NCBI RefSeq assembly: GCF_015775515.1
Contig: NZ_CP065383.1
Location: forward strand, 620,001 to 684,000
From: Atribacter laminatus
GTDB taxonomy: Bacteria > Atribacterota > Atribacteria > Atribacterales > Atribacteraceae
DNA: 64,000 bases
Direction: 5' to 3'
Part shown: piece after piece, positions 1-64,000 of the stretch
Position numbering within the stretch: the first letter of the stretch is position 1
Layout: each line of letters begins with the position of its first letter
Notes under the pieces: model-generated
Databases searched by the model: none
What the model saw: only the letters and a program-made list of their open reading frames with translations
What the model was told of the DNA's origin: nothing
Translations under genes and position numbers: made by a program

Positions 1-237
1 TTGTTGATCAATATTCCAATTGACCGGACCATCAATAAAAGCATTAACTCCAAACTCCTTGGCAGCTGCATCAATTCCAGCTTTAAGCGCTTGAGCAAAG
101 TTGATAGATACGTCAAGATATATGCAAGGAATTTCAATATCTTTTGGATCCTTATCTACCGCTGCATTTGCTATCCCAGAAAAAAATACAGCTACAACTA
201 GTATGGCTAAAACTAGCATTAATGTTTGTTTTTTCAT
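1..237 (-). CDS. Sugar ABC transporter substrate-binding protein, N-terminal part (runs off window)
   Basis: The minus-strand frame starts at ATG 237 and stays open to base 1, so 79 codons of a longer gene are present. The start is set by a GGAGGGG Shine-Dalgarno about 6 bases upstream (243-249). The protein begins MKKQTLMLVLAILVVAVFF and ends its leader at GIANA, a typical Sec signal peptide. The mature part (FAQALKAGIDAAAKEFG) matches the first strand and helix of ribose-type periplasmic binding proteins. It is the last visible gene of a cluster with an ATPase, a permease and a TIM-barrel isomerase, so it is probably the binding protein of that CUT2 importer. Here it comes last instead of first. 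Substrate unknown. Confidence 0.75.
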   Translation of the reverse strand, partial: MKKQTLMLVLAILVVAVFFSGIANAAVDKDPKDIEIPCIYLDVSINFAQALKAGIDAAAKEFGVNAFIDGPVNWNIDQQ

Positions 238-331
238 GATGCCCCTCCAAATGATAAGTTATTTTAAAAGAATACAGAATTCAAGCCCTCCTTTCTTTTC
301 CAAGTATATATTATTTAAGTGAAAAAACCCT

Positions 332-1312
332 TTATTTTTTTTCCAAAACAACTTTTCTCAAATGTTCCAATGCAGCAACAGCATCACTTTTTTTCTGATA
401 TTTTCTAATTTTCTGACTATCAAGTTGGTCAACAATTTCCTCCAAACTCTGAATCATTCTAACTGCAAGGCTGCAAGCTTCAAAAGGATCCTCCCGGTAA
501 GGGAACATATCGAGGGTTACATATCCTTGATAATCGGTTTGCTTCAAATACCAGAAAAATTCTAGGTTACTCCAGATATTTACTGATCCAGCAATTAAAT
601 CGTCATCCCAGGTTCCATAAGCATCATTGAAATGAACATTAAATAGCTTGCCAGCTCGATTTATTAAGCATAATGATTCTGCAGCATTTTCGTGGGCGAA
701 TAGGGCATGTCCATAATCGAGAGTAACGCCAAAATTTGATGCATTGACTTCATTGGCAAGATAAACTGCTTTCCCGGCATTATTTATCAAAGAAAACATG
801 CGAGGTTCTTTTGGTTTGTACTCATAACCAATTTGTATATCCGGAGCATATGCACTTATTTCTTTCATAGCAGAAATGGTATTGTCCCATTGGGAGTAAT
901 AATCATTTTGAAAATAGTAATCAAAACCGTCTTGACCAGGCCATAGAGATGAAATTTTTGCACCCAATTCCCTGGCCATATCAATGCTCTTTTTGGAAAG
1001 GTCAATAGCCTGTCTTCGAATTTTTTCTTCAGTATTCGTAAATGCACCATATTTATAAACCGGATCCCCAAAAATATTGGCATTCACCGCATTAATTATT
1101 AAACCATTGTCCTTAGCCATTTTCGCTGCATCTTTAATGGCGATACCATTCAGATCTGAGGTATGAAGATCGATCGATTCTGCCCCTGGTATCCGTGCAA
1201 CAATTTTTATTTGTTCTTCCAATGAATGCATCGGCCGATACCCACTGGACAAGAATCGATCAGCAGCAAAACTGACACACCATAATCCAACACCAATTTT
1301 AAATTTCTCCAT
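332..1312 (-). CDS. Sugar phosphate isomerase/epimerase-like TIM-barrel protein
   Basis: Protein of about 326 residues in the xylose-isomerase-like (AP-endonuclease-2) TIM-barrel superfamily, whose members isomerise or epimerise sugars with a divalent metal. Supporting segments are the N-terminal MEKFKIGVGLWCVSF, a mid-protein IGYEYKPKEPR strand carrying a likely metal-ligand Glu, GVTLDYGHALFAHEN with a likely metal-binding Asp/His, and a late VTLDMFPYRED. A longer reading begins at TTG 1327, but that extension is the Shine-Dalgarno itself (GGGGAGG at 1319-1325), so ATG 1312 is the better start. It lies between an SBP and an ATPase of one importer and probably acts on the imported sugar. Exact substrate unknown. 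Confidence 0.75.
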   Translation of the reverse strand: MEKFKIGVGLWCVSFAADRFLSSGYRPMHSLEEQIKIVARIPGAESIDLHTSDLNGIAIKDAAKMAKDNGLIINAVNANIFGDPVYKYGAFTNTEEKIRRQAIDLSKKSIDMARELGAKISSLWPGQDGFDYYFQNDYYSQWDNTISAMKEISAYAPDIQIGYEYKPKEPRMFSLINNAGKAVYLANEVNASNFGVTLDYGHALFAHENAAESLCLINRAGKLFNVHFNDAYGTWDDDLIAGSVNIWSNLEFFWYLKQTDYQGYVTLDMFPYREDPFEACSLAVRMIQSLEEIVDQLDSQKIRKYQKKSDAVAALEHLRKVVLEKK

Positions 1313-1358
1313 TTTTTTCCTCCCCAAGATTCAATCCTTTTTTTATTTTGCCAATCTT

Positions 1359-2837
1359 TCATCCCTTTAAAGCATACTTTAATACTGTTCCCTTATCTAC
1401 TTGATCACCAAACAAATTCGCTACTAACACCCCATTCCTCATAACTAATATCCGATCACACTCAGCTAATACTTCTTGCAATTCAGAAGAAACCAAAAGA
1501 ATTGATAATCCTTCATCTCGTAATCGTTGTAAAATCCTATAAATTTCAGCCTTTGCTCCAACATCTATACCCCGAGTGAGTTCATCTACTAAAAATATTT
1601 TAGGTTGAGTAGCTAACCAACGCGATATAATAACTTTTTGTTGGTTGCCCCCACTTAAATTTTTTACCATCTGAGAAACGCTTCCTACCTTAATGCTAAG
1701 GCTCTGAACCAGTTTTTTTGCAATTTCAAAAACTTTCCTTTTATTGATAAACCCAATTGGAGCTACTTCCTTTGGATTTGACATATTGATATTATCTTTA
1801 ACATCCATATTTGAAAATAACCCAGTTTTTCTCCGATCTTCTGGGACCATGGCGAGTCCATTCTTTATTGCCTGCTTAGGATTGGTAATATTTATCTTTC
1901 TTCCAAAAAGAAAAATCTCACCCTGATCCAATTTGGCAGTTCCAAAAATACTTTCTAATAATTCAGTTCTACCAGAACCTTGAAGACCATAAATACCCAA
2001 TATTTCTTTTTCAAATAATTGAAATGAAACATTTTTAAAATATTTTCCTCGGCTTAAATTTTTAACCTCAAGTACCGAACGATTTTTTTCTAAATTTTTA
2101 ATGGTTTTTTGAGAAAGTTCGTTTACTAGTTTTTTACCAGCAATCAAAGTAACAATTTGATCAATGTTTATCTCATTAGTTGGATAGGTTGCTAAATATT
2201 TTCCATCTCTTAAAACCGAAATTCGATCAGAAATTTTAAATACTTCCTCTAGTCTGTGGGAAATAAAAATTATAGTGACACCCTTTTCCTTTAATTTTAA
2301 TAGGTTACGAAAAAGGTTTTCGGTTTCATTTAATGTGAGCGCCGAATTTGGCTCGTCGAGTATTAGCACTTCTGATTGAAAGCTAATTGCCTTAGCAATT
2401 TCAACCATCTGCTGTTCAGCAATCGAAAGGTTTTTTACCAAAATGCGAGGATTGATTTTAGCCCCCAAAGATTGCAAAACCAAACTACATTCCTGACACA
2501 TTTCTTTGCGATTGATTCTCTTTTCTCTTCCTAAATTAATATTTTCAACTACCGAAAGGTTGGGACACAGTTTTAATTCTTGATAGACTATACTTATTCC
2601 CAACAAACGTGCGGCATGAGGATCAGCAATAACAACTGGTTTCCCTTTATAAATAATCTCTCCACCATCAGGTTGAATTTCTCCACCTAGAATATGCATT
2701 AATGTTGATTTTCCAGCTCCATTTTCTCCAACAATAGCATGAATTTCACCTTTCTGAATAGAAAAATTTACCTCATCAAGAGCAACTACACCTGGATACT
2801 TTTTAGTGATATTTTTAAAAATCACTAGTTCTTCCAA
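1359..2837 (-). CDS. Sugar ABC transporter ATP-binding protein, duplicated NBD (CUT2/RbsA type)
   Basis: A 492-residue protein with two fused nucleotide-binding domains, the usual size for RbsA/MglA/XylG ATPases that energise ribose-type sugar importers at the inner face of the membrane. NBD1 has Walker A GENGAGKST and Walker B VLILDEPNSALT. NBD2 has a degenerate Walker A (GLQGSGRTELL), signature LSGGNQQK and Walker B IFLVDELTRGIDVGAK. The divergent second Walker A is normal for the family. Translation starts at TTG 2837 behind a GGAGG about 8 bases upstream. It sits 55 bases downstream of the permease and is probably cotranscribed with it. Confidence 0.9.
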   Translation of the reverse strand: MEELVIFKNITKKYPGVVALDEVNFSIQKGEIHAIVGENGAGKSTLMHILGGEIQPDGGEIIYKGKPVVIADPHAARLLGISIVYQELKLCPNLSVVENINLGREKRINRKEMCQECSLVLQSLGAKINPRILVKNLSIAEQQMVEIAKAISFQSEVLILDEPNSALTLNETENLFRNLLKLKEKGVTIIFISHRLEEVFKISDRISVLRDGKYLATYPTNEINIDQIVTLIAGKKLVNELSQKTIKNLEKNRSVLEVKNLSRGKYFKNVSFQLFEKEILGIYGLQGSGRTELLESIFGTAKLDQGEIFLFGRKINITNPKQAIKNGLAMVPEDRRKTGLFSNMDVKDNINMSNPKEVAPIGFINKRKVFEIAKKLVQSLSIKVGSVSQMVKNLSGGNQQKVIISRWLATQPKIFLVDELTRGIDVGAKAEIYRILQRLRDEGLSILLVSSELQEVLAECDRILVMRNGVLVANLFGDQVDKGTVLKYALKG

Positions 2838-2892
2838 AAACTTTACCTCCCTTTCTGATTACTGTTTCAGGCTTATTTTTTTGGAAAATTCC

Positions 2893-3966
2893 TTATGATA
2901 TTTTTTGCTTAGAAGTCCAGGTATCTAATCCTACAGCTCCAATGATGACCAAACCAATAATCAAAATTTGCCAGAACGGAGAAACTCCTAACAATATAAG
3001 TCCATTCCGGAGAACTCCCATGATAAGCACTCCAATAGTCGTTCCTAAAATTGTCCCTTCTCCTCCAGACATACTGGTTCCACCAATAATTACCGCAGCA
3101 ATTACATCCAGCTCCAACCCATAACCAACTGTACCCTGAACGTTGGCTAGAAAAGAAAGGTTCAATATTCCCGCTAATGCACAGAAAAATCCTGTAATAA
3201 CAAAAGCAGCAACTTTAATCATCATTACGTTGATACCTGATGCTCGTGCTGCCATTTTATTCCCCCCTACTGCGCGCATATAAAAACCCATGATGGTTTT
3301 ATTAAATATAAAATAAGAAGCTATTGCGGTGATAACTAAAAAAATACTCATCATGGGGATGATTTCAAAGAGCTTTCCCTGTCCAATAAATAGGAAAGTA
3401 TTTATAGCTGGATCGGCAACAGTACGGTGACTGGTTGAAATAACTTGAGCTTTGCTGGCAATAAGTGCAGCACCTCGGGCCACATTAAGCGTGCCTAAAG
3501 TAACAATTAAAGCTGGAATCCTTGCATAAGTTACAAGTATACCATTTATTAAACCAAATCCCATGCCAGCTAAAAGTGCAAAAATAATTGAAATTATGAT
3601 AGAAACTCCATTGGTCATCAGCATGCCCGCAACAACTGCTGCCAAACCATACACAGCTCCTACTGAAAGATCTATCTCACCAGAAACGATTACCATAGTC
3701 ATGCCCATGGCAATAATCCCTAAAAGAGACACCTGACGAACAACGTTTAATAAATTATTAACACTAAAAAAAACTGGAGATGTTAGCGAGAAAAGAATGA
3801 GGAGCAAAATAAGAGCCATTAAAACGCCGATCTCTCTAATTCTAAACATTTCAACTAATACTTTTCGACTAACTGACTCTTTTTTTATTGTTCCTTTTTG
3901 CCCAGCTTCTGAGAACCTCTCGACGGCTTCAAATGATGAATCTTTGTTATTTTCATTTTCAACCAT
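2893..3966 (-). CDS. Sugar ABC transporter permease (CUT2/RbsC type)
   Basis: A 357-residue polytopic membrane protein of the BPD_transp_2 family. The N-terminal 35 residues are polar and charged and probably cytoplasmic. Then come about eight to ten hydrophobic segments and the EAA-like family signature around ELDVIAAVIIGGTSMSGGEG, which contacts the ATPase. The segment AMGMTMVIVSGEIDLSVG is also diagnostic of ribose-type permeases. Only one permease gene is present here, so a homodimer is likely. It follows the URO-D-family gene by 62 bases and precedes its ATPase, consistent with one operon. Confidence 0.88.
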   Translation of the reverse strand: MVENENNKDSSFEAVERFSEAGQKGTIKKESVSRKVLVEMFRIREIGVLMALILLLILFSLTSPVFFSVNNLLNVVRQVSLLGIIAMGMTMVIVSGEIDLSVGAVYGLAAVVAGMLMTNGVSIIISIIFALLAGMGFGLINGILVTYARIPALIVTLGTLNVARGAALIASKAQVISTSHRTVADPAINTFLFIGQGKLFEIIPMMSIFLVITAIASYFIFNKTIMGFYMRAVGGNKMAARASGINVMMIKVAAFVITGFFCALAGILNLSFLANVQGTVGYGLELDVIAAVIIGGTSMSGGEGTILGTTIGVLIMGVLRNGLILLGVSPFWQILIIGLVIIGAVGLDTWTSKQKIS

Positions 3967-4028
3967 GAGCTACCTCCCCTATCGGGTCTTTTAAAATATT
4001 GAGTTATTTGCTTATATAACAATAAAAT

Positions 4029-5120
4029 TTATAATACGCTCACTCGTTTCTCCTTAATGGTTTCAACCAAAGCAACTACATTTTCTGGAGGAACATCTGC
4101 CATAATTTCTTGGTCAGGAGCAATAATCATTCCTCCTCCTTTTCCAAGGGTTTCAATTACCTTTCCCGCCATTTTTTTCACATCTTGAGGAGATCCGAAG
4201 GGAAGTATGTCTTGAGTTCCAATGCCACCCCAAAAGGTTAAATATTTTCCAAATTCTTTTTTTAGGTACGAAAAATCCATAACTTTTTGCACCGGCTCCA
4301 AAACATCTAATCCTATATCAATCATGTCCCCAATTATTTCTGTTACATTTCCACAAGTATGATGCATGACCGGCAATCCGGCATCTTTATAAACCTTCCA
4401 TACCTGCGCTAAACGGGGTTTAAAAAATTTTACCCAAAGATCTTTTGAAAACATCAATCCTTTTTGCGAACCAAAGTCATCCCCAGTATGACCAATCTTG
4501 CATCCCAATTTTACAGTTAGTTTGGCATAATCAATTTTATATTGAGTGATTTTATCTAAAAACCCTTCCATTAGTTTAGGTTCTAAAAGCATATTCATCA
4601 TAAATTCTTCATACCCCAGGAGACCCCAGGCTCGTTCAAATATTCCAAAATATCCAACCAAAACCACCAGATAATCTCCGGAATATTTTTTAATATCTTG
4701 TTCAATTAACGCCAAATTTCCGGGTTCGTTGAGGTTGGGAGCTTGGTAATTTTCGATCTCAAGGTTGCTTTTCCCTCTCAAGGGATGGTGACGAATACAT
4801 ATCCCATCAGTATTAATATCATAGCCTATTCCCCATCGATCATAGAGAATACCGTTTCCCCAATCAACTTTAGCAAAAACCGTCTTTTCAGCGTTCTTTA
4901 AAAATTCGTGATCTCCACGAAAACGGAAAGTATCATCCATTGGTGAAGTGAGATAAAGGTGATTTTCTAAAAAATCATCAAATTCATCAAGAGACGGAAA
5001 TTGAAAGGTTTCCATGAGGGATAGTTTCTTTTCATGAGAAGCAAAATAAATGTTACTTGGAAGATAATCAATAGAATCATGACGAATAGTCCTTAGAACT
5101 CTTTCCTCCCTTGTCACCAT
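4029..5120 (-). CDS. Uroporphyrinogen decarboxylase (URO-D) superfamily protein, MtaA/CmuA-like
   Basis: A 363-residue protein of the URO-D superfamily. It shows the family's N-terminal region with IRHDSIDYLPSNIY, a central GDDFGSQKGLMFS segment and MHHTCGNVTEIIGDMIDIG followed by VLEPVQ. The HxCGN stretch resembles the Zn/methyl-acceptor region of methyltransferases such as MtaA and CmuA. True heme-pathway HemE is usually part of a heme operon, which is absent here. Sugar-importer clusters in anaerobes often carry such proteins with unknown roles. The start ATG 5120 has GGAG six bases upstream. It is the first gene of the 5120-1 cluster. Family confident, reaction not known. Confidence 0.75.
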   Translation of the reverse strand: MVTREERVLRTIRHDSIDYLPSNIYFASHEKKLSLMETFQFPSLDEFDDFLENHLYLTSPMDDTFRFRGDHEFLKNAEKTVFAKVDWGNGILYDRWGIGYDINTDGICIRHHPLRGKSNLEIENYQAPNLNEPGNLALIEQDIKKYSGDYLVVLVGYFGIFERAWGLLGYEEFMMNMLLEPKLMEGFLDKITQYKIDYAKLTVKLGCKIGHTGDDFGSQKGLMFSKDLWVKFFKPRLAQVWKVYKDAGLPVMHHTCGNVTEIIGDMIDIGLDVLEPVQKVMDFSYLKKEFGKYLTFWGGIGTQDILPFGSPQDVKKMAGKVIETLGKGGGMIIAPDQEIMADVPPENVVALVETIKEKRVSVL

Positions 5121-5484
5121 ACATCACTCCTAATTCTTCATTTATAAAATTTTTTTCATGAATCAAAGATTACAGAAATATTTACTTATTACATCACTCC
5201 AATTATAAACGTGTAACATTTTCTGATCTTTAGAATTACTATGAACTTTTCATCTTTTTTGAATTTTAACATAAATACGGTAAGAACATCCTTGTCCATT
5301 GATAGTGGAAAAGAAATATCTTATTTCAATGCTACATTTTTGGCCAACAAAAATATTATTCATGAAAAAAAGACATCATTTTGAAAATACTCATTGAAAA
5401 TTTGAAAATGATGTCTTTTCTACTATCAAAATACTGATGAATTAAAATTCTTAACCACATAAATAATTATAATTATTTATGTGG
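5121..5484. other. Gene-free spacer with two strong hairpins
   Basis: This 364-bp AT-rich spacer separates glycerol kinase from the URO-D gene. No reading frame with a ribosome site is seen. It contains two inverted repeats (5368-5419 and 5453-5486, listed separately). A TATAAT at about 5207-5212 (minus strand) lies roughly 90 bases upstream of the URO-D start, but I see no convincing -35, so a promoter here is only suspected. Confidence 0.5.
5368..5419 (-). terminator. 15-bp stem hairpin, probable terminator
   Basis: Perfect 15-bp inverted repeat (AAAAGACATCATTTT at 5368-5382 and its complement at 5405-5419) with a 22-nt loop. The stem ends in A and T runs on both strands. It lies between the glpK end and the next promoter region, so it may insulate the 5120-1 cluster from glpK read-through. 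Confidence 0.5.
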
Positions 5485-5486
5485 TT
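5453..5486 (-). terminator. Perfect 34-bp palindrome over the glpK stop codon
   Basis: The sequence from 5453 to 5486 is a gap-free palindrome (17-bp arms, AACCACATAAATAATTA and its complement). It overlaps the stop codon of glycerol kinase at 5485-5487. The most likely role is transcription termination or 3'-end protection, although it lacks a long U tract and could also be a protein-binding site. Confidence 0.5.
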
Positions 5487-6981
5487 ATTCAGCCCAACGC
5501 AGAGACCTCTCTACCGCTTTCTTCCATCCACGATAAAGTTCTTCTCTCTGACTTACATCCATTTCTGGATCAAAAACTCTATCCACCTTCCACATAGCTG
5601 AAATTTCTTCCCTATTTTTCCAAAAACCAACTCCGAGTCCGGCAAGATAAGCTGCTCCTAAGGCTGCCATTTCGGTGATTACTGGCCTAATTACTGGAAC
5701 TCCCAAAATATCTGCTTGGAATTGCATTAAGAAATTATTTTTTACGGCGCCCCCATCGACCCGGAGAGAATCCAAGGGTTTTTTTAAATCAGTGACCATA
5801 GCTTCTAACACATCTCGCGTTTGATATGCCATCGATTCTAAGGTAGCTCGAACTACTTGTTCACGTGTCGTTCCTCGGGTTATCCCGATAATAAGACCCC
5901 GAGCATACATATCCCAATAGGGAGCACAAAGTCCGGTAAAAGCTGGAACGAGATATATGCCCCCAGTATTTGGAATTGATTGAGCCATAGCTTCAGTTTG
6001 TGCCGCATTCTCAATAATTTTGAGTCCATCCCGGAGCCACTGAACCGCTCCACCCCCATTAAAAACTAATCCCTCAAAGGAATATTCAATTTTTCCATCA
6101 ATCCCCCAAGCTAAATCGGTTGTTAGCCCATGTTCCATTAAAATAAACTTCTCACCAATGTTCATCATCAAAGCTAACGCGGTTCCATAAGTATTTTTAG
6201 CCATCCCTGGTTTAAAACAAGTTTGACCAAAAAGAGCAGCATGTTGATCCCCAGCAACCCCAGCTATGGGTATTTCAACTCCGTCAAAAATGCTCTTATT
6301 CGTAATCGCCATAACGCCACTGGATGGTTTTGGTTCAGGAAAAATTTCCCGAGGAATTTCCATGATGTCTAATAATTCTTGATCCCAGTTTAGTTTTTGA
6401 ACATTAAAAAGCATAGTTCGAGAAGCATTTGAATAATCGGTCACATGCATTCGTCCGCCACTGAGATTCCACATTAGCCAGGAATCAATATTCCCCATTA
6501 TCAGCTCTCCACTCATCGTTCTTACCTTTACGCCTGGAACATTTTCTATAATCCACTTAATCTTGGAGGCGGAAAAATAAGCATCTATGGTTAGACCGGT
6601 TTTCTGACGAATTTTTTTTTCTAGACCCTTTTTTTTAAGGTCTTCACAAATGGACGCCGTCCGACGGCACTGCCAAACAATGGCATTATAGACTGGTTCC
6701 CCGGTTTTCTTGTCCCATATTATTGTAGTCTCACGCTGATCGGTAATACCTATCCCTGCAATCTGTGAAGCCTGAATCCCTCCTTTTTTCATGGCTTCTT
6801 TCGCACAGATTATGGTTGTATCCAAATATTCCTTTGGATTATGTTCAACCCAACCTGGCTCTGGAAAGATTTGATTTATTTCACGATAGGCGCTGGAAAC
6901 AACCATTCCATCATGATCAACCAAAATGACTTTAGTTCCAGTCGTTCCCTGATCAATGGCCATTACAAAATTCCTTTCCAA
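5485..6981 (-). CDS. glpK: Glycerol kinase
   Basis: A 498-residue FGGY kinase that phosphorylates glycerol to glycerol-3-phosphate with ATP in the cytoplasm. The N-terminal phosphate-1 motif AIDQGTTGTKVILVDHDG, GWVEHNPKEY, TDQRETTIIWDKKTG, GIAGVAGDQHAALFGQTCF and NTYGTALALMMNIGE follow GlpK closely, and the length is standard. The start is probably TTG 6981 (AGGAG 12 bases upstream, giving MERNFVMAIDQG as in other GlpKs). ATG 6963 also has a GGAAAGG behind it. It ends the 8070-5485 gene pair with an alcohol dehydrogenase. No glycerol facilitator is nearby, but a GlpSTPQV-like importer lies at 58547-64000. Confidence 0.93.
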   Translation of the reverse strand: MERNFVMAIDQGTTGTKVILVDHDGMVVSSAYREINQIFPEPGWVEHNPKEYLDTTIICAKEAMKKGGIQASQIAGIGITDQRETTIIWDKKTGEPVYNAIVWQCRRTASICEDLKKKGLEKKIRQKTGLTIDAYFSASKIKWIIENVPGVKVRTMSGELIMGNIDSWLMWNLSGGRMHVTDYSNASRTMLFNVQKLNWDQELLDIMEIPREIFPEPKPSSGVMAITNKSIFDGVEIPIAGVAGDQHAALFGQTCFKPGMAKNTYGTALALMMNIGEKFILMEHGLTTDLAWGIDGKIEYSFEGLVFNGGGAVQWLRDGLKIIENAAQTEAMAQSIPNTGGIYLVPAFTGLCAPYWDMYARGLIIGITRGTTREQVVRATLESMAYQTRDVLEAMVTDLKKPLDSLRVDGGAVKNNFLMQFQADILGVPVIRPVITEMAALGAAYLAGLGVGFWKNREEISAMWKVDRVFDPEMDVSQREELYRGWKKAVERSLRWAE

Positions 6982-7026
6982 AAAAAAATCGACCTCCTCG
7001 CTGAATGTGTTATATAAATAGTATTT

Positions 7027-8070
7027 TTAGGGTTTTATAACCACCTTAATGGCTTTCCCTTCTTTTGCCACATTCATCCCTTCCATGATCTGATCAAGGT
7101 GAAAAGTATGAGTTATATAACGACTGGCATCAACTCTTTTATTAGCTATTAATTCTAAAGCAAGACGGTTTTGGGATGCAGTTGATGCATGCGCCCCAAA
7201 GACACCAATTTCTTTATAGTGAATTAAATTACTGTCTAAGTGACCGATTGATTTATCTGGCGGCAAGCCGCCAAATAGGCTTACTCTTCCTTTTTTTGCC
7301 ACCATTTTCAGAGCTTGATTTTGTGCTTCACCAACAGGGCAAGCAACAATCACAACGTCTGCACCATACCCATTGGTTTGAGATTGTGTTTCTTTCATTA
7401 AATCGATATTTCTGCTATCAATTGGAATAACATTTTTTCCTAAAGTCTCAGCATTTCTCAAGCGAGAGGGGACAACATCAGCCAGAAAAACTCGGGAAAC
7501 TCCCTTCAACAAAGCTAATTCAGTATGGAATAGCCCAATTGTTCCTGCTCCAATAACGACAATTTTGTGTCCTAACCCAATACCAAGCGGTTCTTGACCA
7601 TTTATACAACATGCCAAAGGTTCAGCTAATACTGCTTGATCGCAGGATAGTCCGGAAGGAAGTTTGTTTACATGGCCTTGTTTTATGGCTTTGGCAGGTA
7701 CATTCATTAATTCTGCAAACCCACCATTAAACTCAAATCCTATCGTTTCTAAATTGGAACACATATTTGTAAATCCTGAACGGCAATAAAGGCACTCACC
7801 ACATCCAATAGCAGGCGTGATTGCCACCGAGTCACCCAATTGATAACCACCAGTAACTTCAGGACCCATCTTTATAATTGTACCAACTACTTCATGTCCT
7901 AATATTCGAGGAGGCTTAACATGAGAACTCCCATACCACAACGTTCTTATGTCTGATCCACATATGGCACATGCATCAACTTTAATTAAAATTTCATCTT
8001 GTCCTACTTCCGGATCGGGAATTTCTTTCACAACAATTTTACCAATTTCTTGCATAACGGCCGCTTTCAT
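7027..8070 (-). CDS. Zinc-dependent medium-chain alcohol/polyol dehydrogenase
   Basis: A 347-residue MDR-family NAD(P)-dependent dehydrogenase. The catalytic zinc site is visible as CAICGSD and GHEVVG, the structural zinc site as CGECLYCRSGFTNMC, and the Rossmann dinucleotide fold as VVIGAGTIGLFHTELA. Family members include sorbitol, threonine and 2,3-butanediol dehydrogenases. The start was moved from 8103 to ATG 8070, which has GAGGAG seven bases upstream and gives the usual MKAAVMQ N-terminus. It lies 45 bases upstream of glpK and shares its strand, so it may oxidise a polyol or an alcohol produced in the same pathway. Substrate unresolved. Confidence 0.85.
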   Translation of the reverse strand: MKAAVMQEIGKIVVKEIPDPEVGQDEILIKVDACAICGSDIRTLWYGSSHVKPPRILGHEVVGTIIKMGPEVTGGYQLGDSVAITPAIGCGECLYCRSGFTNMCSNLETIGFEFNGGFAELMNVPAKAIKQGHVNKLPSGLSCDQAVLAEPLACCINGQEPLGIGLGHKIVVIGAGTIGLFHTELALLKGVSRVFLADVVPSRLRNAETLGKNVIPIDSRNIDLMKETQSQTNGYGADVVIVACPVGEAQNQALKMVAKKGRVSLFGGLPPDKSIGHLDSNLIHYKEIGVFGAHASTASQNRLALELIANKRVDASRYITHTFHLDQIMEGMNVAKEGKAIKVVIKP

Positions 8071-8219
8071 ATAAATTCTCCTCACTGATGATATTTCATA
8101 CAACTTTTATAATTTACAAAGAGAGTTTTTTATTGAAGAAAAAAAATGAATATACTGATGTAGAAAACAAAAAAATTAAACATCTAAAACATAAATTTAA
8201 TGTTGCTATAGAGTTTTTG

Positions 8220-8247
8220 ATATTATTAAAGTTTAATGTCTATTCAA
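8220..8247 (-). promoter_or_regulatory. Possible promoter for the dehydrogenase-glpK pair
   Basis: Minus-strand TTGAAT (8242-8247) and TAATAT (8220-8225) with a 16-bp spacer lie in the 212-bp AT-rich gap between the importer permease and the dehydrogenase. The transcript would start about 140 bases upstream of ATG 8070. Sequence match only. Confidence 0.3.
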
Positions 8248-8282
8248 GACTTCTTTTTTTTATAGCAATCTTGTGTTTAAAT

Positions 8283-9239
8283 CTACTTGACAATGCTCAT
8301 CGTTTTTCTGTTTGCAGTAAGTATACTCATCCCTATAGCGATAAGGGCAAAAACAACTAGTTGAATATCGTGTCCAATTGCATTCATTGACATCCCAGCT
8401 TGTGTCCAAGTAATTAAGATAACACCTAGGATTGTTCTTTGTGGTCCTCCCGTCCCTCCAGCAAGGGAAGTACCACCTGCTATAACGCTGGCAAAAAGTG
8501 GTATACTCATATCTGCCCCCATCTCAATAGAACCTCCTCCAAATTGAGCCATATATAAGATCCCCGCTAATCCAGATAAAAACCCACTTAGCATAAATAC
8601 ATAAATCCTCTTCTTCACAACATTAATTCCGCAAAGAGAGGCAGCTGTAGGGTTACCACCAATTGCATAAATTTGTCTCCCAAAGGGTGTAGCTAGAGCT
8701 ATGAATATACAAACACCCCAAATGGCTAAAGCCCAATAGAAAATTGAAGGTAATCCAGCTATAAATGTAACTGCAATCGACCGGAAAGCCCTATTACTGA
8801 TAATATGGAGAAACCCTCGAGAAAGATACAAAGCTATCCCCTCGATAACCATTGACATTCCGAGGGTTGCCAAAAAAGAAGGTACCTTGAATTTCGCAAA
8901 TAACAATCCATTTATAAAACCCATTGCTGTGCATGCCAATAAAGCTAGAGGAATTACCATTAGACCTAAATCATCAATATACAAAGCACAAATAATGGCA
9001 CCAAGTTTTAGCATGCTCACTACAGAAAAGTCAAATGATCCAATCATTATCACAAAAGTTAAACCACAAGCAACTATTAAAAAATAGGACATTGCATAAA
9101 CTAAGGTTACTCTGCCTTGAGGACTGAGAAAAAATGGGTTAATAATTTGGAAAATGGCAATAATCGCAATTGCAGCAATCACCGATGTTACCATGCCAAC
9201 ATTTCCATGGAACCATCTCGAAAGAGTTGAAGTCGCCAT
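8283..9239 (-). CDS. Sugar ABC transporter permease (CUT2), second subunit
   Basis: A 318-residue polytopic membrane protein of the BPD_transp_2 family. It shows LIVACGLTFVIMIGSFDFSV near residue 60 and the coupling segment GADMSIPLFASVIAGGTSLAGGTGG near the C-terminus. It pairs with the permease at 9259-10230, which ends 19 bases upstream of this start, so the channel is probably a heterodimer. A GTG start at 9257 is possible, but ATG 9239 has AGAGAGG seven bases upstream and is preferred. Substrate unknown; its proximity to the BMC locus suggests a sugar or polyol fed into it. Confidence 0.87.
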   Translation of the reverse strand: MATSTLSRWFHGNVGMVTSVIAAIAIIAIFQIINPFFLSPQGRVTLVYAMSYFLIVACGLTFVIMIGSFDFSVVSMLKLGAIICALYIDDLGLMVIPLALLACTAMGFINGLLFAKFKVPSFLATLGMSMVIEGIALYLSRGFLHIISNRAFRSIAVTFIAGLPSIFYWALAIWGVCIFIALATPFGRQIYAIGGNPTAASLCGINVVKKRIYVFMLSGFLSGLAGILYMAQFGGGSIEMGADMSIPLFASVIAGGTSLAGGTGGPQRTILGVILITWTQAGMSMNAIGHDIQLVVFALIAIGMSILTANRKTMSIVK

Positions 9240-9258
9240 CTCTTTACCTCTCTTCACT

Positions 9259-10230
9259 TTACGTTATTGAAACTCCTCTTAATCCTCTAGAAGCCACTAC
9301 GATAGATAGTACCAATAACAATCCTACGATCAATTGGAGTATTTCTGGGTTTATAAGCGATATATATAAACCTCGATATAGGACCACAAAAGCTAATGTA
9401 CCAAGAATAGTTCTATCTGGTCCCCCACTTCCCCCGGTTAGCAGCGTGCCTCCGAAAACTATTGCCACAAGAGGCATAGTCATAGTATTCATATTTAAAG
9501 ATAATGGTACTGATCCCCCTAAATGTTGAAATTGAATTATAGATCCGATTCCCGTAAATAAGCCACTCATCACAAAAGTTAAAATTTTATACCTATTTAC
9601 ATTTATCCCCGCTAATCGAGCGCCTTCTTCATTTGAACCAATTGCGTAAAGATAGGTACCTATTTTTGTACCCCTCATTAAATATATGGCAATTACAATA
9701 AGAGGAATTGTCCAGAATAATGCGGTAGGAACACGGGGTATCAATTCTCCGGTTAAAAATTCGTAACCCCGAACCATGCGAGGGTATCCACCTGATAAAA
9801 TTGAAGTAAGTCCGGAATAAGCCGCCAATAAGCTCAAAGTTAAAATAAAGGAGGGAACTTTAGCTTTCACTTGGATTGTACCAACCATAAGACCGGTTAA
9901 GAAGCCCAATAATGGATAAATCAGAATTGCAAAGATTCCTAATGAAGGAGTTAAGTGCCAAACGAGCATACCTCCTAACATCCAGATACCAACGTAGGAA
10001 AGATCTAATGAGCCTATGGTAGCAACCATAGAAGGGCCAAGAGCAAATAAAATAATTGTTACAAACTGCCCTAAAATAGATGAGAGGTTCATAGGTGTAA
10101 GAAATCTTTTAGGAAAAATTATTGAAAATCCTGCAATGAGAACAATTAAAAGCGGGATAGAGGGATGAGTTTTAAAGATTCGGGTCCATGCCGGTGGTAT
10201 CGCTTGCTTCCCATTCTGTGCACCGTTCAT
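9259..10230 (-). CDS. Sugar ABC transporter permease (CUT2), first subunit
   Basis: A 323-residue membrane protein of the ribose-type permease family. The first transmembrane segment begins near residue 22 (IPLLIVLIAGFSIIFP). GPSMVATIGSLDLSYVGI and TMPLVAIVFGGTLLTGGSGG are the family landmarks. The start codon ATG 10228-10230 overlaps the TGA of the upstream ATPase (ATGA), which indicates translational coupling. It forms a likely heterodimer with the next gene. Confidence 0.88.
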   Translation of the reverse strand: MNGAQNGKQAIPPAWTRIFKTHPSIPLLIVLIAGFSIIFPKRFLTPMNLSSILGQFVTIILFALGPSMVATIGSLDLSYVGIWMLGGMLVWHLTPSLGIFAILIYPLLGFLTGLMVGTIQVKAKVPSFILTLSLLAAYSGLTSILSGGYPRMVRGYEFLTGELIPRVPTALFWTIPLIVIAIYLMRGTKIGTYLYAIGSNEEGARLAGINVNRYKILTFVMSGLFTGIGSIIQFQHLGGSVPLSLNMNTMTMPLVAIVFGGTLLTGGSGGPDRTILGTLAFVVLYRGLYISLINPEILQLIVGLLLVLSIVVASRGLRGVSIT

Positions 10231-11756
10231 GTTGCTATTACCTCCCTAAACTCCTGATTCCCAAGCACTTTCTGAATTCTTCCTCCCTTTAAAGTAATAA
10301 TTTTATTGCACAATGTTGTATATTCCTTGGGGTCATCACTTACCAAAATTATAGAAACACCCTTCCTTTTCAACTCTAAGAGTGCTTCGAAGATATCCTT
10401 TCTGGCTCCAACATCGATCCCAATGGTTGGATCTTCCAATAAAAGGATATCAGGCCTTCTTTCAAACCACTTTCCCACGGAAATTTTTTGTTTGTTGCCA
10501 CCGCTCAATGATTGACAATCAGTTTCAATGCTTGGGGTTTTGATTTTAAAAGTGTCGACGATTTTTTCTGCCATTTTCTTTTCTGTATTGTAATTTAGGA
10601 CCGGAAACCGCTTCTGTAATATTTTCTCTATATTCACTATCGAGATGTTTTTTCGCACTGTCCAGTTAAAAAATAATTGCTTTTCGGTTTCTCCACAAAA
10701 ATACCCAATCCCCTTTATTAACCGAACATGGGGGAGCTCTCGAGTATCAGCTTTCTTTTCACCTACTATTAAGCTTCCCTTATCATAATTTAATATACCA
10801 GCGATGGTTTTTATAATTTCACTCTTTCCAGATCCAGCTGGACCAAAAAAACCAATACCTTCTCCCTTATGAAGATCAAAGGAAATATCATAATAACTCC
10901 CGTTCCTAGTTAAGTCTTTGGCAGATAAAACAATTTCTTCGTTGGTGTAATCAATGGTTTCATGGGCAGCGGTGTCTTCAATAAAATCTTTTCCAACAAT
11001 AGCTTTGAAAAGATCTTTTTCAGTAACCTCTTCCTCTGATAAATTATAGTGATCTACCAATTCTCCATCTCTTAACACATAAATCCTATCGGTAAATTCT
11101 AGCACTTCATGCATGATGTGAGATACTAATACAAAAGAAGTGGTTTTTTTCATCTTTAAAATATAATTAAACAATTCCTGTCGTTCTTCAAGATTCAATG
11201 GTGCAGTTGGTTCATCGAGAATAATAACTGAAACTGCATCATTATCACCCTGCTCTAATCTAAGGGATAAAATCGCTTTGGCTATCTCGATCATCTTCTG
11301 GGTGGAAGGAGGTAAATCATACATAAAAGTTTCAATATCACAGTCAATATGAAATTCATTTAAAGTTTTCTTGGCAAAAGTTTTCATTTGTTCAATATCT
11401 AATTTCGTGTTGTGAACGTATTTATCCTCATGCCCAAGAAATAAATATTGGTAAACCTTTAAAGCTGGAATAACTCCTTTTTCCTGATAAACGATTCCAA
11501 CCCCACGTTTGGCTGCCTCCTTGGGATTCTTAGGGAAAGTTGTTTTTGTACCAGTATAATACCATTCACCTTGATCAGGCGGATAAACACCAGCAAGAAT
11601 TTTCATTAAGGTGGATTTTCCTGCACCATTTTCCCCTACTACTCCTACAACTTCATTTTTATAAATCCCAATGCTGACATCGCTTAGTGCTTGAACAACC
11701 CCACCAAAGGTTTTATTCACACCTTTCAATTCAACTATTGGAATATCTGTTCTCAT
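10227..11756 (-). CDS. Sugar ABC transporter ATP-binding protein with two NBDs, atypical motifs
   Basis: A 509-residue duplicated ABC ATPase of the CUT2 importer family. NBD1 has Walker A GENGAGKST, an atypical signature LPPSTQKMIEIAKA in place of LSxGQ, and Walker B VIILDEPTAPLN. NBD2 has GPAGSGKSE, signature LSGGNKQK and a Walker B that reads ILLLEDPTIGIDVGA, with the usual Asp-Glu order swapped. It follows the long SBP at 11879-13282 across a 13-bp-stem hairpin and is translationally coupled to the first permease. Family assignment is firm; the odd catalytic residues suggest uneven ATP hydrolysis by the two sites. Confidence 0.88.
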   Translation of the reverse strand: MRTDIPIVELKGVNKTFGGVVQALSDVSIGIYKNEVVGVVGENGAGKSTLMKILAGVYPPDQGEWYYTGTKTTFPKNPKEAAKRGVGIVYQEKGVIPALKVYQYLFLGHEDKYVHNTKLDIEQMKTFAKKTLNEFHIDCDIETFMYDLPPSTQKMIEIAKAILSLRLEQGDNDAVSVIILDEPTAPLNLEERQELFNYILKMKKTTSFVLVSHIMHEVLEFTDRIYVLRDGELVDHYNLSEEEVTEKDLFKAIVGKDFIEDTAAHETIDYTNEEIVLSAKDLTRNGSYYDISFDLHKGEGIGFFGPAGSGKSEIIKTIAGILNYDKGSLIVGEKKADTRELPHVRLIKGIGYFCGETEKQLFFNWTVRKNISIVNIEKILQKRFPVLNYNTEKKMAEKIVDTFKIKTPSIETDCQSLSGGNKQKISVGKWFERRPDILLLEDPTIGIDVGARKDIFEALLELKRKGVSIILVSDDPKEYTTLCNKIITLKGGRIQKVLGNQEFREVIAT

Positions 11757-11802
11757 GTTCTTGCTAATCCATCCTTCCTCAGTTTATCCCTATTCATTCA
11801 AT

Positions 11803-11858
11803 TCGCAGGATAGCCATCTATCCTGTTTTCTAAAATCAACCCGAAGGCTATCCTGCGA
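11803..11858 (-). terminator. Intercistronic hairpin after the SBP gene
   Basis: Inverted repeat with 13-bp perfect arms (TCGCAGGATAGCC at 11803-11815, complement at 11846-11858) and a 30-nt loop, placed between the SBP stop and the ATPase start. In SBP-first importer operons such elements act as 3' mRNA stabilisers or partial terminators that keep SBP levels above the membrane subunits. Confidence 0.6.
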
Positions 11859-11878
11859 GAAAAGCTAAAGCTATACGT

Positions 11879-13282
11879 TTATTTCCATATTGGGTCTACC
11901 TTAAGTTCTGGTGGGAATGTCTTTGCATATTCTTCAGCTTCTTCCCAGGTATCAGCTACGCTGAAATCAAGGAAGTATTCCATAAGTGCTATAACATGTT
12001 TTTTAAATGCGTCTACGCTGCCAAATTTCTCAAGTGATGCCGCATAAATAAAATTGTGTCTTCCAAGTTCTGTCCCTGCTCCAGCATGAATATCAAATTC
12101 TAAACCGAGCTCTTTGCATTTTGAATAAGACATCAATCGGAAGTCATAAGGATATTCAGGCTGTCTATCCTTCATTTTTTTCAATATTTTTTCCAAGTTT
12201 TCTTCGGTCGGACCAACTTTGAAATTCGGATGATCGTCAATTCCGGCAGCTTCAGCTAATTTTTCTAAATCACCGGGTTTTCCGTACACGCTCAATTCTG
12301 GTGCCTGGATCATTTCTTCGGGTAATGGATACCATTCTCCCACACACATATCATAGAGCATCGGAACAAGCCTCCCACCGTAATATGGAATATCAAAACC
12401 ACAGGTGCAGAGGAAATTTCCTTGTAGTATTTCTTCAGCGGTAGTCATTTCCATGTCTCTTGAAGCTGTGAATGGACCAATGTTCAAACCTCGATCCTCA
12501 AGAGCTCTGAGAGCCCCAATGGTTACTGAATCATTGGCGCCCCACAATCCTTCATAATCCTGTCGAACCGCCAAAGCTGCTTCGGCTGCTTTTCGACCAC
12601 CTTCATAATTCCATTCACCCCACTGATGACCTAAAGCCATAATTTCTGGATAGAGTTTCCAAGCCTGAAACACTCCTAAATTGATGAGAGCAGTTGAAAT
12701 GGTTGCATTGGTTGTGCTGGCTTGTATGTGGAGGAATTTTGTTTTGCCGTTATCTCTCATTTTTTGGAATAACAGCACTAAAGGAAGGAAGGTTTGTTCG
12801 TCAGACATGGGCGTATTGTCAATAACCCAGTATGGTCCAAAATCACCAGGGAAGGTTTCGGCAGTTAAACCAAAATAGGTTGCTAAAAACACCTTATTAT
12901 CGTTACATATTTTTGCCAGCTCGGGGATAATCGAAACCGATGGACAATTATAGATAATCGCTTTTGCTCCAGCAGCAATCATACTCTGGGTTTGTTGAAT
13001 CCATTCAGCATCAGATGTCGCCAGTGAGCTACTAAACTGCAAACCAAGCTGCCGGCATGCTTGTTCTATCGATTGCAAAACCATCATTGAATATTCTTGC
13101 GATAAATGGAAGGTGATATGACCAACTAAAAAACTTTCTCCTGGCTCAGCATTTTTGTATTTTTGAGCTAATTCACGTCTCTGGCTTTCTGCATCATCTG
13201 CTGCTAAAGCCATCATACTAAATATCCCAATTATAAACACCAGAACACAAACAACCATGAACTTTTTATTTAACCTTGACAT
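11879..13282 (-). CDS. Sugar ABC transporter substrate-binding protein, long form
   Basis: A 467-residue periplasmic binding protein with a Sec signal peptide (MSRLNKKFMVVCVLVFII, cleavage likely after ALA). ATG 13282 is chosen because AAGGAGGAG lies just upstream; the 13324 start lacks a site. The type-1 periplasmic fold is seen in FLVGHITFHLSQEYSMMVL, MIAAGAKAIIYNCPSVS and LWGANDSVTIGALRAL. The family is usually 300-350 residues. Here about 130 extra residues follow the second lobe, rich in charged and aromatic residues (from about KVGPTEENLEKILKK on), with no obvious known domain. First gene of the 13282-8283 importer operon, immediately after the BMC locus. Confidence 0.82.
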   Translation of the reverse strand: MSRLNKKFMVVCVLVFIIGIFSMMALAADDAESQRRELAQKYKNAEPGESFLVGHITFHLSQEYSMMVLQSIEQACRQLGLQFSSSLATSDAEWIQQTQSMIAAGAKAIIYNCPSVSIIPELAKICNDNKVFLATYFGLTAETFPGDFGPYWVIDNTPMSDEQTFLPLVLLFQKMRDNGKTKFLHIQASTTNATISTALINLGVFQAWKLYPEIMALGHQWGEWNYEGGRKAAEAALAVRQDYEGLWGANDSVTIGALRALEDRGLNIGPFTASRDMEMTTAEEILQGNFLCTCGFDIPYYGGRLVPMLYDMCVGEWYPLPEEMIQAPELSVYGKPGDLEKLAEAAGIDDHPNFKVGPTEENLEKILKKMKDRQPEYPYDFRLMSYSKCKELGLEFDIHAGAGTELGRHNFIYAASLEKFGSVDAFKKHVIALMEYFLDFSVADTWEEAEEYAKTFPPELKVDPIWK

Positions 13283-13460
13283 TGCTCTCCTCCTTAAAAA
13301 TGATAATATCCATTCCAGCCTCAAAAAAGCTACTGAAATGATCGATTAAATTTTTTCTCGAACACATTTTTTAGAAACACATAACTTTTTAATCCTTTAA
13401 AAACTTTCAAAATCATTTCCCCCTATCTCATCCATCACCTCCAATTATTATTTTTAAGTC

Positions 13461-14522
13461 TCATAATTCTGGTTGAAACATCACCTTGGTAAATACTTCC
13501 TTTTTATAGAACATCATTTCGAACACTGATTGGCAATCCTCCAAACGAACTCGATGGCTGATAAGTGGTTTTACTCGTATTTTCCCGTTATTCATAAATT
13601 TTAAAGCGCTTTCCCATTCATTGATGGGGAGAGGCGCAATTGAAGAATTCCAGGATCCCAAAATAATTAATTCTCCTCTTAAAATGGCATTCAGTGCCTG
13701 GTTGGGGAGGATGAGGTCATCATAGGATATTCCGCAATATACCACTTTACCCATTTTGCTCACCGATAGTACCGCTTGAGGTTGGGTAAACTTACTTCCG
13801 GCTAATTCAATGGCAACATCGACACCCTTTCCCCCAGTATAATCCTGAATGGCTTTAACCGCATCGGTTGTTTTCCCGTTAATGGTTAAATCCGCACCTA
13901 AAGTTTTGGCTAAATTTAGTTTTTCGTCAAAAATATCTACTGCAACAACATTGGTACAACCTAAGTTTTTTAGCCATTGAACTGCCACAAAACCAATTGC
14001 TCCCAATCCAAAAACCACAGCTGATTGACCTGCTTCCACACCGGCTTTCCGAACTGCATGTAATGCCACACTTACCGGATCGGTCATAGCTCCCATCTCA
14101 TAATCAACATTTTCCGGAAGCTTTAAAACATTCCTCTCGTTGACCAAGATGTATTCAGCCATTGCCCCAGGTATACGAGAACCATAATATTCATAATCGT
14201 CACAAAGGGTATATTCTCCAATTCGGCAATAATCACATTGGCCACAAGGAACTAAAGGCATAATCGTTACACGATCAGCCACTTTAGTCGTTTTAACGTC
14301 TAACCCAATTTCAACGACTTCACCGGCAAATTCATGACCGATGATGATCGGCATTTTATGAGCTCCCTTTACCATAACCCTGGCAATATCTGATCCACAA
14401 ACTCCGCAAGCATGAACTTTTATTAAGACATCATGTGGGTTTTGAACGACAGGAATTTCAGTATTTACACACTCCAGATGACCAGGTGATACCAAAGTCA
14501 CCGCTCGCATGGAAGACTTCAT
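13461..14522 (-). CDS. Zinc-dependent alcohol/polyol-phosphate dehydrogenase of the BMC locus
   Basis: A 353-residue MDR dehydrogenase. It carries the catalytic zinc motif CGVCGSDIARV, GHEFAGEVVEIG, a structural zinc cluster CGQCDYCRIGEYTLC and the Rossmann motif VVFGLGAIGFVAVQW. The closest broad group is galactitol-1-phosphate/sorbitol dehydrogenase. It begins 25 bases after pduL behind GAGGAGG and is the last gene of the BMC cluster. It could regenerate NAD+ by reducing acetaldehyde (or another aldehyde) to an alcohol, or oxidise a polyol feeding the pathway. No encapsulation-type N-terminal helix is visible. Confidence 0.83.
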   Translation of the reverse strand: MKSSMRAVTLVSPGHLECVNTEIPVVQNPHDVLIKVHACGVCGSDIARVMVKGAHKMPIIIGHEFAGEVVEIGLDVKTTKVADRVTIMPLVPCGQCDYCRIGEYTLCDDYEYYGSRIPGAMAEYILVNERNVLKLPENVDYEMGAMTDPVSVALHAVRKAGVEAGQSAVVFGLGAIGFVAVQWLKNLGCTNVVAVDIFDEKLNLAKTLGADLTINGKTTDAVKAIQDYTGGKGVDVAIELAGSKFTQPQAVLSVSKMGKVVYCGISYDDLILPNQALNAILRGELIILGSWNSSIAPLPINEWESALKFMNNGKIRVKPLISHRVRLEDCQSVFEMMFYKKEVFTKVMFQPEL

Positions 14523-14546
14523 TATAAAACCTCCTCTTTATCTCTT

Positions 14547-15221
14547 TCACTTGAATAGTATTCGGCAGTAAGTTGTTCCTTGAACATTCGCTGCATTGGC
14601 TTCTTCAATGTCAATATGAAAAGCCAGCTTACATTTATTCGATACTCGAATAATTACATCTTTAAAAATTACTCCATTTTCCCCTTCGGTTTCCACTTTC
14701 ACTCGTTGATTATCTTTTACTTGGTATTTTTCCGCATCTTCTGGTGTCATATGGATATGTCGTGCAGCACGTATGGCTCCCTCTGGGAGATTTATTGCTC
14801 CCTTTGGACCTATCATAGTTATAGATTGAGAGCCTACTACATCCCCTGATAAACGGGTTGGAAGACTTACTCCTAAGGTATAACCATCGGTCACCGTTAA
14901 CTCAGCCTGGTTATAAGCTCTCACTGGACCGACAATTCTGACATTTTCAATCATTCTCATTTTAGAACTCACTAAGGTTACCTTTTCATCACTAGCAAAC
15001 TCACCTGGTTGGGATATATCTCGAACCTTAGTTAGCTGATAATTCTGGCCAAATAAAGCATCTAAGGCTTCTCGGGTTAAGTGTACATGACGATTGGAAA
15101 CCTCAACTGGGATAGTATAATCTTGATTTGATGTTAACCCAGCGTCAGCTAAATATTTATAGACTGTTTCGGTTATAATTTCGGTTAATAATTGGTTTTT
15201 ATCTCGGTTTTTTTCTTCCAT
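14547..15221 (-). CDS. pduL: PduL-type phosphotransacylase (phosphate acyltransferase) of the BMC
   Basis: A 224-residue PduL-family enzyme, which converts acyl-CoA plus phosphate to acyl-phosphate and CoA, recycling CoA inside microcompartments. Diagnostic motifs are VEVSNRHVHLT (metal-binding HxH), VRIVGPVRAYNQAELT and AIRAARHIHMTPEDA. A 25-residue amphipathic N-terminal helix (KNQLLTEIITETVYKYL) precedes the catalytic domain and resembles a BMC encapsulation peptide. The gene lies 15 bases after deoC. The start has an AAAGGA with a somewhat long spacer. Acetyl-CoA is the expected substrate if DeoC makes acetaldehyde. Confidence 0.92.
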   Translation of the reverse strand: MEEKNRDKNQLLTEIITETVYKYLADAGLTSNQDYTIPVEVSNRHVHLTREALDALFGQNYQLTKVRDISQPGEFASDEKVTLVSSKMRMIENVRIVGPVRAYNQAELTVTDGYTLGVSLPTRLSGDVVGSQSITMIGPKGAINLPEGAIRAARHIHMTPEDAEKYQVKDNQRVKVETEGENGVIFKDVIIRVSNKCKLAFHIDIEEANAANVQGTTYCRILFK

Positions 15222-15236
15222 AAAATTTTAAATCCT

Positions 15237-16025
15237 TTAACCATTAACAATTTTTACACCCGAACTTGTTCCCAGTCGAGTTGCTCCAGCTGCAATCATG
15301 GCTTTGGCTTCTTCAAAATTATGAATTCCACCAGCTGCTTTGATTCCCATTTTGGGTCCTACTGTTCTTCTCATGAGAGCAACATCGTGAACTGTTGCAC
15401 CTCCACCTGCAAAGCCAGTAGATGTTTTAACAAAATTATATCCAATTTTTTTGGCTAATTGACAGGCAATAACTTTTTCATCGTCAGTTAAAAGAAAGGT
15501 TTCAATAATAGCTTTAGTTATTGTTGTTTGCCGACAAGCCCTCTTGATTGCTCGGAGGTCATCTTCCACCATTTTTATGTTTCCTGATTTCATAGCACCG
15601 ATATTAATTACCATATCAATCTCATGAGCTCCATCTTCAATGGCCTGTCTCGTTTCATAGGCTTTACTTTTTGGGTCATTCGCTCCTAATGGAAAACCCA
15701 CAACAGTGCATACTTTAACTCCAGTACCTCGAAGCTTTTTAGCACAATAGCCAACCCAGTATGGTTGAATACAAACTGAACAAAAATGATACTGGATAGC
15801 CTCCTGACAAAGCTGATCAATCTGGCTTTGTTTGGCATCTGGCTTTAAAAGGGTATGATCAATATAAGGAGCTAAATCCATAGGAGAATTGATAATTATT
15901 CCACTCTCATATTCAGAGACGGTTCCTTTGCCCTTAATAACAGGAGCTTCTTTCGTATGAGTTATCTCATTGAACCTCTTAATGACTTCTTGAGTTATTT
16001 TCGTAATCAGTTCTTCCTGGTTCAT
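15237..16025 (-). CDS. deoC: Deoxyribose-phosphate aldolase with BMC targeting extension
   Basis: A 262-residue class I aldolase that reversibly cleaves 2-deoxyribose-5-phosphate to glyceraldehyde-3-phosphate and acetaldehyde. The Schiff-base lysine is K200 in [13 protein letters not shown]; the accessory Lys is K229 in GIKAAGG and the Asp is D137 in EIDMVINIG. The catalytic domain starts near residue 50 ([15 protein letters not shown]). Ahead of it lie an amphipathic helix (residues 1-20) and a linker, as in enzymes packaged in microcompartments, and standard DeoC proteins of 220-250 residues lack this. It lies between rpiB-like and pduL genes. Location in the BMC is inferred from the extension and context. 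Confidence 0.93.
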
Positions 16026-16056
16026 AATGAACTCCTTAAATAGAGTTTTTTAAAGT

Positions 16057-16623
16057 TTATAAATATTTTTTTTCAACTTCCATCATTTTATTAATTCTTT
16101 TCCAATGCCTTCCACCAGCAAATCTGGTTTCGAGCCAAACTTTTACCATTTCATAAATTTGCTCAATAGAGTGAAGAGGACCGCCCAAAGTAAGCAAATT
16201 TGCATCATTATGTTCACGGCTATTCACAATGGTTTTTAAATCGTAACACATAGCCGCTCGAATTCCCCTCACTTTATTACATACCATACATGACCCTATT
16301 CCTGCTCCATCAATCATTATCCCTCTTTCGCAATCCCCATTTTTAACTTTTAATGCAACTTTGAGAGCAAAATCAGGATAGTCAACACTCTCGGTATTAT
16401 ATGTTCCAACATCAGTTACTCGATAACCTAATTCTTTTAAAAAAACTATCAACTTTTCTTTTGATTCGAATCCTCCATGATCGGACCCAATTGCTATACG
16501 TAACACTTTATCTTTGGTATTTAAAGGGAGAGTGTCTGGTTGATTGGTAACGGTAGAAGAATATAAACCATTAACTACGTTGTTCAAGATACGAATAGAG
16601 TTTTCCGAATCTTTTTTCATCAT
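16057..16623 (-). CDS. RpiB/LacAB-family sugar-phosphate isomerase of the BMC, N-terminally extended
   Basis: A 188-residue protein with an RpiB fold from about residue 40. Motifs are IAIGSDHGGFESKE, VDYPDFALKVALKV and SREHNDANLLTLGG (His138 matching the ring-opening His99 of E. coli RpiB). The loop that carries the catalytic Cys66 in E. coli (CGTG) reads IDGAGIGSCMV, so Asp105 replaces the Cys, with Cys112 and Cys115 nearby. Residues 1-25 could form an encapsulation helix. Start ATG 16623 overlaps the stop of the BMC-P gene upstream. It probably isomerises the aldose/ketose phosphate used by DeoC; substrate not proven. Confidence 0.86.
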   Translation of the reverse strand: MMKKDSENSIRILNNVVNGLYSSTVTNQPDTLPLNTKDKVLRIAIGSDHGGFESKEKLIVFLKELGYRVTDVGTYNTESVDYPDFALKVALKVKNGDCERGIMIDGAGIGSCMVCNKVRGIRAAMCYDLKTIVNSREHNDANLLTLGGPLHSIEQIYEMVKVWLETRFAGGRHWKRINKMMEVEKKYL

Positions 16624-16904
16624 TTCTCTCCTCTTTTATCGGTTTGTATTTCATCAACAATACCCACGATAATTGAACGAATTGGGGCAGTTGTATTTTC
16701 AAGAACTGTACGCGCTGAGTTCCCTTCATCCATTACCAATACGATATCTCCCACTCCAGCTTGAACAGTATCAAGCGCTAAAAGGCTTTTTCCTTTTGGT
16801 TTCTCTTCAATATCAACCGGTTTAACTAACAACAATTTGAAACCTTTAAATATATCTAATTTCATTGTTGAAACGACTTGTCCAATTACCTTCGCTAAAA
16901 TCAT
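16620..16904 (-). CDS. BMC-P shell vertex protein (EutN/CcmL family), copy 1
   Basis: A 94-residue pentameric vertex protein of the EutN/CcmL family, which caps the corners of a microcompartment shell. Family features are the N-terminal MILAKVIGQVVSTMK, the internal LLALDTVQAGVGDIVLVMDEG and SARTVLENTTAPIRSIIVGIVDEI. Length is typical. It overlaps the next gene (rpiB-like) and is overlapped by the preceding BMC-P gene, so three genes are translationally coupled. Confidence 0.93.
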   Translation of the reverse strand: MILAKVIGQVVSTMKLDIFKGFKLLLVKPVDIEEKPKGKSLLALDTVQAGVGDIVLVMDEGNSARTVLENTTAPIRSIIVGIVDEIQTDKRGEK

Positions 16905-17179
16905 TTTGTATCTTCCTCAGTATATAAATTATCAATAATACCCATTACCGTTAAATCGGATGGATTAAACCAATTGGTTAAACCCAGGGCAGCTTCTCTG
17001 CCTCCTTCATAAAAAACTATATCATTTAAGCCTGCTTGAACTGCATCACATGCAACAACCGGAGTTCCTTCTTCCTTTAGAGTTTCATTCAGTGGTTGTA
17101 TTAACAACAGTTTAATCCCATTTAACGAATCCACTTTTTGGTCACAAACCACTGTTCCAATAACCTTTCCTATCTTCAT
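16901..17179 (-). CDS. BMC-P shell vertex protein (EutN/CcmL family), copy 2
   Basis: A 92-residue EutN/CcmL-family protein. It starts MKIGKVIGTVVCDQKVD and keeps VVACDAVQAGLNDIVFYEGG and LTVMGIIDNLY. It is clearly divergent from copies 1, 3 and 4 (for example GREAALGLTNWF replaces the SSAR region), so it is a specialised paralogue. It lies 21 bases after the aldehyde dehydrogenase gene and overlaps copy 1 by four bases. Confidence 0.92.
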   Translation of the reverse strand: MKIGKVIGTVVCDQKVDSLNGIKLLLIQPLNETLKEEGTPVVACDAVQAGLNDIVFYEGGREAALGLTNWFNPSDLTVMGIIDNLYTEEDTK

Positions 17180-17200
17180 ATTACTCCCTCTGATTTCCGA

Positions 17201-18631
17201 TTAAACAATTCGGAAATAATCAACTAAAGTACACCGCCGTTCTCTAGTAAAAGTTCGAGGCCGGGTAAGACCTTCCCCAGTTGGGCTAGCAATAGTAAAC
17301 GATGTAAAACCTGCACCTTCAAAACCTAAACCACAGTAACTTGGTCCATTTTTAATAAAAATTGAACAATCCATAAGCTTTGCCATAGCGCTGAGATTCG
17401 CAACGTTTTTTGAATGCATAATAGCAGTATGACGAAAACCATGTTCACATTGAACCGCAAATTGAATTGCCTCTTCGACGCTATTAAAACGAACGAATGG
17501 CATAACTGGCATAAGTTGCTCGGTCCACACTAATGGATGATTGGATTCAACTTCGCACAGGAGTAATCGAATATCATCAGGAAGATTCAAGCCAATTTCT
17601 TTAGCTATGAGGTTAGCATTCTTCCCAACAAATTTTTTGTTAGGTGCTCCTTCTTGACCTGGAGCACCAGGTTTATCAATAATAATTGGGGTAATTTTGT
17701 CAATCTGACTTTTATTCAGTTCATAAGCTCCATTCTTTTTTATTTCCTCTTTTAAACGATCAGCAATGCTTGAAACTGCAAGAATTTCTTTCTCACAAAT
17801 ACAAATAATGTTGTTATCAAATCCAGCACCCCTGACAATATCACGACCAGCCTTGAGGATATCGGCAGTTTCATCAACAACACAAGGAGGATTCCCAGGA
17901 CCGGCAGCAATAACTTTTTTCCCACTATTCATGGCTACTCTTACAACTGCAGGTCCTCCGGTTACAACCAATAAACGGATTTTGGGATGCTTCATCATGG
18001 TCTGCGCTGTTTCAAGGGTAGGGTTTTGAATTGCTGTTATCACATTTTCCGGACCACCAGCATCAATAATGGCCTGATTTATGAGTGAGATTACAGTACA
18101 AGAACATTTTTTTGCGTTGGGATGAGGGTGAAAAACGACAGTATTTCCACCAGCGATCATACTTATTGCGTTATTTACGACCGAAGTTGTTGGATTTGTT
18201 GAAGGAATAATTGCTCCAATCACTCCATAAGGAGCTCTTTCCACCAAAGTCATTCCGTGGTCATCAGTATAAGCAATGGGTTCTAGATCTTCAACTCCAG
18301 GCGTTTTAAGAGCAACCAATTTGTGTTTTTCAATTTTATCTTCCACCCGACCAAATCCAGTTTCCTCAACAGCCATTTTGGATAAACTATCCTGATTGGA
18401 CATTACTATCTTTCTTATCTGTCGAATCATCTCTTTACGATGGTCAAGAGTAAGTTGATGTAATTGATAGAAGGCTTTCTCTGCTGCATCTATGGCTGAC
18501 TCAATAGTAGGAAACAATCCCCTGTTTCCCTGTTGGGTTAAGGGTTCTTGCTCAACGATTTCCTGGTTATTTTGTATTTGCTTAAGTATTCTCTCAACGA
18601 TCACCTTAACTTCAGTTTCACTAATATCCAT
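17201..18631 (-). CDS. BMC CoA-acylating aldehyde dehydrogenase (PduP/EutE family)
   Basis: A 476-residue CoA-dependent aldehyde dehydrogenase that oxidises an aldehyde to acyl-CoA with NAD+. The catalytic cysteine is Cys277 in FDNNIICICEKE. NAD and CoA regions are visible in APYGVIGAIIPSTNPTT and VVTGGPAVVRVAMNSGKKVI. The N-terminal 20 residues (MDISETEVKVIVERILKQIQ) form an amphipathic helix followed by a linker, the classic encapsulation peptide position for this family. A GGTGG site lies six bases before ATG 18631. The likely substrate is acetaldehyde from DeoC. Confidence 0.94.
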   Translation of the reverse strand: MDISETEVKVIVERILKQIQNNQEIVEQEPLTQQGNRGLFPTIESAIDAAEKAFYQLHQLTLDHRKEMIRQIRKIVMSNQDSLSKMAVEETGFGRVEDKIEKHKLVALKTPGVEDLEPIAYTDDHGMTLVERAPYGVIGAIIPSTNPTTSVVNNAISMIAGGNTVVFHPHPNAKKCSCTVISLINQAIIDAGGPENVITAIQNPTLETAQTMMKHPKIRLLVVTGGPAVVRVAMNSGKKVIAAGPGNPPCVVDETADILKAGRDIVRGAGFDNNIICICEKEILAVSSIADRLKEEIKKNGAYELNKSQIDKITPIIIDKPGAPGQEGAPNKKFVGKNANLIAKEIGLNLPDDIRLLLCEVESNHPLVWTEQLMPVMPFVRFNSVEEAIQFAVQCEHGFRHTAIMHSKNVANLSAMAKLMDCSIFIKNGPSYCGLGFEGAGFTSFTIASPTGEGLTRPRTFTRERRCTLVDYFRIV

Positions 18632-18679
18632 CGATGACCACCTATAGATTTTTTAAATTTTTTTAAAAATATGAGCAAT

Positions 18680-19465
18680 TTATTCCTGTTTTTTCTCTTT
18701 TTGCACATTTTCAGCTATCTGAACCAGAGAACTGAAACTATCAATATTTAAACTTGCTCCCCCTATTAATCCTCCGTCAACGTCTTTTTGGCTAAGAATT
18801 TCTTGAGCATTTTTGGGATTCATGCTCCCTCCATATAAAATTCGAATGTTGAAAGCCATTTCATTCGATGAGGTAAATTCTTTTATGACCCCACGTAGGT
18901 AAGCATGAACTTCTTGAATCTGTTCTTTGGTTGCGCTTTTCCCCGTTCCAATAGCCCAAACCGGTTCATAGGCAACGATAATCGAAGATAACTTCTCATT
19001 ATCAATACCCTGCAAACCGAAAAGGATTTGCTGGTTAAGAACCAAAAAGGTTCTCCCTTGCTTTCTCTCTTCCCATGTTTCCCCAACGCATAAAATTGGT
19101 ATAAGATGATTTTTTAAAGCAGCAGTAACTTTTTTATTTATAATTTCATCAGTTTCATGAAAATATTGCCTTCGCTCTGAGTGACCAATAATGACATAAG
19201 TGCAACCGGCATCTAAAATCATTCCTGGAGATATTTCTCCGGTGTAAGCACCGGATTCTTCAAAAAAGACATCCTGAGCTCCCAATCGAATTTGAGTATT
19301 TTGAATCTCACCATTTACCGTTTCTAAAACCGTAAAAGGTGGAGCCACCATTATATCGACAGACGGAAAAAGCTTGGTTTGCTCAATAACTCCTCTTATG
19401 AGCTCAAGCGCTTCCTGGCGATACATATTCATTTTCCAGTTGGCTGCTATGAGAAACTTGCGCAA
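18680..19465 (-). CDS. tpiA: Triosephosphate isomerase encoded in the BMC locus
   Basis: A 261-residue triosephosphate isomerase, interconverting glyceraldehyde-3-phosphate and dihydroxyacetone phosphate. All catalytic residues are visible: Lys11 in AANWKMN, His95 in IIGHSERRQ and Glu167 in VAYEPVWAIGTGKS, plus the phosphate-binding LYGGSMNPKN. Length is normal for TIM, and there is no clear encapsulation helix at either end. It sits between aldehyde dehydrogenase and the BMC-T shell gene with no glycolytic neighbours, so it is part of this locus. It could pull glyceraldehyde-3-phosphate from the DeoC reaction. Confidence 0.95.
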   Translation of the reverse strand: MRKFLIAANWKMNMYRQEALELIRGVIEQTKLFPSVDIMVAPPFTVLETVNGEIQNTQIRLGAQDVFFEESGAYTGEISPGMILDAGCTYVIIGHSERRQYFHETDEIINKKVTAALKNHLIPILCVGETWEERKQGRTFLVLNQQILFGLQGIDNEKLSSIIVAYEPVWAIGTGKSATKEQIQEVHAYLRGVIKEFTSSNEMAFNIRILYGGSMNPKNAQEILSQKDVDGGLIGGASLNIDSFSSLVQIAENVQKEKKQE

Positions 19466-19482
19466 AATAAACCACCTTATAA

Positions 19483-20037
19483 TTAAAAAATAAAATAATT
19501 CCGAATACCTGGATCAGGATTGGGAATAATAACTTCTTTACAAAGAAGACCCTTTCCACTAATAACTTCAACTGCAGCATGAACAGCTGCTTCAACTTCA
19601 TGAATGTCACCAATTATTTTTATGTAAGACTTACCTCCCATACCAGTAGCCAAACGAACTTCACTTACTAAAACACTGGCGGTTTTAGCTGCAACATCAG
19701 CCGCACTAATACTAGCTACTACGGAAAAAGATTCAATTACAGCTACAGCATCCCAGATTTCACATTCAACCGCTCCGGTTATTGCTGGAATTACCTGGGT
19801 ATGGAGATTTGGGATAAAAAGCTCATCAACAACATATCCTCCTCCTATCTCCTTCCCTCGAGATAGAGCCGCATCAACGGCTGCAACCTCTCCACTCACA
19901 ATAACAACAAATTTTCCCGGACAAATGGTTTTGGCGTCAATAATTTGGATCGGCGCAGCCTTTATCATTCCATCCAGTGCTTGCAACCCCACGGCAATGC
20001 TGTTGAGTTCCAGAACTCCTAAAACAATAATTCCCAT
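19483..20037 (-). CDS. BMC-T tandem-domain shell protein, PduT-like
   Basis: A 184-residue shell protein with two BMC domains (about 1-90 and 95-180) that forms pseudohexameric trimers. The first domain holds DAKTICPGKF, with Cys39 at the place of the PduT cysteine that binds a [4Fe-4S] cluster on the three-fold axis. The second contains AVAVIESFSVVASISAADVA. This strongly resembles PduT. It lies next to the PduS/RnfC-like gene, its expected redox partner. Shell role is firm; cluster binding is inferred from the conserved Cys. Confidence 0.93.
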   Translation of the reverse strand: MGIIVLGVLELNSIAVGLQALDGMIKAAPIQIIDAKTICPGKFVVIVSGEVAAVDAALSRGKEIGGGYVVDELFIPNLHTQVIPAITGAVECEIWDAVAVIESFSVVASISAADVAAKTASVLVSEVRLATGMGGKSYIKIIGDIHEVEAAVHAAVEVISGKGLLCKEVIIPNPDPGIRNYFIF

Positions 20038-20052
20038 AATATTCAGTTCCCT

Positions 20053-21390
20053 CTATCCTTTTATGATGACTCTCTCATTATTAACTAAGGTTACCCGACC
20101 AGAAATACTAGCATGCACCCTGGCTCCAAGACTTCCAGAAGGAATCTCACCAACAAGAGCACCTTCTTCAATCAGGTCACCTTCACGGACAACTGGAATT
20201 GAGTTATCACCTATATGTTGTTTCAATAAAATTTCAACTCGTTTAGGAATGGTTTCTATGGCTGATTTAATTTCTTTCTGGTCATAGCGACTAATATGAA
20301 GTCTCTCTTTGATTCTTGAAACAGGAATTTTTCTATTGATAAGATCATTCACTCTATTTTGCTGGTTTTTTAATGTTAATTGAGGACGATAGTTCGCTTC
20401 AGTCAAACTGGTTTTAATGGCATGATTAATCATTCGAGGCGAAAGATCCATTGGACACGCAAAAACTTCGCACAAACCACATTCACTGCACAAAAATGCA
20501 TTCTCTATCACTTCCGGTGGAACATCTAAACCAAAATTGATATTTCTCATTATTTTGTGAGGATATAACTCATGGCCTAAAAGATATCTTGGACATAATT
20601 CAGTACAATAGGTGCACTGACAACAAGCAGCCTTGCTTTGCTTGACGACCCACGACATTGGCATACTTTTCCGGCGCACTAAATAATGATCTTGGGGAAG
20701 GATAATCAATCCGGTCATGGTTTTAGTTATTGGAGAATTTAAGTCTTTTTCAACATAACCCATCATTGGACCTCCTACGATCACCACAAGATCCTCAACT
20801 AAAACCCCACCACATTCGGAGATTACCTCTCCTATCGACGTCCCAATTCGTGCTATGACCACTGTGGGTTCCCTAACTTCACCAATGCAAGTTAAGGTAC
20901 GCTTGATAACCGGTTTCCCTAAAGTTGCAAAATAAATATTCCTGAGTGTTTCTACATTGCTTACCAAACATCCTACAGACGTTGGAAGCTGGCCTTGAGG
21001 AACAACCCTCCCAGTTACCATATAAACTAAAATCAGTTCATCTCCAGCTGGATAAAAATCATCAAGTAAAGCAAGAGTTATGTTATCTTGGTCAGAAATG
21101 ATAGACTTTATCCGTTCCACGATCTGAACTTGCTTTTTTTTCAGGGCGATGATTCCTTTTTTAGCACCAGTAGCTTGTAAAACAAGCTTTAAACCCTGGA
21201 TAACATCATCCCCATGTTTGTTTAATATATATTTATCATTAAATAAAAGAGGCTCGCATTCGGTGCCATTAGCTATCACTATTTCTACTTGATTTTCAAG
21301 TTTGACATGAGTAGGGAAACCTGCCCCTCCTGCTCCAACAACACCCATCTGCTTAATGGTTTCAATCAAATCCATTATCATATCATCCAA
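20053..21390 (-). CDS. PduS/RnfC-like Fe-S flavoprotein of the BMC
   Basis: A 445-residue protein of the RnfC/PduS family. The N-terminal Rossmann-like FMN/NADH region starts GVVGAGGAGFPTHVKL. A central SLBB region is followed by two [4Fe-4S] motifs, CCQCTYCTELCP and CSECGLCEVFACP. The C-terminal barrel-sandwich segment includes EGDLIEEGALVGEIPSGSLG. PduS reduces cobalamin in Pdu compartments, but no B12-dependent dehydratase is encoded here, so a role in NADH reoxidation or electron export through the PduT-like pore is more plausible. It lies 15 bases upstream of the BMC-T gene. Confidence 0.9.
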   Translation of the reverse strand: MDDMIMDLIETIKQMGVVGAGGAGFPTHVKLENQVEIVIANGTECEPLLFNDKYILNKHGDDVIQGLKLVLQATGAKKGIIALKKKQVQIVERIKSIISDQDNITLALLDDFYPAGDELILVYMVTGRVVPQGQLPTSVGCLVSNVETLRNIYFATLGKPVIKRTLTCIGEVREPTVVIARIGTSIGEVISECGGVLVEDLVVIVGGPMMGYVEKDLNSPITKTMTGLIILPQDHYLVRRKSMPMSWVVKQSKAACCQCTYCTELCPRYLLGHELYPHKIMRNINFGLDVPPEVIENAFLCSECGLCEVFACPMDLSPRMINHAIKTSLTEANYRPQLTLKNQQNRVNDLINRKIPVSRIKERLHISRYDQKEIKSAIETIPKRVEILLKQHIGDNSIPVVREGDLIEEGALVGEIPSGSLGARVHASISGRVTLVNNERVIIKG

Positions 21391-21392
21391 TT

Positions 21393-21686
21393 TTATTTAT
21401 TTTTCCGATACAAAAATTGATTATTACCTTCGACCAAATCAACAATCCCTATAATCACGCAATCAACCGCTTTTTGATAGGTATCTCGGGTTTGACGTGC
21501 CGAGCTTCCTTGGGAAATTAGCACCATTTCACCATACCCAGAACCAACCAAATCAATAGCCACATGGAACTCATTAAGCAAATCGCCATTCGGCTGACAT
21601 GACTGGACCAAAAGGTACCTTTTCCCCTGCATTCCGTCATTTTTTTGAGTACTTACTACAGTTCCGAGAACTTTTCCAAAATTCAT
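21393..21686 (-). CDS. BMC-P shell vertex protein (EutN/CcmL family), copy 3
   Basis: A 97-residue EutN/CcmL-family vertex protein. MNFGKVLGTVVSTQKNDG, VAIDLVGSGYGEMVLISQGSSAR and VIIGIVDLVE are the family segments. It ends two bases before the PduS-like gene begins and starts 14 bases after copy 4, so it is tightly packed in the operon. It is about as divergent from copy 4 as from copies 1 and 2, indicating separate shell roles and not a recent duplication. Confidence 0.93.
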   Translation of the reverse strand: MNFGKVLGTVVSTQKNDGMQGKRYLLVQSCQPNGDLLNEFHVAIDLVGSGYGEMVLISQGSSARQTRDTYQKAVDCVIIGIVDLVEGNNQFLYRKNK

Positions 21687-21700
21687 TTTTGCCTCTTTTT

Positions 21701-22003
21701 TTATCCGGTTTGATCTTTTTGATAGGCGTATGACCCTTTTATTTCGATGGCATCTACTATTGCGACAATAGTTGCATCACTTGGTTTCCCTTCAGTTACT
21801 GCTGTCATTCGGGAACTGCTCCCAGCGACATAGAAAACAACTTCACCAATTCCAGCCCCAACACTATCCATAGCTACTAGGTAATCTCCACTACCTTGTA
21901 ATGTCGTTGGATTAATCTTTTCCAAAAGCAGGAACTTTATACCTTCAATTTTGGGTTCTTTTCTTGTGGATACAACATTTCCAATTACTTTCGCTAATAT
22001 CAT
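21701..22003 (-). CDS. BMC-P shell vertex protein (EutN/CcmL family), copy 4
   Basis: A 100-residue EutN/CcmL-family protein: MILAKVIGNVVSTRKEPKIE at the N-terminus, VAMDSVGAGIGEVVFYVAGSSSR in the middle and ATIVAIVDAIEI near the end. A short charged tail (AYQKDQTG) extends past the usual domain. It begins 11 bases after the BMC-H stop. Its N-terminal sequence is closest by eye to copy 1. Confidence 0.93.
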   Translation of the reverse strand: MILAKVIGNVVSTRKEPKIEGIKFLLLEKINPTTLQGSGDYLVAMDSVGAGIGEVVFYVAGSSSRMTAVTEGKPSDATIVAIVDAIEIKGSYAYQKDQTG

Positions 22004-22014
22004 TTTTCAGCCTT

Positions 22015-22332
22015 TCATAAAACAACTTTCGAAGAGCTCTTTGCTTGACCTCTTCCCAAAGGAAGAACTTCATCAACATTAACATGCGGACGAGGAATAA
22101 TATGAACAGAGATCACTTCACCAACTTTCTCAGAAGCCGACTGACCGGCATCAAGTGCAGCACGCACTGCAGCTACATCACCACGAATGACTGCTGTGAC
22201 GTATCCACCACCAGTTTTTTCATAACCAACTAGCTCGACCCGAGCAGCTTTTACCATAGCATCAGATGCTTCAACCATTGCAGCAAAACCACGAGTTTCA
22301 ATCATGCCTAAGGCATCGGTGTAAATATCCAT
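22015..22332 (-). CDS. BMC-H hexameric shell protein, copy A
   Basis: A 105-residue single BMC-domain protein that forms the hexameric facets of the shell. [50 protein letters not shown] and [15 protein letters not shown] are the hallmark segments (spaced, not contiguous). ATG 22332 is preferred to GTG 22341 because GAGGAG would be only two bases from the GTG. It is the product of a perfect 318-bp duplication with the next gene upstream and differs only in its last residues (SSSKVVL instead of SSKK). Confidence 0.95.
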
Positions 22333-22351
22333 TCTTCTCACTTCTCCTCAT
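22034..22351. repeat. Direct repeat, copy A (318 bp, identical to 22397-22714)
   Basis: Bases 22034-22351 match 22397-22714 without a difference on reading, an offset of 363 bp. The unit covers nearly all of a BMC-H gene plus its ribosome binding site, ending at the CTCCTCAT just upstream. Flanking bases differ immediately outside the unit. Confidence 0.95.
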
Positions 22352-22386
22352 CAGTAAATATTTCTCTTTACTTATCAACTATTTAT

Positions 22387-22695
22387 TTACTTCTTTGAGC
22401 TCTTTGCTTGACCTCTTCCCAAAGGAAGAACTTCATCAACATTAACATGCGGACGAGGAATAATATGAACAGAGATCACTTCACCAACTTTCTCAGAAGC
22501 CGACTGACCGGCATCAAGTGCAGCACGCACTGCAGCTACATCACCACGAATGACTGCTGTGACGTATCCACCACCAGTTTTTTCATAACCAACTAGCTCG
22601 ACCCGAGCAGCTTTTACCATAGCATCAGATGCTTCAACCATTGCAGCAAAACCACGAGTTTCAATCATGCCTAAGGCATCGGTGTAAATATCCAT
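22387..22695 (-). CDS. BMC-H hexameric shell protein, copy B (first gene of the BMC operon)
   Basis: A 102-residue BMC-H protein identical to copy A through residue 100; only the C-terminal tail differs (ends SSKK). ATG 22695 has the same GAGGAG ribosome site as copy A because that site lies in the duplicated DNA. It is the first BMC gene behind the promoter at 22940-22968. The two copies together raise the dose of the main shell protein from one transcript. Confidence 0.95.
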
Positions 22696-22714
22696 TCTTC
22701 TCACTTCTCCTCAT
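22397..22714. repeat. Direct repeat, copy B (318 bp, identical to 22034-22351)
   Basis: Second unit of the BMC-H tandem duplication. Only 45 bp of unrelated AT-rich DNA separate the units. Silent positions are also identical, which indicates a recent duplication or continuing gene conversion. Confidence 0.95.
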
Positions 22715-22911
22715 AATATTGTTTTCTTAATATTAATTAAATGCTTTAAATAATAACATTTTTTAAACTATTTAAGGACTAAACTATATACAATTTCATT
22801 TTTTACTCTTTTCAAAAAAAAATATAGCATTTATCTTTATAAAACCACCCATTTTTTCCGTTTTTTAAAAAAAGTTTTTTTTCATTTCTAAAGCGATTCA
22901 TATTTTACTAA

Positions 22912-22927
22912 TGTTATAATAATAACA
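22912..22927. promoter_or_regulatory. Inverted repeat downstream of the BMC promoter, possible operator
   Basis: TGTTATAATAATAACA has 6-bp arms (TGTTAT/ATAACA) with a 4-bp centre. It lies 12-13 bases downstream of the -10 element of the BMC promoter, a classic repressor position. The cognate regulator is not identified. Confidence 0.45.
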
Positions 22928-22939
22928 TCTATTGTAATT

Positions 22940-22968
22940 AATTTAACAGAAATAAAAAACAAAGTCAA
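22940..22968 (-). promoter_or_regulatory. Promoter of the BMC operon
   Basis: On the minus strand TTGACT (22963-22968) and TAAATT (22940-22945) are separated by exactly 17 bp, with a TGT extension just before the -10. It lies in the 282-bp gene-free gap upstream of BMC-H copy B. The long AT-rich leader of about 240 bases before the first gene is unexplained. Confidence 0.65.
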
Positions 22969-22996
22969 TAGCAATAAAAGGAAATTTTTATTGCTT

Positions 22997-24175
22997 TTAT
23001 TTCAACAAAACATCCAAAGATAAACCATCTTGAGGAATATATTCTCTCCAAAACTCAACGGATTCTCTTAATCGATCAACAATTTGTTGTGGATAGTCAA
23101 TAGAACTATTAAATATTTCAAACGTTAAATAAATCGCTTTACAACGTGGGGGCAAAAGCGGGTTCTCAGGTTCTTCATAAGAACGGGCAATTGCTTGAAG
23201 AACTTTTTTCGGATGAACAATACCGTTCAAATTATTCTCCCGAGTAAAGGGCTGATGCGAGGATGTTTTCCCATTCGTTTGTTGCAAATGAATAATTGGA
23301 GAATAACATCCCAATAATTTTAGCCAAGAATAAAGGTCACCATCAATTGGTTCAGCAAATAGATAAGAATATCGATCCATTTCGGCTTCAATGAGGTCCA
23401 AGAGAGTTGGTTTAAAAAGAAATGATGATTTTCTGCTTTCAATTACCAGTTTTCTAATTGAATTAGAACCAAGCCAATAGTTCGTCAACGACTCATTACC
23501 GTGAAAACCGGAGAATATCTCTTCTAACTGTTCTTGGTTTGGTCGTAAAAAACGACCTTGACCAACCATGTGCCCGGTATCAAGGGCAATATAAGAAGGT
23601 AATTTTGATCTTTTAAAAACCTCTTTTAAATATTCAAAAGTACCACTTATAGTCCAAGGATATTGATGAGGACTGTACATCTGTTCAAGCATGAGAATGA
23701 CCGGTGATTGACTCGAAGCAAACTTAACTAAATGAGAAATTGTGTCAAAAAGAAGATTTTTTGTTTCTCGGTAGATTTCGGGATCTTGAAGGGTAGGTTC
23801 AGAAAAAGCATGAACAAAAAAACCTAATCCAGCATTTAAAGAAGAGGCTACCTGAATGATTTCTTTGAACCATTGGTTAACCAAACGTTCACGAATTCTT
23901 CGATCAGGATGAAGTAAACCTAAGGTGCGGTAGGTAGAATATCCGGTAAAAAAATTGGCAATCTTCGATTGGTGCTTTTTTTGGCTTTCTTCTACTTTTT
24001 GAACCCAATCTTTTAAATAATCTTTTCCCCCATAAAAAGGATCACACTCGTTATCAGCACTTGCCTCAATATAAGAAATCCCAATCTCTTTTGAAATCCT
24101 CATCCAATCTTCGGGTTCAGTCCATCTTTTTATACCAAAACAATTATCTAATGTTAAATAAATTTTAGGATACAT
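22997..24175 (-). CDS. TIM-barrel sugar isomerase/epimerase-like protein
   Basis: A 392-residue protein of the xylose-isomerase-like TIM-barrel superfamily. Visible segments are YIEASADNECDP, PVILMLEQMYSPHQYPWT (candidate metal-binding Glu), YIALDTGHMVGQGRF (Asp/His ligands) and PIIHLQQTNG, then an acidic AIYLTFEIFNSS. ATG 24175 is used because GGAG lies nine bases upstream; TTG 24190 would overlap that site. It is the last gene of the xylFGH-isomerase-kinase operon, next to the BMC promoter. Similar enzymes isomerise tetrulose or other ketose phosphates, but this substrate is unknown. Confidence 0.75.
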   Translation of the reverse strand: MYPKIYLTLDNCFGIKRWTEPEDWMRISKEIGISYIEASADNECDPFYGGKDYLKDWVQKVEESQKKHQSKIANFFTGYSTYRTLGLLHPDRRIRERLVNQWFKEIIQVASSLNAGLGFFVHAFSEPTLQDPEIYRETKNLLFDTISHLVKFASSQSPVILMLEQMYSPHQYPWTISGTFEYLKEVFKRSKLPSYIALDTGHMVGQGRFLRPNQEQLEEIFSGFHGNESLTNYWLGSNSIRKLVIESRKSSFLFKPTLLDLIEAEMDRYSYLFAEPIDGDLYSWLKLLGCYSPIIHLQQTNGKTSSHQPFTRENNLNGIVHPKKVLQAIARSYEEPENPLLPPRCKAIYLTFEIFNSSIDYPQQIVDRLRESVEFWREYIPQDGLSLDVLLK

Positions 24176-24254
24176 TTCGGATTTCTCCAATCAATAATCG
24201 AGATGACTCAACAATATTTATTGTTAACAGTCCTTCCAAATGGAAAATACCACG

Positions 24255-25748
24255 CTATTTTTCTTGAGATGATAAGAGACGGATATATTTTTCGTAAGCA
24301 CTATCCCAGTATTTTTTATCTCCAGGTTCATATTGATCAATTTTTGAAGAACGAAGTGAAATTTCTCTCCCTTCCTTTAGGCTTTCCACCTCCCTATCGG
24401 CCTTTAACTGCATGATTAAATTTCCCATTGATGTTGTTTCGGTCGGTCCAGCTATGACTGGGATTCCCTTTGCATCGGCAATCCACTGACAAAGCATTTT
24501 GTTCTGAACTCCTCCACCAACAATATGGAGAAGTTTAAGAGGATGCCCACTCATTTCTTCAAGTAATTCTAAATTGTATCGAAACTTTAAGGTCAAACTT
24601 TCATAGAAGCAACGAGCTATATCACCCATAGAATTTGGTATTTTCTGACCTCTTTGTCGGCAGTCTTCCTGAATAACTTTAGGCATATCTGCCTGAGGTA
24701 AACCAAAAATTGGATTATCAACATCAATAAAGGTTTTAGATGGTCCAACTTGAACTGAAGCTTGAACAATTTCGTCCCAACTTAAATTATTTCCAAATTC
24801 ACTTCTCCAACGATTCCGACATTGCTGAATGATCCACAAAGAGGTTATATATTTCACTAGCATATTTTTTCCTTCTGGGATTGCGTTGTTTCCAAAATCC
24901 GATAAAAAAACTTGATCGGATATAATTGGTTGGTCGGTTTGCATCCCCATAATTCCCCAAGTTCCAAGGCTTATAAAAGCCCAATGCTTACCCTCATCAA
25001 TGACTGGTATTCCTGCTACTGCCGATGCGGTATCATGGGTTGCTGGAACAATAACTGGAACAGGATGAATCCCAAATTGGTCGCAAATACTGGTTTGTAT
25101 TTCACCAATTCGATCACCAGGCATAACTATTTCATTTAGTATTGATGGAGAAATGCCAATTCGATTAAGAATCTTTTCCTCCCAGTTTCGTTTATACTGA
25201 TTGCATAAAAGTGTCATAGTCGCATTCGTGTATTCGTTACAAGCTCTTCCAGTTAAAAAATAATTTAATAAATCGGGTATCATGAGCATTTTCCGCCCGC
25301 TTCTTAATTCTAAAGCATTTTCATATTTAAAGGAAAAAAGTTGAAATATGCCCATTATTTCATTGGTTGAACCTGCTGAAAGCTCAAATAATTCTCTCTG
25401 AGGAAGAATATCATATAAAAGCTTGGAGCGGTCATGACGATTTTTATCTCGATAAGTTACCGGATTAGATACTAATTTTCCCCTCTCGTCAATAAAACCA
25501 AAATCACATCCCCAGGTAGAAATTGCTAAAGATTGAACATCAGGGTATTTTGACAAAGAAGCTTTTAGTCCATTTATCAGTTCAGAAAACAGGTGGAGAA
25601 TATCCCAATATATCGTATCAGTTACATATATTGGACCATGTTCAAATCGATGGGTGACATCCATCGTCACTCTTTTCCCATCAAAATGTGCAACCATCGC
25701 TCTTCCGTTGCTCGCACCAAAATCAAATATTAGATAATTTTTTTCCAT
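24255..25748 (-). CDS. FGGY-family carbohydrate kinase, rhamnulokinase-like
   Basis: A 497-residue FGGY kinase. LIFDFGASNGRAMVAHFDG, TIYWDILHLFSELINGLK, SISTWGCDFGFID-type segment (LAISTWGCDFGFIDERG), VTYRDKNRH, PDLLNYFLTGR, VPATHDTASAVAGIP and ISLGTWGIMG follow rhamnulokinase (RhaB) more closely than xylulokinase or fuculokinase. It would phosphorylate a 6-deoxyketose or pentulose, usually at O1. GGAGG lies 11 bases before ATG 25748. It sits between a FucI-type isomerase and a TIM-barrel protein, the usual isomerase-kinase order. Substrate not fixed by sequence. Confidence 0.85.
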   Translation of the reverse strand: MEKNYLIFDFGASNGRAMVAHFDGKRVTMDVTHRFEHGPIYVTDTIYWDILHLFSELINGLKASLSKYPDVQSLAISTWGCDFGFIDERGKLVSNPVTYRDKNRHDRSKLLYDILPQRELFELSAGSTNEIMGIFQLFSFKYENALELRSGRKMLMIPDLLNYFLTGRACNEYTNATMTLLCNQYKRNWEEKILNRIGISPSILNEIVMPGDRIGEIQTSICDQFGIHPVPVIVPATHDTASAVAGIPVIDEGKHWAFISLGTWGIMGMQTDQPIISDQVFLSDFGNNAIPEGKNMLVKYITSLWIIQQCRNRWRSEFGNNLSWDEIVQASVQVGPSKTFIDVDNPIFGLPQADMPKVIQEDCRQRGQKIPNSMGDIARCFYESLTLKFRYNLELLEEMSGHPLKLLHIVGGGVQNKMLCQWIADAKGIPVIAGPTETTSMGNLIMQLKADREVESLKEGREISLRSSKIDQYEPGDKKYWDSAYEKYIRLLSSQEK

Positions 25749-25875
25749 TGCAACCTTTCCTCCAGCCTTACTGTCATAGATACCTTAAAGCTCTTTCTCT
25801 CATTAATCTTATAAAAACAAAAGAATTCCCCTCCTTAATCTTTTATAATTTCTAATTATGATAGAAACTAATTAT

Positions 25876-27321
25876 CTATTGAACAACAACCCACTCAATT
25901 CCAGCAGCATTACAAAATACTTTTAATTCTTCTATCCAATTCCCATAGGTCCCATGAATATGGTTACAGTTGATTGCTTGAATAAAGGATTCCATATCAC
26001 AATCCATACGACAAAAAGCATGTGGCCAATTATCCTGTTCAATCGCTGCAATTCTTTCGTTTTCCTCGGCTCCAAAAGAAACAAATTCTCCATGAACTAT
26101 GACCATTTTATAATGATTTGGAGACCCGCTTCTTGTGAGACGGGCAAGTGTTACTTCGCCAGGTTGAGCAATATGATAAACTGATGGACCACCGGCTGGA
26201 TAATAGAAACCTTGAGGACGAAATTCAACATTTTTTAAGTTTTCAACTGGATCTTTACTTTTACCCGCAAAATATGTAGCATGAGTCCCAGAATTACAGA
26301 AATCCCAGATATTTATCTCGGGGTAATAACTTCGAATATCAGCAAAAAGAACTGGAAGATTTGATATAAGATGGAAAACTTTCATAGTTAAGGCTGCATC
26401 CATATCAGCTTCAGTTGAACATATAATTGGTTCATGTGGTTCGCCTGCCGGACCATAACAGTCATTTAAAAACGCTTCAGCAATATCGGATGTTGAATAA
26501 TGTTCAGTAAGTTCCCTCTGTCCTTTGATTCCACAAAAATCATAATCAAATTCTTCGCACAAACTTTTCATCCCATAATACATTGCAATCGACCGTTTAA
26601 AAAGTTCTTCGGTTAATTTTCCCTTGGAAGAGTTATCTGTCCAGTGAATCTTTTTTATATGTTTTTGAAGGTATTGAGAAGCTTTTTGAACCTTATCTCG
26701 GTTTTTTAATTCGATTTCTGTTCTTCTTACTAACTCCATTTGGTCAACATGGTCAACATCAATCCCAAATTTCTCCATCCACAATGCAGGATCAGATACT
26801 GCAGTATCGATTGAAAGAGATCGCCCGCCTACATTTACATAAGTAAGACCTTTTAAACGGTTATAAGTAGAAACACCTAATATGCATTCTCGAAGTCGTT
26901 GGTAAATTTTTGGATCATTTAAATCCCCAAAAATCTTATGAAAAGGAATCCCAACCTGGTCCAAGGAACCAGCATTAGCCAACATTCCTACCATTGCTGG
27001 AAAACCTGGATTGAGATTTGCGTACAAAATTATTGGTTTAGGGCAAAACTGAGCTGCAACCCGGGCAAAACCTGGCCACGCCCAAACACAATAATTGAAA
27101 ATTACACAATCAACATCTTCATGGGCCATCATTCTCCCATATTTTACAGCTAAAGAATTTTTCCAGATGACTTCCTCTCCCACAACAACATCAAATCCAT
27201 CTTTCACCAGAGTTTCTTTTACTTTTGCCTGGAACTGAGCATTTACAGCTTCTAAGTCTTTTTTTAAAAATTCTCGTCCATCTCCAAATGTCAGAACACC
27301 AACTTTTATTTTTTTTGCCAT
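25876..27321 (-). CDS. L-fucose/L-arabinose isomerase family protein
   Basis: A 481-residue protein of the FucI/AraA isomerase superfamily, converting aldose to ketose with Mn2+. Metal-site regions are visible: GIKGQREL (Glu), CSTEADMDAALTM (Asp) and NHIHGTYGNW (His), matching the order of Glu, Asp and His ligands in FucI. It is shorter than true L-fucose isomerase (about 590) and close to AraA (about 500), so it is an uncharacterised subfamily. ATG 27321 has AAGGAAGG behind it; ATG 27342 lacks a site. It follows xylH by 50 bases and precedes the RhaB-like kinase. Confidence 0.83.
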   Translation of the reverse strand: MAKKIKVGVLTFGDGREFLKKDLEAVNAQFQAKVKETLVKDGFDVVVGEEVIWKNSLAVKYGRMMAHEDVDCVIFNYCVWAWPGFARVAAQFCPKPIILYANLNPGFPAMVGMLANAGSLDQVGIPFHKIFGDLNDPKIYQRLRECILGVSTYNRLKGLTYVNVGGRSLSIDTAVSDPALWMEKFGIDVDHVDQMELVRRTEIELKNRDKVQKASQYLQKHIKKIHWTDNSSKGKLTEELFKRSIAMYYGMKSLCEEFDYDFCGIKGQRELTEHYSTSDIAEAFLNDCYGPAGEPHEPIICSTEADMDAALTMKVFHLISNLPVLFADIRSYYPEINIWDFCNSGTHATYFAGKSKDPVENLKNVEFRPQGFYYPAGGPSVYHIAQPGEVTLARLTRSGSPNHYKMVIVHGEFVSFGAEENERIAAIEQDNWPHAFCRMDCDMESFIQAINCNHIHGTYGNWIEELKVFCNAAGIEWVVVQ

Positions 27322-27371
27322 TTGTTTGCCTTCCTTATTCATTATTTTTTTTCTAAATCACTTAAGAAGTT

Positions 27372-28532
27372 CTATCTTTTTTCTGAAGCCTTCCGAGACA
27401 TATCAAACCATACAGCCAAAATAAGGACTAATCCTTTGACGATAGTTTGCATAAAGTAAGGAGCATTGAGTAAGCTCATTCCATTATCAATACTCGCCAT
27501 AACAACTGCGCCAATAATTGCACCAGTGACAGTACCAATTCCACCCATCAAGCTTGCTCCTCCAATTACACAAGCTGCTATGGCATCAAGTTCACCATTG
27601 GTGCCAGCGTTAACTGAAGCTGAATCTAAGCGAGCAGTTAAGTAAATACCGGCTATTGCAGCCATTAAACCATTGATCATAAACACTGCTAAGGTTATTT
27701 TCCTGATATTAATGCCCGATAATCTACTTGCCATAGTGTTTCCACCAATAGCATAGATTCTTCTCCCAAATACCGTCCTGTTTGTCACATAATTAAATAC
27801 CAATAATAACAAAATGAGCAAAATTACCGGATTCGGTATACCATGATAAGCATTTAACATCATCACAAATAAAATAACTAAACAACTAAAAACAATTATA
27901 ATAATTAACGTATTTCTAAAAGGCGAAACAGGAAGATTGTGCATAATCTTTCCACGCCTTTGTTGAAGCTGAATAACAATAAACCCTACGATAGCGATGA
28001 TACCAATAACCACTCCGGCAATTGGAGGAATAAATTGTTTTCCAATTACACCAAAAAAAGGACTTAATGGACCTATGGTTATCCCATCGGTTATTCCAAC
28101 CAAAACTCCCCGAAAAATGAGCAACCCTGCCATAGTAACTATAAAAGCAGGAACATTGCGGTAGGCAAACCACCACCCATTCCATAAGCCCAAAAGGATA
28201 CCAACACCCAGAGTAATGATTATCGCCAACCCTGAAGGAATGCCATGCCAGACATTTAGAATAGCCAATATGCCACCACAAAGACCAGCAAGAGATCCAA
28301 CCGACAAATCCACTTGACCCAGTAAAATTACATTTACCATCCCTATGGCCATAATACCGGTAAAAACTGATTGCCGGAATAAATTAGTCATATTTCTTGG
28401 TAATAAAAAGGTCCCATTAGAAGCAATAGTGAATACTATCCAAATACCGATCAATGCAAAGATCATCATGTATTGACGCACATCTAATTGAGAAAATAAG
28501 TTAGAACGTTTTGTTGTATCATTTATAATCAT
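27372..28532 (-). CDS. xylH: Xylose-type ABC transporter permease
   Basis: A 386-residue multi-pass permease of the ribose/xylose family. It is longer than RbsC and close to E. coli XylH because of an extra loop and membrane segment around QLQQRRGKIMHNLPV. Landmarks are MGMVNVILLGQVDLSVGSL-like and ELDAIAACVIGGASLMGGIG. Start ATG 28532 overlaps the TGA of the ATPase gene (ATGA), which fixes the start and shows translational coupling. Works with XylG and XylF upstream. Confidence 0.87.
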   Translation of the reverse strand: MIINDTTKRSNLFSQLDVRQYMMIFALIGIWIVFTIASNGTFLLPRNMTNLFRQSVFTGIMAIGMVNVILLGQVDLSVGSLAGLCGGILAILNVWHGIPSGLAIIITLGVGILLGLWNGWWFAYRNVPAFIVTMAGLLIFRGVLVGITDGITIGPLSPFFGVIGKQFIPPIAGVVIGIIAIVGFIVIQLQQRRGKIMHNLPVSPFRNTLIIIIVFSCLVILFVMMLNAYHGIPNPVILLILLLLVFNYVTNRTVFGRRIYAIGGNTMASRLSGINIRKITLAVFMINGLMAAIAGIYLTARLDSASVNAGTNGELDAIAACVIGGASLMGGIGTVTGAIIGAVVMASIDNGMSLLNAPYFMQTIVKGLVLILAVWFDMSRKASEKR

Positions 28533-30076
28533 GAATACACCATCCTGCATTCAGTTCCAGTCGCATAAATCATTATATCTTCCTGACTGACATTTCTCTC
28601 AGAATTATCAAATTCACCAGTAACCCGACCTTGGCACATAACCAAAATCCGGTCACACATCCCAAGAATTTCTGGTAACTCTGATGAAACCATTATAATT
28701 CCCAGGTCTTCCTGAACCAGGGAATTCATAATTGTATAGATTTCTCTTTTCGCACCTACATCAATCCCTCGGGTTGGTTCATCAAGAATTAAAACCGATA
28801 TTGATTTTAACAAACCTCTGGCTAAAAGGACCTTCTGTTGGTTTCCACCGCTAAGGTTAATAATTGGAGTAGAAAATGATGGAGTTTTAATCTGAAACTT
28901 TCGAACACTTTCGTTCACAGAAACAATTTCTTGGTCTTCATCAATGCTTCCCATTTTTTTCTTAAACTGTTTAATAAAAGCAATTGAAATATTTTCTCTT
29001 ACATCCATAGTTGGTATATTTCCAAAAGCTTTGCGATCTTCAGTAATATAAACGATCCCTTTTTCCAGAGCAGCTTGTGGAGATTGAATTTGTAATTTCT
29101 CTCCTTTCAATAATACCTCACCGGTATACCTCCCTTGAGGATTCCCAAAAAGGGCATTAACCAATTCGGTACGACCTGCTCCGACCAAGCCAAACAATCC
29201 TAGAATTTCACCACTATATAATTCTAAATTGACATTTTGCACCAAGATTTTTGATTTTATAGGGTCAATTAAGTTAATATTTTCTGCTTTTAGAAGAGGT
29301 GTTTTATTATTTTTTTGAGGACGAGTTGGATAATATTCGGTGATCTCCCTCCCAACCATCAATTTAACCAGGTCTCTTTTGGTTAAATTTCTGATTTCAC
29401 CACCACCTACTGTTTTCCCATCTCTCAGAACGGTCACATAATCAGCTATCTCTAAAACTTCATCTAAGCGGTGTGAAATATATATGCATGCAACTCCTTG
29501 AGTTTTAATGTCTCTTAGAATAGACATTAATAATTCGACTTCATGTCGGGTTAGAGACGCCGTTGGTTCATCTAAGATTAAAACTTTGGTTCCCTTAATT
29601 CGAAGAGCTCGAGCAATTTGGATCAGTTGTTGCTTGCCAATGCCTAAATCTTTCATTCTGGTTGTTGGAAGAACATCATCAATTTTTAAAGTCTTTAACC
29701 ACTCAACAGTTTGTGAGTACATTTCATCGGCATCGAGAATCCCTTTTCGATGAATTTCATGGCCTACAAATATATTTTCAGTTACATTCAGTTCTCGAAA
29801 AAGGCTTAATTCTTGGTGAATAACCACAATTCCAGCAGCTTCTGCTTCATGAATTGTATCAAAGGTTCGTTCTATCCCATCAACCAGAATTTGGCCTTCA
29901 TAGGTTTGAGTAGGATAATACCCACTAAGAACATTAATAAGGGTTGATTTCCCGGCACCATTTTCACCACATAAGGCATGAATCTGATTACGATAAACCT
30001 GGATTGATACTCCATCTAAAGCTCGAACTCCGGGGAAATTTTTAATTATATTTTTTGCTTCAAGAACAATTGTCAT
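28529..30076 (-). CDS. xylG: Xylose-type ABC transporter ATP-binding protein
   Basis: A 515-residue ATPase with two NBDs. NBD1 has Walker A GENGAGKST, and VLILDEPTASLTRHEV. NBD2 has GLVGAGRTEL, LSGGNQQKVLLARGL and VLILDEPTRGIDVGAK. Both Walker B Asp-Glu pairs are intact, unlike two other CUT2 ATPases in this window. ATG 30076 has GAGGG seven bases upstream; ATG 30082 is also possible. It follows xylF across a 13-bp-stem hairpin. Confidence 0.9.
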   Translation of the reverse strand: MTIVLEAKNIIKNFPGVRALDGVSIQVYRNQIHALCGENGAGKSTLINVLSGYYPTQTYEGQILVDGIERTFDTIHEAEAAGIVVIHQELSLFRELNVTENIFVGHEIHRKGILDADEMYSQTVEWLKTLKIDDVLPTTRMKDLGIGKQQLIQIARALRIKGTKVLILDEPTASLTRHEVELLMSILRDIKTQGVACIYISHRLDEVLEIADYVTVLRDGKTVGGGEIRNLTKRDLVKLMVGREITEYYPTRPQKNNKTPLLKAENINLIDPIKSKILVQNVNLELYSGEILGLFGLVGAGRTELVNALFGNPQGRYTGEVLLKGEKLQIQSPQAALEKGIVYITEDRKAFGNIPTMDVRENISIAFIKQFKKKMGSIDEDQEIVSVNESVRKFQIKTPSFSTPIINLSGGNQQKVLLARGLLKSISVLILDEPTRGIDVGAKREIYTIMNSLVQEDLGIIMVSSELPEILGMCDRILVMCQGRVTGEFDNSERNVSQEDIMIYATGTECRMVYS

Positions 30077-30189
30077 TTTCATGCCCTCACTCTAATTCAA
30101 ATACTAAATGGTTACCAACCGGTAATAATAAGTTTCTCTGTAGGATTTTAACTATGTTATTGAGGAATTTATAAATTAGTTTTCTATAT

Positions 30190-30222
30190 TGGTGGGAATC
30201 ATCAGAAGTATGATTCCCACCA
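30190..30222 (-). terminator. Intercistronic hairpin after xylF
   Basis: Perfect 13-bp stem (TGGTGGGAATCAT and complement) with a 7-nt loop, starting ten bases after the xylF stop. No U tract follows, so it is more likely an mRNA 3' stabiliser or leaky terminator than a full stop for xylGH. Confidence 0.65.
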
Positions 30223-30231
30223 TTTAGCGAA

Positions 30232-31293
30232 TTATTCTTTAGGCCATTCTGGACGCTGATCTTCTGGCACATTCTTATAAACATCTTCGAAAGAATGAAA
30301 ACCATCTGCTATGACTGTTTCTAAAATGTTTGACTGATCAACTGCGATGATTTCAAGATTGATGGATGGTACGTCTTTTTGCCCATTATTGTAAGTTGCA
30401 TTGGTTTCTATAGTTTTCCCCTGAACAATGTTGAAAGCTAAATCAATTGCCGCTGCAGCCAATTTTGGTAATGGTTTATATACTGACATAGTTTGAGTAC
30501 CCGCGACAATCCGCTGGCAAGCTGCTAAATCGGCATCTTGGCCTGTTATTAATACCTTACCAGCTAAATCCTGTTCCAAAAGTGCCTGGATCGCACCATT
30601 GGCTGTGCTATCATTGGAGGCTAAAATAGCATCAATCTGGTTATTGTTGGCGGTTAAAACATCTTCACTAAGCTGCATGGCATTCTCAGATAACCAACCT
30701 TCTGCCCATTGATCTCCAACTACCACTACATCTCCCTTATCAATGTATGATTGTAACACCATCATTTGACCTTCCCGGAAAAGTAAAGCATTATTGTCGG
30801 TTTTTGGACCAGCCAAGAGGAAATATCTCCCTTTGGGCATTCGATCTAAGAGGTATTGAGCTTGAAGCTTGCCCACTCCTAACATGTCGAAGGTAATATA
30901 ATAATCCAGATCTGCATTTTCAATAATTCTGTCATAAGCTATAACCTTTATATTATCGGCATGGGCTGCTTCGACAGCCGGTGCTAAGGTTTTACTATTG
31001 GTTGGAAGAGCAATTAGTACGTCTATGCCCTTTGTTAACATATTTTCAACATCTGCTATTTGCTTTTGCTCGTCACCATCAGCTGAAACAGCATAAACAG
31101 TGGCACCCAATTCTTTAGCTCGGGCAACCATATAATCCATATCCCTTTTCCAACGTTCCAGCCGAAGATCTCCAACCGAAACTCCAATTGTTATAGTTTT
31201 TCCTTCTTCAGCTAAGGCAAATTGAATTGACGAAAATAGTACTAATGTTAAAATCACTAAACCAATGATTTTTGTCCATATATTTTTTTTCAT
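30232..31293 (-). CDS. xylF: D-xylose-type substrate-binding protein
   Basis: A 353-residue periplasmic protein with a signal peptide (MKKNIWTKIIGLVILTL, cut near ALA-EE). It follows E. coli XylF through most of its length: GDLRLERWKRD, DVENMLTKGIDVLIALP, VIAYDRIIENADLDYYITFD, VVVGDQWAEGWLSENA, LTANNNQIDAILASND and GQDADLAACQRIVAGTQTM. The ligand-binding Arg, Asp and Asn positions of XylF appear retained. ATG 31293 has AAAGGAGGA seven bases upstream. First gene of the operon. D-xylose is the best guess, but the downstream FucI/RhaB-like enzymes raise doubt. Confidence 0.9.
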   Translation of the reverse strand: MKKNIWTKIIGLVILTLVLFSSIQFALAEEGKTITIGVSVGDLRLERWKRDMDYMVARAKELGATVYAVSADGDEQKQIADVENMLTKGIDVLIALPTNSKTLAPAVEAAHADNIKVIAYDRIIENADLDYYITFDMLGVGKLQAQYLLDRMPKGRYFLLAGPKTDNNALLFREGQMMVLQSYIDKGDVVVVGDQWAEGWLSENAMQLSEDVLTANNNQIDAILASNDSTANGAIQALLEQDLAGKVLITGQDADLAACQRIVAGTQTMSVYKPLPKLAAAAIDLAFNIVQGKTIETNATYNNGQKDVPSINLEIIAVDQSNILETVIADGFHSFEDVYKNVPEDQRPEWPKE

Positions 31294-31476
31294 TCTAAAT
31301 CCTCCTTTTTTCAATAAATAAGCATGATAGATTTTTAAATTTTATTGACTGGAGTTTCTTGATGAATAAATTGCAGCATAGAACAACAATTATTTTATTA
31401 TTTTCCCAACTCCTTTCTTTTTGATAAAATAATTGCAATACAATTTAAGAAAAATTCACTCTATTCTCATTTTCCT

Positions 31477-31489
31477 AACAAATTGTGTT
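31477..31489. promoter_or_regulatory. Possible operator of the xylFGH operon
   Basis: AACAAATTGTGTT, an imperfect inverted repeat around a single central A (AACAA-A-TTGTG), just downstream of the -10 element. A near-identical site occurs at the same position in the 45884-45928 promoter, which supports a shared regulator. Confidence 0.5.
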
Positions 31490-31492
31490 GAA

Positions 31493-31521
31493 AAATTAAC
31501 ATATTGAATAAAGCCTGTCAA
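31493..31521 (-). promoter_or_regulatory. Promoter of the xylFGH-isomerase-kinase operon
   Basis: Minus-strand TTGACA (31516-31521), 17-bp spacer, TAATTT (31493-31498), with a TGT extended -10. It is about 200 bases upstream of the xylF start. Confidence 0.65.
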
Positions 31522-31861
31522 TAGTAAAAAAAAAGATATTTTATTGTAATAAAAATAGTAATATTGCTTTTCTTGTATTTATAATTTTGTCGTTAAACTA
31601 GGAAACATTACAATTATACCGTGCATCCTCCGTGCTTTTTAATAGAGCAAAATATATCTTTAGAAAAGAAAGCATTAAGAAAATATTCATAGGATGGAGA
31701 AAAAATAAGGGCTAATTTGCTAGTATATATATAGATAAAACGCTTAAATGCCAATTTTTAATTAAATTTCTTTATTTTTTTGGTTTTGACCGAGTTTTAC
31801 CTTTATTTATAACCACTAAAGCCATTAAAAAATCTATAGCTTCAGAAAAAAAGAATAAAAA

Positions 31862-31889
31862 AAGAGAGGGATATATTTATCCCTCTCTT
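31862..31889 (-). terminator. Rho-independent terminator of the ABM-domain gene
   Basis: A 12-bp perfect stem (AAGAGAGGGATA and complement) with a TATT loop, followed on the minus strand by a seven-T run, 30 bases after the stop of the 31920-32648 gene. Classic intrinsic terminator. Confidence 0.9.
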
Positions 31890-31919
31890 GTGCTTAACAT
31901 TCTAGATTGTTACTATTGA

Positions 31920-32648
31920 TTACTTTTCTTTTCCAGATGCGGTCAATTCGTGATCTATAACCTTCCATCCAGTCAGGTCTATTTTATGAGTTACCTTTGG
32001 AGACATATCAAACCACCGCACTAAGTAATCAGCCTTCATGTGTTCATGTTTCCAAACCTTATAGTCATACCAGTTTTCGTAGTACATGATCTTTCTTGGA
32101 TTCGCAGTCATGTTATCCATATCCAGGTTAACATGCATCTCATAGCTGATGCAACCAGGTTCAGTATGTGTATAAGGAACTAAAGCCAGCATTTCTTTCC
32201 AGGCACGATCTTCACAATCTTCTTTAACATCAACCATAGCTAGAAGGGTATATTTATCTTTCGGATTTATGAGATCTCCTCCTCTAAAGATTGGACAGGT
32301 TGGCAACTTTACTCTCTCCCAAATGTATAGTTCCCAGCTCTCACAAACATCACCAGCTATATTTTTCCAACCTTGGAGGTAGGGCATATCCATATGTTTG
32401 TCCCAATCGGCTCTGCTTCTCCAGATTTCGTAGAACATATAAAATCTGGGATTCTCTACCATATAATTATTATCCTCAGTTCCCACATTCACATGCATTT
32501 GATAAAAAAGACAACTTGGTTCTCGGTTGGTAAGAGGAACAAGATCTACCAATGCTTTTCTTGCTCTTTCCTCAGAACCTTCCTTAATATGGTTCAATGA
32601 TAGAACAACCAATTCCTTGTCATCGCCAATATGATTAGTTTTCGGCAT
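31920..32648 (-). CDS. Protein with two ABM (antibiotic biosynthesis monooxygenase-like) domains
   Basis: A 242-residue soluble protein built of two ferredoxin-like ABM repeats, about residues 12-110 and 130-228. Each has LVVLSLNHIKEGSEERA or YTLLAMVDVKEDCEDRA, then LVPLTNREPSCLFYQMHVN or LVPYTHTEPGCISYEMHVN, and YEIWRSRADWDKHM or YENWYDYKVWKHEHM. Single-domain relatives (YgiN type) act on quinones or aldehydes, or as sugar-metabolism accessory proteins such as LsrG. A fused pair can form the usual dimer in one chain. It has its own terminator and a weak possible promoter (TTGGTT-17-TACAAT, 32742-32770). Function unknown. Confidence 0.75.
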   Translation of the reverse strand: MPKTNHIGDDKELVVLSLNHIKEGSEERARKALVDLVPLTNREPSCLFYQMHVNVGTEDNNYMVENPRFYMFYEIWRSRADWDKHMDMPYLQGWKNIAGDVCESWELYIWERVKLPTCPIFRGGDLINPKDKYTLLAMVDVKEDCEDRAWKEMLALVPYTHTEPGCISYEMHVNLDMDNMTANPRKIMYYENWYDYKVWKHEHMKADYLVRWFDMSPKVTHKIDLTGWKVIDHELTASGKEK

Positions 32649-33038
32649 TTCTTTTTTATCCTCCCTTATAAATTTCTCATTTTTTGACAGTTAATAAATC
32701 TAAAATACTTCAAAAAATTATTTAATTTTCCAATCGGTTGAATTGTATTTCAATATCAATTCCGAACCAATTTTCCCAGAAAATACTTATCAAGAAGATT
32801 TACATTGACTTTTTTTAGCAGTGATTGTGATAAACGACTAATCTTCATAATATTTGTGGAATGATACGGAGAAAATCTCTCGTATGGTCAATCAATATTT
32901 TTTTTCCTTTTCTATTGCATTAAATAATTCTTACATTACTTAGATTTACTTATTCCAACTATAATTCTCTTATCTTTATAAAGGAATAGGTATAAAAGAA
33001 AATTCATCCCCACCTCTAAGATGGGGATTTACAGTTAA
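32649..33038. other. Spacer between the ABM gene and the dehydrogenase
   Basis: Gene-free, AT-rich. It holds a weak minus-strand promoter match (AACCAA/ATTGTA as read on plus, 32742-32770, 17-bp spacer) and, at 33006-33028, a 7-bp stem (ATCCCCA and complement, 9-nt loop) followed by a T-rich run, which may terminate the dehydrogenase transcript. Confidence 0.4.
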
Positions 33039-33779
33039 TTAAATCATTGATAATCCACCATCAACTATTATCGTTTGGCCAGTCATCCAATCAGATTCAT
33101 CTGAAGCAAGATAAACAATAGAACCAATATGATCCTCAGGCTCGCCCAGTCTACCCAATGGAATACCACTTTCCAAGGCTTTTCTCAATTCTGGATCTGA
33201 AATGGCGGATTTCCCAAGAGGGGTTAATGTAGTGCCAGGGCAAATCCCATTTACTCTAATGCCATACTGTCCCAACTCTGATGCCATTGCTCTAATGAGC
33301 GACAATACAGCTCCTTTTGAAGAAGAATAGGCAGCATGGAGAGGTTCACCAACAACAGCTGCTTTAGAAGAAACATTGATAATTTTCCCCTTACCCTGTT
33401 TAATCATAATTGGTACCACTGCTTGGCAACAGTATACGACTCCCATTACGTTAACTTCAAACATTTTTTGCCAGGTCTCTGGCGTTTCTTCCCAGAACTT
33501 ACCTCCAGCATGAATGCCAGCATTACAAATCAATGCATCAATCTTACCAAATCTCTTCATCACCTCATCTACCATTGCCTTAACCTGCGATTGTGACGAA
33601 ACGTCGGTACGAATAAATGCTGCTTTCCCTCCGATTTCATGCTCAATTGACTTGCCTGTTTCCTCATTAATTTCAACTATGACAACATTCGCACCTTCTT
33701 TTGCACAACCTTTACAGAAAGCCTCCCCAAGCCCCTGACCAGCACCAGTTACTATAACAACTTTGTCCTTTAATCTCAT
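33039..33779 (-). CDS. Short-chain dehydrogenase/reductase (SDR)
   Basis: A 246-residue classical SDR, an NAD(P)-dependent oxidoreductase for polyols, sugars or ketones. The cofactor motif TGAGQGLGEAF, the CNAGI motif, the catalytic Ser in INVSSKAAVV, YSSSKGAV (Tyr and Lys) and the C-terminal TGQTIIVDGG are all present. ATG 33779 has AGGAGG seven bases upstream; the 33812 start is unsupported. It stands alone with a consensus promoter and its own possible operator. Substrate not predictable from sequence. Confidence 0.88.
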   Translation of the reverse strand: MRLKDKVVIVTGAGQGLGEAFCKGCAKEGANVVIVEINEETGKSIEHEIGGKAAFIRTDVSSQSQVKAMVDEVMKRFGKIDALICNAGIHAGGKFWEETPETWQKMFEVNVMGVVYCCQAVVPIMIKQGKGKIINVSSKAAVVGEPLHAAYSSSKGAVLSLIRAMASELGQYGIRVNGICPGTTLTPLGKSAISDPELRKALESGIPLGRLGEPEDHIGSIVYLASDESDWMTGQTIIVDGGLSMI

Positions 33780-33795
33780 ACTTTTCCTCCTATAT

Positions 33796-33811
33796 TGGTA
33801 TATAATTACCA
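33796..33811. promoter_or_regulatory. Inverted repeat before the SDR gene, possible operator
   Basis: TGGTATATAATTACCA, 5-bp arms with a 6-bp centre, between the promoter (33843-33871) and the SDR ribosome site. Confidence 0.4.
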
Positions 33812-33842
33812 TTTTTTGATAGAAAACAAACTTTATAAAAAA

Positions 33843-33871
33843 ATTATACGAAATTTTAATGTTTCTGTCAA
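33843..33871 (-). promoter_or_regulatory. Consensus sigma-70-type promoter of the SDR gene
   Basis: Minus-strand TTGACA (33866-33871) and TATAAT (33843-33848) with a 17-bp spacer: both hexamers match consensus fully, the best promoter in the window. Confidence 0.8.
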
Positions 33872-34307
33872 TATAAAAAAACTATTAAAAATGGAATTAA
33901 CCTTTTAAATAAACATTTAACAAAAAATAATTCAGTATTTATAAAATATAGATAGAAATTTAACATGTTATGTATATTTTTTTACATTAGTATTCGTTCT
34001 GAAATTTTTCGGATTAGGGACTTTTTACTCACAATGCCATAGCTGTTCATATTTAGAGGATTAATTCTTAATTCCTATCTTTATTGGAGCTTTAATTTTA
34101 TTAACTATTTATTTCAATATTTTTAAGCTTAAATAAATGCTTACCAAGTTATTTTTTCTAAGTTATAATTTGTCTCATCAGTAAAGAATTGATATTTTAG
34201 TAATAGAAATCATTTCAAGCAGAAATATGCAGAGAACGCTTTTAATTTTTTTGATTTTTCACTATTAAAATGTTAAGGAATTAAATTGATATAACCATTA
34301 AATATCA
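33872..34307. other. AT-rich spacer between the Liv operon and the SDR promoter
   Basis: About 430 bases without a credible gene or clear terminator hairpin. The livH transcript must end here, but no strong stem with a T run was found. Confidence 0.4.
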
Positions 34308-35141
34308 TTAAATATCTATTGGTCTAAAGAAAAGTACAACAGCCATAGCAATAAAAACCACAATTTCAGATCCAGCGGGCCAAAAACGACCTGTAATAGA
34401 AATTAACATGCCCAATATAAAGGAGGCAAAAAAAGTCCCTCGTAAATTTCCCATTCCTCCGGTTAAAACTACGGCAAAACAAAGAAGTAAGATATTTAAA
34501 CCCATATAAGGATGAACCGCTGTAATAGGTGCATACAAAACTCCACCAACAGCAGCTAAAGCACTTCCCAAAACAAAGGCAATAGAAAAATACCTTTCAA
34601 CCTGTATCCCAAGACAACGCACTCCTTCTTTGTTGTCCAATGCTGCTCTAATAATCTTACCAACCATGGACTTTTTTATAAATAATTCAAGTCCAAAAAA
34701 TACCAATATTGCCAGAATTATTACAAATATTCGATATACAGGAAAAACAAATCCCATAAAATCGATAGATTTTCCTATCGGATCACTAAGTGGTTTCGGA
34801 TATACACCCCATATCCACTTGACTATATCAACTCCGATTAGAAAAACTGCAAAGGTCGCAATAAAAGTATAATCCAGAGATTCCCCATATAAACGTCGAA
34901 TGATAAAACGTTCTATACAGTATCCCGCCGTAGCAGCGATCAAAACTGCTAAAATACCTCCCCATAAAAAGGGTATACCAAAGTCATTTACCGATGCCGC
35001 CAAAATATAAGCCCCAATTGTATAGGTAATCGTATGTGCAAAATTTATTACTCTCATGGTGCCAAAGGTAAGAGATAGACCAATAGATATAAGATAGAGG
35101 ACTGCTCCAATGGTTAATCCGTACATAATTGCATAGATCAT
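34308..35141 (-). CDS. livH: Branched-chain-amino-acid-type ABC permease LivH
   Basis: A 277-residue inner-membrane permease of the LivH group. It begins MIYAIMYGLTIGAVLYLISI and shows the family segments LSLTFGTMRVINFAHT and CFAVVLTGGMGNLRGTFFAS. The ATG overlaps the stop of livM (ATGA), so the two are coupled. This transporter class carries branched-chain amino acids, amides, urea or small acids, so the substrate here is open. Confidence 0.9.
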   Translation of the reverse strand: MIYAIMYGLTIGAVLYLISIGLSLTFGTMRVINFAHTITYTIGAYILAASVNDFGIPFLWGGILAVLIAATAGYCIERFIIRRLYGESLDYTFIATFAVFLIGVDIVKWIWGVYPKPLSDPIGKSIDFMGFVFPVYRIFVIILAILVFFGLELFIKKSMVGKIIRAALDNKEGVRCLGIQVERYFSIAFVLGSALAAVGGVLYAPITAVHPYMGLNILLLCFAVVLTGGMGNLRGTFFASFILGMLISITGRFWPAGSEIVVFIAMAVVLFFRPIDI

Positions 35142-36181
35142 TTGGATACCCCTTTCTCCAAAGATGGGTTGGAGTCTTCACGGGCAGTAACTCTCTTAAA
35201 TAAGGTTTCTAAACCACCCCAGATGCCCTTTCTAAACCTGAAAACTATGAGTAATAATGATACCCCAAGAAGGAGTTCCCAACGCTGGAAATAAATTGGA
35301 AGAAGATTTGTGATCAACATATATATAATTCCACCAACAATCGATCCATAAAGGCTTCCGGGACCTCCTATTAAACAAGCAAATATAACACCCGAATTTG
35401 CATTTACATCGAGCACATTGGGATTTATATACCCATAATTCAATGCTGTTAAAGCACCGGCAAAACCCGCAATAGATGCAGAAATTATAAAATTAATCCA
35501 TTTATAATAATAGGTATTATAGCCTAAGAACCTCACCCGTTTTTCATCCTCCTTTATTGAACGTAATAAAACTCCGAATGAAGAGGAGGTGATTACTCGG
35601 AGGATAAAGAAAACAAAAATCAAGGAAATCATGACAAACCAGAAACGAAAATTTGGATTCCTAAAATTGAAAATACTAAAGCTAAGATTTCTTACACTTA
35701 AGCCATTTTCTCCTCCGGTGATCGCTTTTAAGGGTGACATTACCAAAAACCAACCAACACGGTTAAAAGCAAGATTAATCAAAGCGAAACATGCCCCGGT
35801 TGCTCGTATAGCAATCGAACCCGCTGCCATTCCTACTACACATGCAGCCAAAACCCCAAATACAATTGCTAATAAAGGATTTGAAGTAAGATATCGAAGG
35901 GAAAGACCTGTAGCGTAAGCCCCAACTCCAAGGTAAAGAAGATGCCCCATGGATAATTTTCCCATATAACCATATAAAAAATCAAAAGACAATACCATAA
36001 TACAAAAAATTGCAAAATCGGTTACTCGATGGGTTCCTAAAAAGGGTATAAAAATAATAAAGACGATAATCAGAAAGATTAGCTCAAAGATCCGCCGACC
36101 AAAACTGGTTTTAGTTAAATGACTCCACCAAAGAGTAAAAGTCTGAATTACCCCTCTATGCTTACTAAGGCCATTCTTCAT
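35138..36181 (-). CDS. livM: Branched-chain-amino-acid-type ABC permease LivM
   Basis: A 347-residue permease. A polar N-terminus of about 30 residues precedes the first membrane helix. Core segments are LSFDFLYGYMGKLSMGHLLY, SIAIRATGACFALINLAFNR and GVIFACLIGGPGSLYGSIVG, all typical of LivM. The C-terminal tail (FKRVTAREDSNPSLEK) is cytoplasmic and charged. It lies 34 bases after livF. Confidence 0.9.
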   Translation of the reverse strand: MKNGLSKHRGVIQTFTLWWSHLTKTSFGRRIFELIFLIIVFIIFIPFLGTHRVTDFAIFCIMVLSFDFLYGYMGKLSMGHLLYLGVGAYATGLSLRYLTSNPLLAIVFGVLAACVVGMAAGSIAIRATGACFALINLAFNRVGWFLVMSPLKAITGGENGLSVRNLSFSIFNFRNPNFRFWFVMISLIFVFFILRVITSSSFGVLLRSIKEDEKRVRFLGYNTYYYKWINFIISASIAGFAGALTALNYGYINPNVLDVNANSGVIFACLIGGPGSLYGSIVGGIIYMLITNLLPIYFQRWELLLGVSLLLIVFRFRKGIWGGLETLFKRVTAREDSNPSLEKGVSK

Positions 36182-36215
36182 AAGACTTCATCCCCTTCTT
36201 CTATCTTAACCGAAT

Positions 36216-36905
36216 CTAAAGAGATTTCTCTAAAAGAGCTATGTTTCGGATTTCTGAAACATCATTTAATATTCGGGAAACTTTTCCTTCTTTAAGTACA
36301 ATAACTTGGTCTGCTAAACGACTCACAAGTGGAAGGTTTTGCTCAACAATGATTGTCGTTAATTTTCCTCTTAAACGACTTAATATCTTAGCAATGTCAT
36401 TAATGACAACAGCTGCCAAGCCTTGTGTGGGTTCATCAATTAGCATCAATCTTGGATCACCAACTAAGGCCTGCCCAATAAGGAGAACTTGCCTTTGCCC
36501 ACCACTCAGTTGACCAGCTTTTAATTGGAGAAATTCTTTCATCTTGGGATATATTTCTAAAACCTTATTAAGAGCTCGCGAAAGAGGTTCGCCGCTTGAG
36601 AATGCAGCAAGTTCAATGTTTTCCTGAACAGTTAGACTACCAAAAACCTTCTTATCCTGATTAACATAACGAATTCCTCGATGATAGAGCTTATTTGGTA
36701 ATAAACCTGTTATATTTTCATTATCATAGTAAATCGAACCCTTTATGGGTCGAATAAGTCCTACTATACTTTTAAGAAGTGTCGTTTTCCCTGCTCCATT
36801 TCGACCCACAATAAAAACAGTTTTTCCTGCTTCTAATTCAAGAAATATATTATATAGTACTTTGGCGTGACCATAGGCAACGTCAATATCGGCAACTTTT
36901 AGCAT
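36216..36905 (-). CDS. livF: Branched-chain-amino-acid-type ABC ATPase LivF
   Basis: A 229-residue single-domain ABC ATPase. Walker A is GRNGAGKTT, signature LSGGQRQ, Walker B LMLIDEPTQGLA and the H-loop region IIVEQNLPLVSRLAD. The QGLA after Walker B and the short length mark LivF against LivG. GGGGAG lies nine bases before ATG. Works with LivG to power LivHM. Confidence 0.92.
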   Translation of the reverse strand: MLKVADIDVAYGHAKVLYNIFLELEAGKTVFIVGRNGAGKTTLLKSIVGLIRPIKGSIYYDNENITGLLPNKLYHRGIRYVNQDKKVFGSLTVQENIELAAFSSGEPLSRALNKVLEIYPKMKEFLQLKAGQLSGGQRQVLLIGQALVGDPRLMLIDEPTQGLAAVVINDIAKILSRLRGKLTTIIVEQNLPLVSRLADQVIVLKEGKVSRILNDVSEIRNIALLEKSL

Positions 36906-36921
36906 ACTTTATATCTCCCCT

Positions 36922-37728
36922 CTAAAAAGACGAATTCTGAGCTCGATCAAAAGATGTTTCACTCTGTCTTTCTACTTCAAACGTCTCCTCCTTACCCCAG
37001 TAACACTCGTTAACTAAAGAGTCTCTAAGAACCTCAGATGGACCGCCCTCGCAGATGATGTGCCCTTCATTCATTACACTGAGTCGGTCTATAAAATCAA
37101 CAATTGCTGATATTTTATGCTCAATTATAGCAATTGTTACTTTCCCTTTGAGGGTTTTCAATAATGATAGAACTTTGGTTATTTCAACATCGCTTAAACC
37201 ACTGAATGGTTCATCGAGTAGTAATAGCTTAGGTTTCAAAGAAAGAGAAAGGGCAATCTCTAGTAGTCTCCTATCACCATAGGATAGTTCTGCAGTTACC
37301 ACTTGAGCATAGCCTTCAAGCTCGACAAGCTCCAATATTTCTTTAGCGCTATCCCAAGTATTATAAGCAGAAGAGGTTAAAAACTTCCAAAATGATTGAT
37401 TAAGCTTATTACTCCACGTGATACAAGGAACCAGATTTTCCCATACCTTGAGGGAATTAAATACTGATACAAGCTGGAAGGTACGCACCATTCCCATGCT
37501 TACTCTTCTTTCCGGTGATAGACGGGTAATATCTCGCCCTTGGAAGGTGACTTTACCTGATGATGGAAGAAAAAAGCCGGTCAATAGATTAAAGAGAGTG
37601 GTTTTCCCTGAACCATTTGGTCCAATAATCCCTAAAGTTTCATTTTCCTCAATAGAAAGGTTTACATCATTGACTGCAGTTAATCCCCCGAAGTGCTTAA
37701 CCAATCCATTCGTTGTAAGTAAGCTCAT
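36922..37728 (-). CDS. livG: Branched-chain-amino-acid-type ABC ATPase LivG
   Basis: A 268-residue ABC ATPase. Walker A is GPNGSGKTT, signature region LSYGDRRLLEIALSL and Walker B LLLLDEPFSGLSDVE, as in LivG. The longer C-terminus (FDRAQNSSF at the end) is also usual for LivG. ATG 37728 is preferred to ATG 37734 because AGGAGG would be only three bases from the latter. Confidence 0.92.
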   Translation of the reverse strand: MSLLTTNGLVKHFGGLTAVNDVNLSIEENETLGIIGPNGSGKTTLFNLLTGFFLPSSGKVTFQGRDITRLSPERRVSMGMVRTFQLVSVFNSLKVWENLVPCITWSNKLNQSFWKFLTSSAYNTWDSAKEILELVELEGYAQVVTAELSYGDRRLLEIALSLSLKPKLLLLDEPFSGLSDVEITKVLSLLKTLKGKVTIAIIEHKISAIVDFIDRLSVMNEGHIICEGGPSEVLRDSLVNECYWGKEETFEVERQSETSFDRAQNSSF

Positions 37729-37772
37729 CTGCATTGGCCTCCTTAAACCAATTTCTCTTTAAGCGAAAGAGA

Positions 37773-37805
37773 AGCAAGGCTCCCTTAAAAAAAGAGAGCC
37801 TTGCT
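37773..37805 (-). terminator. Intercistronic hairpin after the Liv binding-protein gene
   Basis: Arms AGCAAGGCTC (37773-37782) and complement (37796-37805) with a 13-nt loop that can extend the stem (CCCTT/AAAGA). It lies ten bases after the SBP stop and before livG. Probable mRNA-end protection or leaky termination. Confidence 0.6.
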
Positions 37806-37814
37806 GGCCTACAA

Positions 37815-39062
37815 TTACTCATATCCCATTTCTGATAATGGTAAGCATAGAACTTCGGTTTCAAAGAAATCAGTAATTTTGGCAAAATCCCATTGATCAA
37901 TGCGTCCCTCAGTTCCTTTTCCTTCGCCAACAAAGTAAGCGTACTTGTAAAAAGGTCTCCCATCAGGACGCCAAGCACCTGGTCCTTTAAAACTTTGGAA
38001 ATCTGGACTCTCCAATAATGCCTGATACATCTTTGCTGGATCAGTTGATTGAGCTGCTTCCATGGCTCGGAGGGTTTCCTTCATTCCTATGTAGGCATAT
38101 GCAGCCATTACGTCGGGTTGTTCACCATATTCTTTCATAAAGGCTGCCCGAATCTTCTCGGCATTTTCATAGGTCTCTATATCTTTTTCTTTAATTTGGC
38201 TTAAATCATGGTACAGCCACATTCCCATTGTTACTCCATTAAGAGCTTCGGGTGGGATACCTGCAGCAATACTTATTACAATAGCATTGTAAAAAATCTT
38301 GGTATGTTTGCTTAAACCTAACTCGTAAGCTTGTTTCAGTATTTCAATGCCATCAGTACCCCATTGCCCCATCTGTACCACATCAGGCTTTGATTCAATG
38401 ATCTTGAGTATATAAGAAGTATAATCAGGGGTTCCTACCGGAGTCCAAATAAATTCTAATTTAATGTCGGGATATTTCTCGTAAACTTGCTTCATCCCAA
38501 CACCAACTCCATGACCATATGCATAGTCAGGAAGGCAAGCAATAACATATTTTGGTTTATAAGTCTGAATCACATATTCCGAGGTCATACGACCTATCGC
38601 ATCAACTGCGCCTTGTGAAGTAAAATAGTATGGTGCTTTATTTTCCTTACGGAATACGGCTTCTTCAATTGAATTCGTAACCATGACAAACGCACTGCCA
38701 TCTAACGCTTGTTCATTAATAGCGGTACTGACGTGAGCGAAAGTTCCACCCACTAAGCTCGTGATCCCTTCTTCAATATATTCTCGATACCTTCGAACTG
38801 CAACATCTGGCTTAGTCTCATCATCTCGCACGACTGCTTCAACTTGATACTTTTTGTCCCCTATTGTTAACCCTCCTGCCTCATTAACTTCTTTAACAGC
38901 AAGAAGAGCTCCTTCTGATTGAGCCTTCCCGGTAGGTGCTCCCGTACCTGTAAGACTGTACATTATTCCAACTTTAATCACATTTTCTTCAGCAATCGCC
39001 AAACCACAACTCATTAGAAATAAAACAACAATCACTAAAATACTTGCCCATTGTCTTTTCAC
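37815..39062 (-). CDS. livK: Branched-chain-amino-acid-type substrate-binding protein
   Basis: A 415-residue extracytoplasmic binding protein of the Leu/Ile/Val-type family. The leader MKRQWASILVIVVLFLMSCG is hydrophobic; LMSC could be a lipobox, otherwise cleavage falls after AIA-EE. Mature landmarks are KVGIMYSLTGTGAPTGKAQ, RREY-type segment (VRRYREYIEEGITSLVGG), IACLPDYAYGHGVGVG and AYAYIGMKETLRAM. First gene of a five-gene operon. Family members bind amino acids, amides or aromatic acids. Ligand unknown. Confidence 0.88.
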   Translation of the reverse strand: MKRQWASILVIVVLFLMSCGLAIAEENVIKVGIMYSLTGTGAPTGKAQSEGALLAVKEVNEAGGLTIGDKKYQVEAVVRDDETKPDVAVRRYREYIEEGITSLVGGTFAHVSTAINEQALDGSAFVMVTNSIEEAVFRKENKAPYYFTSQGAVDAIGRMTSEYVIQTYKPKYVIACLPDYAYGHGVGVGMKQVYEKYPDIKLEFIWTPVGTPDYTSYILKIIESKPDVVQMGQWGTDGIEILKQAYELGLSKHTKIFYNAIVISIAAGIPPEALNGVTMGMWLYHDLSQIKEKDIETYENAEKIRAAFMKEYGEQPDVMAAYAYIGMKETLRAMEAAQSTDPAKMYQALLESPDFQSFKGPGAWRPDGRPFYKYAYFVGEGKGTEGRIDQWDFAKITDFFETEVLCLPLSEMGYE

Positions 39063-39159
39063 TCTTAAGTTCCTCCTCTCCTTTTTCTTTGAAGATTAAC
39101 CACTCCACACAATTCTTTTCCAAACTTCTTGAGCATCACCTACCTTTTTGAAAGAGTTA

Positions 39160-39174
39160 TACCAAATTATGGTA
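39160..39174. promoter_or_regulatory. Inverted repeat downstream of the Liv promoter
   Basis: TACCAAATTATGGTA with 5-bp arms (TACCA/TGGTA) and a 5-bp centre, about 25 bases downstream of the -10 of the livK promoter. Possible operator; weak alone. Confidence 0.35.
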
Positions 39175-39197
39175 CTTTATTAACAATGCCTTTTCAT

Positions 39198-39226
39198 ATT
39201 GTAACACCCAAAAAAAATTTTTACAA
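39198..39226 (-). promoter_or_regulatory. Promoter of the Liv operon
   Basis: Minus-strand TTGTAA (39221-39226), 17-bp spacer and TACAAT (39198-39203), with TGT before the -10 (extended type). About 135 bases upstream of livK. Confidence 0.55.
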
Positions 39227-39417
39227 TAAATTGCATTAAATCATATTGATTATTCTTTTTGAAATTTCTTTTAATGCCATCACAATAAAAGTAGCTCTGG
39301 GGATTAAAATCACAAATCATTTATAAATTCATATAATAAGGTACTTACTACATAATCATCAAAAAAAATTCTTTATTGAACCTTAAAAACTTTCTCTTGT
39401 TCGATTTTTTAACAAAA
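39227..39417. other. Spacer between the Liv promoter and the amidohydrolase terminator
   Basis: AT-rich and gene-free; nothing further recognised. Together with the promoter, operator and terminator entries it accounts for the 505-bp gap 39063-39567. Confidence 0.4.
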
Positions 39418-39487
39418 AAGACCATGTACTAGCCTATTATCCATTAACCGCTTTTAAGCTGATCAGGATTAGCTGATACATGGTCTT
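39418..39487 (-). terminator. Terminator with a long structured loop after the amidohydrolase gene
   Basis: An 11-bp perfect stem (AAGACCATGTA at 39418-39428, complement 39477-39487) with a 48-nt loop that contains smaller repeats (AGCTGAT twice). On the minus strand it is followed by TTTTTTGTT, so it probably ends the 45591-39568 transcript. Confidence 0.65.
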
Positions 39488-39567
39488 AACATCACTACAT
39501 GAACTTAAACACTATTTTAATTAAATCCCAAATGAATTAGAATTCAAGCTAAGCTTTTTTAAAGTTT

Positions 39568-40809
39568 TTATCTTGTTATTACTACATTACCATCCTTCAT
39601 TACCATTTTTATTTTTTCTACTTCAGAAAGGATTGATATATCATCCAGAGGGTTACCATCAACCATTATTATATCCGCAAATTTACCTTCTTCTATAGTC
39701 CCAACTTTATCGCCATAACCAATTGCTTCTGCAGCTGTTTTAGTTGCAGCAACAATAGCAGCCATAGGAGACATTCCCAGTTCAACAAACATCACCAGCT
39801 CTAAAGCGTTGTCTCCTTGTTTTAAAAATGGTACACCGCAATCAGAACCAAATGAAATCTTTATGCCTTTATCAAGATACATTTTGAAGTTTTTCTTCTT
39901 ATCTTCCCATGTTTCTATTGCTTTTTCTACCATCCAGTCGGGTAATTCACCTTTTCCCATATTCATTACACGTTTAACATAAAGGTTTGTTGATTCGAGA
40001 AATACATTATTTTCTACCATCATATCGGCAGACTTCTCATCCAAAAAGAAACCATGAACGATCGAATTCGCTCCCGCTTTAATTGCCTTTTGAATAGCAT
40101 CGGGTCCTTGCGCATGAGCAATAGCACCTTTCCCCATTTTATGTGCTTCTTCAATCGCAGCTGTTAGTTCTTCTAGCGTAGGTTGAGAGGCAGTAGCTAT
40201 TCCTGGGCTTATTATATCTCTGCTTGCTACAACTTTCACATTGTCTGTTCCATTGTAGATATTCAGTCTTGCTGCTTTTCTCCATTCATCAGGTCCATCA
40301 CAATGCATACCACATTGTTCTTTATGAGATGCCAGCCAAGGTGGAAGAAAGTGTCCATGACCACCAGTAACAGTTAGATGATAACCACTAGTAACAAATC
40401 TTGGCCCAACTATGTCACCTCTATTTATTGCATCCCTCAGGGCAACCTCAAGCCATCCCCATCCCGAGCCTCCATCCCGGAGTGAGGTAATTCCCATTTC
40501 GAGAATTTTTTTCAATCTTGGTATAGACCTCATTGCCAGTGCAAGTTCGTTGTAGTTTATCGGCAGACTTGTAAAACCACTTGTTTCACCGTCAGTATAT
40601 ATATGTACATGACTATCGATCATCCCCGGCATTATGGTCTTGCCTTTTGCTTCAATAATATCTACATTTTTTTCCTGAGCTAACTTTACCTCGCCCTTTT
40701 TCCCTATTTTGGTAATTTTATTACCTTCAATTACCACTACTGCATCTTTTACTGGAGGATTGCCCGTTCCATCCAACAATACTCCACCCTGAATTACTTT
40801 TTTCTGCAT
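39568..40809 (-). CDS. Metal-dependent amidohydrolase (imidazolonepropionase/prolidase-like)
   Basis: A 413-residue cytoplasmic amidohydrolase-superfamily protein. The small beta-sandwich domain (GGVLLDGTGNPPVKDAVVVI) flanks a TIM barrel. Metal-site residues are seen in PGMIDSHVHIY (HxH), GKGAIAHAQGP (His), NSIVHGFFLDE (His) and SFGSDCGVP (Asp), and the closing GTIEEGKFADIIMVDGNPL is typical. Substrates in this group range from cyclic amides to dipeptides and triazines. It is 62 bases after the second permease, so it probably acts on what that importer brings in. ATG 40809 has AGGAG seven bases upstream. Confidence 0.83.
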   Translation of the reverse strand: MQKKVIQGGVLLDGTGNPPVKDAVVVIEGNKITKIGKKGEVKLAQEKNVDIIEAKGKTIMPGMIDSHVHIYTDGETSGFTSLPINYNELALAMRSIPRLKKILEMGITSLRDGGSGWGWLEVALRDAINRGDIVGPRFVTSGYHLTVTGGHGHFLPPWLASHKEQCGMHCDGPDEWRKAARLNIYNGTDNVKVVASRDIISPGIATASQPTLEELTAAIEEAHKMGKGAIAHAQGPDAIQKAIKAGANSIVHGFFLDEKSADMMVENNVFLESTNLYVKRVMNMGKGELPDWMVEKAIETWEDKKKNFKMYLDKGIKISFGSDCGVPFLKQGDNALELVMFVELGMSPMAAIVAATKTAAEAIGYGDKVGTIEEGKFADIIMVDGNPLDDISILSEVEKIKMVMKDGNVVITR

Positions 40810-40871
40810 TTTTACTCTCCTCTCATATAAATTCATTATAATTTACAAATAAAACCAAAAAAAATCTAAAT

Positions 40872-41897
40872 TTACCTTCGAGTAAGAGACTTAATTCTTC
40901 TCCCCGATTTTTCTAAATAGTAATTTGCAATCATTACTCCTATAAGAGTTATACCCCAAATAAAATTCCTAAAATAAGGCTCCAGACCAAGCAAAGAAAA
41001 ACCACTTTGTAACATTTGTAAAACTAAAATTCCAAGAAAAACACCAAAAATTTTACCTTTTCCTCCTAACGTGCTTATTCCTCCAAGTACACATACCAAG
41101 AGAGCCTGGAGGACATATCCTTCACCATACCCTACTCTGGTCGAATTTACACGAGACATCATTATAAGACCACCAATACCACTTAGTAAGCCTGATAGTG
41201 TATAGGTCTTTATTATTGTAGAATTAATTTTCATGCCTGAAAATAATGCAGCTGTTTTATTTGTACCGTAAAGATAGATATTTCTACCAAAAACCGTCTT
41301 TCCCAAAACAAAGGTAAGAATTATAGTAATTATAATAAGCACAATAAAGGGAAAGGGGATGCCCCAGACTGCAAATATTCCTATTTCTGTAAATTCCTCT
41401 GGAAAACCAAGAATTGTTCTGCCTTGAGTAATGCCCATAGTTAAACCACCATAAAAAATCATTGTGGAAAGAGTCGCAAGAATTGGCATGATATGTGCTC
41501 TTACAATCAATATTCCATTAAATAAGCCACACAAAGAGGACACAACCAGAGCAACCAAAAAAGCCAGTATAATTGATAACCAAGTATTTCCTCCACCATT
41601 AGTCATGCCAAGAATGATGTAACCAGCTAATACGCTTGAAAAATTTGCTATGGAAACAATAGATAAATCTATACCACCCGAGAGCATACATAGAGCCATC
41701 CCAAAAGCCATGAAGGCAAACTCGGGGAGCTGAAAAGACATTGACCGAATATTTCTCGCTGTAAAAAATCTATCGACTGCAATGGAAAGCACCAAAAAAA
41801 TTATAATTGTTGCTCCAATAAGTATTGTTGTGTTCAGATCGGCAGACCAACTTATCTTAATTTTTTCTTTGTTTGATGCATCTTTCATATTTATCAT
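40872..41897 (-). CDS. CUT2 ABC permease (LsrD/RhaQ-like position)
   Basis: A roughly 341-residue permease of the ribose-type family. LPEFAFMAFGMALCMLSGGIDLS and YVLQALLVCVLGGISTLGGKGK are the family signatures (given in parts). Start choice: ATG 41897 has GGAGG about 12 bases upstream, whereas ATG 41921 has none, so a slightly longer form remains possible. It follows the other permease by two bases of spacer from the longer start, showing tight coupling. Confidence 0.82.
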   Translation of the reverse strand: MINMKDASNKEKIKISWSADLNTTILIGATIIIFLVLSIAVDRFFTARNIRSMSFQLPEFAFMAFGMALCMLSGGIDLSIVSIANFSSVLAGYIILGMTNGGGNTWLSIILAFLVALVVSSLCGLFNGILIVRAHIMPILATLSTMIFYGGLTMGITQGRTILGFPEEFTEIGIFAVWGIPFPFIVLIIITIILTFVLGKTVFGRNIYLYGTNKTAALFSGMKINSTIIKTYTLSGLLSGIGGLIMMSRVNSTRVGYGEGYVLQALLVCVLGGISTLGGKGKIFGVFLGILVLQMLQSGFSLLGLEPYFRNFIWGITLIGVMIANYYLEKSGRRIKSLTRR

Positions 41898-41922
41898 ATC
41901 GATATCCCAATCCTCCACCATT

Positions 41923-42942
41923 TTAATATAATAGCATCCGGCGTCTGGTACGATAATTCTGTATCGATGTCACTGCCAAAACGAGAAGAAGAACTAACCC
42001 TACAAAAAAGTTAAACCATGATGCATTTATACCTATAAATACAAGAGTGGTTTCAAACAATCTTACTAGCAATATCCCAATTATCGCTCCAAAGATTGTT
42101 CCTTTCCCACCGCCTAAACTGGTTCCTCCAATGATCACAGCAGCAACTATGGTTAGCTCCATGCCAATTATGGTACTAGATAAAGGTGCAATCCAAGCTA
42201 CTTCTGATATAGCAATAACTCCTGCAATCGCGGCTAAAATTCCTGCATACATATACACAAACATACGAATTTTAAACAGGTTGAAACCAGCAAGCCTTGC
42301 CGCTTCTTCAGAGTTCCCCAAAGCAACTATACCTCTACCAATTAACGTACGATATAGTATAAACCAGGTTATTATAACCAATATAACTAATGGAATGATA
42401 AAAACAGAAAACCCATATCGCGCACCTGTCTCAGATTGGATTGTAAAAACATGTCTTAAACCAAATGTTTTAAAGAATTCCGGCATGTCTGCGGTGTTTA
42501 TTGCCTCAACACCTACCATTACTGCCATGAGACCAATAAATATAGTTTTAGTTCCCAGAGTAGCTATCAGTGTTGGTAACTTAAAAAAGTGGATAACAAG
42601 ACCATTAATTGCGCCAAACAAAGCACCAACAATCATCGCAATAAAAAAAACAAACACTAGATTTTCTATTCCAGTATTTCTAACCATAATAACCGATATA
42701 TACCCGCTAGCAATTGCTATACTGGTAAAAGAAACATCAAATCCGCCTGAAAGCAAAACCATAAATGCACCAAGTCCGAGTATCCATATCCATGAAGAAG
42801 AACGTAGCAACTCAAAGATGTTTGCTACTCCTAAAAAATTGGGATTCACTACTGATACAAATATACAATAGGCGATTAATATTAAAAGTACAAAAGTTTC
42901 CGTCTTATTAAAAGAAAGCAATGATCTGATGGCTTTTCCCAT
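41923..42942 (-). CDS. CUT2 ABC permease (LsrC/RhaP-like position)
   Basis: A 339-residue ribose-type permease. Family segments are LGAFMVLLSGGFDVSFTSI and ELTIVAAVIIGGTSLGGGKG. It starts 15 bases after the ATPase stop. It forms a likely heterodimer with the next gene, the two-permease arrangement of AI-2 (Lsr) and rhamnose importers. Confidence 0.87.
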   Translation of the reverse strand: MGKAIRSLLSFNKTETFVLLILIAYCIFVSVVNPNFLGVANIFELLRSSSWIWILGLGAFMVLLSGGFDVSFTSIAIASGYISVIMVRNTGIENLVFVFFIAMIVGALFGAINGLVIHFFKLPTLIATLGTKTIFIGLMAVMVGVEAINTADMPEFFKTFGLRHVFTIQSETGARYGFSVFIIPLVILVIITWFILYRTLIGRGIVALGNSEEAARLAGFNLFKIRMFVYMYAGILAAIAGVIAISEVAWIAPLSSTIIGMELTIVAAVIIGGTSLGGGKGTIFGAIIGILLVRLFETTLVFIGINASWFNFFVGLVLLLVLAVTSIQNYRTRRRMLLY

Positions 42943-42957
42943 ATTATTCCTTCTTTC

Positions 42958-44505
42958 TTAGCCGGCAAAGTTACCTTGTTCTTCATACATTAACCCGTAA
43001 ATCCTTTTATGAATATCATCTGCTTCTAAGGAATTACTATCGAGATATGCAACGATTTTACCTCCTCGCATAACCAAAACCTTATTACAATTAGTAAGGA
43101 TCTCCGGTATCTCATCTGAAATAAAAATTATACCAACACCTCGTTCAGCAATATGTTGGATACGATCGTATATTTCCTGCCTTGCTCCAACATCAACACC
43201 AACAGTAGGTGAATCTAATATAAGAACCTTTGGTAAGGTTGCAATCCACTTTCCTAAAACAACCTTTTGTTGGTTACCGCCAGATAAGTTTTGAACTTCA
43301 GTTAATACACTCCCAGTGACTACTCTAAGTTCTTTTATAACATCCTTGGTCTTATTTATCATCGATTCAGCATCTAATAAACCCAGCACATTATTGCCAA
43401 AATTTTTTAAAATGGTTGAGCAAACGTTATCCGTTAGATCTTTACGCAAAAATAAACCCTGGGTTTGTCGGTTTTCGGGCACTAAAGAAATTCCTCTTTT
43501 GATAGGCTGTTCAGGAGATGTAAACCAGCATTCTGAATCTTCCATAATAACTTTTCCTGAATTCTGTGGATTCAGACCGAAAATCGTCATTGCCAATTCT
43601 GTTCTTCCTGCACCCATAGGTCCAATAATTCCAAGAATTTCTCCTTTATACAATTTAAAGCTTATATCGCTATAATGCCCAATCCTTGTTAATTCCTTTA
43701 CTTCTAATATCGGCTTATCTTCAACTTCTAATATTGGCTTATCTTCTTTAGTTTTTTGAATATATTTTGTTTGCTCAACTTTTCGACCTGTCATATAATA
43801 AATCAGCATCTGCTCATTCACTTGAGTAGCGGGAAAGTCACCAACTTTTTCACCATCTCTAAAAATAGCTACCTGATCTGCTACTTCCATTACTTCATTT
43901 AATTTATGGCTAATAAAAACAATCGATATACCTTTTTTCTTGAGATCAAGCACAACAGTAATAAGTCTATCTATTTCACGCTTGGTTAACGCTGTTGTAG
44001 GTTCATCCATAAAAAGGAGTTTGGCATTCATACTTAACGCACGACATATTGCTACGATTTGTCTATTTGCTATGGATAAATTCTCGATAGTTTCTTTTAA
44101 ATCTATCTTTGTAGCTACCTTATTTAATTGTTCTTGAGCAACATCTTCTATCTCTTGCCAATCAACTAATTTTTTATTCTGAACAACTAACTTATCAATC
44201 GCAATATTCTCTGCAACACTCATATGATTAAAAAGCAATAAATCCTGATATATTACTTGGACTCCTTCACGGATAGAATCAGCAACAGTACATCTATCAT
44301 ATTTATGACCGTTTAATATTATTTCTCCTTGATTCGGCGCATGAACGCCAGCAACAACTTTTACAAATGTTGACTTCCCAGAACCATTTTCTCCTACAAG
44401 ACAATGTATTTGGCCCGGTGCTACCTCAAAATTCACTTTTTTTAGTGCTTGTATACCACCAAAAGATTTAGATATGTTTTTTGCAATTAATACGTTAGAA
44501 TTCAT
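42958..44505 (-). CDS. CUT2 ABC ATPase with two NBDs; catalytic Glu of NBD2 is Ser
   Basis: A 515-residue duplicated ATPase. NBD1 has GENGSGKST and LLFMDEPTTALTKREID. NBD2 has GPMGAGRTEL, LSGGNQQKVVLGKW and VLILDSPTVGVDVGAR, where Ser stands in for the catalytic Glu. The linker between the domains carries a tandem octapeptide EDKPILEV, encoded by a 24-bp repeat (43700-43747). It follows the SBP gene across a 14-bp-stem hairpin. Substrate probably a sugar of the rhamnose/AI-2 type, by SBP relationship only. Confidence 0.88.
   Translation of the reverse strand: MNSNVLIAKNISKSFGGIQALKKVNFEVAPGQIHCLVGENGSGKSTFVKVVAGVHAPNQGEIILNGHKYDRCTVADSIREGVQVIYQDLLLFNHMSVAENIAIDKLVVQNKKLVDWQEIEDVAQEQLNKVATKIDLKETIENLSIANRQIVAICRALSMNAKLLFMDEPTTALTKREIDRLITVVLDLKKKGISIVFISHKLNEVMEVADQVAIFRDGEKVGDFPATQVNEQMLIYYMTGRKVEQTKYIQKTKEDKPILEVEDKPILEVKELTRIGHYSDISFKLYKGEILGIIGPMGAGRTELAMTIFGLNPQNSGKVIMEDSECWFTSPEQPIKRGISLVPENRQTQGLFLRKDLTDNVCSTILKNFGNNVLGLLDAESMINKTKDVIKELRVVTGSVLTEVQNLSGGNQQKVVLGKWIATLPKVLILDSPTVGVDVGARQEIYDRIQHIAERGVGIIFISDEIPEILTNCNKVLVMRGGKIVAYLDSNSLEADDIHKRIYGLMYEEQGNFAG
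43700..43747. repeat. 24-bp tandem repeat in the ATPase linker
   Basis: Two adjoining 24-bp units (43700-43723 and 43724-43747) differ at two bases and stay in frame, adding eight residues (EDKPILEV) to the inter-domain linker. Confidence 0.85.
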
Positions 44506-44542
44506 ATTTTTCCCATACCCATCTCAAGTATTATAATTTTTG

Positions 44543-44577
44543 GAACGAGTCGAACAAAAAATCTGTTCGACTCGTTC
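44543..44577 (-). terminator. Intercistronic hairpin after the LsrB/RhaS-like gene
   Basis: Perfect 14-bp stem (GAACGAGTCGAACA at 44543-44556, complement 44564-44577), 7-nt loop, ten bases after the SBP stop and before the ATPase. No U run follows. Same architecture as the other importer operons here. Confidence 0.65.
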
Positions 44578-44586
44578 AAATTAAAA

Positions 44587-45591
44587 CTAGAATTTAAATT
44601 GGTCAACATTTTCTGGAGTGAATTCTAGCTCAGCATGTCCTTGAACCAAGCCGTTTTCACTCACTTCACAATTCTCTAAACCAGGTTTTTCAAGATTAAC
44701 TGTTTCGCCGATTTCTTCACCTTTAAGGATTTTATAAGCTAACAATACTGTAGCGTAGCCAGCATCATCAGGTGAATTACCAAAAGCGCCATGAGTCCAG
44801 CCTTCTTTAATGTAATCTCTTAAAGCGGATGGCACAGCTAAACCTGTCACTTTAACATTTTTGTTGTTGGTTTCTTTTAAAAGACGGCACATAGAGGAAC
44901 GGGATTCAACTGTAAAACCAATGAATCCATTAATATCTGGCCAAGTTCTGAGGATCTGTCTGCAGATATCATAGCCAATTTTTGCATCGTCATGGTCTTC
45001 ATAGGGCATTTCATTTAGTAATTCCATTTCTGGGAAGTTTTCTTTAATGTAGTCTACTGCACCCTGCCACCATTCCATATGGGTTTGCATGGTATGGCCT
45101 CCAACCGTACAAGCCCATTTGCCCTTACCACCTAATTCTTCTCCTAGTGCTTTACCCATAAGAGATCCCAGGTAGTAATTATTAATAACCTCCAAATCAT
45201 AATCAGCGATACCACAAAGATCGGCACCTTCATGGATAACAACTACAATTCCTTCTTCCTTGGCTTTTTTAACAACAGGAATCAATGCCTTTGGATCATT
45301 TGGAATAATACAAATTGCATCAACACCTTTAGCTATATAATCTTCTATCAACGCTGCCTGCTTAACTGGATCAGCTCCGTCCGGTGAGTGTTGATAAGCC
45401 TTTACATCGGGATGTGTTGCGTCAAATTCTTCAACACCTCTTTTGGTGCCATCGAACCAGGCAAGTCCCTCGGTTTTTGCTACCATTACAATTTCAAACT
45501 GTTCTGCTTCTTCTGCTGCTCCTAATACGCTAACCATAAATATTGCTAATACAAGAGTGACAATGCCTATTAACAATGAAACTTTTCTCAT
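44587..45591 (-). CDS. Sugar substrate-binding protein, LsrB/RhaS-like
   Basis: A 334-residue periplasmic protein. Signal peptide MRKVSLLIGIVTLVLAIFMV is followed by cleavage near LGA-AEE. Segments IVMVAKTEGLAWFDGTKRG, IEDYIAKGVDAICIIPNDP, WWQGAVDYIKENFP and VKVTGLAVPSALRDYIKEG follow the LsrB/RhaS branch of sugar-binding proteins in order and spacing. Ligand could be rhamnose, AI-2 or another sugar. ATG 45591 has AAAGGAGG eight bases upstream; the 45639 start is unsupported. First gene of the operon. Confidence 0.85.
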   Translation of the reverse strand: MRKVSLLIGIVTLVLAIFMVSVLGAAEEAEQFEIVMVAKTEGLAWFDGTKRGVEEFDATHPDVKAYQHSPDGADPVKQAALIEDYIAKGVDAICIIPNDPKALIPVVKKAKEEGIVVVIHEGADLCGIADYDLEVINNYYLGSLMGKALGEELGGKGKWACTVGGHTMQTHMEWWQGAVDYIKENFPEMELLNEMPYEDHDDAKIGYDICRQILRTWPDINGFIGFTVESRSSMCRLLKETNNKNVKVTGLAVPSALRDYIKEGWTHGAFGNSPDDAGYATVLLAYKILKGEEIGETVNLEKPGLENCEVSENGLVQGHAELEFTPENVDQFKF

Positions 45592-45883
45592 TTTTAAACC
45601 TCCTTTTTTCAATAACCATTCTGGAGCTATAAGCTCCAAATTTTATTAATTTTTAATATTAACTTTTCCAAATACCTTGTATTCTTCAATTAAGAATCTT
45701 TACACGACTTAGTTAAATCCTTCCTCCTTTCATTGCTTATTTTCTCTTGTCCTTAAAAATTTACCTGACTGATATAACAAAATACCTCATTATTTAAGAG
45801 CAAAATAATTTATTGGAAAATCTTTTAAGGACAACAAAAAACCAAACACCCCCTTTTTTCAGCAATAATTCTATAGTTTTTTT

Positions 45884-45896
45884 CACAAATTGTGTT
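45884..45896. promoter_or_regulatory. Possible operator of the LsrB/RhaS-like operon
   Basis: CACAAATTGTGTT with a perfect 5-1-5 inverted repeat (CACAA-A-TTGTG). It sits at the same distance from the -10 as the site at 31477-31489. Confidence 0.55.
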
Positions 45897-45899
45897 ATT

Positions 45900-45928
45900 A
45901 ATTTAACATATTTAAATAGCAATATCAA
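45900..45928 (-). promoter_or_regulatory. Promoter of the LsrB/RhaS-like operon
   Basis: Minus-strand TTGATA (45923-45928), 17-bp spacer and TAAATT (45900-45905), with ATATGT before the -10 (extended type). About 310 bases upstream of the SBP start. Confidence 0.65.
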
Positions 45929-46911
45929 TAGGATGCGGGATTAAATTTGTAACTATTTCATTGGTTATATTTTTAAAAAAAAGATGGTTTTTTTAATTTT
46001 TATTAATCTTTTTTAATCTTATAACTCTAATAATTAAAGGAAAAACGTAATCTTTAATTTACCTTAAAAACTCTGCTGAGTGACCTGAGTGTGCGAATCC
46101 TGTCAATAAAGTATCCCAATTATGATAGATTTGGTTTTTCTTTTTGCAATGGCAGGATAACAATTTCCCACCGGTGCACTTGATTCTAATATATCAGTAG
46201 CTCTGTAGAGGGGAAAATCTTCAAATTCTATCAGAGTTAATATTGCTATAAATAGATTATTTACCCATCCATACTTAATCTTTTATTGAATCTTATCATT
46301 AGAAAAAAAAACAACACAGTCACTTTTTGTATGGGAAAATTGTGGTCATATTCAATAATTAAAATATAATAAACAAATGAATACACTTAAAAGATGAAGT
46401 AATATCATATTTGGTGCACTTTTATAATGAAGGAATGTCTATCATGTTAGTAGTCTAAATTTCATTTTCATACGATATAATTCTTTTTGAAGCAATGATC
46501 TATCTTGAATCCTTCATATTTTTTAAATTTTTCTTTGGTTGGTGGGCATTGAAGAGATTTGATTATTTCTAACAGAAAGTTCTGTTAGTACTTTAAGAAG
46601 TTTCCTCTAAGATTATCTTATTTGCTGAAGTTAAGCATTAATCATCCGTTTTATTGGTTATTATGATTTAAAAATGAAATTAAATTACCATAAGGTTTTA
46701 GAGCTAATAGAGAGTTATAAGCATTCTTTATGAGATATGGTGAGAACTCTTGTATTTTAAAGAGCAGAGAAATAATATGATCAAAACTATTATTATCAGT
46801 TTAAATTTTATTACAATTGGTTAGTATTATTGTTGCTTCATTGAAAAATCTTTTCTAAAGACAAAAACAATAAATTATTCAATTTTTTTTAAAAAATTAA
46901 ACGTTCCTCTT
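45929..46911. other. Long gene-free region between divergent promoters
   Basis: About 980 bases between the LsrB/RhaS-like promoter and the deoR-type promoter hold no intact gene, no clear repeat and no hairpin of note. A minus-strand run near 46080-46190 reads as a short peptide-like stretch with an internal stop and no ribosome site; it may be a decayed gene or nothing. Confidence 0.4.
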
Positions 46912-46939
46912 TTGACATAATTTAGAATATGTTATTCTA
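46912..46939 (+). promoter_or_regulatory. Promoter and autoregulatory inverted repeat of the DeoR-type gene
   Basis: Plus-strand TTGACA at 46912-46917 is followed by a perfect 7-3-7 inverted repeat (TAGAATA-TGT-TATTCTA, 46923-46939) that covers the spacer and the expected -10 region. The -10 itself is uncertain. Such an overlap suggests the regulator represses itself. Confidence 0.5.
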
Positions 46940-47019
46940 TATATAATGATAAAAAATAAGATTTGTAATATAATAAACAAATAATGTAAAATTTATTTCA
47001 TAAGGTGGTTTTAATTTTC

Positions 47020-47799
47020 ATGACTAACAGAAAAAATCGTATCGACTATATTACCAAAACTCTGTCTTTACGAGGTTTAATTAATATTAAAGAATTGTCG
47101 GATAAGTTAAATGTTTCAGAAATGACGATTCGGAGAGATTTGGAAATTCTTGCTAAAGAAAACATCGCTCAAATAATTCATGGTGGAGCTGTTCTTAAGA
47201 AGAATATATCGACTGAAAGCGAACAAGATTCCTATTTAATCAGTAAAGCTGAATCTCAAATGATACGAGAAAAAATGAAAATATGCCAAATGGCGGCTTC
47301 ATTAATCGAGCCGAATGATATTATAATCATTGACAATGGAACCACGGCTGAACATCTTCCGAAATATATGCCAACGAACATTCCACTCACGATTATTTGT
47401 TTTGCTCTTAACATTTTTTATGGTCTTTATAAAAATAACAATTATAAGATCATAATGACCGGTGGATACTTTCACCATAATACTTTAATGTTTGAAAGTG
47501 CCGAGGGTGTCGAATTTATTAAAAAGGTTAGGGCTAATAAAGCTTTTATAACCGCTGCAGGGGTTGATGATAAATTAGGTGTAACCTGTGCCACCACCTA
47601 TGAGGTCAACACAAAAAAAGCTGCTATAGAATATTCTGACACAAAAATTTTATTAACTGACTCAACGAAATTTGGAAAAATTCGCATTTCTCACTTTGCT
47701 GACTTAAGTAATTTTGACATTATTATTACAGATACTGGTATTTCTGAAGAGTATCAAAAATATATTAAAAACATGGGGATAAAATTGTATTTGGTTTAA
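47020..47799 (+). CDS. DeoR-family sugar-responsive transcription regulator
   Basis: A 259-residue DeoR-family regulator, the only plus-strand gene. The N-terminal winged helix is clear: RIDYITKTLSLRGLINIKELS, VSEMTIRRDLEIL and IIHGGAV. The C-terminal sugar-phosphate sensor fold includes IIIDNGTTAEHLPKYMP, IIMTGGYFHHN and FITAAGVDDKLGVTC. Regulators of this type are usually repressors relieved by a phosphorylated sugar. ATG 47020 is preferred to GTG 47005, which lies inside the AAGGTGG ribosome site. It is divergent from the LsrB/RhaS-like operon across 1.4 kb. Confidence 0.92.
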   Translation: MTNRKNRIDYITKTLSLRGLINIKELSDKLNVSEMTIRRDLEILAKENIAQIIHGGAVLKKNISTESEQDSYLISKAESQMIREKMKICQMAASLIEPNDIIIIDNGTTAEHLPKYMPTNIPLTIICFALNIFYGLYKNNNYKIIMTGGYFHHNTLMFESAEGVEFIKKVRANKAFITAAGVDDKLGVTCATTYEVNTKKAAIEYSDTKILLTDSTKFGKIRISHFADLSNFDIIITDTGISEEYQKYIKNMGIKLYLV

Positions 47800-47833
47800 A
47801 ATCATGAGGTAAAGTAAATTCCTTCTTAAATGA

Positions 47834-48403
47834 TCATTCTAAATTAGCGTGTCGTTTCATCATTTCTTGATAAACAAGACCACGCTTGTCATAAATTAAG
47901 TTGAGAATACAACTATCAAAAAATAACATTAAGGAATGTTCAAAGCGTGTACCGCCTCCATTTGCATTGAGTTGCTGCGACTCAGGGATCATTTCAGGAT
48001 GAAACTCAACCACCAAATTACATAAAGTATGAAGTGGTGTTTCCGGTTTTCCTATAATTGCTGCAACCGAAGCGCCTATTTTTTTAGCCTTTTCGGCAAA
48101 TAAAAGGATTGATCCAGTAGAACCCGAACCAGAGGCAACCACCAATACATCGTCTTTTTCGATAGAAGGGCAATCAACCTCTCCAACAATGTGAATCTGG
48201 TAACCCATATGCATTAATCTCATCGCAAAGCCACGGAGGATTAAAAAACTTCTCCCTCGAGCCCAAAAAAAGATTCGGCGTTTAGTCCATATCGAACTTA
48301 GAGCATATAACCACTCAGACACTTCCTCTAGATTCAAGGTATCAAGTAAGGAATGAGCTTCATTTATCACCTGCTGTACTGATTCAGTAAAGGATTGTTT
48401 CAT
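47834..48403 (-). CDS. hxlB: 6-phospho-3-hexuloisomerase
   Basis: A 189-residue SIS-domain protein converting hexulose-6-phosphate to fructose-6-phosphate. The SIS core is seen in IFFWARGRSFLILRGFAMRLMH (in part) and DVLVVASGSGSTGSILLFAEKAK (in part); the catalytic region lies in GGGTRFEHSLMLFFDSCI. Its start overlaps the end of the synthase gene by 20 bases, which supports the pair. Convergent with deoR, with 34 bases between stops. In organisms without transaldolase this pair makes pentose phosphates from fructose-6-phosphate. Confidence 0.9.
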   Translation of the reverse strand: MKQSFTESVQQVINEAHSLLDTLNLEEVSEWLYALSSIWTKRRIFFWARGRSFLILRGFAMRLMHMGYQIHIVGEVDCPSIEKDDVLVVASGSGSTGSILLFAEKAKKIGASVAAIIGKPETPLHTLCNLVVEFHPEMIPESQQLNANGGGTRFEHSLMLFFDSCILNLIYDKRGLVYQEMMKRHANLE

Positions 48404-49055
48404 CTATAATCCTCCTCATATTCTGGGCTTCGAGCTCAGGATCAGAGGCTTTTGTTATCGAAGAACCTGCTACTACAACAGCTGGTTGAATATTTTTTAA
48501 AATATCCAGTAAGTTCTGGGGATGAATGCCTCCTGCTACCATCAGAGGTAACCGTCGAGAAGAAACAAAAGAAAGCTGACGGGAAAACTCTAACAAAGAA
48601 CCACCTTTTTTTACAACATCAGTTGCTAAATGGATACATAAATAATCCGGATTTAAAGTATTAATAAATTTTATCTTACTCTCATCAGATAAGGAGAGAT
48701 CGATGATGTCAACCACCATTTTAGCTTGGTTTAACTGAGTGGCGTCTCGAACTTCTTCCAGTGTATTAAAAGATGCTCCAGCTAAAACTGAAACCATGTT
48801 AGCGCCTGAAGATATCGCCTCACACGTTTCCCAATGACCCGCATCAGCAATCTTTGTATCAGCAAAAAGGATCTTATCACCCTTTATCCAGTCTTTAATT
48901 TGCTCAACTATTGATAGGCCGTATCGGATTATAAGTGGTGTACCTATTTCGACAATGTCAACAGTATTGAGCATTTTAGGTGTTAGCAATTCTTTTGCTT
49001 CCTGTTTAGTGAGAATATCCAGAGCGATTTGAAACAATGTTTTCCTTTGATTCAT
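48384..49055 (-). CDS. hxlA: 3-hexulose-6-phosphate synthase
   Basis: A 223-residue member of the orotidine-5'-phosphate-decarboxylase fold. HPS joins formaldehyde to ribulose-5-phosphate, or runs backwards. LFQIALDILTKQEA, DIVEIGTPLIIRYG, KILFADTKIADAGHWE (Asp-Lys-Asp active-site cluster) and LPLMVAGGIHPQNL match the family. ATG 49055 gives the normal HPS N-terminus; the longer frame from 49103 would overlap the DUF1015 gene. The nearest GGAGG is 16 bases upstream, so initiation may depend on coupling. Confidence 0.9.
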   Translation of the reverse strand: MNQRKTLFQIALDILTKQEAKELLTPKMLNTVDIVEIGTPLIIRYGLSIVEQIKDWIKGDKILFADTKIADAGHWETCEAISSGANMVSVLAGASFNTLEEVRDATQLNQAKMVVDIIDLSLSDESKIKFINTLNPDYLCIHLATDVVKKGGSLLEFSRQLSFVSSRRLPLMVAGGIHPQNLLDILKNIQPAVVVAGSSITKASDPELEAQNMRRIIDETILY

Positions 49056-49066
49056 AACTTTTCTAA

Positions 49067-50359
49067 TTAATCCTCCAACAATCGAATAATTAAGCCACTC
49101 CATACTTTTGGATAAAAATAGGTCGATTTCTGTGGCATTCTTTGAGAATGAAGAACCGATTTTTCAACATCATCCATGGGAGTTGGTTTCATGATGAATA
49201 CAACTTGATACTTATTCTCCTCTTTCGCAACCTGCACAACGTCTTTGGTTCCACGCAAATAATCAACGTAATCTTTATTCTTCTGCATTTCTTCATCAAT
49301 TCCTAATAATTCTTTCATAATGAGTTCATGAAGAATACAGGTATCGATATACCGATTAACATTTTCAGTTCCCATTACTTGATCCATGATTTCTGGGTTT
49401 TTCAGCGTGACTGTCCCCCAAATTTCTTCAACTTTTGAATATACTCCAATAGTCATTAAAGGAGCATTTTGGAAATATTCGTAAAACTCCTTTTCGTTAG
49501 CAAAAAGATTAACCTCAAAGTATTTTTTAGCTTTGTTAAAAAATCCTTTAACCTGGTTTTCGGGAACTCCATGAATGAGCCGATGTGTCGGTAAGGCTAA
49601 GAGGCCAGGGTTTTTTATATTGATCAAAGTCATCATTACATAATCGGCAGGAATTGGTTCCATCGGGTCACCCAGTTTTTCTCTCATTTCTTGACGGTAC
49701 ATTAAACTCGTTTCATATCGATGATGGCCATCAGCAATTATTATAGTTCGAGGGTTCATTAAAAGGCGTATTTGGTTTATAGCATTCTGATCAGATAGCT
49801 TCCAAATGGTGTGGACAGTTCCCTGCCAATCCTCAAATTGAAAAAGAAAGTTATCCGATGTTTTGTTCACTTCTAATATTGCATCAATACGACCGGTAGA
49901 ATCGTTATAAATCCCAAAAATTTGTTCTAAGTTGGAATTGGTTGCTCTTAATAATTCCAAACGGTCAAGAGAATATTTTGGCATTGTTTTCTCATGTGGC
50001 ATAATAATCTTTTTTCCAAATTCTTCCAGCCGAACCAAACCGACAAAACCGGTGCGTTTTTTTCTTTCCTTTTGTGAATTAATAGTGTATTCTTGCTCAT
50101 AAATATATAAACTTGGTGATGGGTCTCTTTGAATTTTACCTTGTTTAATCCAGTTTTTCAGGACTTGAGCTGCTTCATTGTAACCTTTTTCATTCTTACC
50201 TAAGGTTATATGAACGATATTATCTGGATCTTCAATTAATCTCTTTTTGTCTCTTTCACTGATAATGTCATAAGGGGGTGCTACCAACTGTCCAAACGAC
50301 TTATTTTTTAAAAGTTCGAGCGAATAATGAAATCCATTAAATGACTTTACTACGGCCAT
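49067..50359 (-). CDS. DUF1015-family protein
   Basis: A 430-residue cytosolic protein of the DUF1015 family. Segments GQLVAPPYDIISERDKKRL, NIVHITLG, GFVGLVRLEEF, MPHEKTMPKYSLDRL and the hallmark IIADGHHRYETSLMYRQ are all present. Biochemical function is not established; neighbours in other anaerobes often include serine or one-carbon genes. GGAGG lies before ATG 50359. It sits between the RACo-like gene and the RuMP pair and ends 12 bases before HPS begins. Confidence 0.9.
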   Translation of the reverse strand: MAVVKSFNGFHYSLELLKNKSFGQLVAPPYDIISERDKKRLIEDPDNIVHITLGKNEKGYNEAAQVLKNWIKQGKIQRDPSPSLYIYEQEYTINSQKERKKRTGFVGLVRLEEFGKKIIMPHEKTMPKYSLDRLELLRATNSNLEQIFGIYNDSTGRIDAILEVNKTSDNFLFQFEDWQGTVHTIWKLSDQNAINQIRLLMNPRTIIIADGHHRYETSLMYRQEMREKLGDPMEPIPADYVMMTLINIKNPGLLALPTHRLIHGVPENQVKGFFNKAKKYFEVNLFANEKEFYEYFQNAPLMTIGVYSKVEEIWGTVTLKNPEIMDQVMGTENVNRYIDTCILHELIMKELLGIDEEMQKNKDYVDYLRGTKDVVQVAKEENKYQVVFIMKPTPMDDVEKSVLHSQRMPQKSTYFYPKVWSGLIIRLLED

Positions 50360-50472
50360 TATTAAAATCCTCCTATCATTAAACAGAAAAATTTATATTC
50401 AGCAACCGATAATACTTATATATTTTATTTCCAATTTAAAAGCAAAAAAAAAGATTGGAAATAAAATCTCAC

Positions 50473-52263
50473 TTAATTTCTCTCAAAAATTAAAGCTTCA
50501 TAAAAATATTCTTGAAAATCACTACGAGCTGATAATTCAACATATTGTGCTTTTTTGGCTAAATTTTCAACTTTTTCTCGAAATACTTTTGAAAGAAGAG
50601 CTTTTTTGGCTCCAAATAATGACGCATTCCCAACTGATAATACTGTTTTTACCCTTGGAATAATACCTACTGTCATTGCACTTTCCGGATTAATAAAACT
50701 ACCAAAAGCTCCTGCTAATATGACCTGGTCAATATCTGATTCTGATCGATTCGCTTGGTGGAGCAAAACTTTCCTTCCCGCTTGGAGGGCTGCTTTGGCT
50801 AATTGTAGCTGAGAAATATCTTCCTGAGTTACAATAACATGCGGATCATGACTTAAAACAAAAAAATGGCTTTTCCCTTCTTCTTGTATTCGAGAAGATA
50901 ACAAATGATTGTCTTTTTGTAATCTTCCATTTGGTGCAACAGAATCTCCCTTAATTAAACAAGCTAAGGCATCAATGAGCCCAGTTCCACAAACACCTCT
51001 CGGTGCTACATCTCCAATGGTGTATATTTTTAAATCAGAATTTTCAATTTCTACTTGGTGAATCGCTCCCAGGGTAGCACGAGTACCGTGCTTGATTTGA
51101 GCCCCTTCAAAAGCTGGGCCTGCGGCCGTTCCACAGCAGTAAATCTTCCCTTGGTCAGAAAGGACAATTTCTCCATTGGTTCCTATATCAACATAGAGAA
51201 GGGTTGAATTATTATTCTCAAGGTCATGAGCTCCAATACCAGCAATAATATCACCTCCAACATATCCAGCAACCGAAGGAAAAATGTATACCTGAGCCTC
51301 TGGATGGACAACTAAATGAACTCTCCGAGCGCTGGTATAGTAGGACCGACAAAAAACCGGAGCAAAAGGAGCCGTTCCTATCGAGATTGGAGATACTCCT
51401 AAAAAAATATGTTCCATAATTGTATTTCCCGCTACTGCAACTGATAATATTCGGTTGGGGTCATTCCCAGTCTTTTGACAGGCTTCCTGTATCAAGTCAT
51501 TCATCGATGATAGCAATAATTCTTGAAGGTTAGACAGAGCTCCTTGGTTATCTTGAATAGCTCTCAATCGAGATAATACATCGGCTCCAAAGCTTGCTTG
51601 ACGATTTAAGGCACCTGCTCGATAAAGGGTTGATCCTGTCTCAAGGTCAAGAAGTTCGCAAGCTAAAGTCGTCGTTCCAATGTCAAAGGCAATTCCTAAA
51701 AAAGAAGCCTTTTCAGCGTCTAAGTTTGCCCAATAAATTTGGCCTTCATCAAAACCTATTTCAAAATTCATCTTATCTTGATTCTCAATGCGAGACAATT
51801 CCCGAAGAGCTTGAACAGACCATTTTCTAACAATAGGTGAGGTCGGTAATTGATTCTCAACAATCTCATCAAGGGACAAAGATTGATTTAATGAGGGTTT
51901 TTTAAGCTGAATATTTGTTTTTTTAACTGGTAGTTCTTCTAAAAGAGCTTCTCCTGATTCCGCTAAAACCTCTACCTTATGAGTTATTGAATCATGAATA
52001 TCAATTTCAATATCCTCGATGATTTGGGCTTGACAAGCTAAACGGTATCCTTGAGATATCTTTTCCTTTAAATGTTTTATTTCTTGTGCGGTTGGTTGAG
52101 CAACGCTCCCTTTTATAATTTTTATCAGGCACTTTCCACAATACCCAAACCCCCCACAATAGGCATTTATATCAATGCCTTCTCTTTGAAGTACTTCTAA
52201 AATATTCTCTCCAGATTTAGCTTCGAATTCTTTATCAAATTGATTAATTTTTATTTTTGGCAT
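50473..52263 (-). CDS. RACo-like corrinoid-protein activator: 2Fe-2S ferredoxin plus ASKHA domain
   Basis: A 596-residue fusion. Residues 1-75 form a plant-type [2Fe-2S] ferredoxin (AYCGGFGYCGKC, then a distant Cys in RLACQAQ). A linker follows, and the C-terminal two-thirds are an actin-like ASKHA ATPase (GIAFDIGTTTLACELLD, VAVAGNTIMEHIF, YVDIGTNGEIVLSD, VILAGAFGSFINPESA). Proteins of this plan (RACo, RamQ) reductively reactivate corrinoid methyltransferases at the expense of ATP. No corrinoid protein is seen next to it. The URO-D-family protein at 4029-5120 is a remote candidate partner. Confidence 0.88.
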   Translation of the reverse strand: MPKIKINQFDKEFEAKSGENILEVLQREGIDINAYCGGFGYCGKCLIKIIKGSVAQPTAQEIKHLKEKISQGYRLACQAQIIEDIEIDIHDSITHKVEVLAESGEALLEELPVKKTNIQLKKPSLNQSLSLDEIVENQLPTSPIVRKWSVQALRELSRIENQDKMNFEIGFDEGQIYWANLDAEKASFLGIAFDIGTTTLACELLDLETGSTLYRAGALNRQASFGADVLSRLRAIQDNQGALSNLQELLLSSMNDLIQEACQKTGNDPNRILSVAVAGNTIMEHIFLGVSPISIGTAPFAPVFCRSYYTSARRVHLVVHPEAQVYIFPSVAGYVGGDIIAGIGAHDLENNNSTLLYVDIGTNGEIVLSDQGKIYCCGTAAGPAFEGAQIKHGTRATLGAIHQVEIENSDLKIYTIGDVAPRGVCGTGLIDALACLIKGDSVAPNGRLQKDNHLLSSRIQEEGKSHFFVLSHDPHVIVTQEDISQLQLAKAALQAGRKVLLHQANRSESDIDQVILAGAFGSFINPESAMTVGIIPRVKTVLSVGNASLFGAKKALLSKVFREKVENLAKKAQYVELSARSDFQEYFYEALIFERN

Positions 52264-52400
52264 GATATTATCCTTTAATTTATCAATTATTTTAAGAAAA
52301 CAAAAAGATTTCTATATTTAACTCCTATTCTGTTAATACAAGATGGGTTATGATAAGCGATATTCAAACTCTTTACCCATCGACCATCACCGTAGTTATA

Positions 52401-52445
52401 GGATAGACCGTCATGCTGATAACCAGCACCAGATGAGGACGAAAA
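52401..52445. repeat. Intergenic repeat A, copy 1
   Basis: Starts GGATAGACCGTCATGCTG and continues AGCACCAGATGAGG. Shared with 52568-52636 and, inverted, with 53639-53680, 53808-53880 and 54181-54252. Confidence 0.7.
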
Positions 52446-52450
52446 CAAAG

Positions 52451-52479
52451 ATTCGACATGCCATGGCATGTCGCTACAT
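52451..52479. repeat. Intergenic repeat B, copy 1 (contains a perfect 20-bp palindrome)
   Basis: 29-bp unit with the palindrome CGACATGCCATGGCATGTCG at 52454-52473; an exact inverted copy lies at 53599-53627. Confidence 0.85.
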
Positions 52480-52491
52480 TAATTAAAGAAT

Positions 52492-52511
52492 GGGCACAAT
52501 ACATTGTGCCC
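52492..52511. repeat. Intergenic hairpin repeat C
   Basis: GGGCACAAT-AC-ATTGTGCCC, a 9-bp-arm hairpin. Related text (GGTAGGGGCTTGATTTATCA) follows at 52531, and its partner (GGGCTTGATAAATAAAGACC) lies near 53530. Confidence 0.6.
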
Positions 52512-52567
52512 CTACAATTTTAAATTCTTTGGTAGGGGCTTGATTTATCATGCCCGTAAGTTTTCAT

Positions 52568-52636
52568 GATAGACCCTCATGCTGCCTAGTAGCACCAGAT
52601 GAGGATGAAAATACCTATCTAAATCCGTCATTGCGA
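52568..52636. repeat. Intergenic repeat A, copy 2
   Basis: Begins GATAGACCCTCATGCTG, contains AGCACCAGATGAGGATGAAA, and runs into ATCCGTCATTGCGAG, a widespread intergenic module. Confidence 0.7.
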
Positions 52637-52714
52637 GAAGGTCAACCGTTTTTTGGTTGAACGACATGGCAATCTCTGCCACCCAGTTTGTCATTTTAAG
52701 GAGTCCAGTGTCTT

Positions 52715-52875
52715 CTACCGGACGACGTGAGAATCTCATCCTTTTAAATCTTTTTAAGAATAAAAAACCTAAAAAAGACGAGATCCTCACGGCTTCGAAA
52801 AACGAAGCCTCAGGATGACACCGGCTGAATCAGATGAGATCCTCACGCGGAAAAGCACCGCTCAGGATGACGGAT
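52715..52875. repeat. Intergenic repeat D group (GATCCTCACG...CAGGATGAC hairpins)
   Basis: Two tandem modules of GAGATCCTCACG, a short hairpin and CTCAGGATGAC (about 52778-52819 and 52835-52872). A third, inverted, lies at 53711-53754. They form stems and contain no gene. Confidence 0.6.
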
Positions 52876-52977
52876 TTTTTAAACATTTTTATATTTTCAG
52901 GATAGAACAACTCTGATAGTTTATCATTTTTGTCAATAAAAAAGTAAGTTCTCTTTTATCAATAAAAAAAAATAAAA

Positions 52978-53003
52978 AACCTCTCCTTTTTCCAGGAGAG
53001 GTT
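52978..53003 (-). terminator. Terminator of the RpiB-like/Dha transcript
   Basis: 10-bp stem (AACCTCTCCT and complement), 6-nt loop, followed on the minus strand by TTTTTTATTTTTTTTT, 24 bases after the stop at 53027. Confidence 0.9.
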
Positions 53004-53026
53004 GGAATACAATTTTAGGTAATTAA

Positions 53027-53479
53027 TTATTTCATATATTTCTTTTCAATTTCTCGGATTTTTTGTACTTTGGGGAGAGACCTCCCCCCACCGAATTCGC
53101 TTCCCAACCAGGCATCAACCAACATCTTAGCCAGCTCTGGACCCACAATATGTCTTCCTAAAGTCATGACGTTGGAATCATTGCTTTTTTTTGCTCTTTC
53201 AGCTGAATAAATATCATGAGCAGGAGCGGCATAAATCCCGGGTATTTTATTAGCAGCCATGGCCATACCAAGGCCGGTTCCACAGACGAGTATTCCATAT
53301 TGGTGCTTTCCTTCTCTTATGGTCAAGCAAGCTTTGAGGGCTATATCTGGATAATCCACAACTTCATCTTCTGAGTTCACCCCTAAATCTTCAAATTCAA
53401 CTTCCTTTTCACGTAAATGGTCGGCAATAACTTTTTTTAAAGGATATCCAAAATGATCGGATGCCAGAAATAAGGACAT
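53027..53479 (-). CDS. RpiB/LacAB-family sugar-phosphate isomerase linked to DhaKL
   Basis: A 150-residue RpiB-fold isomerase of normal length. LFLASDHFGYPLKK, DYPDIALKACL, LVCGTGLGMAMAANK (catalytic Cys66 kept) and SNDSNVMTLGR mark the family. At the place of the E. coli ring-opening His99 the residue is Ser99, so linear substrates such as tetruloses would not need that step. In known erythritol and threitol pathways, an RpiB-family isomerase acts with a DhaK-type erythrulose kinase, and dhaK and dhaL lie directly upstream here. The role is inferred. Intergenic repeats flank the gene on both sides. Confidence 0.88.
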   Translation of the reverse strand: MSLFLASDHFGYPLKKVIADHLREKEVEFEDLGVNSEDEVVDYPDIALKACLTIREGKHQYGILVCGTGLGMAMAANKIPGIYAAPAHDIYSAERAKKSNDSNVMTLGRHIVGPELAKMLVDAWLGSEFGGGRSLPKVQKIREIEKKYMK

Positions 53480-53598
53480 GATTCTTCACTCCTTTTCAAT
53501 TATCAAAACTCTAATAAAATTCCATTTGCGGGCTTGATAAATAAAGACCCCTACAAAAATATGTTTTCTATAGCTGCGCAATTTATAGCGCCCAATTC

Positions 53599-53627
53599 AT
53601 GTAGCGACATGCCATGGCATGTCGAAT
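53599..53627. repeat. Intergenic repeat B, copy 2 (inverted)
   Basis: Exact reverse complement of 52451-52479. The 20-bp palindrome is at 53605-53624. The pair brackets the RpiB-like gene. Confidence 0.85.
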
Positions 53628-53638
53628 TTTAGATTTTT

Positions 53639-53680
53639 TATCCTCATCTGGTGCCACAATGTGACATGAGGGTCTAACCT
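53639..53680. repeat. Intergenic repeat A, copy 3 (inverted, partial)
   Basis: Inverted, diverged copy: CCTCATCTGGTGCC, then CATGAGGGTCTAACCTG. Confidence 0.55.
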
Positions 53681-53770
53681 GAAAATGCCATCAAGTGAAT
53701 TCTTTAATCGGTCATCCTGAGCCATCGCTTTTTGAGGGCGTGAGGATCTCATCTTTTCATTATTAAAAAA

Positions 53771-53880
53771 AATACTAAATGAGATTGCCACGTCGCATAG
53801 GACTCTCCTCGCAATGACGGATTTAGATAGGTATTTTCATCCTCATCTGGTGCTGCAAAGCAGCATGACGGTCTATCCTG
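53771..53880. repeat. Composite intergenic repeat, copy 4 (inverted)
   Basis: Starts ATACTAAATGAGATTGCCAC, includes CTCGCAATGACGGATTTAG and ends GCAGCATGACGGTCTATCC. It matches 54149-54252 over about 100 bases apart from a few short differences. Confidence 0.75.
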
Positions 53881-54148
53881 TAAATACGGAATGTTTTTTA
53901 ATGTTACTTTTTTATAACAATCAACCATAATCTTATTCTGGGCTTTCACCCTCATCCTCACCTTCTCCCATCAAGGGAGAAGGAACTTTGAGTCGTCATT
54001 GCGAGACCTGGTTTTTTGAGGTCGCGGCAATCTCTTGAGTCATTTTTTATTATTTATAGGATTGAGAAATTATGGAATTGTGGAATCGAAATCAATGAGA
54101 TTCTTATAATGTCTGGTAAAAAACACCGGATTCCTCAGAATTAAAGAA

Positions 54149-54252
54149 TTACTAAATGAGATTGCCACGTCGCTTCGCTCCTCGCAATGACGGATTTAGA
54201 TAGGTATTTTCATCCTCATCTGGTGCTGCTATATAGCATGAAGGTCTATCTT
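54149..54252. repeat. Composite intergenic repeat, copy 5 (inverted)
   Basis: Second full composite unit, 40 bases before the DhaL stop. The stretch between the two units (53881-54148) contains another widespread module (CTCACCTTCTCCCATCAAGG, near 53956) and no gene. Confidence 0.75.
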
Positions 54253-54293
54253 AAAATTATCATCAAATGAATTCGAGTTAAAATTTTGTTAAC

Positions 54294-54941
54294 TTATCCT
54301 TCAACTAAACTCTTTAGAAAAGCTTCCATGATAAAGTAGCTCGATGCTGCACCTGGATCAATATGACCTATTGAACGTTCTCCCAAACGGCTTGAACGAC
54401 CTCTTAAGGAAAGCATGTCTTTGGTGGATTCCATGCCTTGTTTTGCTGCAGCAATACCGGCATTGATCATATCTGAAAGAGGTTTCCCCTCATCAAAGGC
54501 TTTTTGAAGAGCTTCGGCGGTTGGATAAATGGTATCAAACATGGTTTTTTCTCCAATTTTCACCTTTCCTCTTCTTTCGATGCCACGAGCAAAAGCCACC
54601 ATTAGGGCAACTAAGTCTTCCCGAGTAAGCACACTTTTTCCGCAAATGGCAGTTCCTGCATCCATGAAAGCGGTTCCGTACAGTGGGCCCATGGCTGCTC
54701 CGCCAGAGAAAATGATCGCCTTTCCAATCGATTGGAGGAGGCTTCCAATATCATTCTGATCAGCAGGGTAAGCGTCCACAGCTTCTTTCACTTTTTTAAA
54801 GGCAGCAGTGACACTTTCTCCATGATCGGAATCTCCAATAGGAGAATCAAGGTCATTCAAATATTGGCGATTTTCCTCAAGTCGATTTAGAATTGAAGCA
54901 AATGATTCTTTAACCCTATTAAAAGAAATGGTATCAGCCAT
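54294..54941 (-). CDS. dhaL: Dihydroxyacetone kinase subunit DhaL-like
   Basis: A 215-residue DhaL-type nucleotide-binding subunit. The Mg-ATP/ADP site appears as LDSPIGDSDHGESVTAAF, FSGGAAMGPLYGTAF and RGRSSRLGERSIGHIDPGA. In PTS-type systems DhaL transfers phosphate from DhaM to the substrate held on DhaK. No DhaM or other PTS protein is in this window, so ATP may be the direct donor, as in ATP-type kinases. It follows dhaK by 15 bases. The substrate could be dihydroxyacetone or a tetrulose. Confidence 0.93.
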   Translation of the reverse strand: MADTISFNRVKESFASILNRLEENRQYLNDLDSPIGDSDHGESVTAAFKKVKEAVDAYPADQNDIGSLLQSIGKAIIFSGGAAMGPLYGTAFMDAGTAICGKSVLTREDLVALMVAFARGIERRGKVKIGEKTMFDTIYPTAEALQKAFDEGKPLSDMINAGIAAAKQGMESTKDMLSLRGRSSRLGERSIGHIDPGAASSYFIMEAFLKSLVEG

Positions 54942-54956
54942 TGTTATTCGTCTCCT

Positions 54957-55955
54957 TTAATGCTGAATAAGATGCACTCCATCGCAAGGAGCATCAATTA
55001 ACCGTTTTAAGTCTTCATCAAGTTTGGTGAGCGTTATGGAAAAACCACCCATCTCCATTGAAGTGAAAAACTCTCCAATATAGTTCCGATGAATAGTGAT
55101 CTGATGATCGGTAAGAATTTGATGGAGTTTTCGATAACAAATATACATTTCTAAAAGAGAGGTTGACCCAAGACCACTCATCAGAACTGAAACTTCATCC
55201 CCTGCTCCAAAAGGGAGATCCTCAAGGATTTTCTGAGTTATGAGTGTGGTGACTTCATCAGCAGACATCAATTTCGTACGTTGTATTCCTGGTTCTCCAT
55301 GATGGCCTACCCCAATCTCCATCTCGTCATCACCAATTTGGAAACTTGGTTTTCCAGAAGAAGGCATAATGCAGGGTGTATGAGCCACGCCAAGACTACG
55401 GGTGTTAAAGATGGTTCGGTTCCCAACTTCTTTGAGGGTGGCGAGGTCAGCTCCTTCTTGGGCTAAGGCTCCCATCATTTTCCAGAGAACCACTTCACCA
55501 GCCACTCCTCGTCGATTATCCATCCGATCCTTTGGAGATGACGCAACGTCATCATTGACTACTAAGATTTCTACCGGAATTCCTTCATCTTGAGCCAATT
55601 CCGCTGCCATTCCAAAGTTCATGGTATCGCCAGAATAATTCCCGATACAAACCAAAACTCCTTTCCCGCCATCAGCTGCTTTAATAGCTTCATAACAACG
55701 CTGAACGGGAGGAGCGGCAAAGATATCTCCAACTGCTACTGTATCTAATAGACCTTTCCCAATATATCCAATAAAAGCTGGCTTATGTCCTGAGCCCCCA
55801 CCGGTTATTACACCTACTTTTCCTTGAATGGGAGCGTTCGAATAGGCTAAAACTCTTTCAGTAGGGAGACGTTTTACTTTATCTGAATTTGCCAGTACAT
55901 ATCCTTCAACCATCTCTTCGATAAGATTTTCGTATTTATTAATAAACTTCTTCAC
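54957..55955 (-). CDS. dhaK: Dihydroxyacetone kinase subunit DhaK-like
   Basis: A 332-residue substrate-binding kinase subunit. The glycine-rich ITGGGSGHKPAFIGYIG, LVCIGNYSGDTMNFGMAAE, LGVAHTPCIMPSSGKP and GVGHHGEPGIQR are DhaK motifs; His219 is the residue expected to bind the carbonyl substrate as a hemiaminal. Length is standard for separate DhaK. It is followed by dhaL and the RpiB-like gene. Dihydroxyacetone is the textbook substrate, but erythrulose kinases belong to the same family. Confidence 0.93.
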   Translation of the reverse strand: MKKFINKYENLIEEMVEGYVLANSDKVKRLPTERVLAYSNAPIQGKVGVITGGGSGHKPAFIGYIGKGLLDTVAVGDIFAAPPVQRCYEAIKAADGGKGVLVCIGNYSGDTMNFGMAAELAQDEGIPVEILVVNDDVASSPKDRMDNRRGVAGEVVLWKMMGALAQEGADLATLKEVGNRTIFNTRSLGVAHTPCIMPSSGKPSFQIGDDEMEIGVGHHGEPGIQRTKLMSADEVTTLITQKILEDLPFGAGDEVSVLMSGLGSTSLLEMYICYRKLHQILTDHQITIHRNYIGEFFTSMEMGGFSITLTKLDEDLKRLIDAPCDGVHLIQH

Positions 55956-56039
55956 GTAGTTGACCCCCTTGAAAAATATTTACCCAATTTGAGCTTCTTT
56001 CAATTTATTGATAAATAGACAGTAATTTTTTTGAAATTC

Positions 56040-57548
56040 TCAGGTTAATTGATAATCTTGATAATAATTTTTCAATACTTGATAGAGTTTTTGGTATTTT
56101 TCAAATAATGTCTTATAAATTTGATTATTTTTTGAAGATGGCTCTAATACATCTCCATGTCGAATAAACCTTCCACATCCGCTTTGAAATGAATCAAAAA
56201 TACCAGTACCAACCCCAGCAATAAAAGCCGCCCCAACCGAAGCTGGATCATCTATATTGGTGGTGACGACTTCTATACCAGTAACGTCAGCCATAATTTG
56301 ACACCATAATTGACTTCTCGCCGCTCCACCTGAAACGATTAAACGGTCAGCTTCAAGCCCAAAATCTTTCAGTATTTCCACCGATTCCTTTTGGCTGAAA
56401 GCTACTCCTTCAATAGTTGCCCGAATTATATGCCGAATGTCGTGTTGGTAATTCAAACCAAAATAAACACCACGAGCATTAGGATCAGAATGAGGGGTTC
56501 GTTCTCCTATAAGATAAGGCAGGAAAACCAGCCGATCACTCCCTGGTCCAATCTCACCAGCTAACAAATTGAGATGATCGTAACTCAAGTCCTTTTGGAG
56601 ATAAAGTAAAGAATGACGTAGCCAACGGTACGAACCACCCGCAGCTAAGGTGCACCCCATTAAAAACCATTTTCCTGGAATAGAATAACAAAAGGAATGT
56701 AAGCCTCGGTTTTTTCGGTCCTTTTTAGCTTCTTCAGTCTGAGCCATAACAACTCCAGAAGTTCCCAATACACATGACATTATACCTTTATCAATAACTC
56801 CAAGACCAATACCTCCGGAAGACTGGTCGCCACCACCTCCAACAACTGGGATTCCTTCTGGAAGGCCTGTTTCTTGAGACGCCTTTAAAGAAACATGACC
56901 AGTTATTTCGGTTGATTCAACTACTTGAGGAAAGCAAGAAAAATCAAAATTAAAATCTTTGATAAGCTTTCTTGACCAGGTGCGTTGCGCAACATCAAAG
57001 AGTAAGGTACCAGAGGCATCTGATACTTCAGTGATATATTCATCGGTTAACCGATAACGGAGATAATCTTTGGGTAGGAGATAATGTCTGGATTTTTGTA
57101 AAATATCTTTTTGGTGTTTACGGAGCCATAAAAGTTTGGGGAGCCAATATCCTGTGAGCGGTGTGTTTGCAGTATTTTGTAATAACTTTTCTTCGCCAAT
57201 CATTTCTCTTATTTCATTTAATTCAATAAAGCTTCTCTGATCGCACCAAATCAATGCTGGTCTGAGGGGTTGACCTTTTTCATCAAGATTTATTAAACCA
57301 AGCATTTGTCCAGATAAACCAATAGCTTTTATAGAATCTAAGCCTCCAATAAGTTGTTTTATTTTTTGGATTAAAGTTCGAAAAGCTTCCCACCAATCAT
57401 AAGGATTCTGCTCAGCTGAAAAAGAATCTGGATATGATACAGTCAGTTCAACTGATACTGATTCTATCTTGGTGTTATATAAGTCGAGAAGCGATGCTTT
57501 TAGGGATGATGTACCCAAATCAATACCCAAAATGTATTCCGCAGGCAA
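56040..57548 (-). CDS. FGGY-family kinase, xylulokinase-like
   Basis: A 502-residue FGGY kinase. LGIDLGTSSLKASLLDLYN, FSAEQNPYDWWEAF, AIGLSGQMLGLINLDEKG (in parts), ALIWCDQRS and VGGGGDQSSGGIGLG follow xylulokinase (XylB), which phosphorylates D-xylulose at O5. The C-terminal EGVAFSQKESVEIL and RLIVSGGAARSQLWCQ are also typical. It lies between an SDR and DhaK. SDR oxidation of a pentitol followed by this kinase is a coherent route, but a tetritol or hexitol derivative is possible. Confidence 0.87.
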   Translation of the reverse strand: MPAEYILGIDLGTSSLKASLLDLYNTKIESVSVELTVSYPDSFSAEQNPYDWWEAFRTLIQKIKQLIGGLDSIKAIGLSGQMLGLINLDEKGQPLRPALIWCDQRSFIELNEIREMIGEEKLLQNTANTPLTGYWLPKLLWLRKHQKDILQKSRHYLLPKDYLRYRLTDEYITEVSDASGTLLFDVAQRTWSRKLIKDFNFDFSCFPQVVESTEITGHVSLKASQETGLPEGIPVVGGGGDQSSGGIGLGVIDKGIMSCVLGTSGVVMAQTEEAKKDRKNRGLHSFCYSIPGKWFLMGCTLAAGGSYRWLRHSLLYLQKDLSYDHLNLLAGEIGPGSDRLVFLPYLIGERTPHSDPNARGVYFGLNYQHDIRHIIRATIEGVAFSQKESVEILKDFGLEADRLIVSGGAARSQLWCQIMADVTGIEVVTTNIDDPASVGAAFIAGVGTGIFDSFQSGCGRFIRHGDVLEPSSKNNQIYKTLFEKYQKLYQVLKNYYQDYQLT

Positions 57549-57616
57549 TAGCGACAGCTCCCTTCGTTTTTTAGATTAATCCTTCCAAAAAATAAAAAAA
57601 TACACAAACCCAATAA

Positions 57617-58369
57617 TTAATAATATAAAATTCCTCCATCAACGTTGATTGCCTGACCCACAATGAAATCGGCATCATCGCTGGCAAGAAAAGCAGTAAT
57701 ACCGGCTAGATCTTCTGGAATGCTGATTCTTCCTTTGGGAGTCATTTTGATAAATTTTTCTTTCTTGACCGGATCATTTAAATTTACCTGACCTAATGGA
57801 GTATCCACAATACCTGGACAAATAGAATTAACGTTGATCCCTAGGGGTGCGAATTCTCTCGATAGTGCTCGGGTAAAATTCATCACAGCTGCTTTGGTTG
57901 CTGCGTAGGCTGCTTGGGCAACGTCTCCATTTTTTGCACCTATAGAAGAAACGTTGATAATTTTCCCCGATCGCTGCTCGACCATAACTCGACCGATTTC
58001 TTGACACATTAAAAACACGCTTTTTGCATTTACGGCAAAAATTTTATCCCAATCTTCTTCTTTATAATCGATCACCAATCCGGATATCATAATCCCAGCA
58101 TTATTGACCAAGATGTCAATTCGATGAAATTTGTTAAGAGCTTCTTCTTTAATTTTCACCGCAGTACTTCGTAAACTGACATCCCCAATAACCACCAAAC
58201 TAGGACGATGGTATTCTTGTTCTATGGTTCGAGCCACTTCCTGGCAATTTTTCTCATTTAAATCATTAACTACCACCGAAGCTCCTTCTTTGGCTAAACC
58301 AATCGCTATAGCTTTTCCTATTCCCTGTCCAGCACCGGTTACTATGGCAATTTTATTCTCGAGTCTCAA
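57617..58369 (-). CDS. Short-chain dehydrogenase, probable polyol dehydrogenase
   Basis: A 250-residue classical SDR. TGAGQGIGKAIA, NNAGIMIS, INVSSIGAKNG, YAATKAAVMN (catalytic Tyr/Lys) and VGQAINVDGG are present. In cluster context it would oxidise the imported polyol to a ketose for the adjacent FGGY kinase or DhaKL. It begins 177 bases after the ATPase gene, so it may share the importer transcript. About 45 percent similar by eye to the SDR at 33039-33779. Confidence 0.88.
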   Translation of the reverse strand: MRLENKIAIVTGAGQGIGKAIAIGLAKEGASVVVNDLNEKNCQEVARTIEQEYHRPSLVVIGDVSLRSTAVKIKEEALNKFHRIDILVNNAGIMISGLVIDYKEEDWDKIFAVNAKSVFLMCQEIGRVMVEQRSGKIINVSSIGAKNGDVAQAAYAATKAAVMNFTRALSREFAPLGINVNSICPGIVDTPLGQVNLNDPVKKEKFIKMTPKGRISIPEDLAGITAFLASDDADFIVGQAINVDGGILYY

Positions 58370-58546
58370 AGAAAATCCTCCTTTCAGAAAATCTAAATTA
58401 TTTTTTCGTAAATCAAATTTTGTAATTAAACCACATTATGAAAATTGAGACTTTTTCTGACACTTTCTATTAATCGTTGGCAAAAATAAAAAAAGAAGAT
58501 AACTATCTTTCCACTATATATTAAGATTTAAAATTTATCTTCGTTA

Positions 58547-59656
58547 TTATAATACCATTTGCTCGGTTTCTTTATCAAAAAGCAATAGGTAATCACTGTC
58601 AATTTTCAAAAAAATCTTTTCGTCTTCTGATCCAATAAAATCAGGAGTGGTCTCGATTAAAAGTGATTTATCACCGTAAAGAACGTGAACAATTTTCGAA
58701 TCCCCTAACGGTTCAACCGCATAAATAATTCCTGGAATCAAACTGGAACTATTATTGGATTCATCCTTAAATATTTGTAGATTTGTTGGGCGAATTCCGA
58801 AAATCCATTTTTTTGATAAGACGTTCTCCAATTCTCTTAATTTAGCCACTTTTTGCTCATCGTGAATTTCAACTGAGTGGCCAGAAAACAACAGAATAAA
58901 ACTTTTTTCTTTCAGTTCAATAGAACAATCAACAAAATTCATTGGAGGCTCTCCCACAAAGTCAGCAACAAACAAATTTTGTGGTTTAAAATATATTTCT
59001 TGTGGTGTACCAACCTGTTGAATCACTCCAAAATTCATCACTACAACCTTGTCGGCCATTGCTAAAGCTTCAACCTGATCATGTGTAACATATATCATGG
59101 TTTTCCCCAATTCTCCATGTATTCTTTTCAATTCTGCTCTCATACGGTTTCTCATTTTGGTATCTAAGTGGGAAATTGGTTCGTCTAACAAATATACATC
59201 AGCATCTCGAACTAGAGCTCGAGCAAGGGAAACTCTTTGTTGATGACCTCCGCTTAAACCTTTTGGATATTTGGCCATAATATCAGTTAATTCTAAAATT
59301 TCTGCTAATCTTTGAACTCGACTTTTAATTTCATTTTCAGGATATTTCATAGCACGTAATGGAAAGGCAATGTTATCAAAAACTGTCATCGGAGGGTACA
59401 ACGCATAAGATTCAAAAGCCATAGCTATGTTGCGAGTTCCTGGATCCAATTCGTTCACCAATCGATCACCGATATAAATTTCTCCTCCAGTGATTTTTTC
59501 TAAACCAGCGATCATTCTCATAGTTGAGGTCTTCCCACATCCAGAAGGCCCTAAAAATGCAACAAATTCACGATCCTGAATGGAAAGGTCAATCCCCTTT
59601 ACCGCTTCAACTTTTCCATATTTCTTCCAAAGTTTTTTTAATTCTACTTTAGCCAA
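58547..59656 (-). CDS. ABC ATPase of a GlpSTPQV-like importer, second copy
   Basis: A 369-residue CUT1-type ATPase. Walker A is GPSGCGKTS, signature LSGGHQQR, Walker B VYLLDEPISHLDTKMR, and a C-terminal OB-fold (TOBE-like) domain follows from about residue 240 (FGIRPTNLQIFKDE). Glycerol importers of the GlpSTPQV type have two different ATPases, and this pairs with the gene at 59703-60809. The two share the PPMNF segment before the C-terminal domain. Confidence 0.9.
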   Translation of the reverse strand: MAKVELKKLWKKYGKVEAVKGIDLSIQDREFVAFLGPSGCGKTSTMRMIAGLEKITGGEIYIGDRLVNELDPGTRNIAMAFESYALYPPMTVFDNIAFPLRAMKYPENEIKSRVQRLAEILELTDIMAKYPKGLSGGHQQRVSLARALVRDADVYLLDEPISHLDTKMRNRMRAELKRIHGELGKTMIYVTHDQVEALAMADKVVVMNFGVIQQVGTPQEIYFKPQNLFVADFVGEPPMNFVDCSIELKEKSFILLFSGHSVEIHDEQKVAKLRELENVLSKKWIFGIRPTNLQIFKDESNNSSSLIPGIIYAVEPLGDSKIVHVLYGDKSLLIETTPDFIGSEDEKIFLKIDSDYLLLFDKETEQMVL

Positions 59657-59702
59657 TGTTATTCACATCCGTTCATCTCAATCTTAATGTGAAAAGAAAA
59701 AA

Positions 59703-60809
59703 TTACTCTTCTTTCAACAATACATTCAGACCAGTAATTGGATGAAAGTAGTGCAATTTATCTGGCTGAAAACCAAAATAGACCTTTTGCCCCATCTCGA
59801 AACTTAATGAACCTGAGTACTTCACTTGAAATTTCATTTTCTGTTGAGCTAATGTAAGAATTTGTGTCATACCCAAAGGTTCAACGACATATACTTCTGC
59901 CGGAAAGAAGTTTTCTTTTGGGGTCATATTCACCGTTATATCGGAAGGGCGTAATCCAATCTTTAAATGATCAATATTGAGGCTATTGATTGTTTCAGTC
60001 GTTTTTTGGTCCAAACCTATCTCGAAAGCTTCATTCCGAAGAATAGTTCCTGAAGTGGTTGAAGATAAATAACTCTCGAAAAAATTCATTGGAGGATCTC
60101 CAACTAATCCACCAACAAAATCATTCTTAGGAAAATTAAAAATTTTTTCCGGTTCGGCAATTTGTAAAATGATTCCTTGATTTAAAACAATTACCCGATC
60201 TCCCATCCCCAAAGCTTCTCGGTAATCATGGGTGGTATAAAGAGTAGTTATTCCGAACTTCCTTTGAATATTTTTTAATTCGCCTCGAAGCCTATGGCGT
60301 AACTTAGCATCAAGATGAGCAATGGGTTCATCCATTAAAAAAATTTTGGGATTCCTCACCAACATTCGACCTAAGGCAACTCTTTGTCTTTGCCCACCGC
60401 TTAGTTGAGAGACATTTCTATCCAATAACCAGTCAATTTGTAGAAGCTGAGCTATTTCTTTTACCTTTTGGTCGATTTCATTTTTTGGTAGTTTTCTAAA
60501 AGGTGAATGCAAGGGGAAAGCCATATTTTGATAAACTGATTTATTCGGATAAAGAGCATACGTCTCGAATACCATAGCCACATCTCGTTCCGGTGGAGGA
60601 AGTTGATCAACTCTTTGTTTATCGATATATATTTGACCGGCAATGATTTCTTCAACTCCTGCAATAGATTGAAGGAGTGAAGTTTTCCCAGCTCCCGATG
60701 GACCTAAAATAGTTAATAACTCCCCATCCTTAACTTCGCAATGTACTCCTTTTAACGCAATAACCTTCCCGTATTTCTTCCATACATTCTTCAAGGTTAA
60801 GCTTGCCAT
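59703..60809 (-). CDS. ABC ATPase of a GlpSTPQV-like importer, first copy
   Basis: A 368-residue CUT1-type ATPase. GPSGAGKTS, LSGGQRQRVALGRML, IFLMDEPIAHLDAKLR and VGDPPMNFFES are visible; a C-terminal regulatory TOBE domain follows. It starts at the base next to the stop of the small membrane-protein gene and is clearly diverged from its neighbour, so the pair is ancient and probably a heterodimer. Confidence 0.9.
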   Translation of the reverse strand: MASLTLKNVWKKYGKVIALKGVHCEVKDGELLTILGPSGAGKTSLLQSIAGVEEIIAGQIYIDKQRVDQLPPPERDVAMVFETYALYPNKSVYQNMAFPLHSPFRKLPKNEIDQKVKEIAQLLQIDWLLDRNVSQLSGGQRQRVALGRMLVRNPKIFLMDEPIAHLDAKLRHRLRGELKNIQRKFGITTLYTTHDYREALGMGDRVIVLNQGIILQIAEPEKIFNFPKNDFVGGLVGDPPMNFFESYLSSTTSGTILRNEAFEIGLDQKTTETINSLNIDHLKIGLRPSDITVNMTPKENFFPAEVYVVEPLGMTQILTLAQQKMKFQVKYSGSLSFEMGQKVYFGFQPDKLHYFHPITGLNVLLKEE

Positions 60810-61049
60810 TTACGATTCCGTCCTTTTCACAAAGCCATTTCTCATCTGTAATAATTCTTCTTTTTCCTGGATTCTTTCTTGATTAAATTTTCGATACCAG
60901 GGAATAATTAATATAAGAGCAAAAACCAAACCTAATAGAGGAACGATCCAGATTGGAAGGTATTTTTCCAGCCAACCCATCCACAAAAAACTAAGACCAA
61001 AGGTAGTCATAACTGATACAAAAACTCGATCCCCAAAGCCAAAATCCAC
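60810..61049 (-). CDS. Small membrane protein of the importer (DUF2160-like)
   Basis: A 79-residue protein with two hydrophobic segments (about residues 8-26 and 30-50) and a charged C-terminal tail (KFNQERIQEKEELLQMRNG). Small two-helix DUF2160 proteins occur between permease and binding-protein or ATPase genes of GlpSTPQV operons. The position and topology here fit, although I judge the family by context more than by residues. Role in transport unknown. Confidence 0.7.
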   Translation of the reverse strand: MDFGFGDRVFVSVMTTFGLSFLWMGWLEKYLPIWIVPLLGLVFALILIIPWYRKFNQERIQEKEELLQMRNGFVKRTES

Positions 61050-61095
61050 TGGACTTCACATCCTTTCCAGTAAATTGAATTCCTTTATAAGATGA

Positions 61096-61920
61096 TCATC
61101 CCTTCACAGCACCTAAGGTTAAACCACGAATGATGTATTTTTGAACTGCGAACGTAAATGCTAAAACGGGAATAACTTGTAATGTTGCAACCGCAGCTAT
61201 TTCACCCCATTCAATCGCCCGTGAAGTAACCAATCCTCTGATTCCTACTGGAACAGTCTTTGCCATAGCTGCAGTCAAAACGTTAGCAAACAGAAATTCG
61301 TTCCACGAAAAGATAAAACAGAGAATAGCGGTGGTAACCAATCCCGGAGCACTGAGAGGTAAAATGACCTTCCAAAAAGCATCCCACCTGGAATATCCAT
61401 CTACCGTAGCCGCTTTTTCAAGGTCACTTGGAATGTCTTCAAAAAAGCTTCTCATGATCCAAACTACAAATGGTAAATTAAAAGTGGTATAAACAATCAC
61501 CAAAAGTGATCGAGTATCGTGAAGCCCCCAACGAGTTGCCATGATAAAAAAAGGAATAACCAATACGATTGGAGGAAACATACGAGTACTTAAGATCCAA
61601 AAGGAAATGTGCTTATCACCAAAAAGCTTAAAACGAGCGAGGGAGTAAGCCCCAAGGGTCCCAACTGCTAAAGACAGTAAGGTCGTGCTCGCTGATATGA
61701 TAAGGCTGTTGTAAAACATCGGTAAAAAATGACGCTTGGTAAAAGCCGATATAAAATTTTTTGCGGTAGGATGAAAAAAGAATTTTGGAGGAATAGCAAA
61801 AATATCGAGTCGGGTTTTTAACGAGGTTAATATGAGCCATAAAAAAGGCATCACATTCACCACCAAAATAATCCCAATAATAATTATAGCGATTATGGTT
61901 TTCGTTTTGTTTTTTTCCAA
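61096..61920 (-). CDS. ABC permease, GlpQ/MalG-like
   Basis: A 274-residue CUT1 permease. It opens with a membrane helix IIAIIIIGIILVVNVMPFLW, and contains the coupling EAA region EKAATVDGYSRWDAFWKVILP and a C-terminal QKYIIRGLTLGAVKG, typical of MalG-type subunits. TTG 61920 has GGGGTGG six bases upstream and is preferred to TTG 61935, which overlaps that site. Pairs with the permease upstream. Confidence 0.87.
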   Translation of the reverse strand: MEKNKTKTIIAIIIIGIILVVNVMPFLWLILTSLKTRLDIFAIPPKFFFHPTAKNFISAFTKRHFLPMFYNSLIISASTTLLSLAVGTLGAYSLARFKLFGDKHISFWILSTRMFPPIVLVIPFFIMATRWGLHDTRSLLVIVYTTFNLPFVVWIMRSFFEDIPSDLEKAATVDGYSRWDAFWKVILPLSAPGLVTTAILCFIFSWNEFLFANVLTAAMAKTVPVGIRGLVTSRAIEWGEIAAVATLQVIPVLAFTFAVQKYIIRGLTLGAVKG

Positions 61921-61972
61921 GAGTAACCACCCCAAAATCAGTATTGTCTATCCCATTCAGTTTCTCATGGGG

Positions 61973-62905
61973 TCAAACCGTTTGCTTCGCCCGGCTTAAG
62001 AGATTTACTAAAATAACCGAAACAATCATTATGATATACAGCAAGATAAACGAAATCGCCGAAGCTTTACCAATCCCCCAAAGGTAAAAAGCATTCCTAT
62101 AAATGAACATGCTTAAAACATCGGTCGCCTCTGCAGGTCCACCTTCTGTTAATGCATATACAATATCGAAAACCCTGATAGCATCCATAATTCTTAAAAC
62201 CAAAACGATGAGAATAACCGGTTGAAGCAAAGGAAGAGTGATTTTCCGAAACACTAGAAAAGGTGATGCTTTATCAATACGGGCAGCTTCATAGGGAGCA
62301 GTAGGCAGTGCCTCTAAACCGGCTAATAAAACCATAATGAGAAAAGGTGTCCATTGCCAGATATCAACAACCATCAATGCCGGAAGTGCGCTCGTTACAT
62401 CGGCCAGTGGAGCGGTAGCATAACTCATTAGGTGAAGCTTACGTAGGATAAAGGTAACTAAGCCGAATTCCGACTGATAGAGATAAGTCCAGGTCAAACC
62501 AACGACAATCGGTGCCATAATCATTGGGAGTAAAATGAAAGTTCTAACAATTCTTGAACCGGTAACTGTTCCTTGTAAGATAAGAGCAATGCCCAATCCT
62601 AAGAAAAACTCAATTACAACGACAACTACTGTAAAGGTAATAGTTGTGCGAAGAGAACTCCAAAAAGTCGGATCTTTTAATATATTTCGGAAATTATCCA
62701 AACCAATATAACCTTTCAGGGTATCAGCTGCTCGTGCTAAGTTATAATCAGATAATGAAAGGTTAAATGCATAAATAGTTGGATAAACGGTTATTATTGC
62801 CAATAAAATGATGGTGGGGAGCAATAAAGCCCATTTAAACTTGGTTTCAGTGCCCGAAATCCAAAAACCAAAACGTTGAAAAACCGAAAGTTTTTTAAGT
62901 GACAA
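61973..62905 (-). CDS. ABC permease, GlpP/MalF-like
   Basis: A 310-residue CUT1 permease. Landmarks are WALLLPTIILLAIITVYPTI, the EAA region YEAARIDKASPFLVFRKITLP and DVLSMFIYRNAFYLWGIGKAS. The likely start is TTG 62905 with AAGGGGG eight bases upstream. The longer form from ATG 62944 would begin inside the loop of a 16-bp-stem hairpin. Follows the SBP gene. Confidence 0.85.
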   Translation of the reverse strand: MSLKKLSVFQRFGFWISGTETKFKWALLLPTIILLAIITVYPTIYAFNLSLSDYNLARAADTLKGYIGLDNFRNILKDPTFWSSLRTTITFTVVVVVIEFFLGLGIALILQGTVTGSRIVRTFILLPMIMAPIVVGLTWTYLYQSEFGLVTFILRKLHLMSYATAPLADVTSALPALMVVDIWQWTPFLIMVLLAGLEALPTAPYEAARIDKASPFLVFRKITLPLLQPVILIVLVLRIMDAIRVFDIVYALTEGGPAEATDVLSMFIYRNAFYLWGIGKASAISFILLYIIMIVSVILVNLLSRAKQTV

Positions 62906-62918
62906 TCGACTTTCCCCC

Positions 62919-62960
62919 TTTTGCTGCACAGAGAGAGATATCATTCTCTGTGCAGCAAAA
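62919..62960 (-). terminator. Intercistronic hairpin after the glycerol-type SBP gene
   Basis: 16-bp perfect stem (TTTTGCTGCACAGAGA at 62919-62934, complement 62945-62960) with a 10-nt loop, 19 bases after the SBP stop. The longest intercistronic stem in the window. Confidence 0.65.
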
Positions 62961-62979
62961 TTTTCTGTAGAATTACACT

Positions 62980-64000
62980 TTATTTATAACCACCTGTTTT
63001 CAAGAGTTCTTCAACTCTTGCTGCAGAAGTATCTAAAGCTGACTTTACGTCTTTTGCTCCAGCAATAACTGAGTTAATTTCCAGGGCAAGGGTTTCAACC
63101 ATGTCATCCCATTCCGGTATTCTTGGTCGCCACCCAGTACTGGCAGCAGCTTCGTCTGTTGCGGCAAAACTTGGGAATTTATCACGGAGTTCCTGAACTC
63201 CATAAACTGACATTCTAGTTGGTGAAGACCCGTGGCCTACTCCACGGAGTTGGATATCTTGACTAGTCGCCCATTGAATAAAGAGGAATGCCGCTTCTTT
63301 GTTCTTGGAAGAAGTCGGAATACCCAAGCTGGAACCACCATAATGAGAAACTGGGTCCCCATATGATGGTACCGGGGCATATCTCATCTGCCCAACTACT
63401 CTCGACTCTTCTGGATTTTCCATACTTCCATAGTTTTCATCCCACTGAACCGATTGTGCCACTGTGCCCTGTTGAAGAGCGGTACTAACATCATCCCAAG
63501 TCCAAGTGGTTACTCCAGGAGGTGCGAATTCTGCCATCTTTTTATAAAATTCAGTGGCTTTCACACCATTCTCATCATTAAATTTTACATTGTAGTTATC
63601 ATCATAGAATTCACCTTGAAATGCCCATAAAATACAGAGCCATTCACAAACCACTGAAAGATGACGTTTAGCCATCATACCAGTCCCATAGAGTTCGGGA
63701 GGATGATTGAGCTTTTGCATGGTATCCATCCATTCATCCGGTTTCTTTGGAGGTCCAGCCACACCGTATTTATCGTAAACGGCTTTATTCCAAAATAAAT
63801 ATTGGATGACGCTATCGAAAGGATAACCATACGCCTTGCCATCCCACATAGTCCCTTCCCACATCCTTGGATAGAAATCATCGAGGGCATTATCCGGATC
63901 GACTAAAGCGGGATTGTCCATATACTGCTCGAAGGGTTCAATATAGCCAGCCTTAACATATTTTCCTGTCCAGGAATAGTCAAAGTTGAAGACATCATAT
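62980..64000 (-). CDS. Glycerol/polyol-type ABC substrate-binding protein (5' end outside window)
   Basis: The frame remains open upstream of the first internal Met (63921) to the window edge (about 340 residues seen), so the gene continues beyond base 64000. YSWTGKYVKAGYIEPFEQYM, GTMWDGKAYGYPFDSVIQYL (in parts), FWNKAVYDKYGVAGPPKKPDEW and a C-terminal SALDTSAARVEELLKTGGYK are typical of family 1 (CUT1) binding proteins. Synteny with two ATPases and the small membrane protein points to GlpV-like glycerol or related polyol binding. Confidence 0.85.
   Translation of the reverse strand, partial: YDVFNFDYSWTGKYVKAGYIEPFEQYMDNPALVDPDNALDDFYPRMWEGTMWDGKAYGYPFDSVIQYLFWNKAVYDKYGVAGPPKKPDEWMDTMQKLNHPPELYGTGMMAKRHLSVVCEWLCILWAFQGEFYDDNYNVKFNDENGVKATEFYKKMAEFAPPGVTTWTWDDVSTALQQGTVAQSVQWDENYGSMENPEESRVVGQMRYAPVPSYGDPVSHYGGSSLGIPTSSKNKEAAFLFIQWATSQDIQLRGVGHGSSPTRMSVYGVQELRDKFPSFAATDEAAASTGWRPRIPEWDDMVETLALEINSVIAGAKDVKSALDTSAARVEELLKTGGYK

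Follow-up and report, generated by a model that had tools for sequence, protein, structure and literature searches.

The question of how NAD+ is regenerated in metabolosomes that enclose no alcohol dehydrogenase has been in print since 2014. An Atribacterota locus raises it in a simple form, as this locus is the only BMC locus found in its genome, encodes a single BMC-T shell protein together with a PduS-type oxidoreductase, and harbours neither a B12 enzyme nor a glycyl radical enzyme that could use the electrons. It is therefore well suited to examining whether an iron-sulfur cluster carries electrons across the shell. The window, i.e. the whole stretch of 64,000 nucleotides that was analysed, corresponds to C1:620001-684000 of a single-contig genome of 3.10 Mb (G000).

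Open reading frames and profile scans delineate in the window a minus-strand operon of 13 genes (22704-14547), with intergenic gaps of -4 to 48 bp, which encodes in this order two BMC-H, two BMC-P, PduS, PduT, a triosephosphate isomerase (TIM), an aldehyde dehydrogenase, two further BMC-P, RpiB, DeoC and PduL. All the genes of the window described below lie on this strand. The two BMC-H shell proteins (22387-22704 and 22015-22341) both match PF00936 with 105.2 bits and, according to nucleotide comparison, the first 308 nt of the second gene are those of the first; this tandem arose by duplication or gene conversion in the very recent past, and the close relatives G001 and G004 each have a single BMC-H match. 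Two of the BMC-P vertex proteins match PF03319 (21393-21686, 90.5 bits; 16620-16904, 93.5 bits), the two others being recognized from their reading frames and either the same-position genes of relatives (21701-22003, EutN/CcmL-type) or matches in relatives (16901-17179). The PF00936 matches of the genome are limited to the two BMC-H genes and the two domains of PduT, all inside the window, in a search that a satellite BMC-Tdp gene located elsewhere could escape, since BMC-Tdp-like proteins score below the PF00936 cut-off.

The enzymes encoded by the operon identify the type of compartment. A DeoC-type aldolase (PF01791; 15237-16025) and an RpiB-type sugar-phosphate isomerase (PF02502; 16057-16623) are found beside the shell genes, along with a CoA-acylating aldehyde dehydrogenase of the EutE/PduP type (17201-18631; NF011927, 675.8 bits) and the phosphotransacylase PduL (14547-15221; PF06130, 240.7 bits, and NF011652 above its cut-off). 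As the aldolase passes the cut-off of the deoxyribose-phosphate aldolase DeoC equivalog (TIGR00126, 285.7 bits from residue 51, cut-off 117.3) and the isomerase that of RpiB (TIGR01120, 151.4 bits, cut-off 138.65; PF02502 from residue 43), the compartment is of the SPU (sugar-phosphate-utilising) type, for which the processing of deoxyribose 5-phosphate within the shell is predicted. The TIM is encoded at 18680-19465 (PF00121, 318.2 bits). DeoC, RpiB and PduL carry N-terminal extensions of ~50, ~40 and ~37 residues, respectively, and the aldehyde dehydrogenase begins with an amphipathic stretch. Shuffled sequences reached an N-terminal hydrophobic moment as high as the natural one in 5 of 300 cases for DeoC, 3 for RpiB, 14 for the aldehyde dehydrogenase, 5 for PduS and 240 for PduL, in a weak test for which the Salmonella PduP control gave 42 of 300. 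Of the five proteins, PduL alone fails to stand out, and the control itself does so modestly. Upstream of the operon and on the same strand (22997-31314) lie genes for a xylose-isomerase-like barrel protein, a rhamnulokinase-like FGGY kinase, a protein of the L-fucose isomerase family and a sugar ABC transporter. These genes may point to a substrate source other than deoxyribose; kinase and isomerase genes also adjoin the BMC genes of locus L090.

The PduS-type protein (20053-21390; TTG start, 445 aa) has the domain order required of PduS, i.e. Complex1_51K, SLBB, Fer4_17 and a C-terminal RnfC_N (residues 373-440), the SLBB match (26.0 bits) being just below its cut-off of 27. Its two sets of cluster ligands (C256/C259/C262/C266 and C301/C304/C307/C312) occupy positions that are cysteines in every one of the 61 rows that cover them, in a PduS alignment of 62 rows that also shows the glycine-rich NADH/FMN motif to be retained. 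Comparison with the annotated PduS of Salmonella gives 39%. The possibility that this protein is a misnamed RnfC was ruled out, as a separate RnfC gene (C1:339186-340469, in L198) sits in its own rnf operon (~C1:335549-340526), whose remaining subunits were named by eye from reading frames. Both proteins share homologous Complex1_51K and Fer4 modules; however, the barrel-sandwich domain is N-terminal in RnfC and C-terminal in PduS, and one gene belongs to an rnf operon whereas the other belongs to a BMC operon. This architecture also bears on a proposal made for such loci by Axen 2014 (PMC4207490), in the part of that paper available, namely that PduS itself reduces the aldehyde in place of an alcohol dehydrogenase. 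As no aldehyde-reducing domain was found in PduS, which is built like an electron carrier of the NADH-dehydrogenase/RnfC type, this is the most improbable of the explanations considered.

The adjacent gene (19483-20037) encodes a protein of 184 aa with two PF00936 stretches that aligns over nearly its full length with solved PduT chains (best matches 3nwg, 3pac and 3n79) and relatives. Its Cys39, in the stretch ICPGKF, falls in this alignment of tandem BMC domains on the pore position of the cluster ligand of PduT, so that it is predicted to bind a [4Fe-4S] cluster. The protein is called PduT-type rather than a PduT equivalog, as it scores 108.7 bits with TIGR02526 versus a cut-off of 250.3. 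Domains, alignments and ligands thus bear out the original prediction of a PduT-like BMC-T with Cys39 located beside a PduS/RnfC-like protein with two [4Fe-4S] motifs.

The statement of the same prediction that neither a diol dehydratase nor a cobalamin reactivase is encoded in the locus agrees with the reading frames and profile scans of the operon, and the search extends to the genome. G000 contains no match to PF02286 (diol/glycerol dehydratase); no control matched in a first run, and a second run on 13 genomes gave a match in one genome other than G000, which serves as the positive control. EutB and the PduO-type adenosyltransferase (Cob_adeno_trans, PduO-type family only) were each found in none of 50 Atribacterota genomes, this one included for EutB, the controls being matched in both cases. 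The BMC locus contains no glycyl radical enzyme, and the only PF02901 gene found in the genome (C1:2474116-2476080) is about 1.8 Mb away from it. The compartment is therefore neither of the PDU nor of the EUT type (no B12 diol dehydratase, no EutB), nor of the GRM type (glycyl radical enzyme outside the BMC locus). A B12-dependent dehydratase elsewhere in the genome would have told against the claim that the pair does not serve cobalamin reduction; none was found, and the idea that the pair serves a distant B12 enzyme was rejected, the dehydratase, EutB and PduO-type searches all being empty. Since the genome has none of these three enzymes, a B12 role is very unlikely; the claim is further supported by the shell cysteine, which, in the wider comparison presented below, tracks an adjacent PduS with or without a B12 enzyme in the locus.

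The kinship of the pair to PDU proteins could also mean that it is a functionless relic of a PDU-type ancestor, an option named by Axen 2014 (PMC4207490) in its available part, or that it still reduces the corrin of an enzyme in the cytosol. However, the eight cluster cysteines and the glycine-rich motif are retained, PduO-type adenosyltransferases (only this family being considered) are missing from all 50 Atribacterota genomes, and in the PduS tree all 18 rows from Atribacterota group into a single, diverse clade (support 100/100), which makes this explanation improbable. In the same tree, two Kiritimatiellia SPU rows neighbour the Atribacterota clade with modest support (96/77), and the PduS of a third SPU locus (L154) is placed elsewhere, in an unsure position.

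The pair is best read as a candidate exporter of electrons from NADH. PduS and PduT would form the redox module of the SPU metabolosome and pass the electrons of luminal NADH to a cytosolic acceptor without any cobalamin, a proposal that has about an equal chance of being right or wrong. In this scheme, the aldehyde dehydrogenase would produce acetyl-CoA and NADH, and PduL would recycle CoA by forming acetyl phosphate. PduS would dock on PduT and take the electrons of NADH through FMN to its two clusters, from which they would reach the [4Fe-4S] cluster that the PduT trimer would bind with its three copies of Cys39. This cluster would then hand them to the cytosolic acceptor, so that NAD+ would be regenerated inside the compartment and cobalamin would play no part.

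The same enzymes can be read in the opposite direction. The aldehyde dehydrogenase would then act as an acetyl-CoA reductase and DeoC would condense acetaldehyde into deoxyribose phosphate, as a sink for NADH and a store of carbon, with PduT and PduS importing reducing power. This direction of the enzymes is that of Nobu 2016, as reported in the accessible part of PMC6281690; a fermenter needs NADH sinks, and the genome has an rnf operon. However, PduL and TIM suit catabolism at least equally well, and the known potential of PduT, in the source available in part, is too high for the reduction of NAD+. Inward flow is therefore unlikely, although it is, with recycling by an alcohol dehydrogenase, one of the two main competitors of export.

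The latter competitor stems from a gene on which the original prediction was silent, as it was on deoC and rpiB, the signature genes of the SPU type. A zinc-dependent MDR dehydrogenase (13461-14522; PF08240/PF00107) is encoded 24 bp past pduL on the same strand, and it is probably co-transcribed with the BMC operon, its role in the BMC being uncertain. The statement that there is no alcohol dehydrogenase in the locus thus has to be rejected. This enzyme could recycle most of the NAD+ by converting acetaldehyde into ethanol, as in ordinary metabolosomes, leaving to PduS and PduT the role of an overflow valve. Indeed, a homologue follows pduL in 5 of 11 Atribacterota loci (L086, L087, L099, L037 and the window), the count being made on the loci with at least 1.5 kb beyond pduL (10 fetched loci and the window), with a match within 1.5 kb, and shorter loci being set aside. 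However, the gene was not found in the other 6 of these loci; the enzyme has no N-terminal extension, even though alcohol dehydrogenase can enter a BMC without one according to a source available in part; and its best NCBIfam model is a sugar-phosphate dehydrogenase, galactitol-1-phosphate 5-dehydrogenase, matched with 266.9 bits versus a cut-off of 550. Recycling by this enzyme is thus, like inward flow, an unlikely account of the locus.

The pair itself is far more constant. PF00936 matches occur in 26 of the 50 Atribacterota genomes, and 25 of these 26 have a close PduS, with 54-100% identity in the stretch that matches; the remaining genome, G002, only has a BMC fragment of 33 positions at the edge of a contig. 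The 24 genomes without BMC match have no close PduS; their weaker matches, of at most 36% identity, were named by us as being of the RnfC and NuoF kind. Cys39 is kept in all 20 readable PduT rows of the fetched Atribacterota loci, the PduT of L100 being a fragment of a broken copy that stops short of this column. L100 (G010:C56) is a second SPU operon, apparently frame-broken, with PduS, PduT, AldDH and PduL matches in pieces, the intact operon of the same genome being L083. The intact loci long enough to show it share the order BMC-H, BMC-P, BMC-P, PduS, PduT, [TIM], AldDH, BMC-P, BMC-P, RpiB, DeoC, PduL. These counts (25 of 26 versus 5 of 11) indicate that PduS and PduT are fixed in the Atribacterota operon and that the zinc dehydrogenase is not.

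For a wider comparison, 102 loci picked by similarity to the aldehyde dehydrogenase of the window were annotated. They comprise L037, L041, 20 stretches from Atribacterota and 80 from two other phyla, each of the latter surrounding one of the top AldDH matches. In the phylum to which the Kiritimatiellia genome G051 belongs, matches occurred in 61 of 387 genomes and the 40 best of 61 rows were used; in that of G058, they occurred in 44 of 398 genomes and 40 of 48 rows were used. Among the 83 PduT-type rows of this sample, 60 combine the pore cysteine with an adjacent PduS and 21 have neither, with Ser, Gly or Thr at the Cys position; one has the cysteine without PduS (L153) and one, the L100 fragment, is unreadable. 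Pairs of PduS and Cys-bearing PduT occur alike with diol dehydratase, class II aldolase, glycyl radical enzyme and DeoC. However, the 21 Cys-less rows form a single supported clade in a PduT tree built with a quick method and a long-branch warning, so that this coupling may rest on a single loss or gain. Among the 38 DeoC loci of the sample, 17 have PduS without a BMC-Tdp-like gene, 19 (L114-L132, in the phylum of G051) have a BMC-Tdp-like gene and a Cys-less BMC-T without PduS, two have both and none has neither, the BMC-Tdp label being given from the reading of the sequences and from the partly available account of SPU shells in Sutter 2021 (PMC8217296) rather than from a model match. Both this pattern and the Cys/PduS coupling are confounded with phylum. 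In L126, RpiB and DeoC are fused in a single reading frame.

A speculative reading of these patterns, unlikely at present, is that SPU compartments have two interchangeable means of redox exchange with the cytosol, either an iron-sulfur wire made of PduS and a PduT with the cysteine, or a gated pore of the BMC-Tdp-like kind through which large cofactors pass. BMC-T would then retain its pore cysteine only in the presence of a PduS that can use it, and the Atribacterota locus, which has a single BMC-T with this cysteine, would be of the wired kind. The exceptional L153 (L153:1000-13072; G726, phylum of G058) encodes two BMC-Tdp-like proteins beside its Cys-bearing PduT-type protein, and also an aldehyde:ferredoxin oxidoreductase, a corrinoid (B12-binding) protein and URO-D-type and MtrH-type methyltransferases; possibly, its iron-sulfur aldehyde oxidoreductase feeds PduT directly. 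The coupling and the choice between PduS and a gated pore amount to a comparative prediction for more phyla.

The comparison also qualifies the idea that the pair is an alternative to alcohol dehydrogenase. This idea fits only in part. The window does carry a zinc dehydrogenase gene right after pduL, and 18 of the 19 SPU loci without PduS have no recognised alcohol dehydrogenase nearby (windows of ~10 kb on each side, searched with a few reference proteins). The absence of an alcohol dehydrogenase therefore does not predict PduS; the rule that PduS is present where the former is absent is unsupported, and the pair is not generally needed where this enzyme is missing.

Taken together, the domain content, the complete set of cofactor ligands, the one BMC locus found in the genome, the lack of a B12 enzyme, the presence of a close PduS in almost all BMC-bearing Atribacterota genomes, the conserved gene order and the co-occurrence of the pore cysteine with PduS count in favour of export. 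So does the biochemistry of Citrobacter PduS in the published account available in part, where NADH reduces FMN and a cluster and PduS co-purifies with PduT. Against export count the published potential of the PduT cluster, +99 mV in the part of the literature available, which is too high for Rnf, ferredoxin or H2 and would call for a high-potential acceptor; the dehydrogenase gene directly after pduL; the single clade of Cys-less rows; and, if the host resembles isolate RT761, the description of the latter, in a source available in part, as a syntrophic fermenter without BMC by microscopy. On balance, outward flow ranks first, on evidence that leaves its chances close to even.

Much of this picture is already in print in outline, as far as the available parts of the sources go. 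In Axen 2014 (PMC4207490), the SPU type was described on the basis of single-cell genomes, Atribacteria among them; its loci encode AldDH, RpiB and PduL, with PduS restricted to those of Atribacteria and TIM present in one, B12 enzymes being absent and AlcDH being the missing core enzyme. Sutter 2021 (PMC8217296) counted more than 280 SPU loci of seven subtypes in 26 phyla, and, according to PMC7542362, BMC shell genes that share synteny with those of Rnf, AldDH and DERA are expressed in deep sediment. The pair in a B12-free SPU locus, its puzzle and the export idea are all covered in outline by Axen 2014, the papers citing Nobu 2016 and Burrichter 2021, the export idea having been put forward for PDU, GRM and related BMCs in Parsons 2010, Axen 2014, Ferlez 2019 and Burrichter 2021. 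What is newly added here are the comparative patterns, i.e. the Cys/PduS coupling and the presence of PduS or BMC-Tdp in every DeoC locus, for which no published statement was found in the literature within reach, which excluded supplementary files and most subscription papers.

Compared with the Atribacteria SPU BMC of Axen 2014 and Sutter 2021, as given in their available parts, the window shows nothing essentially different: both have DeoC, RpiB, AldDH, PduL and PduS, TIM being present in one published locus, and no B12 enzyme, the window adding the two near-identical BMC-H genes and the zinc dehydrogenase after pduL. The PduS and PduT of the Citrobacter and Salmonella PDU BMCs resemble those of the window in domain order, cluster cysteines, pore cysteine and gene adjacency, but the window lacks PduCDE, PduO and reactivase, and its PduT is below the TIGR02526 equivalog cut-off. 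According to the available part of the work on Citrobacter, PduS carries FMN and two coupled [4Fe-4S] centres, undergoes reduction driven by NADH and has an NADH-dependent cobalamin reductase activity, and its authors suggested that electrons pass out of the compartment. In Listeria, a source available in part ties the activity of the eut BMC to extracellular electron transfer and notes that one shell protein has a cluster site like that of PduT. A parallel among the B12-free glycyl-radical BMCs is the isethionate BMC of Bilophila: as far as the accessible text of Burrichter 2021 (PMC8667426) goes, it has the pair without B12, its cluster has no alcohol dehydrogenase gene, and electron export was proposed for it, with the +99 mV of PduT limiting the possible acceptors; the available part of a 2025 study of Bilophila still calls NAD+ recycling elusive. 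The two compartments differ in their signature enzyme, which is a glycyl radical enzyme in Bilophila and an aldolase in the window.
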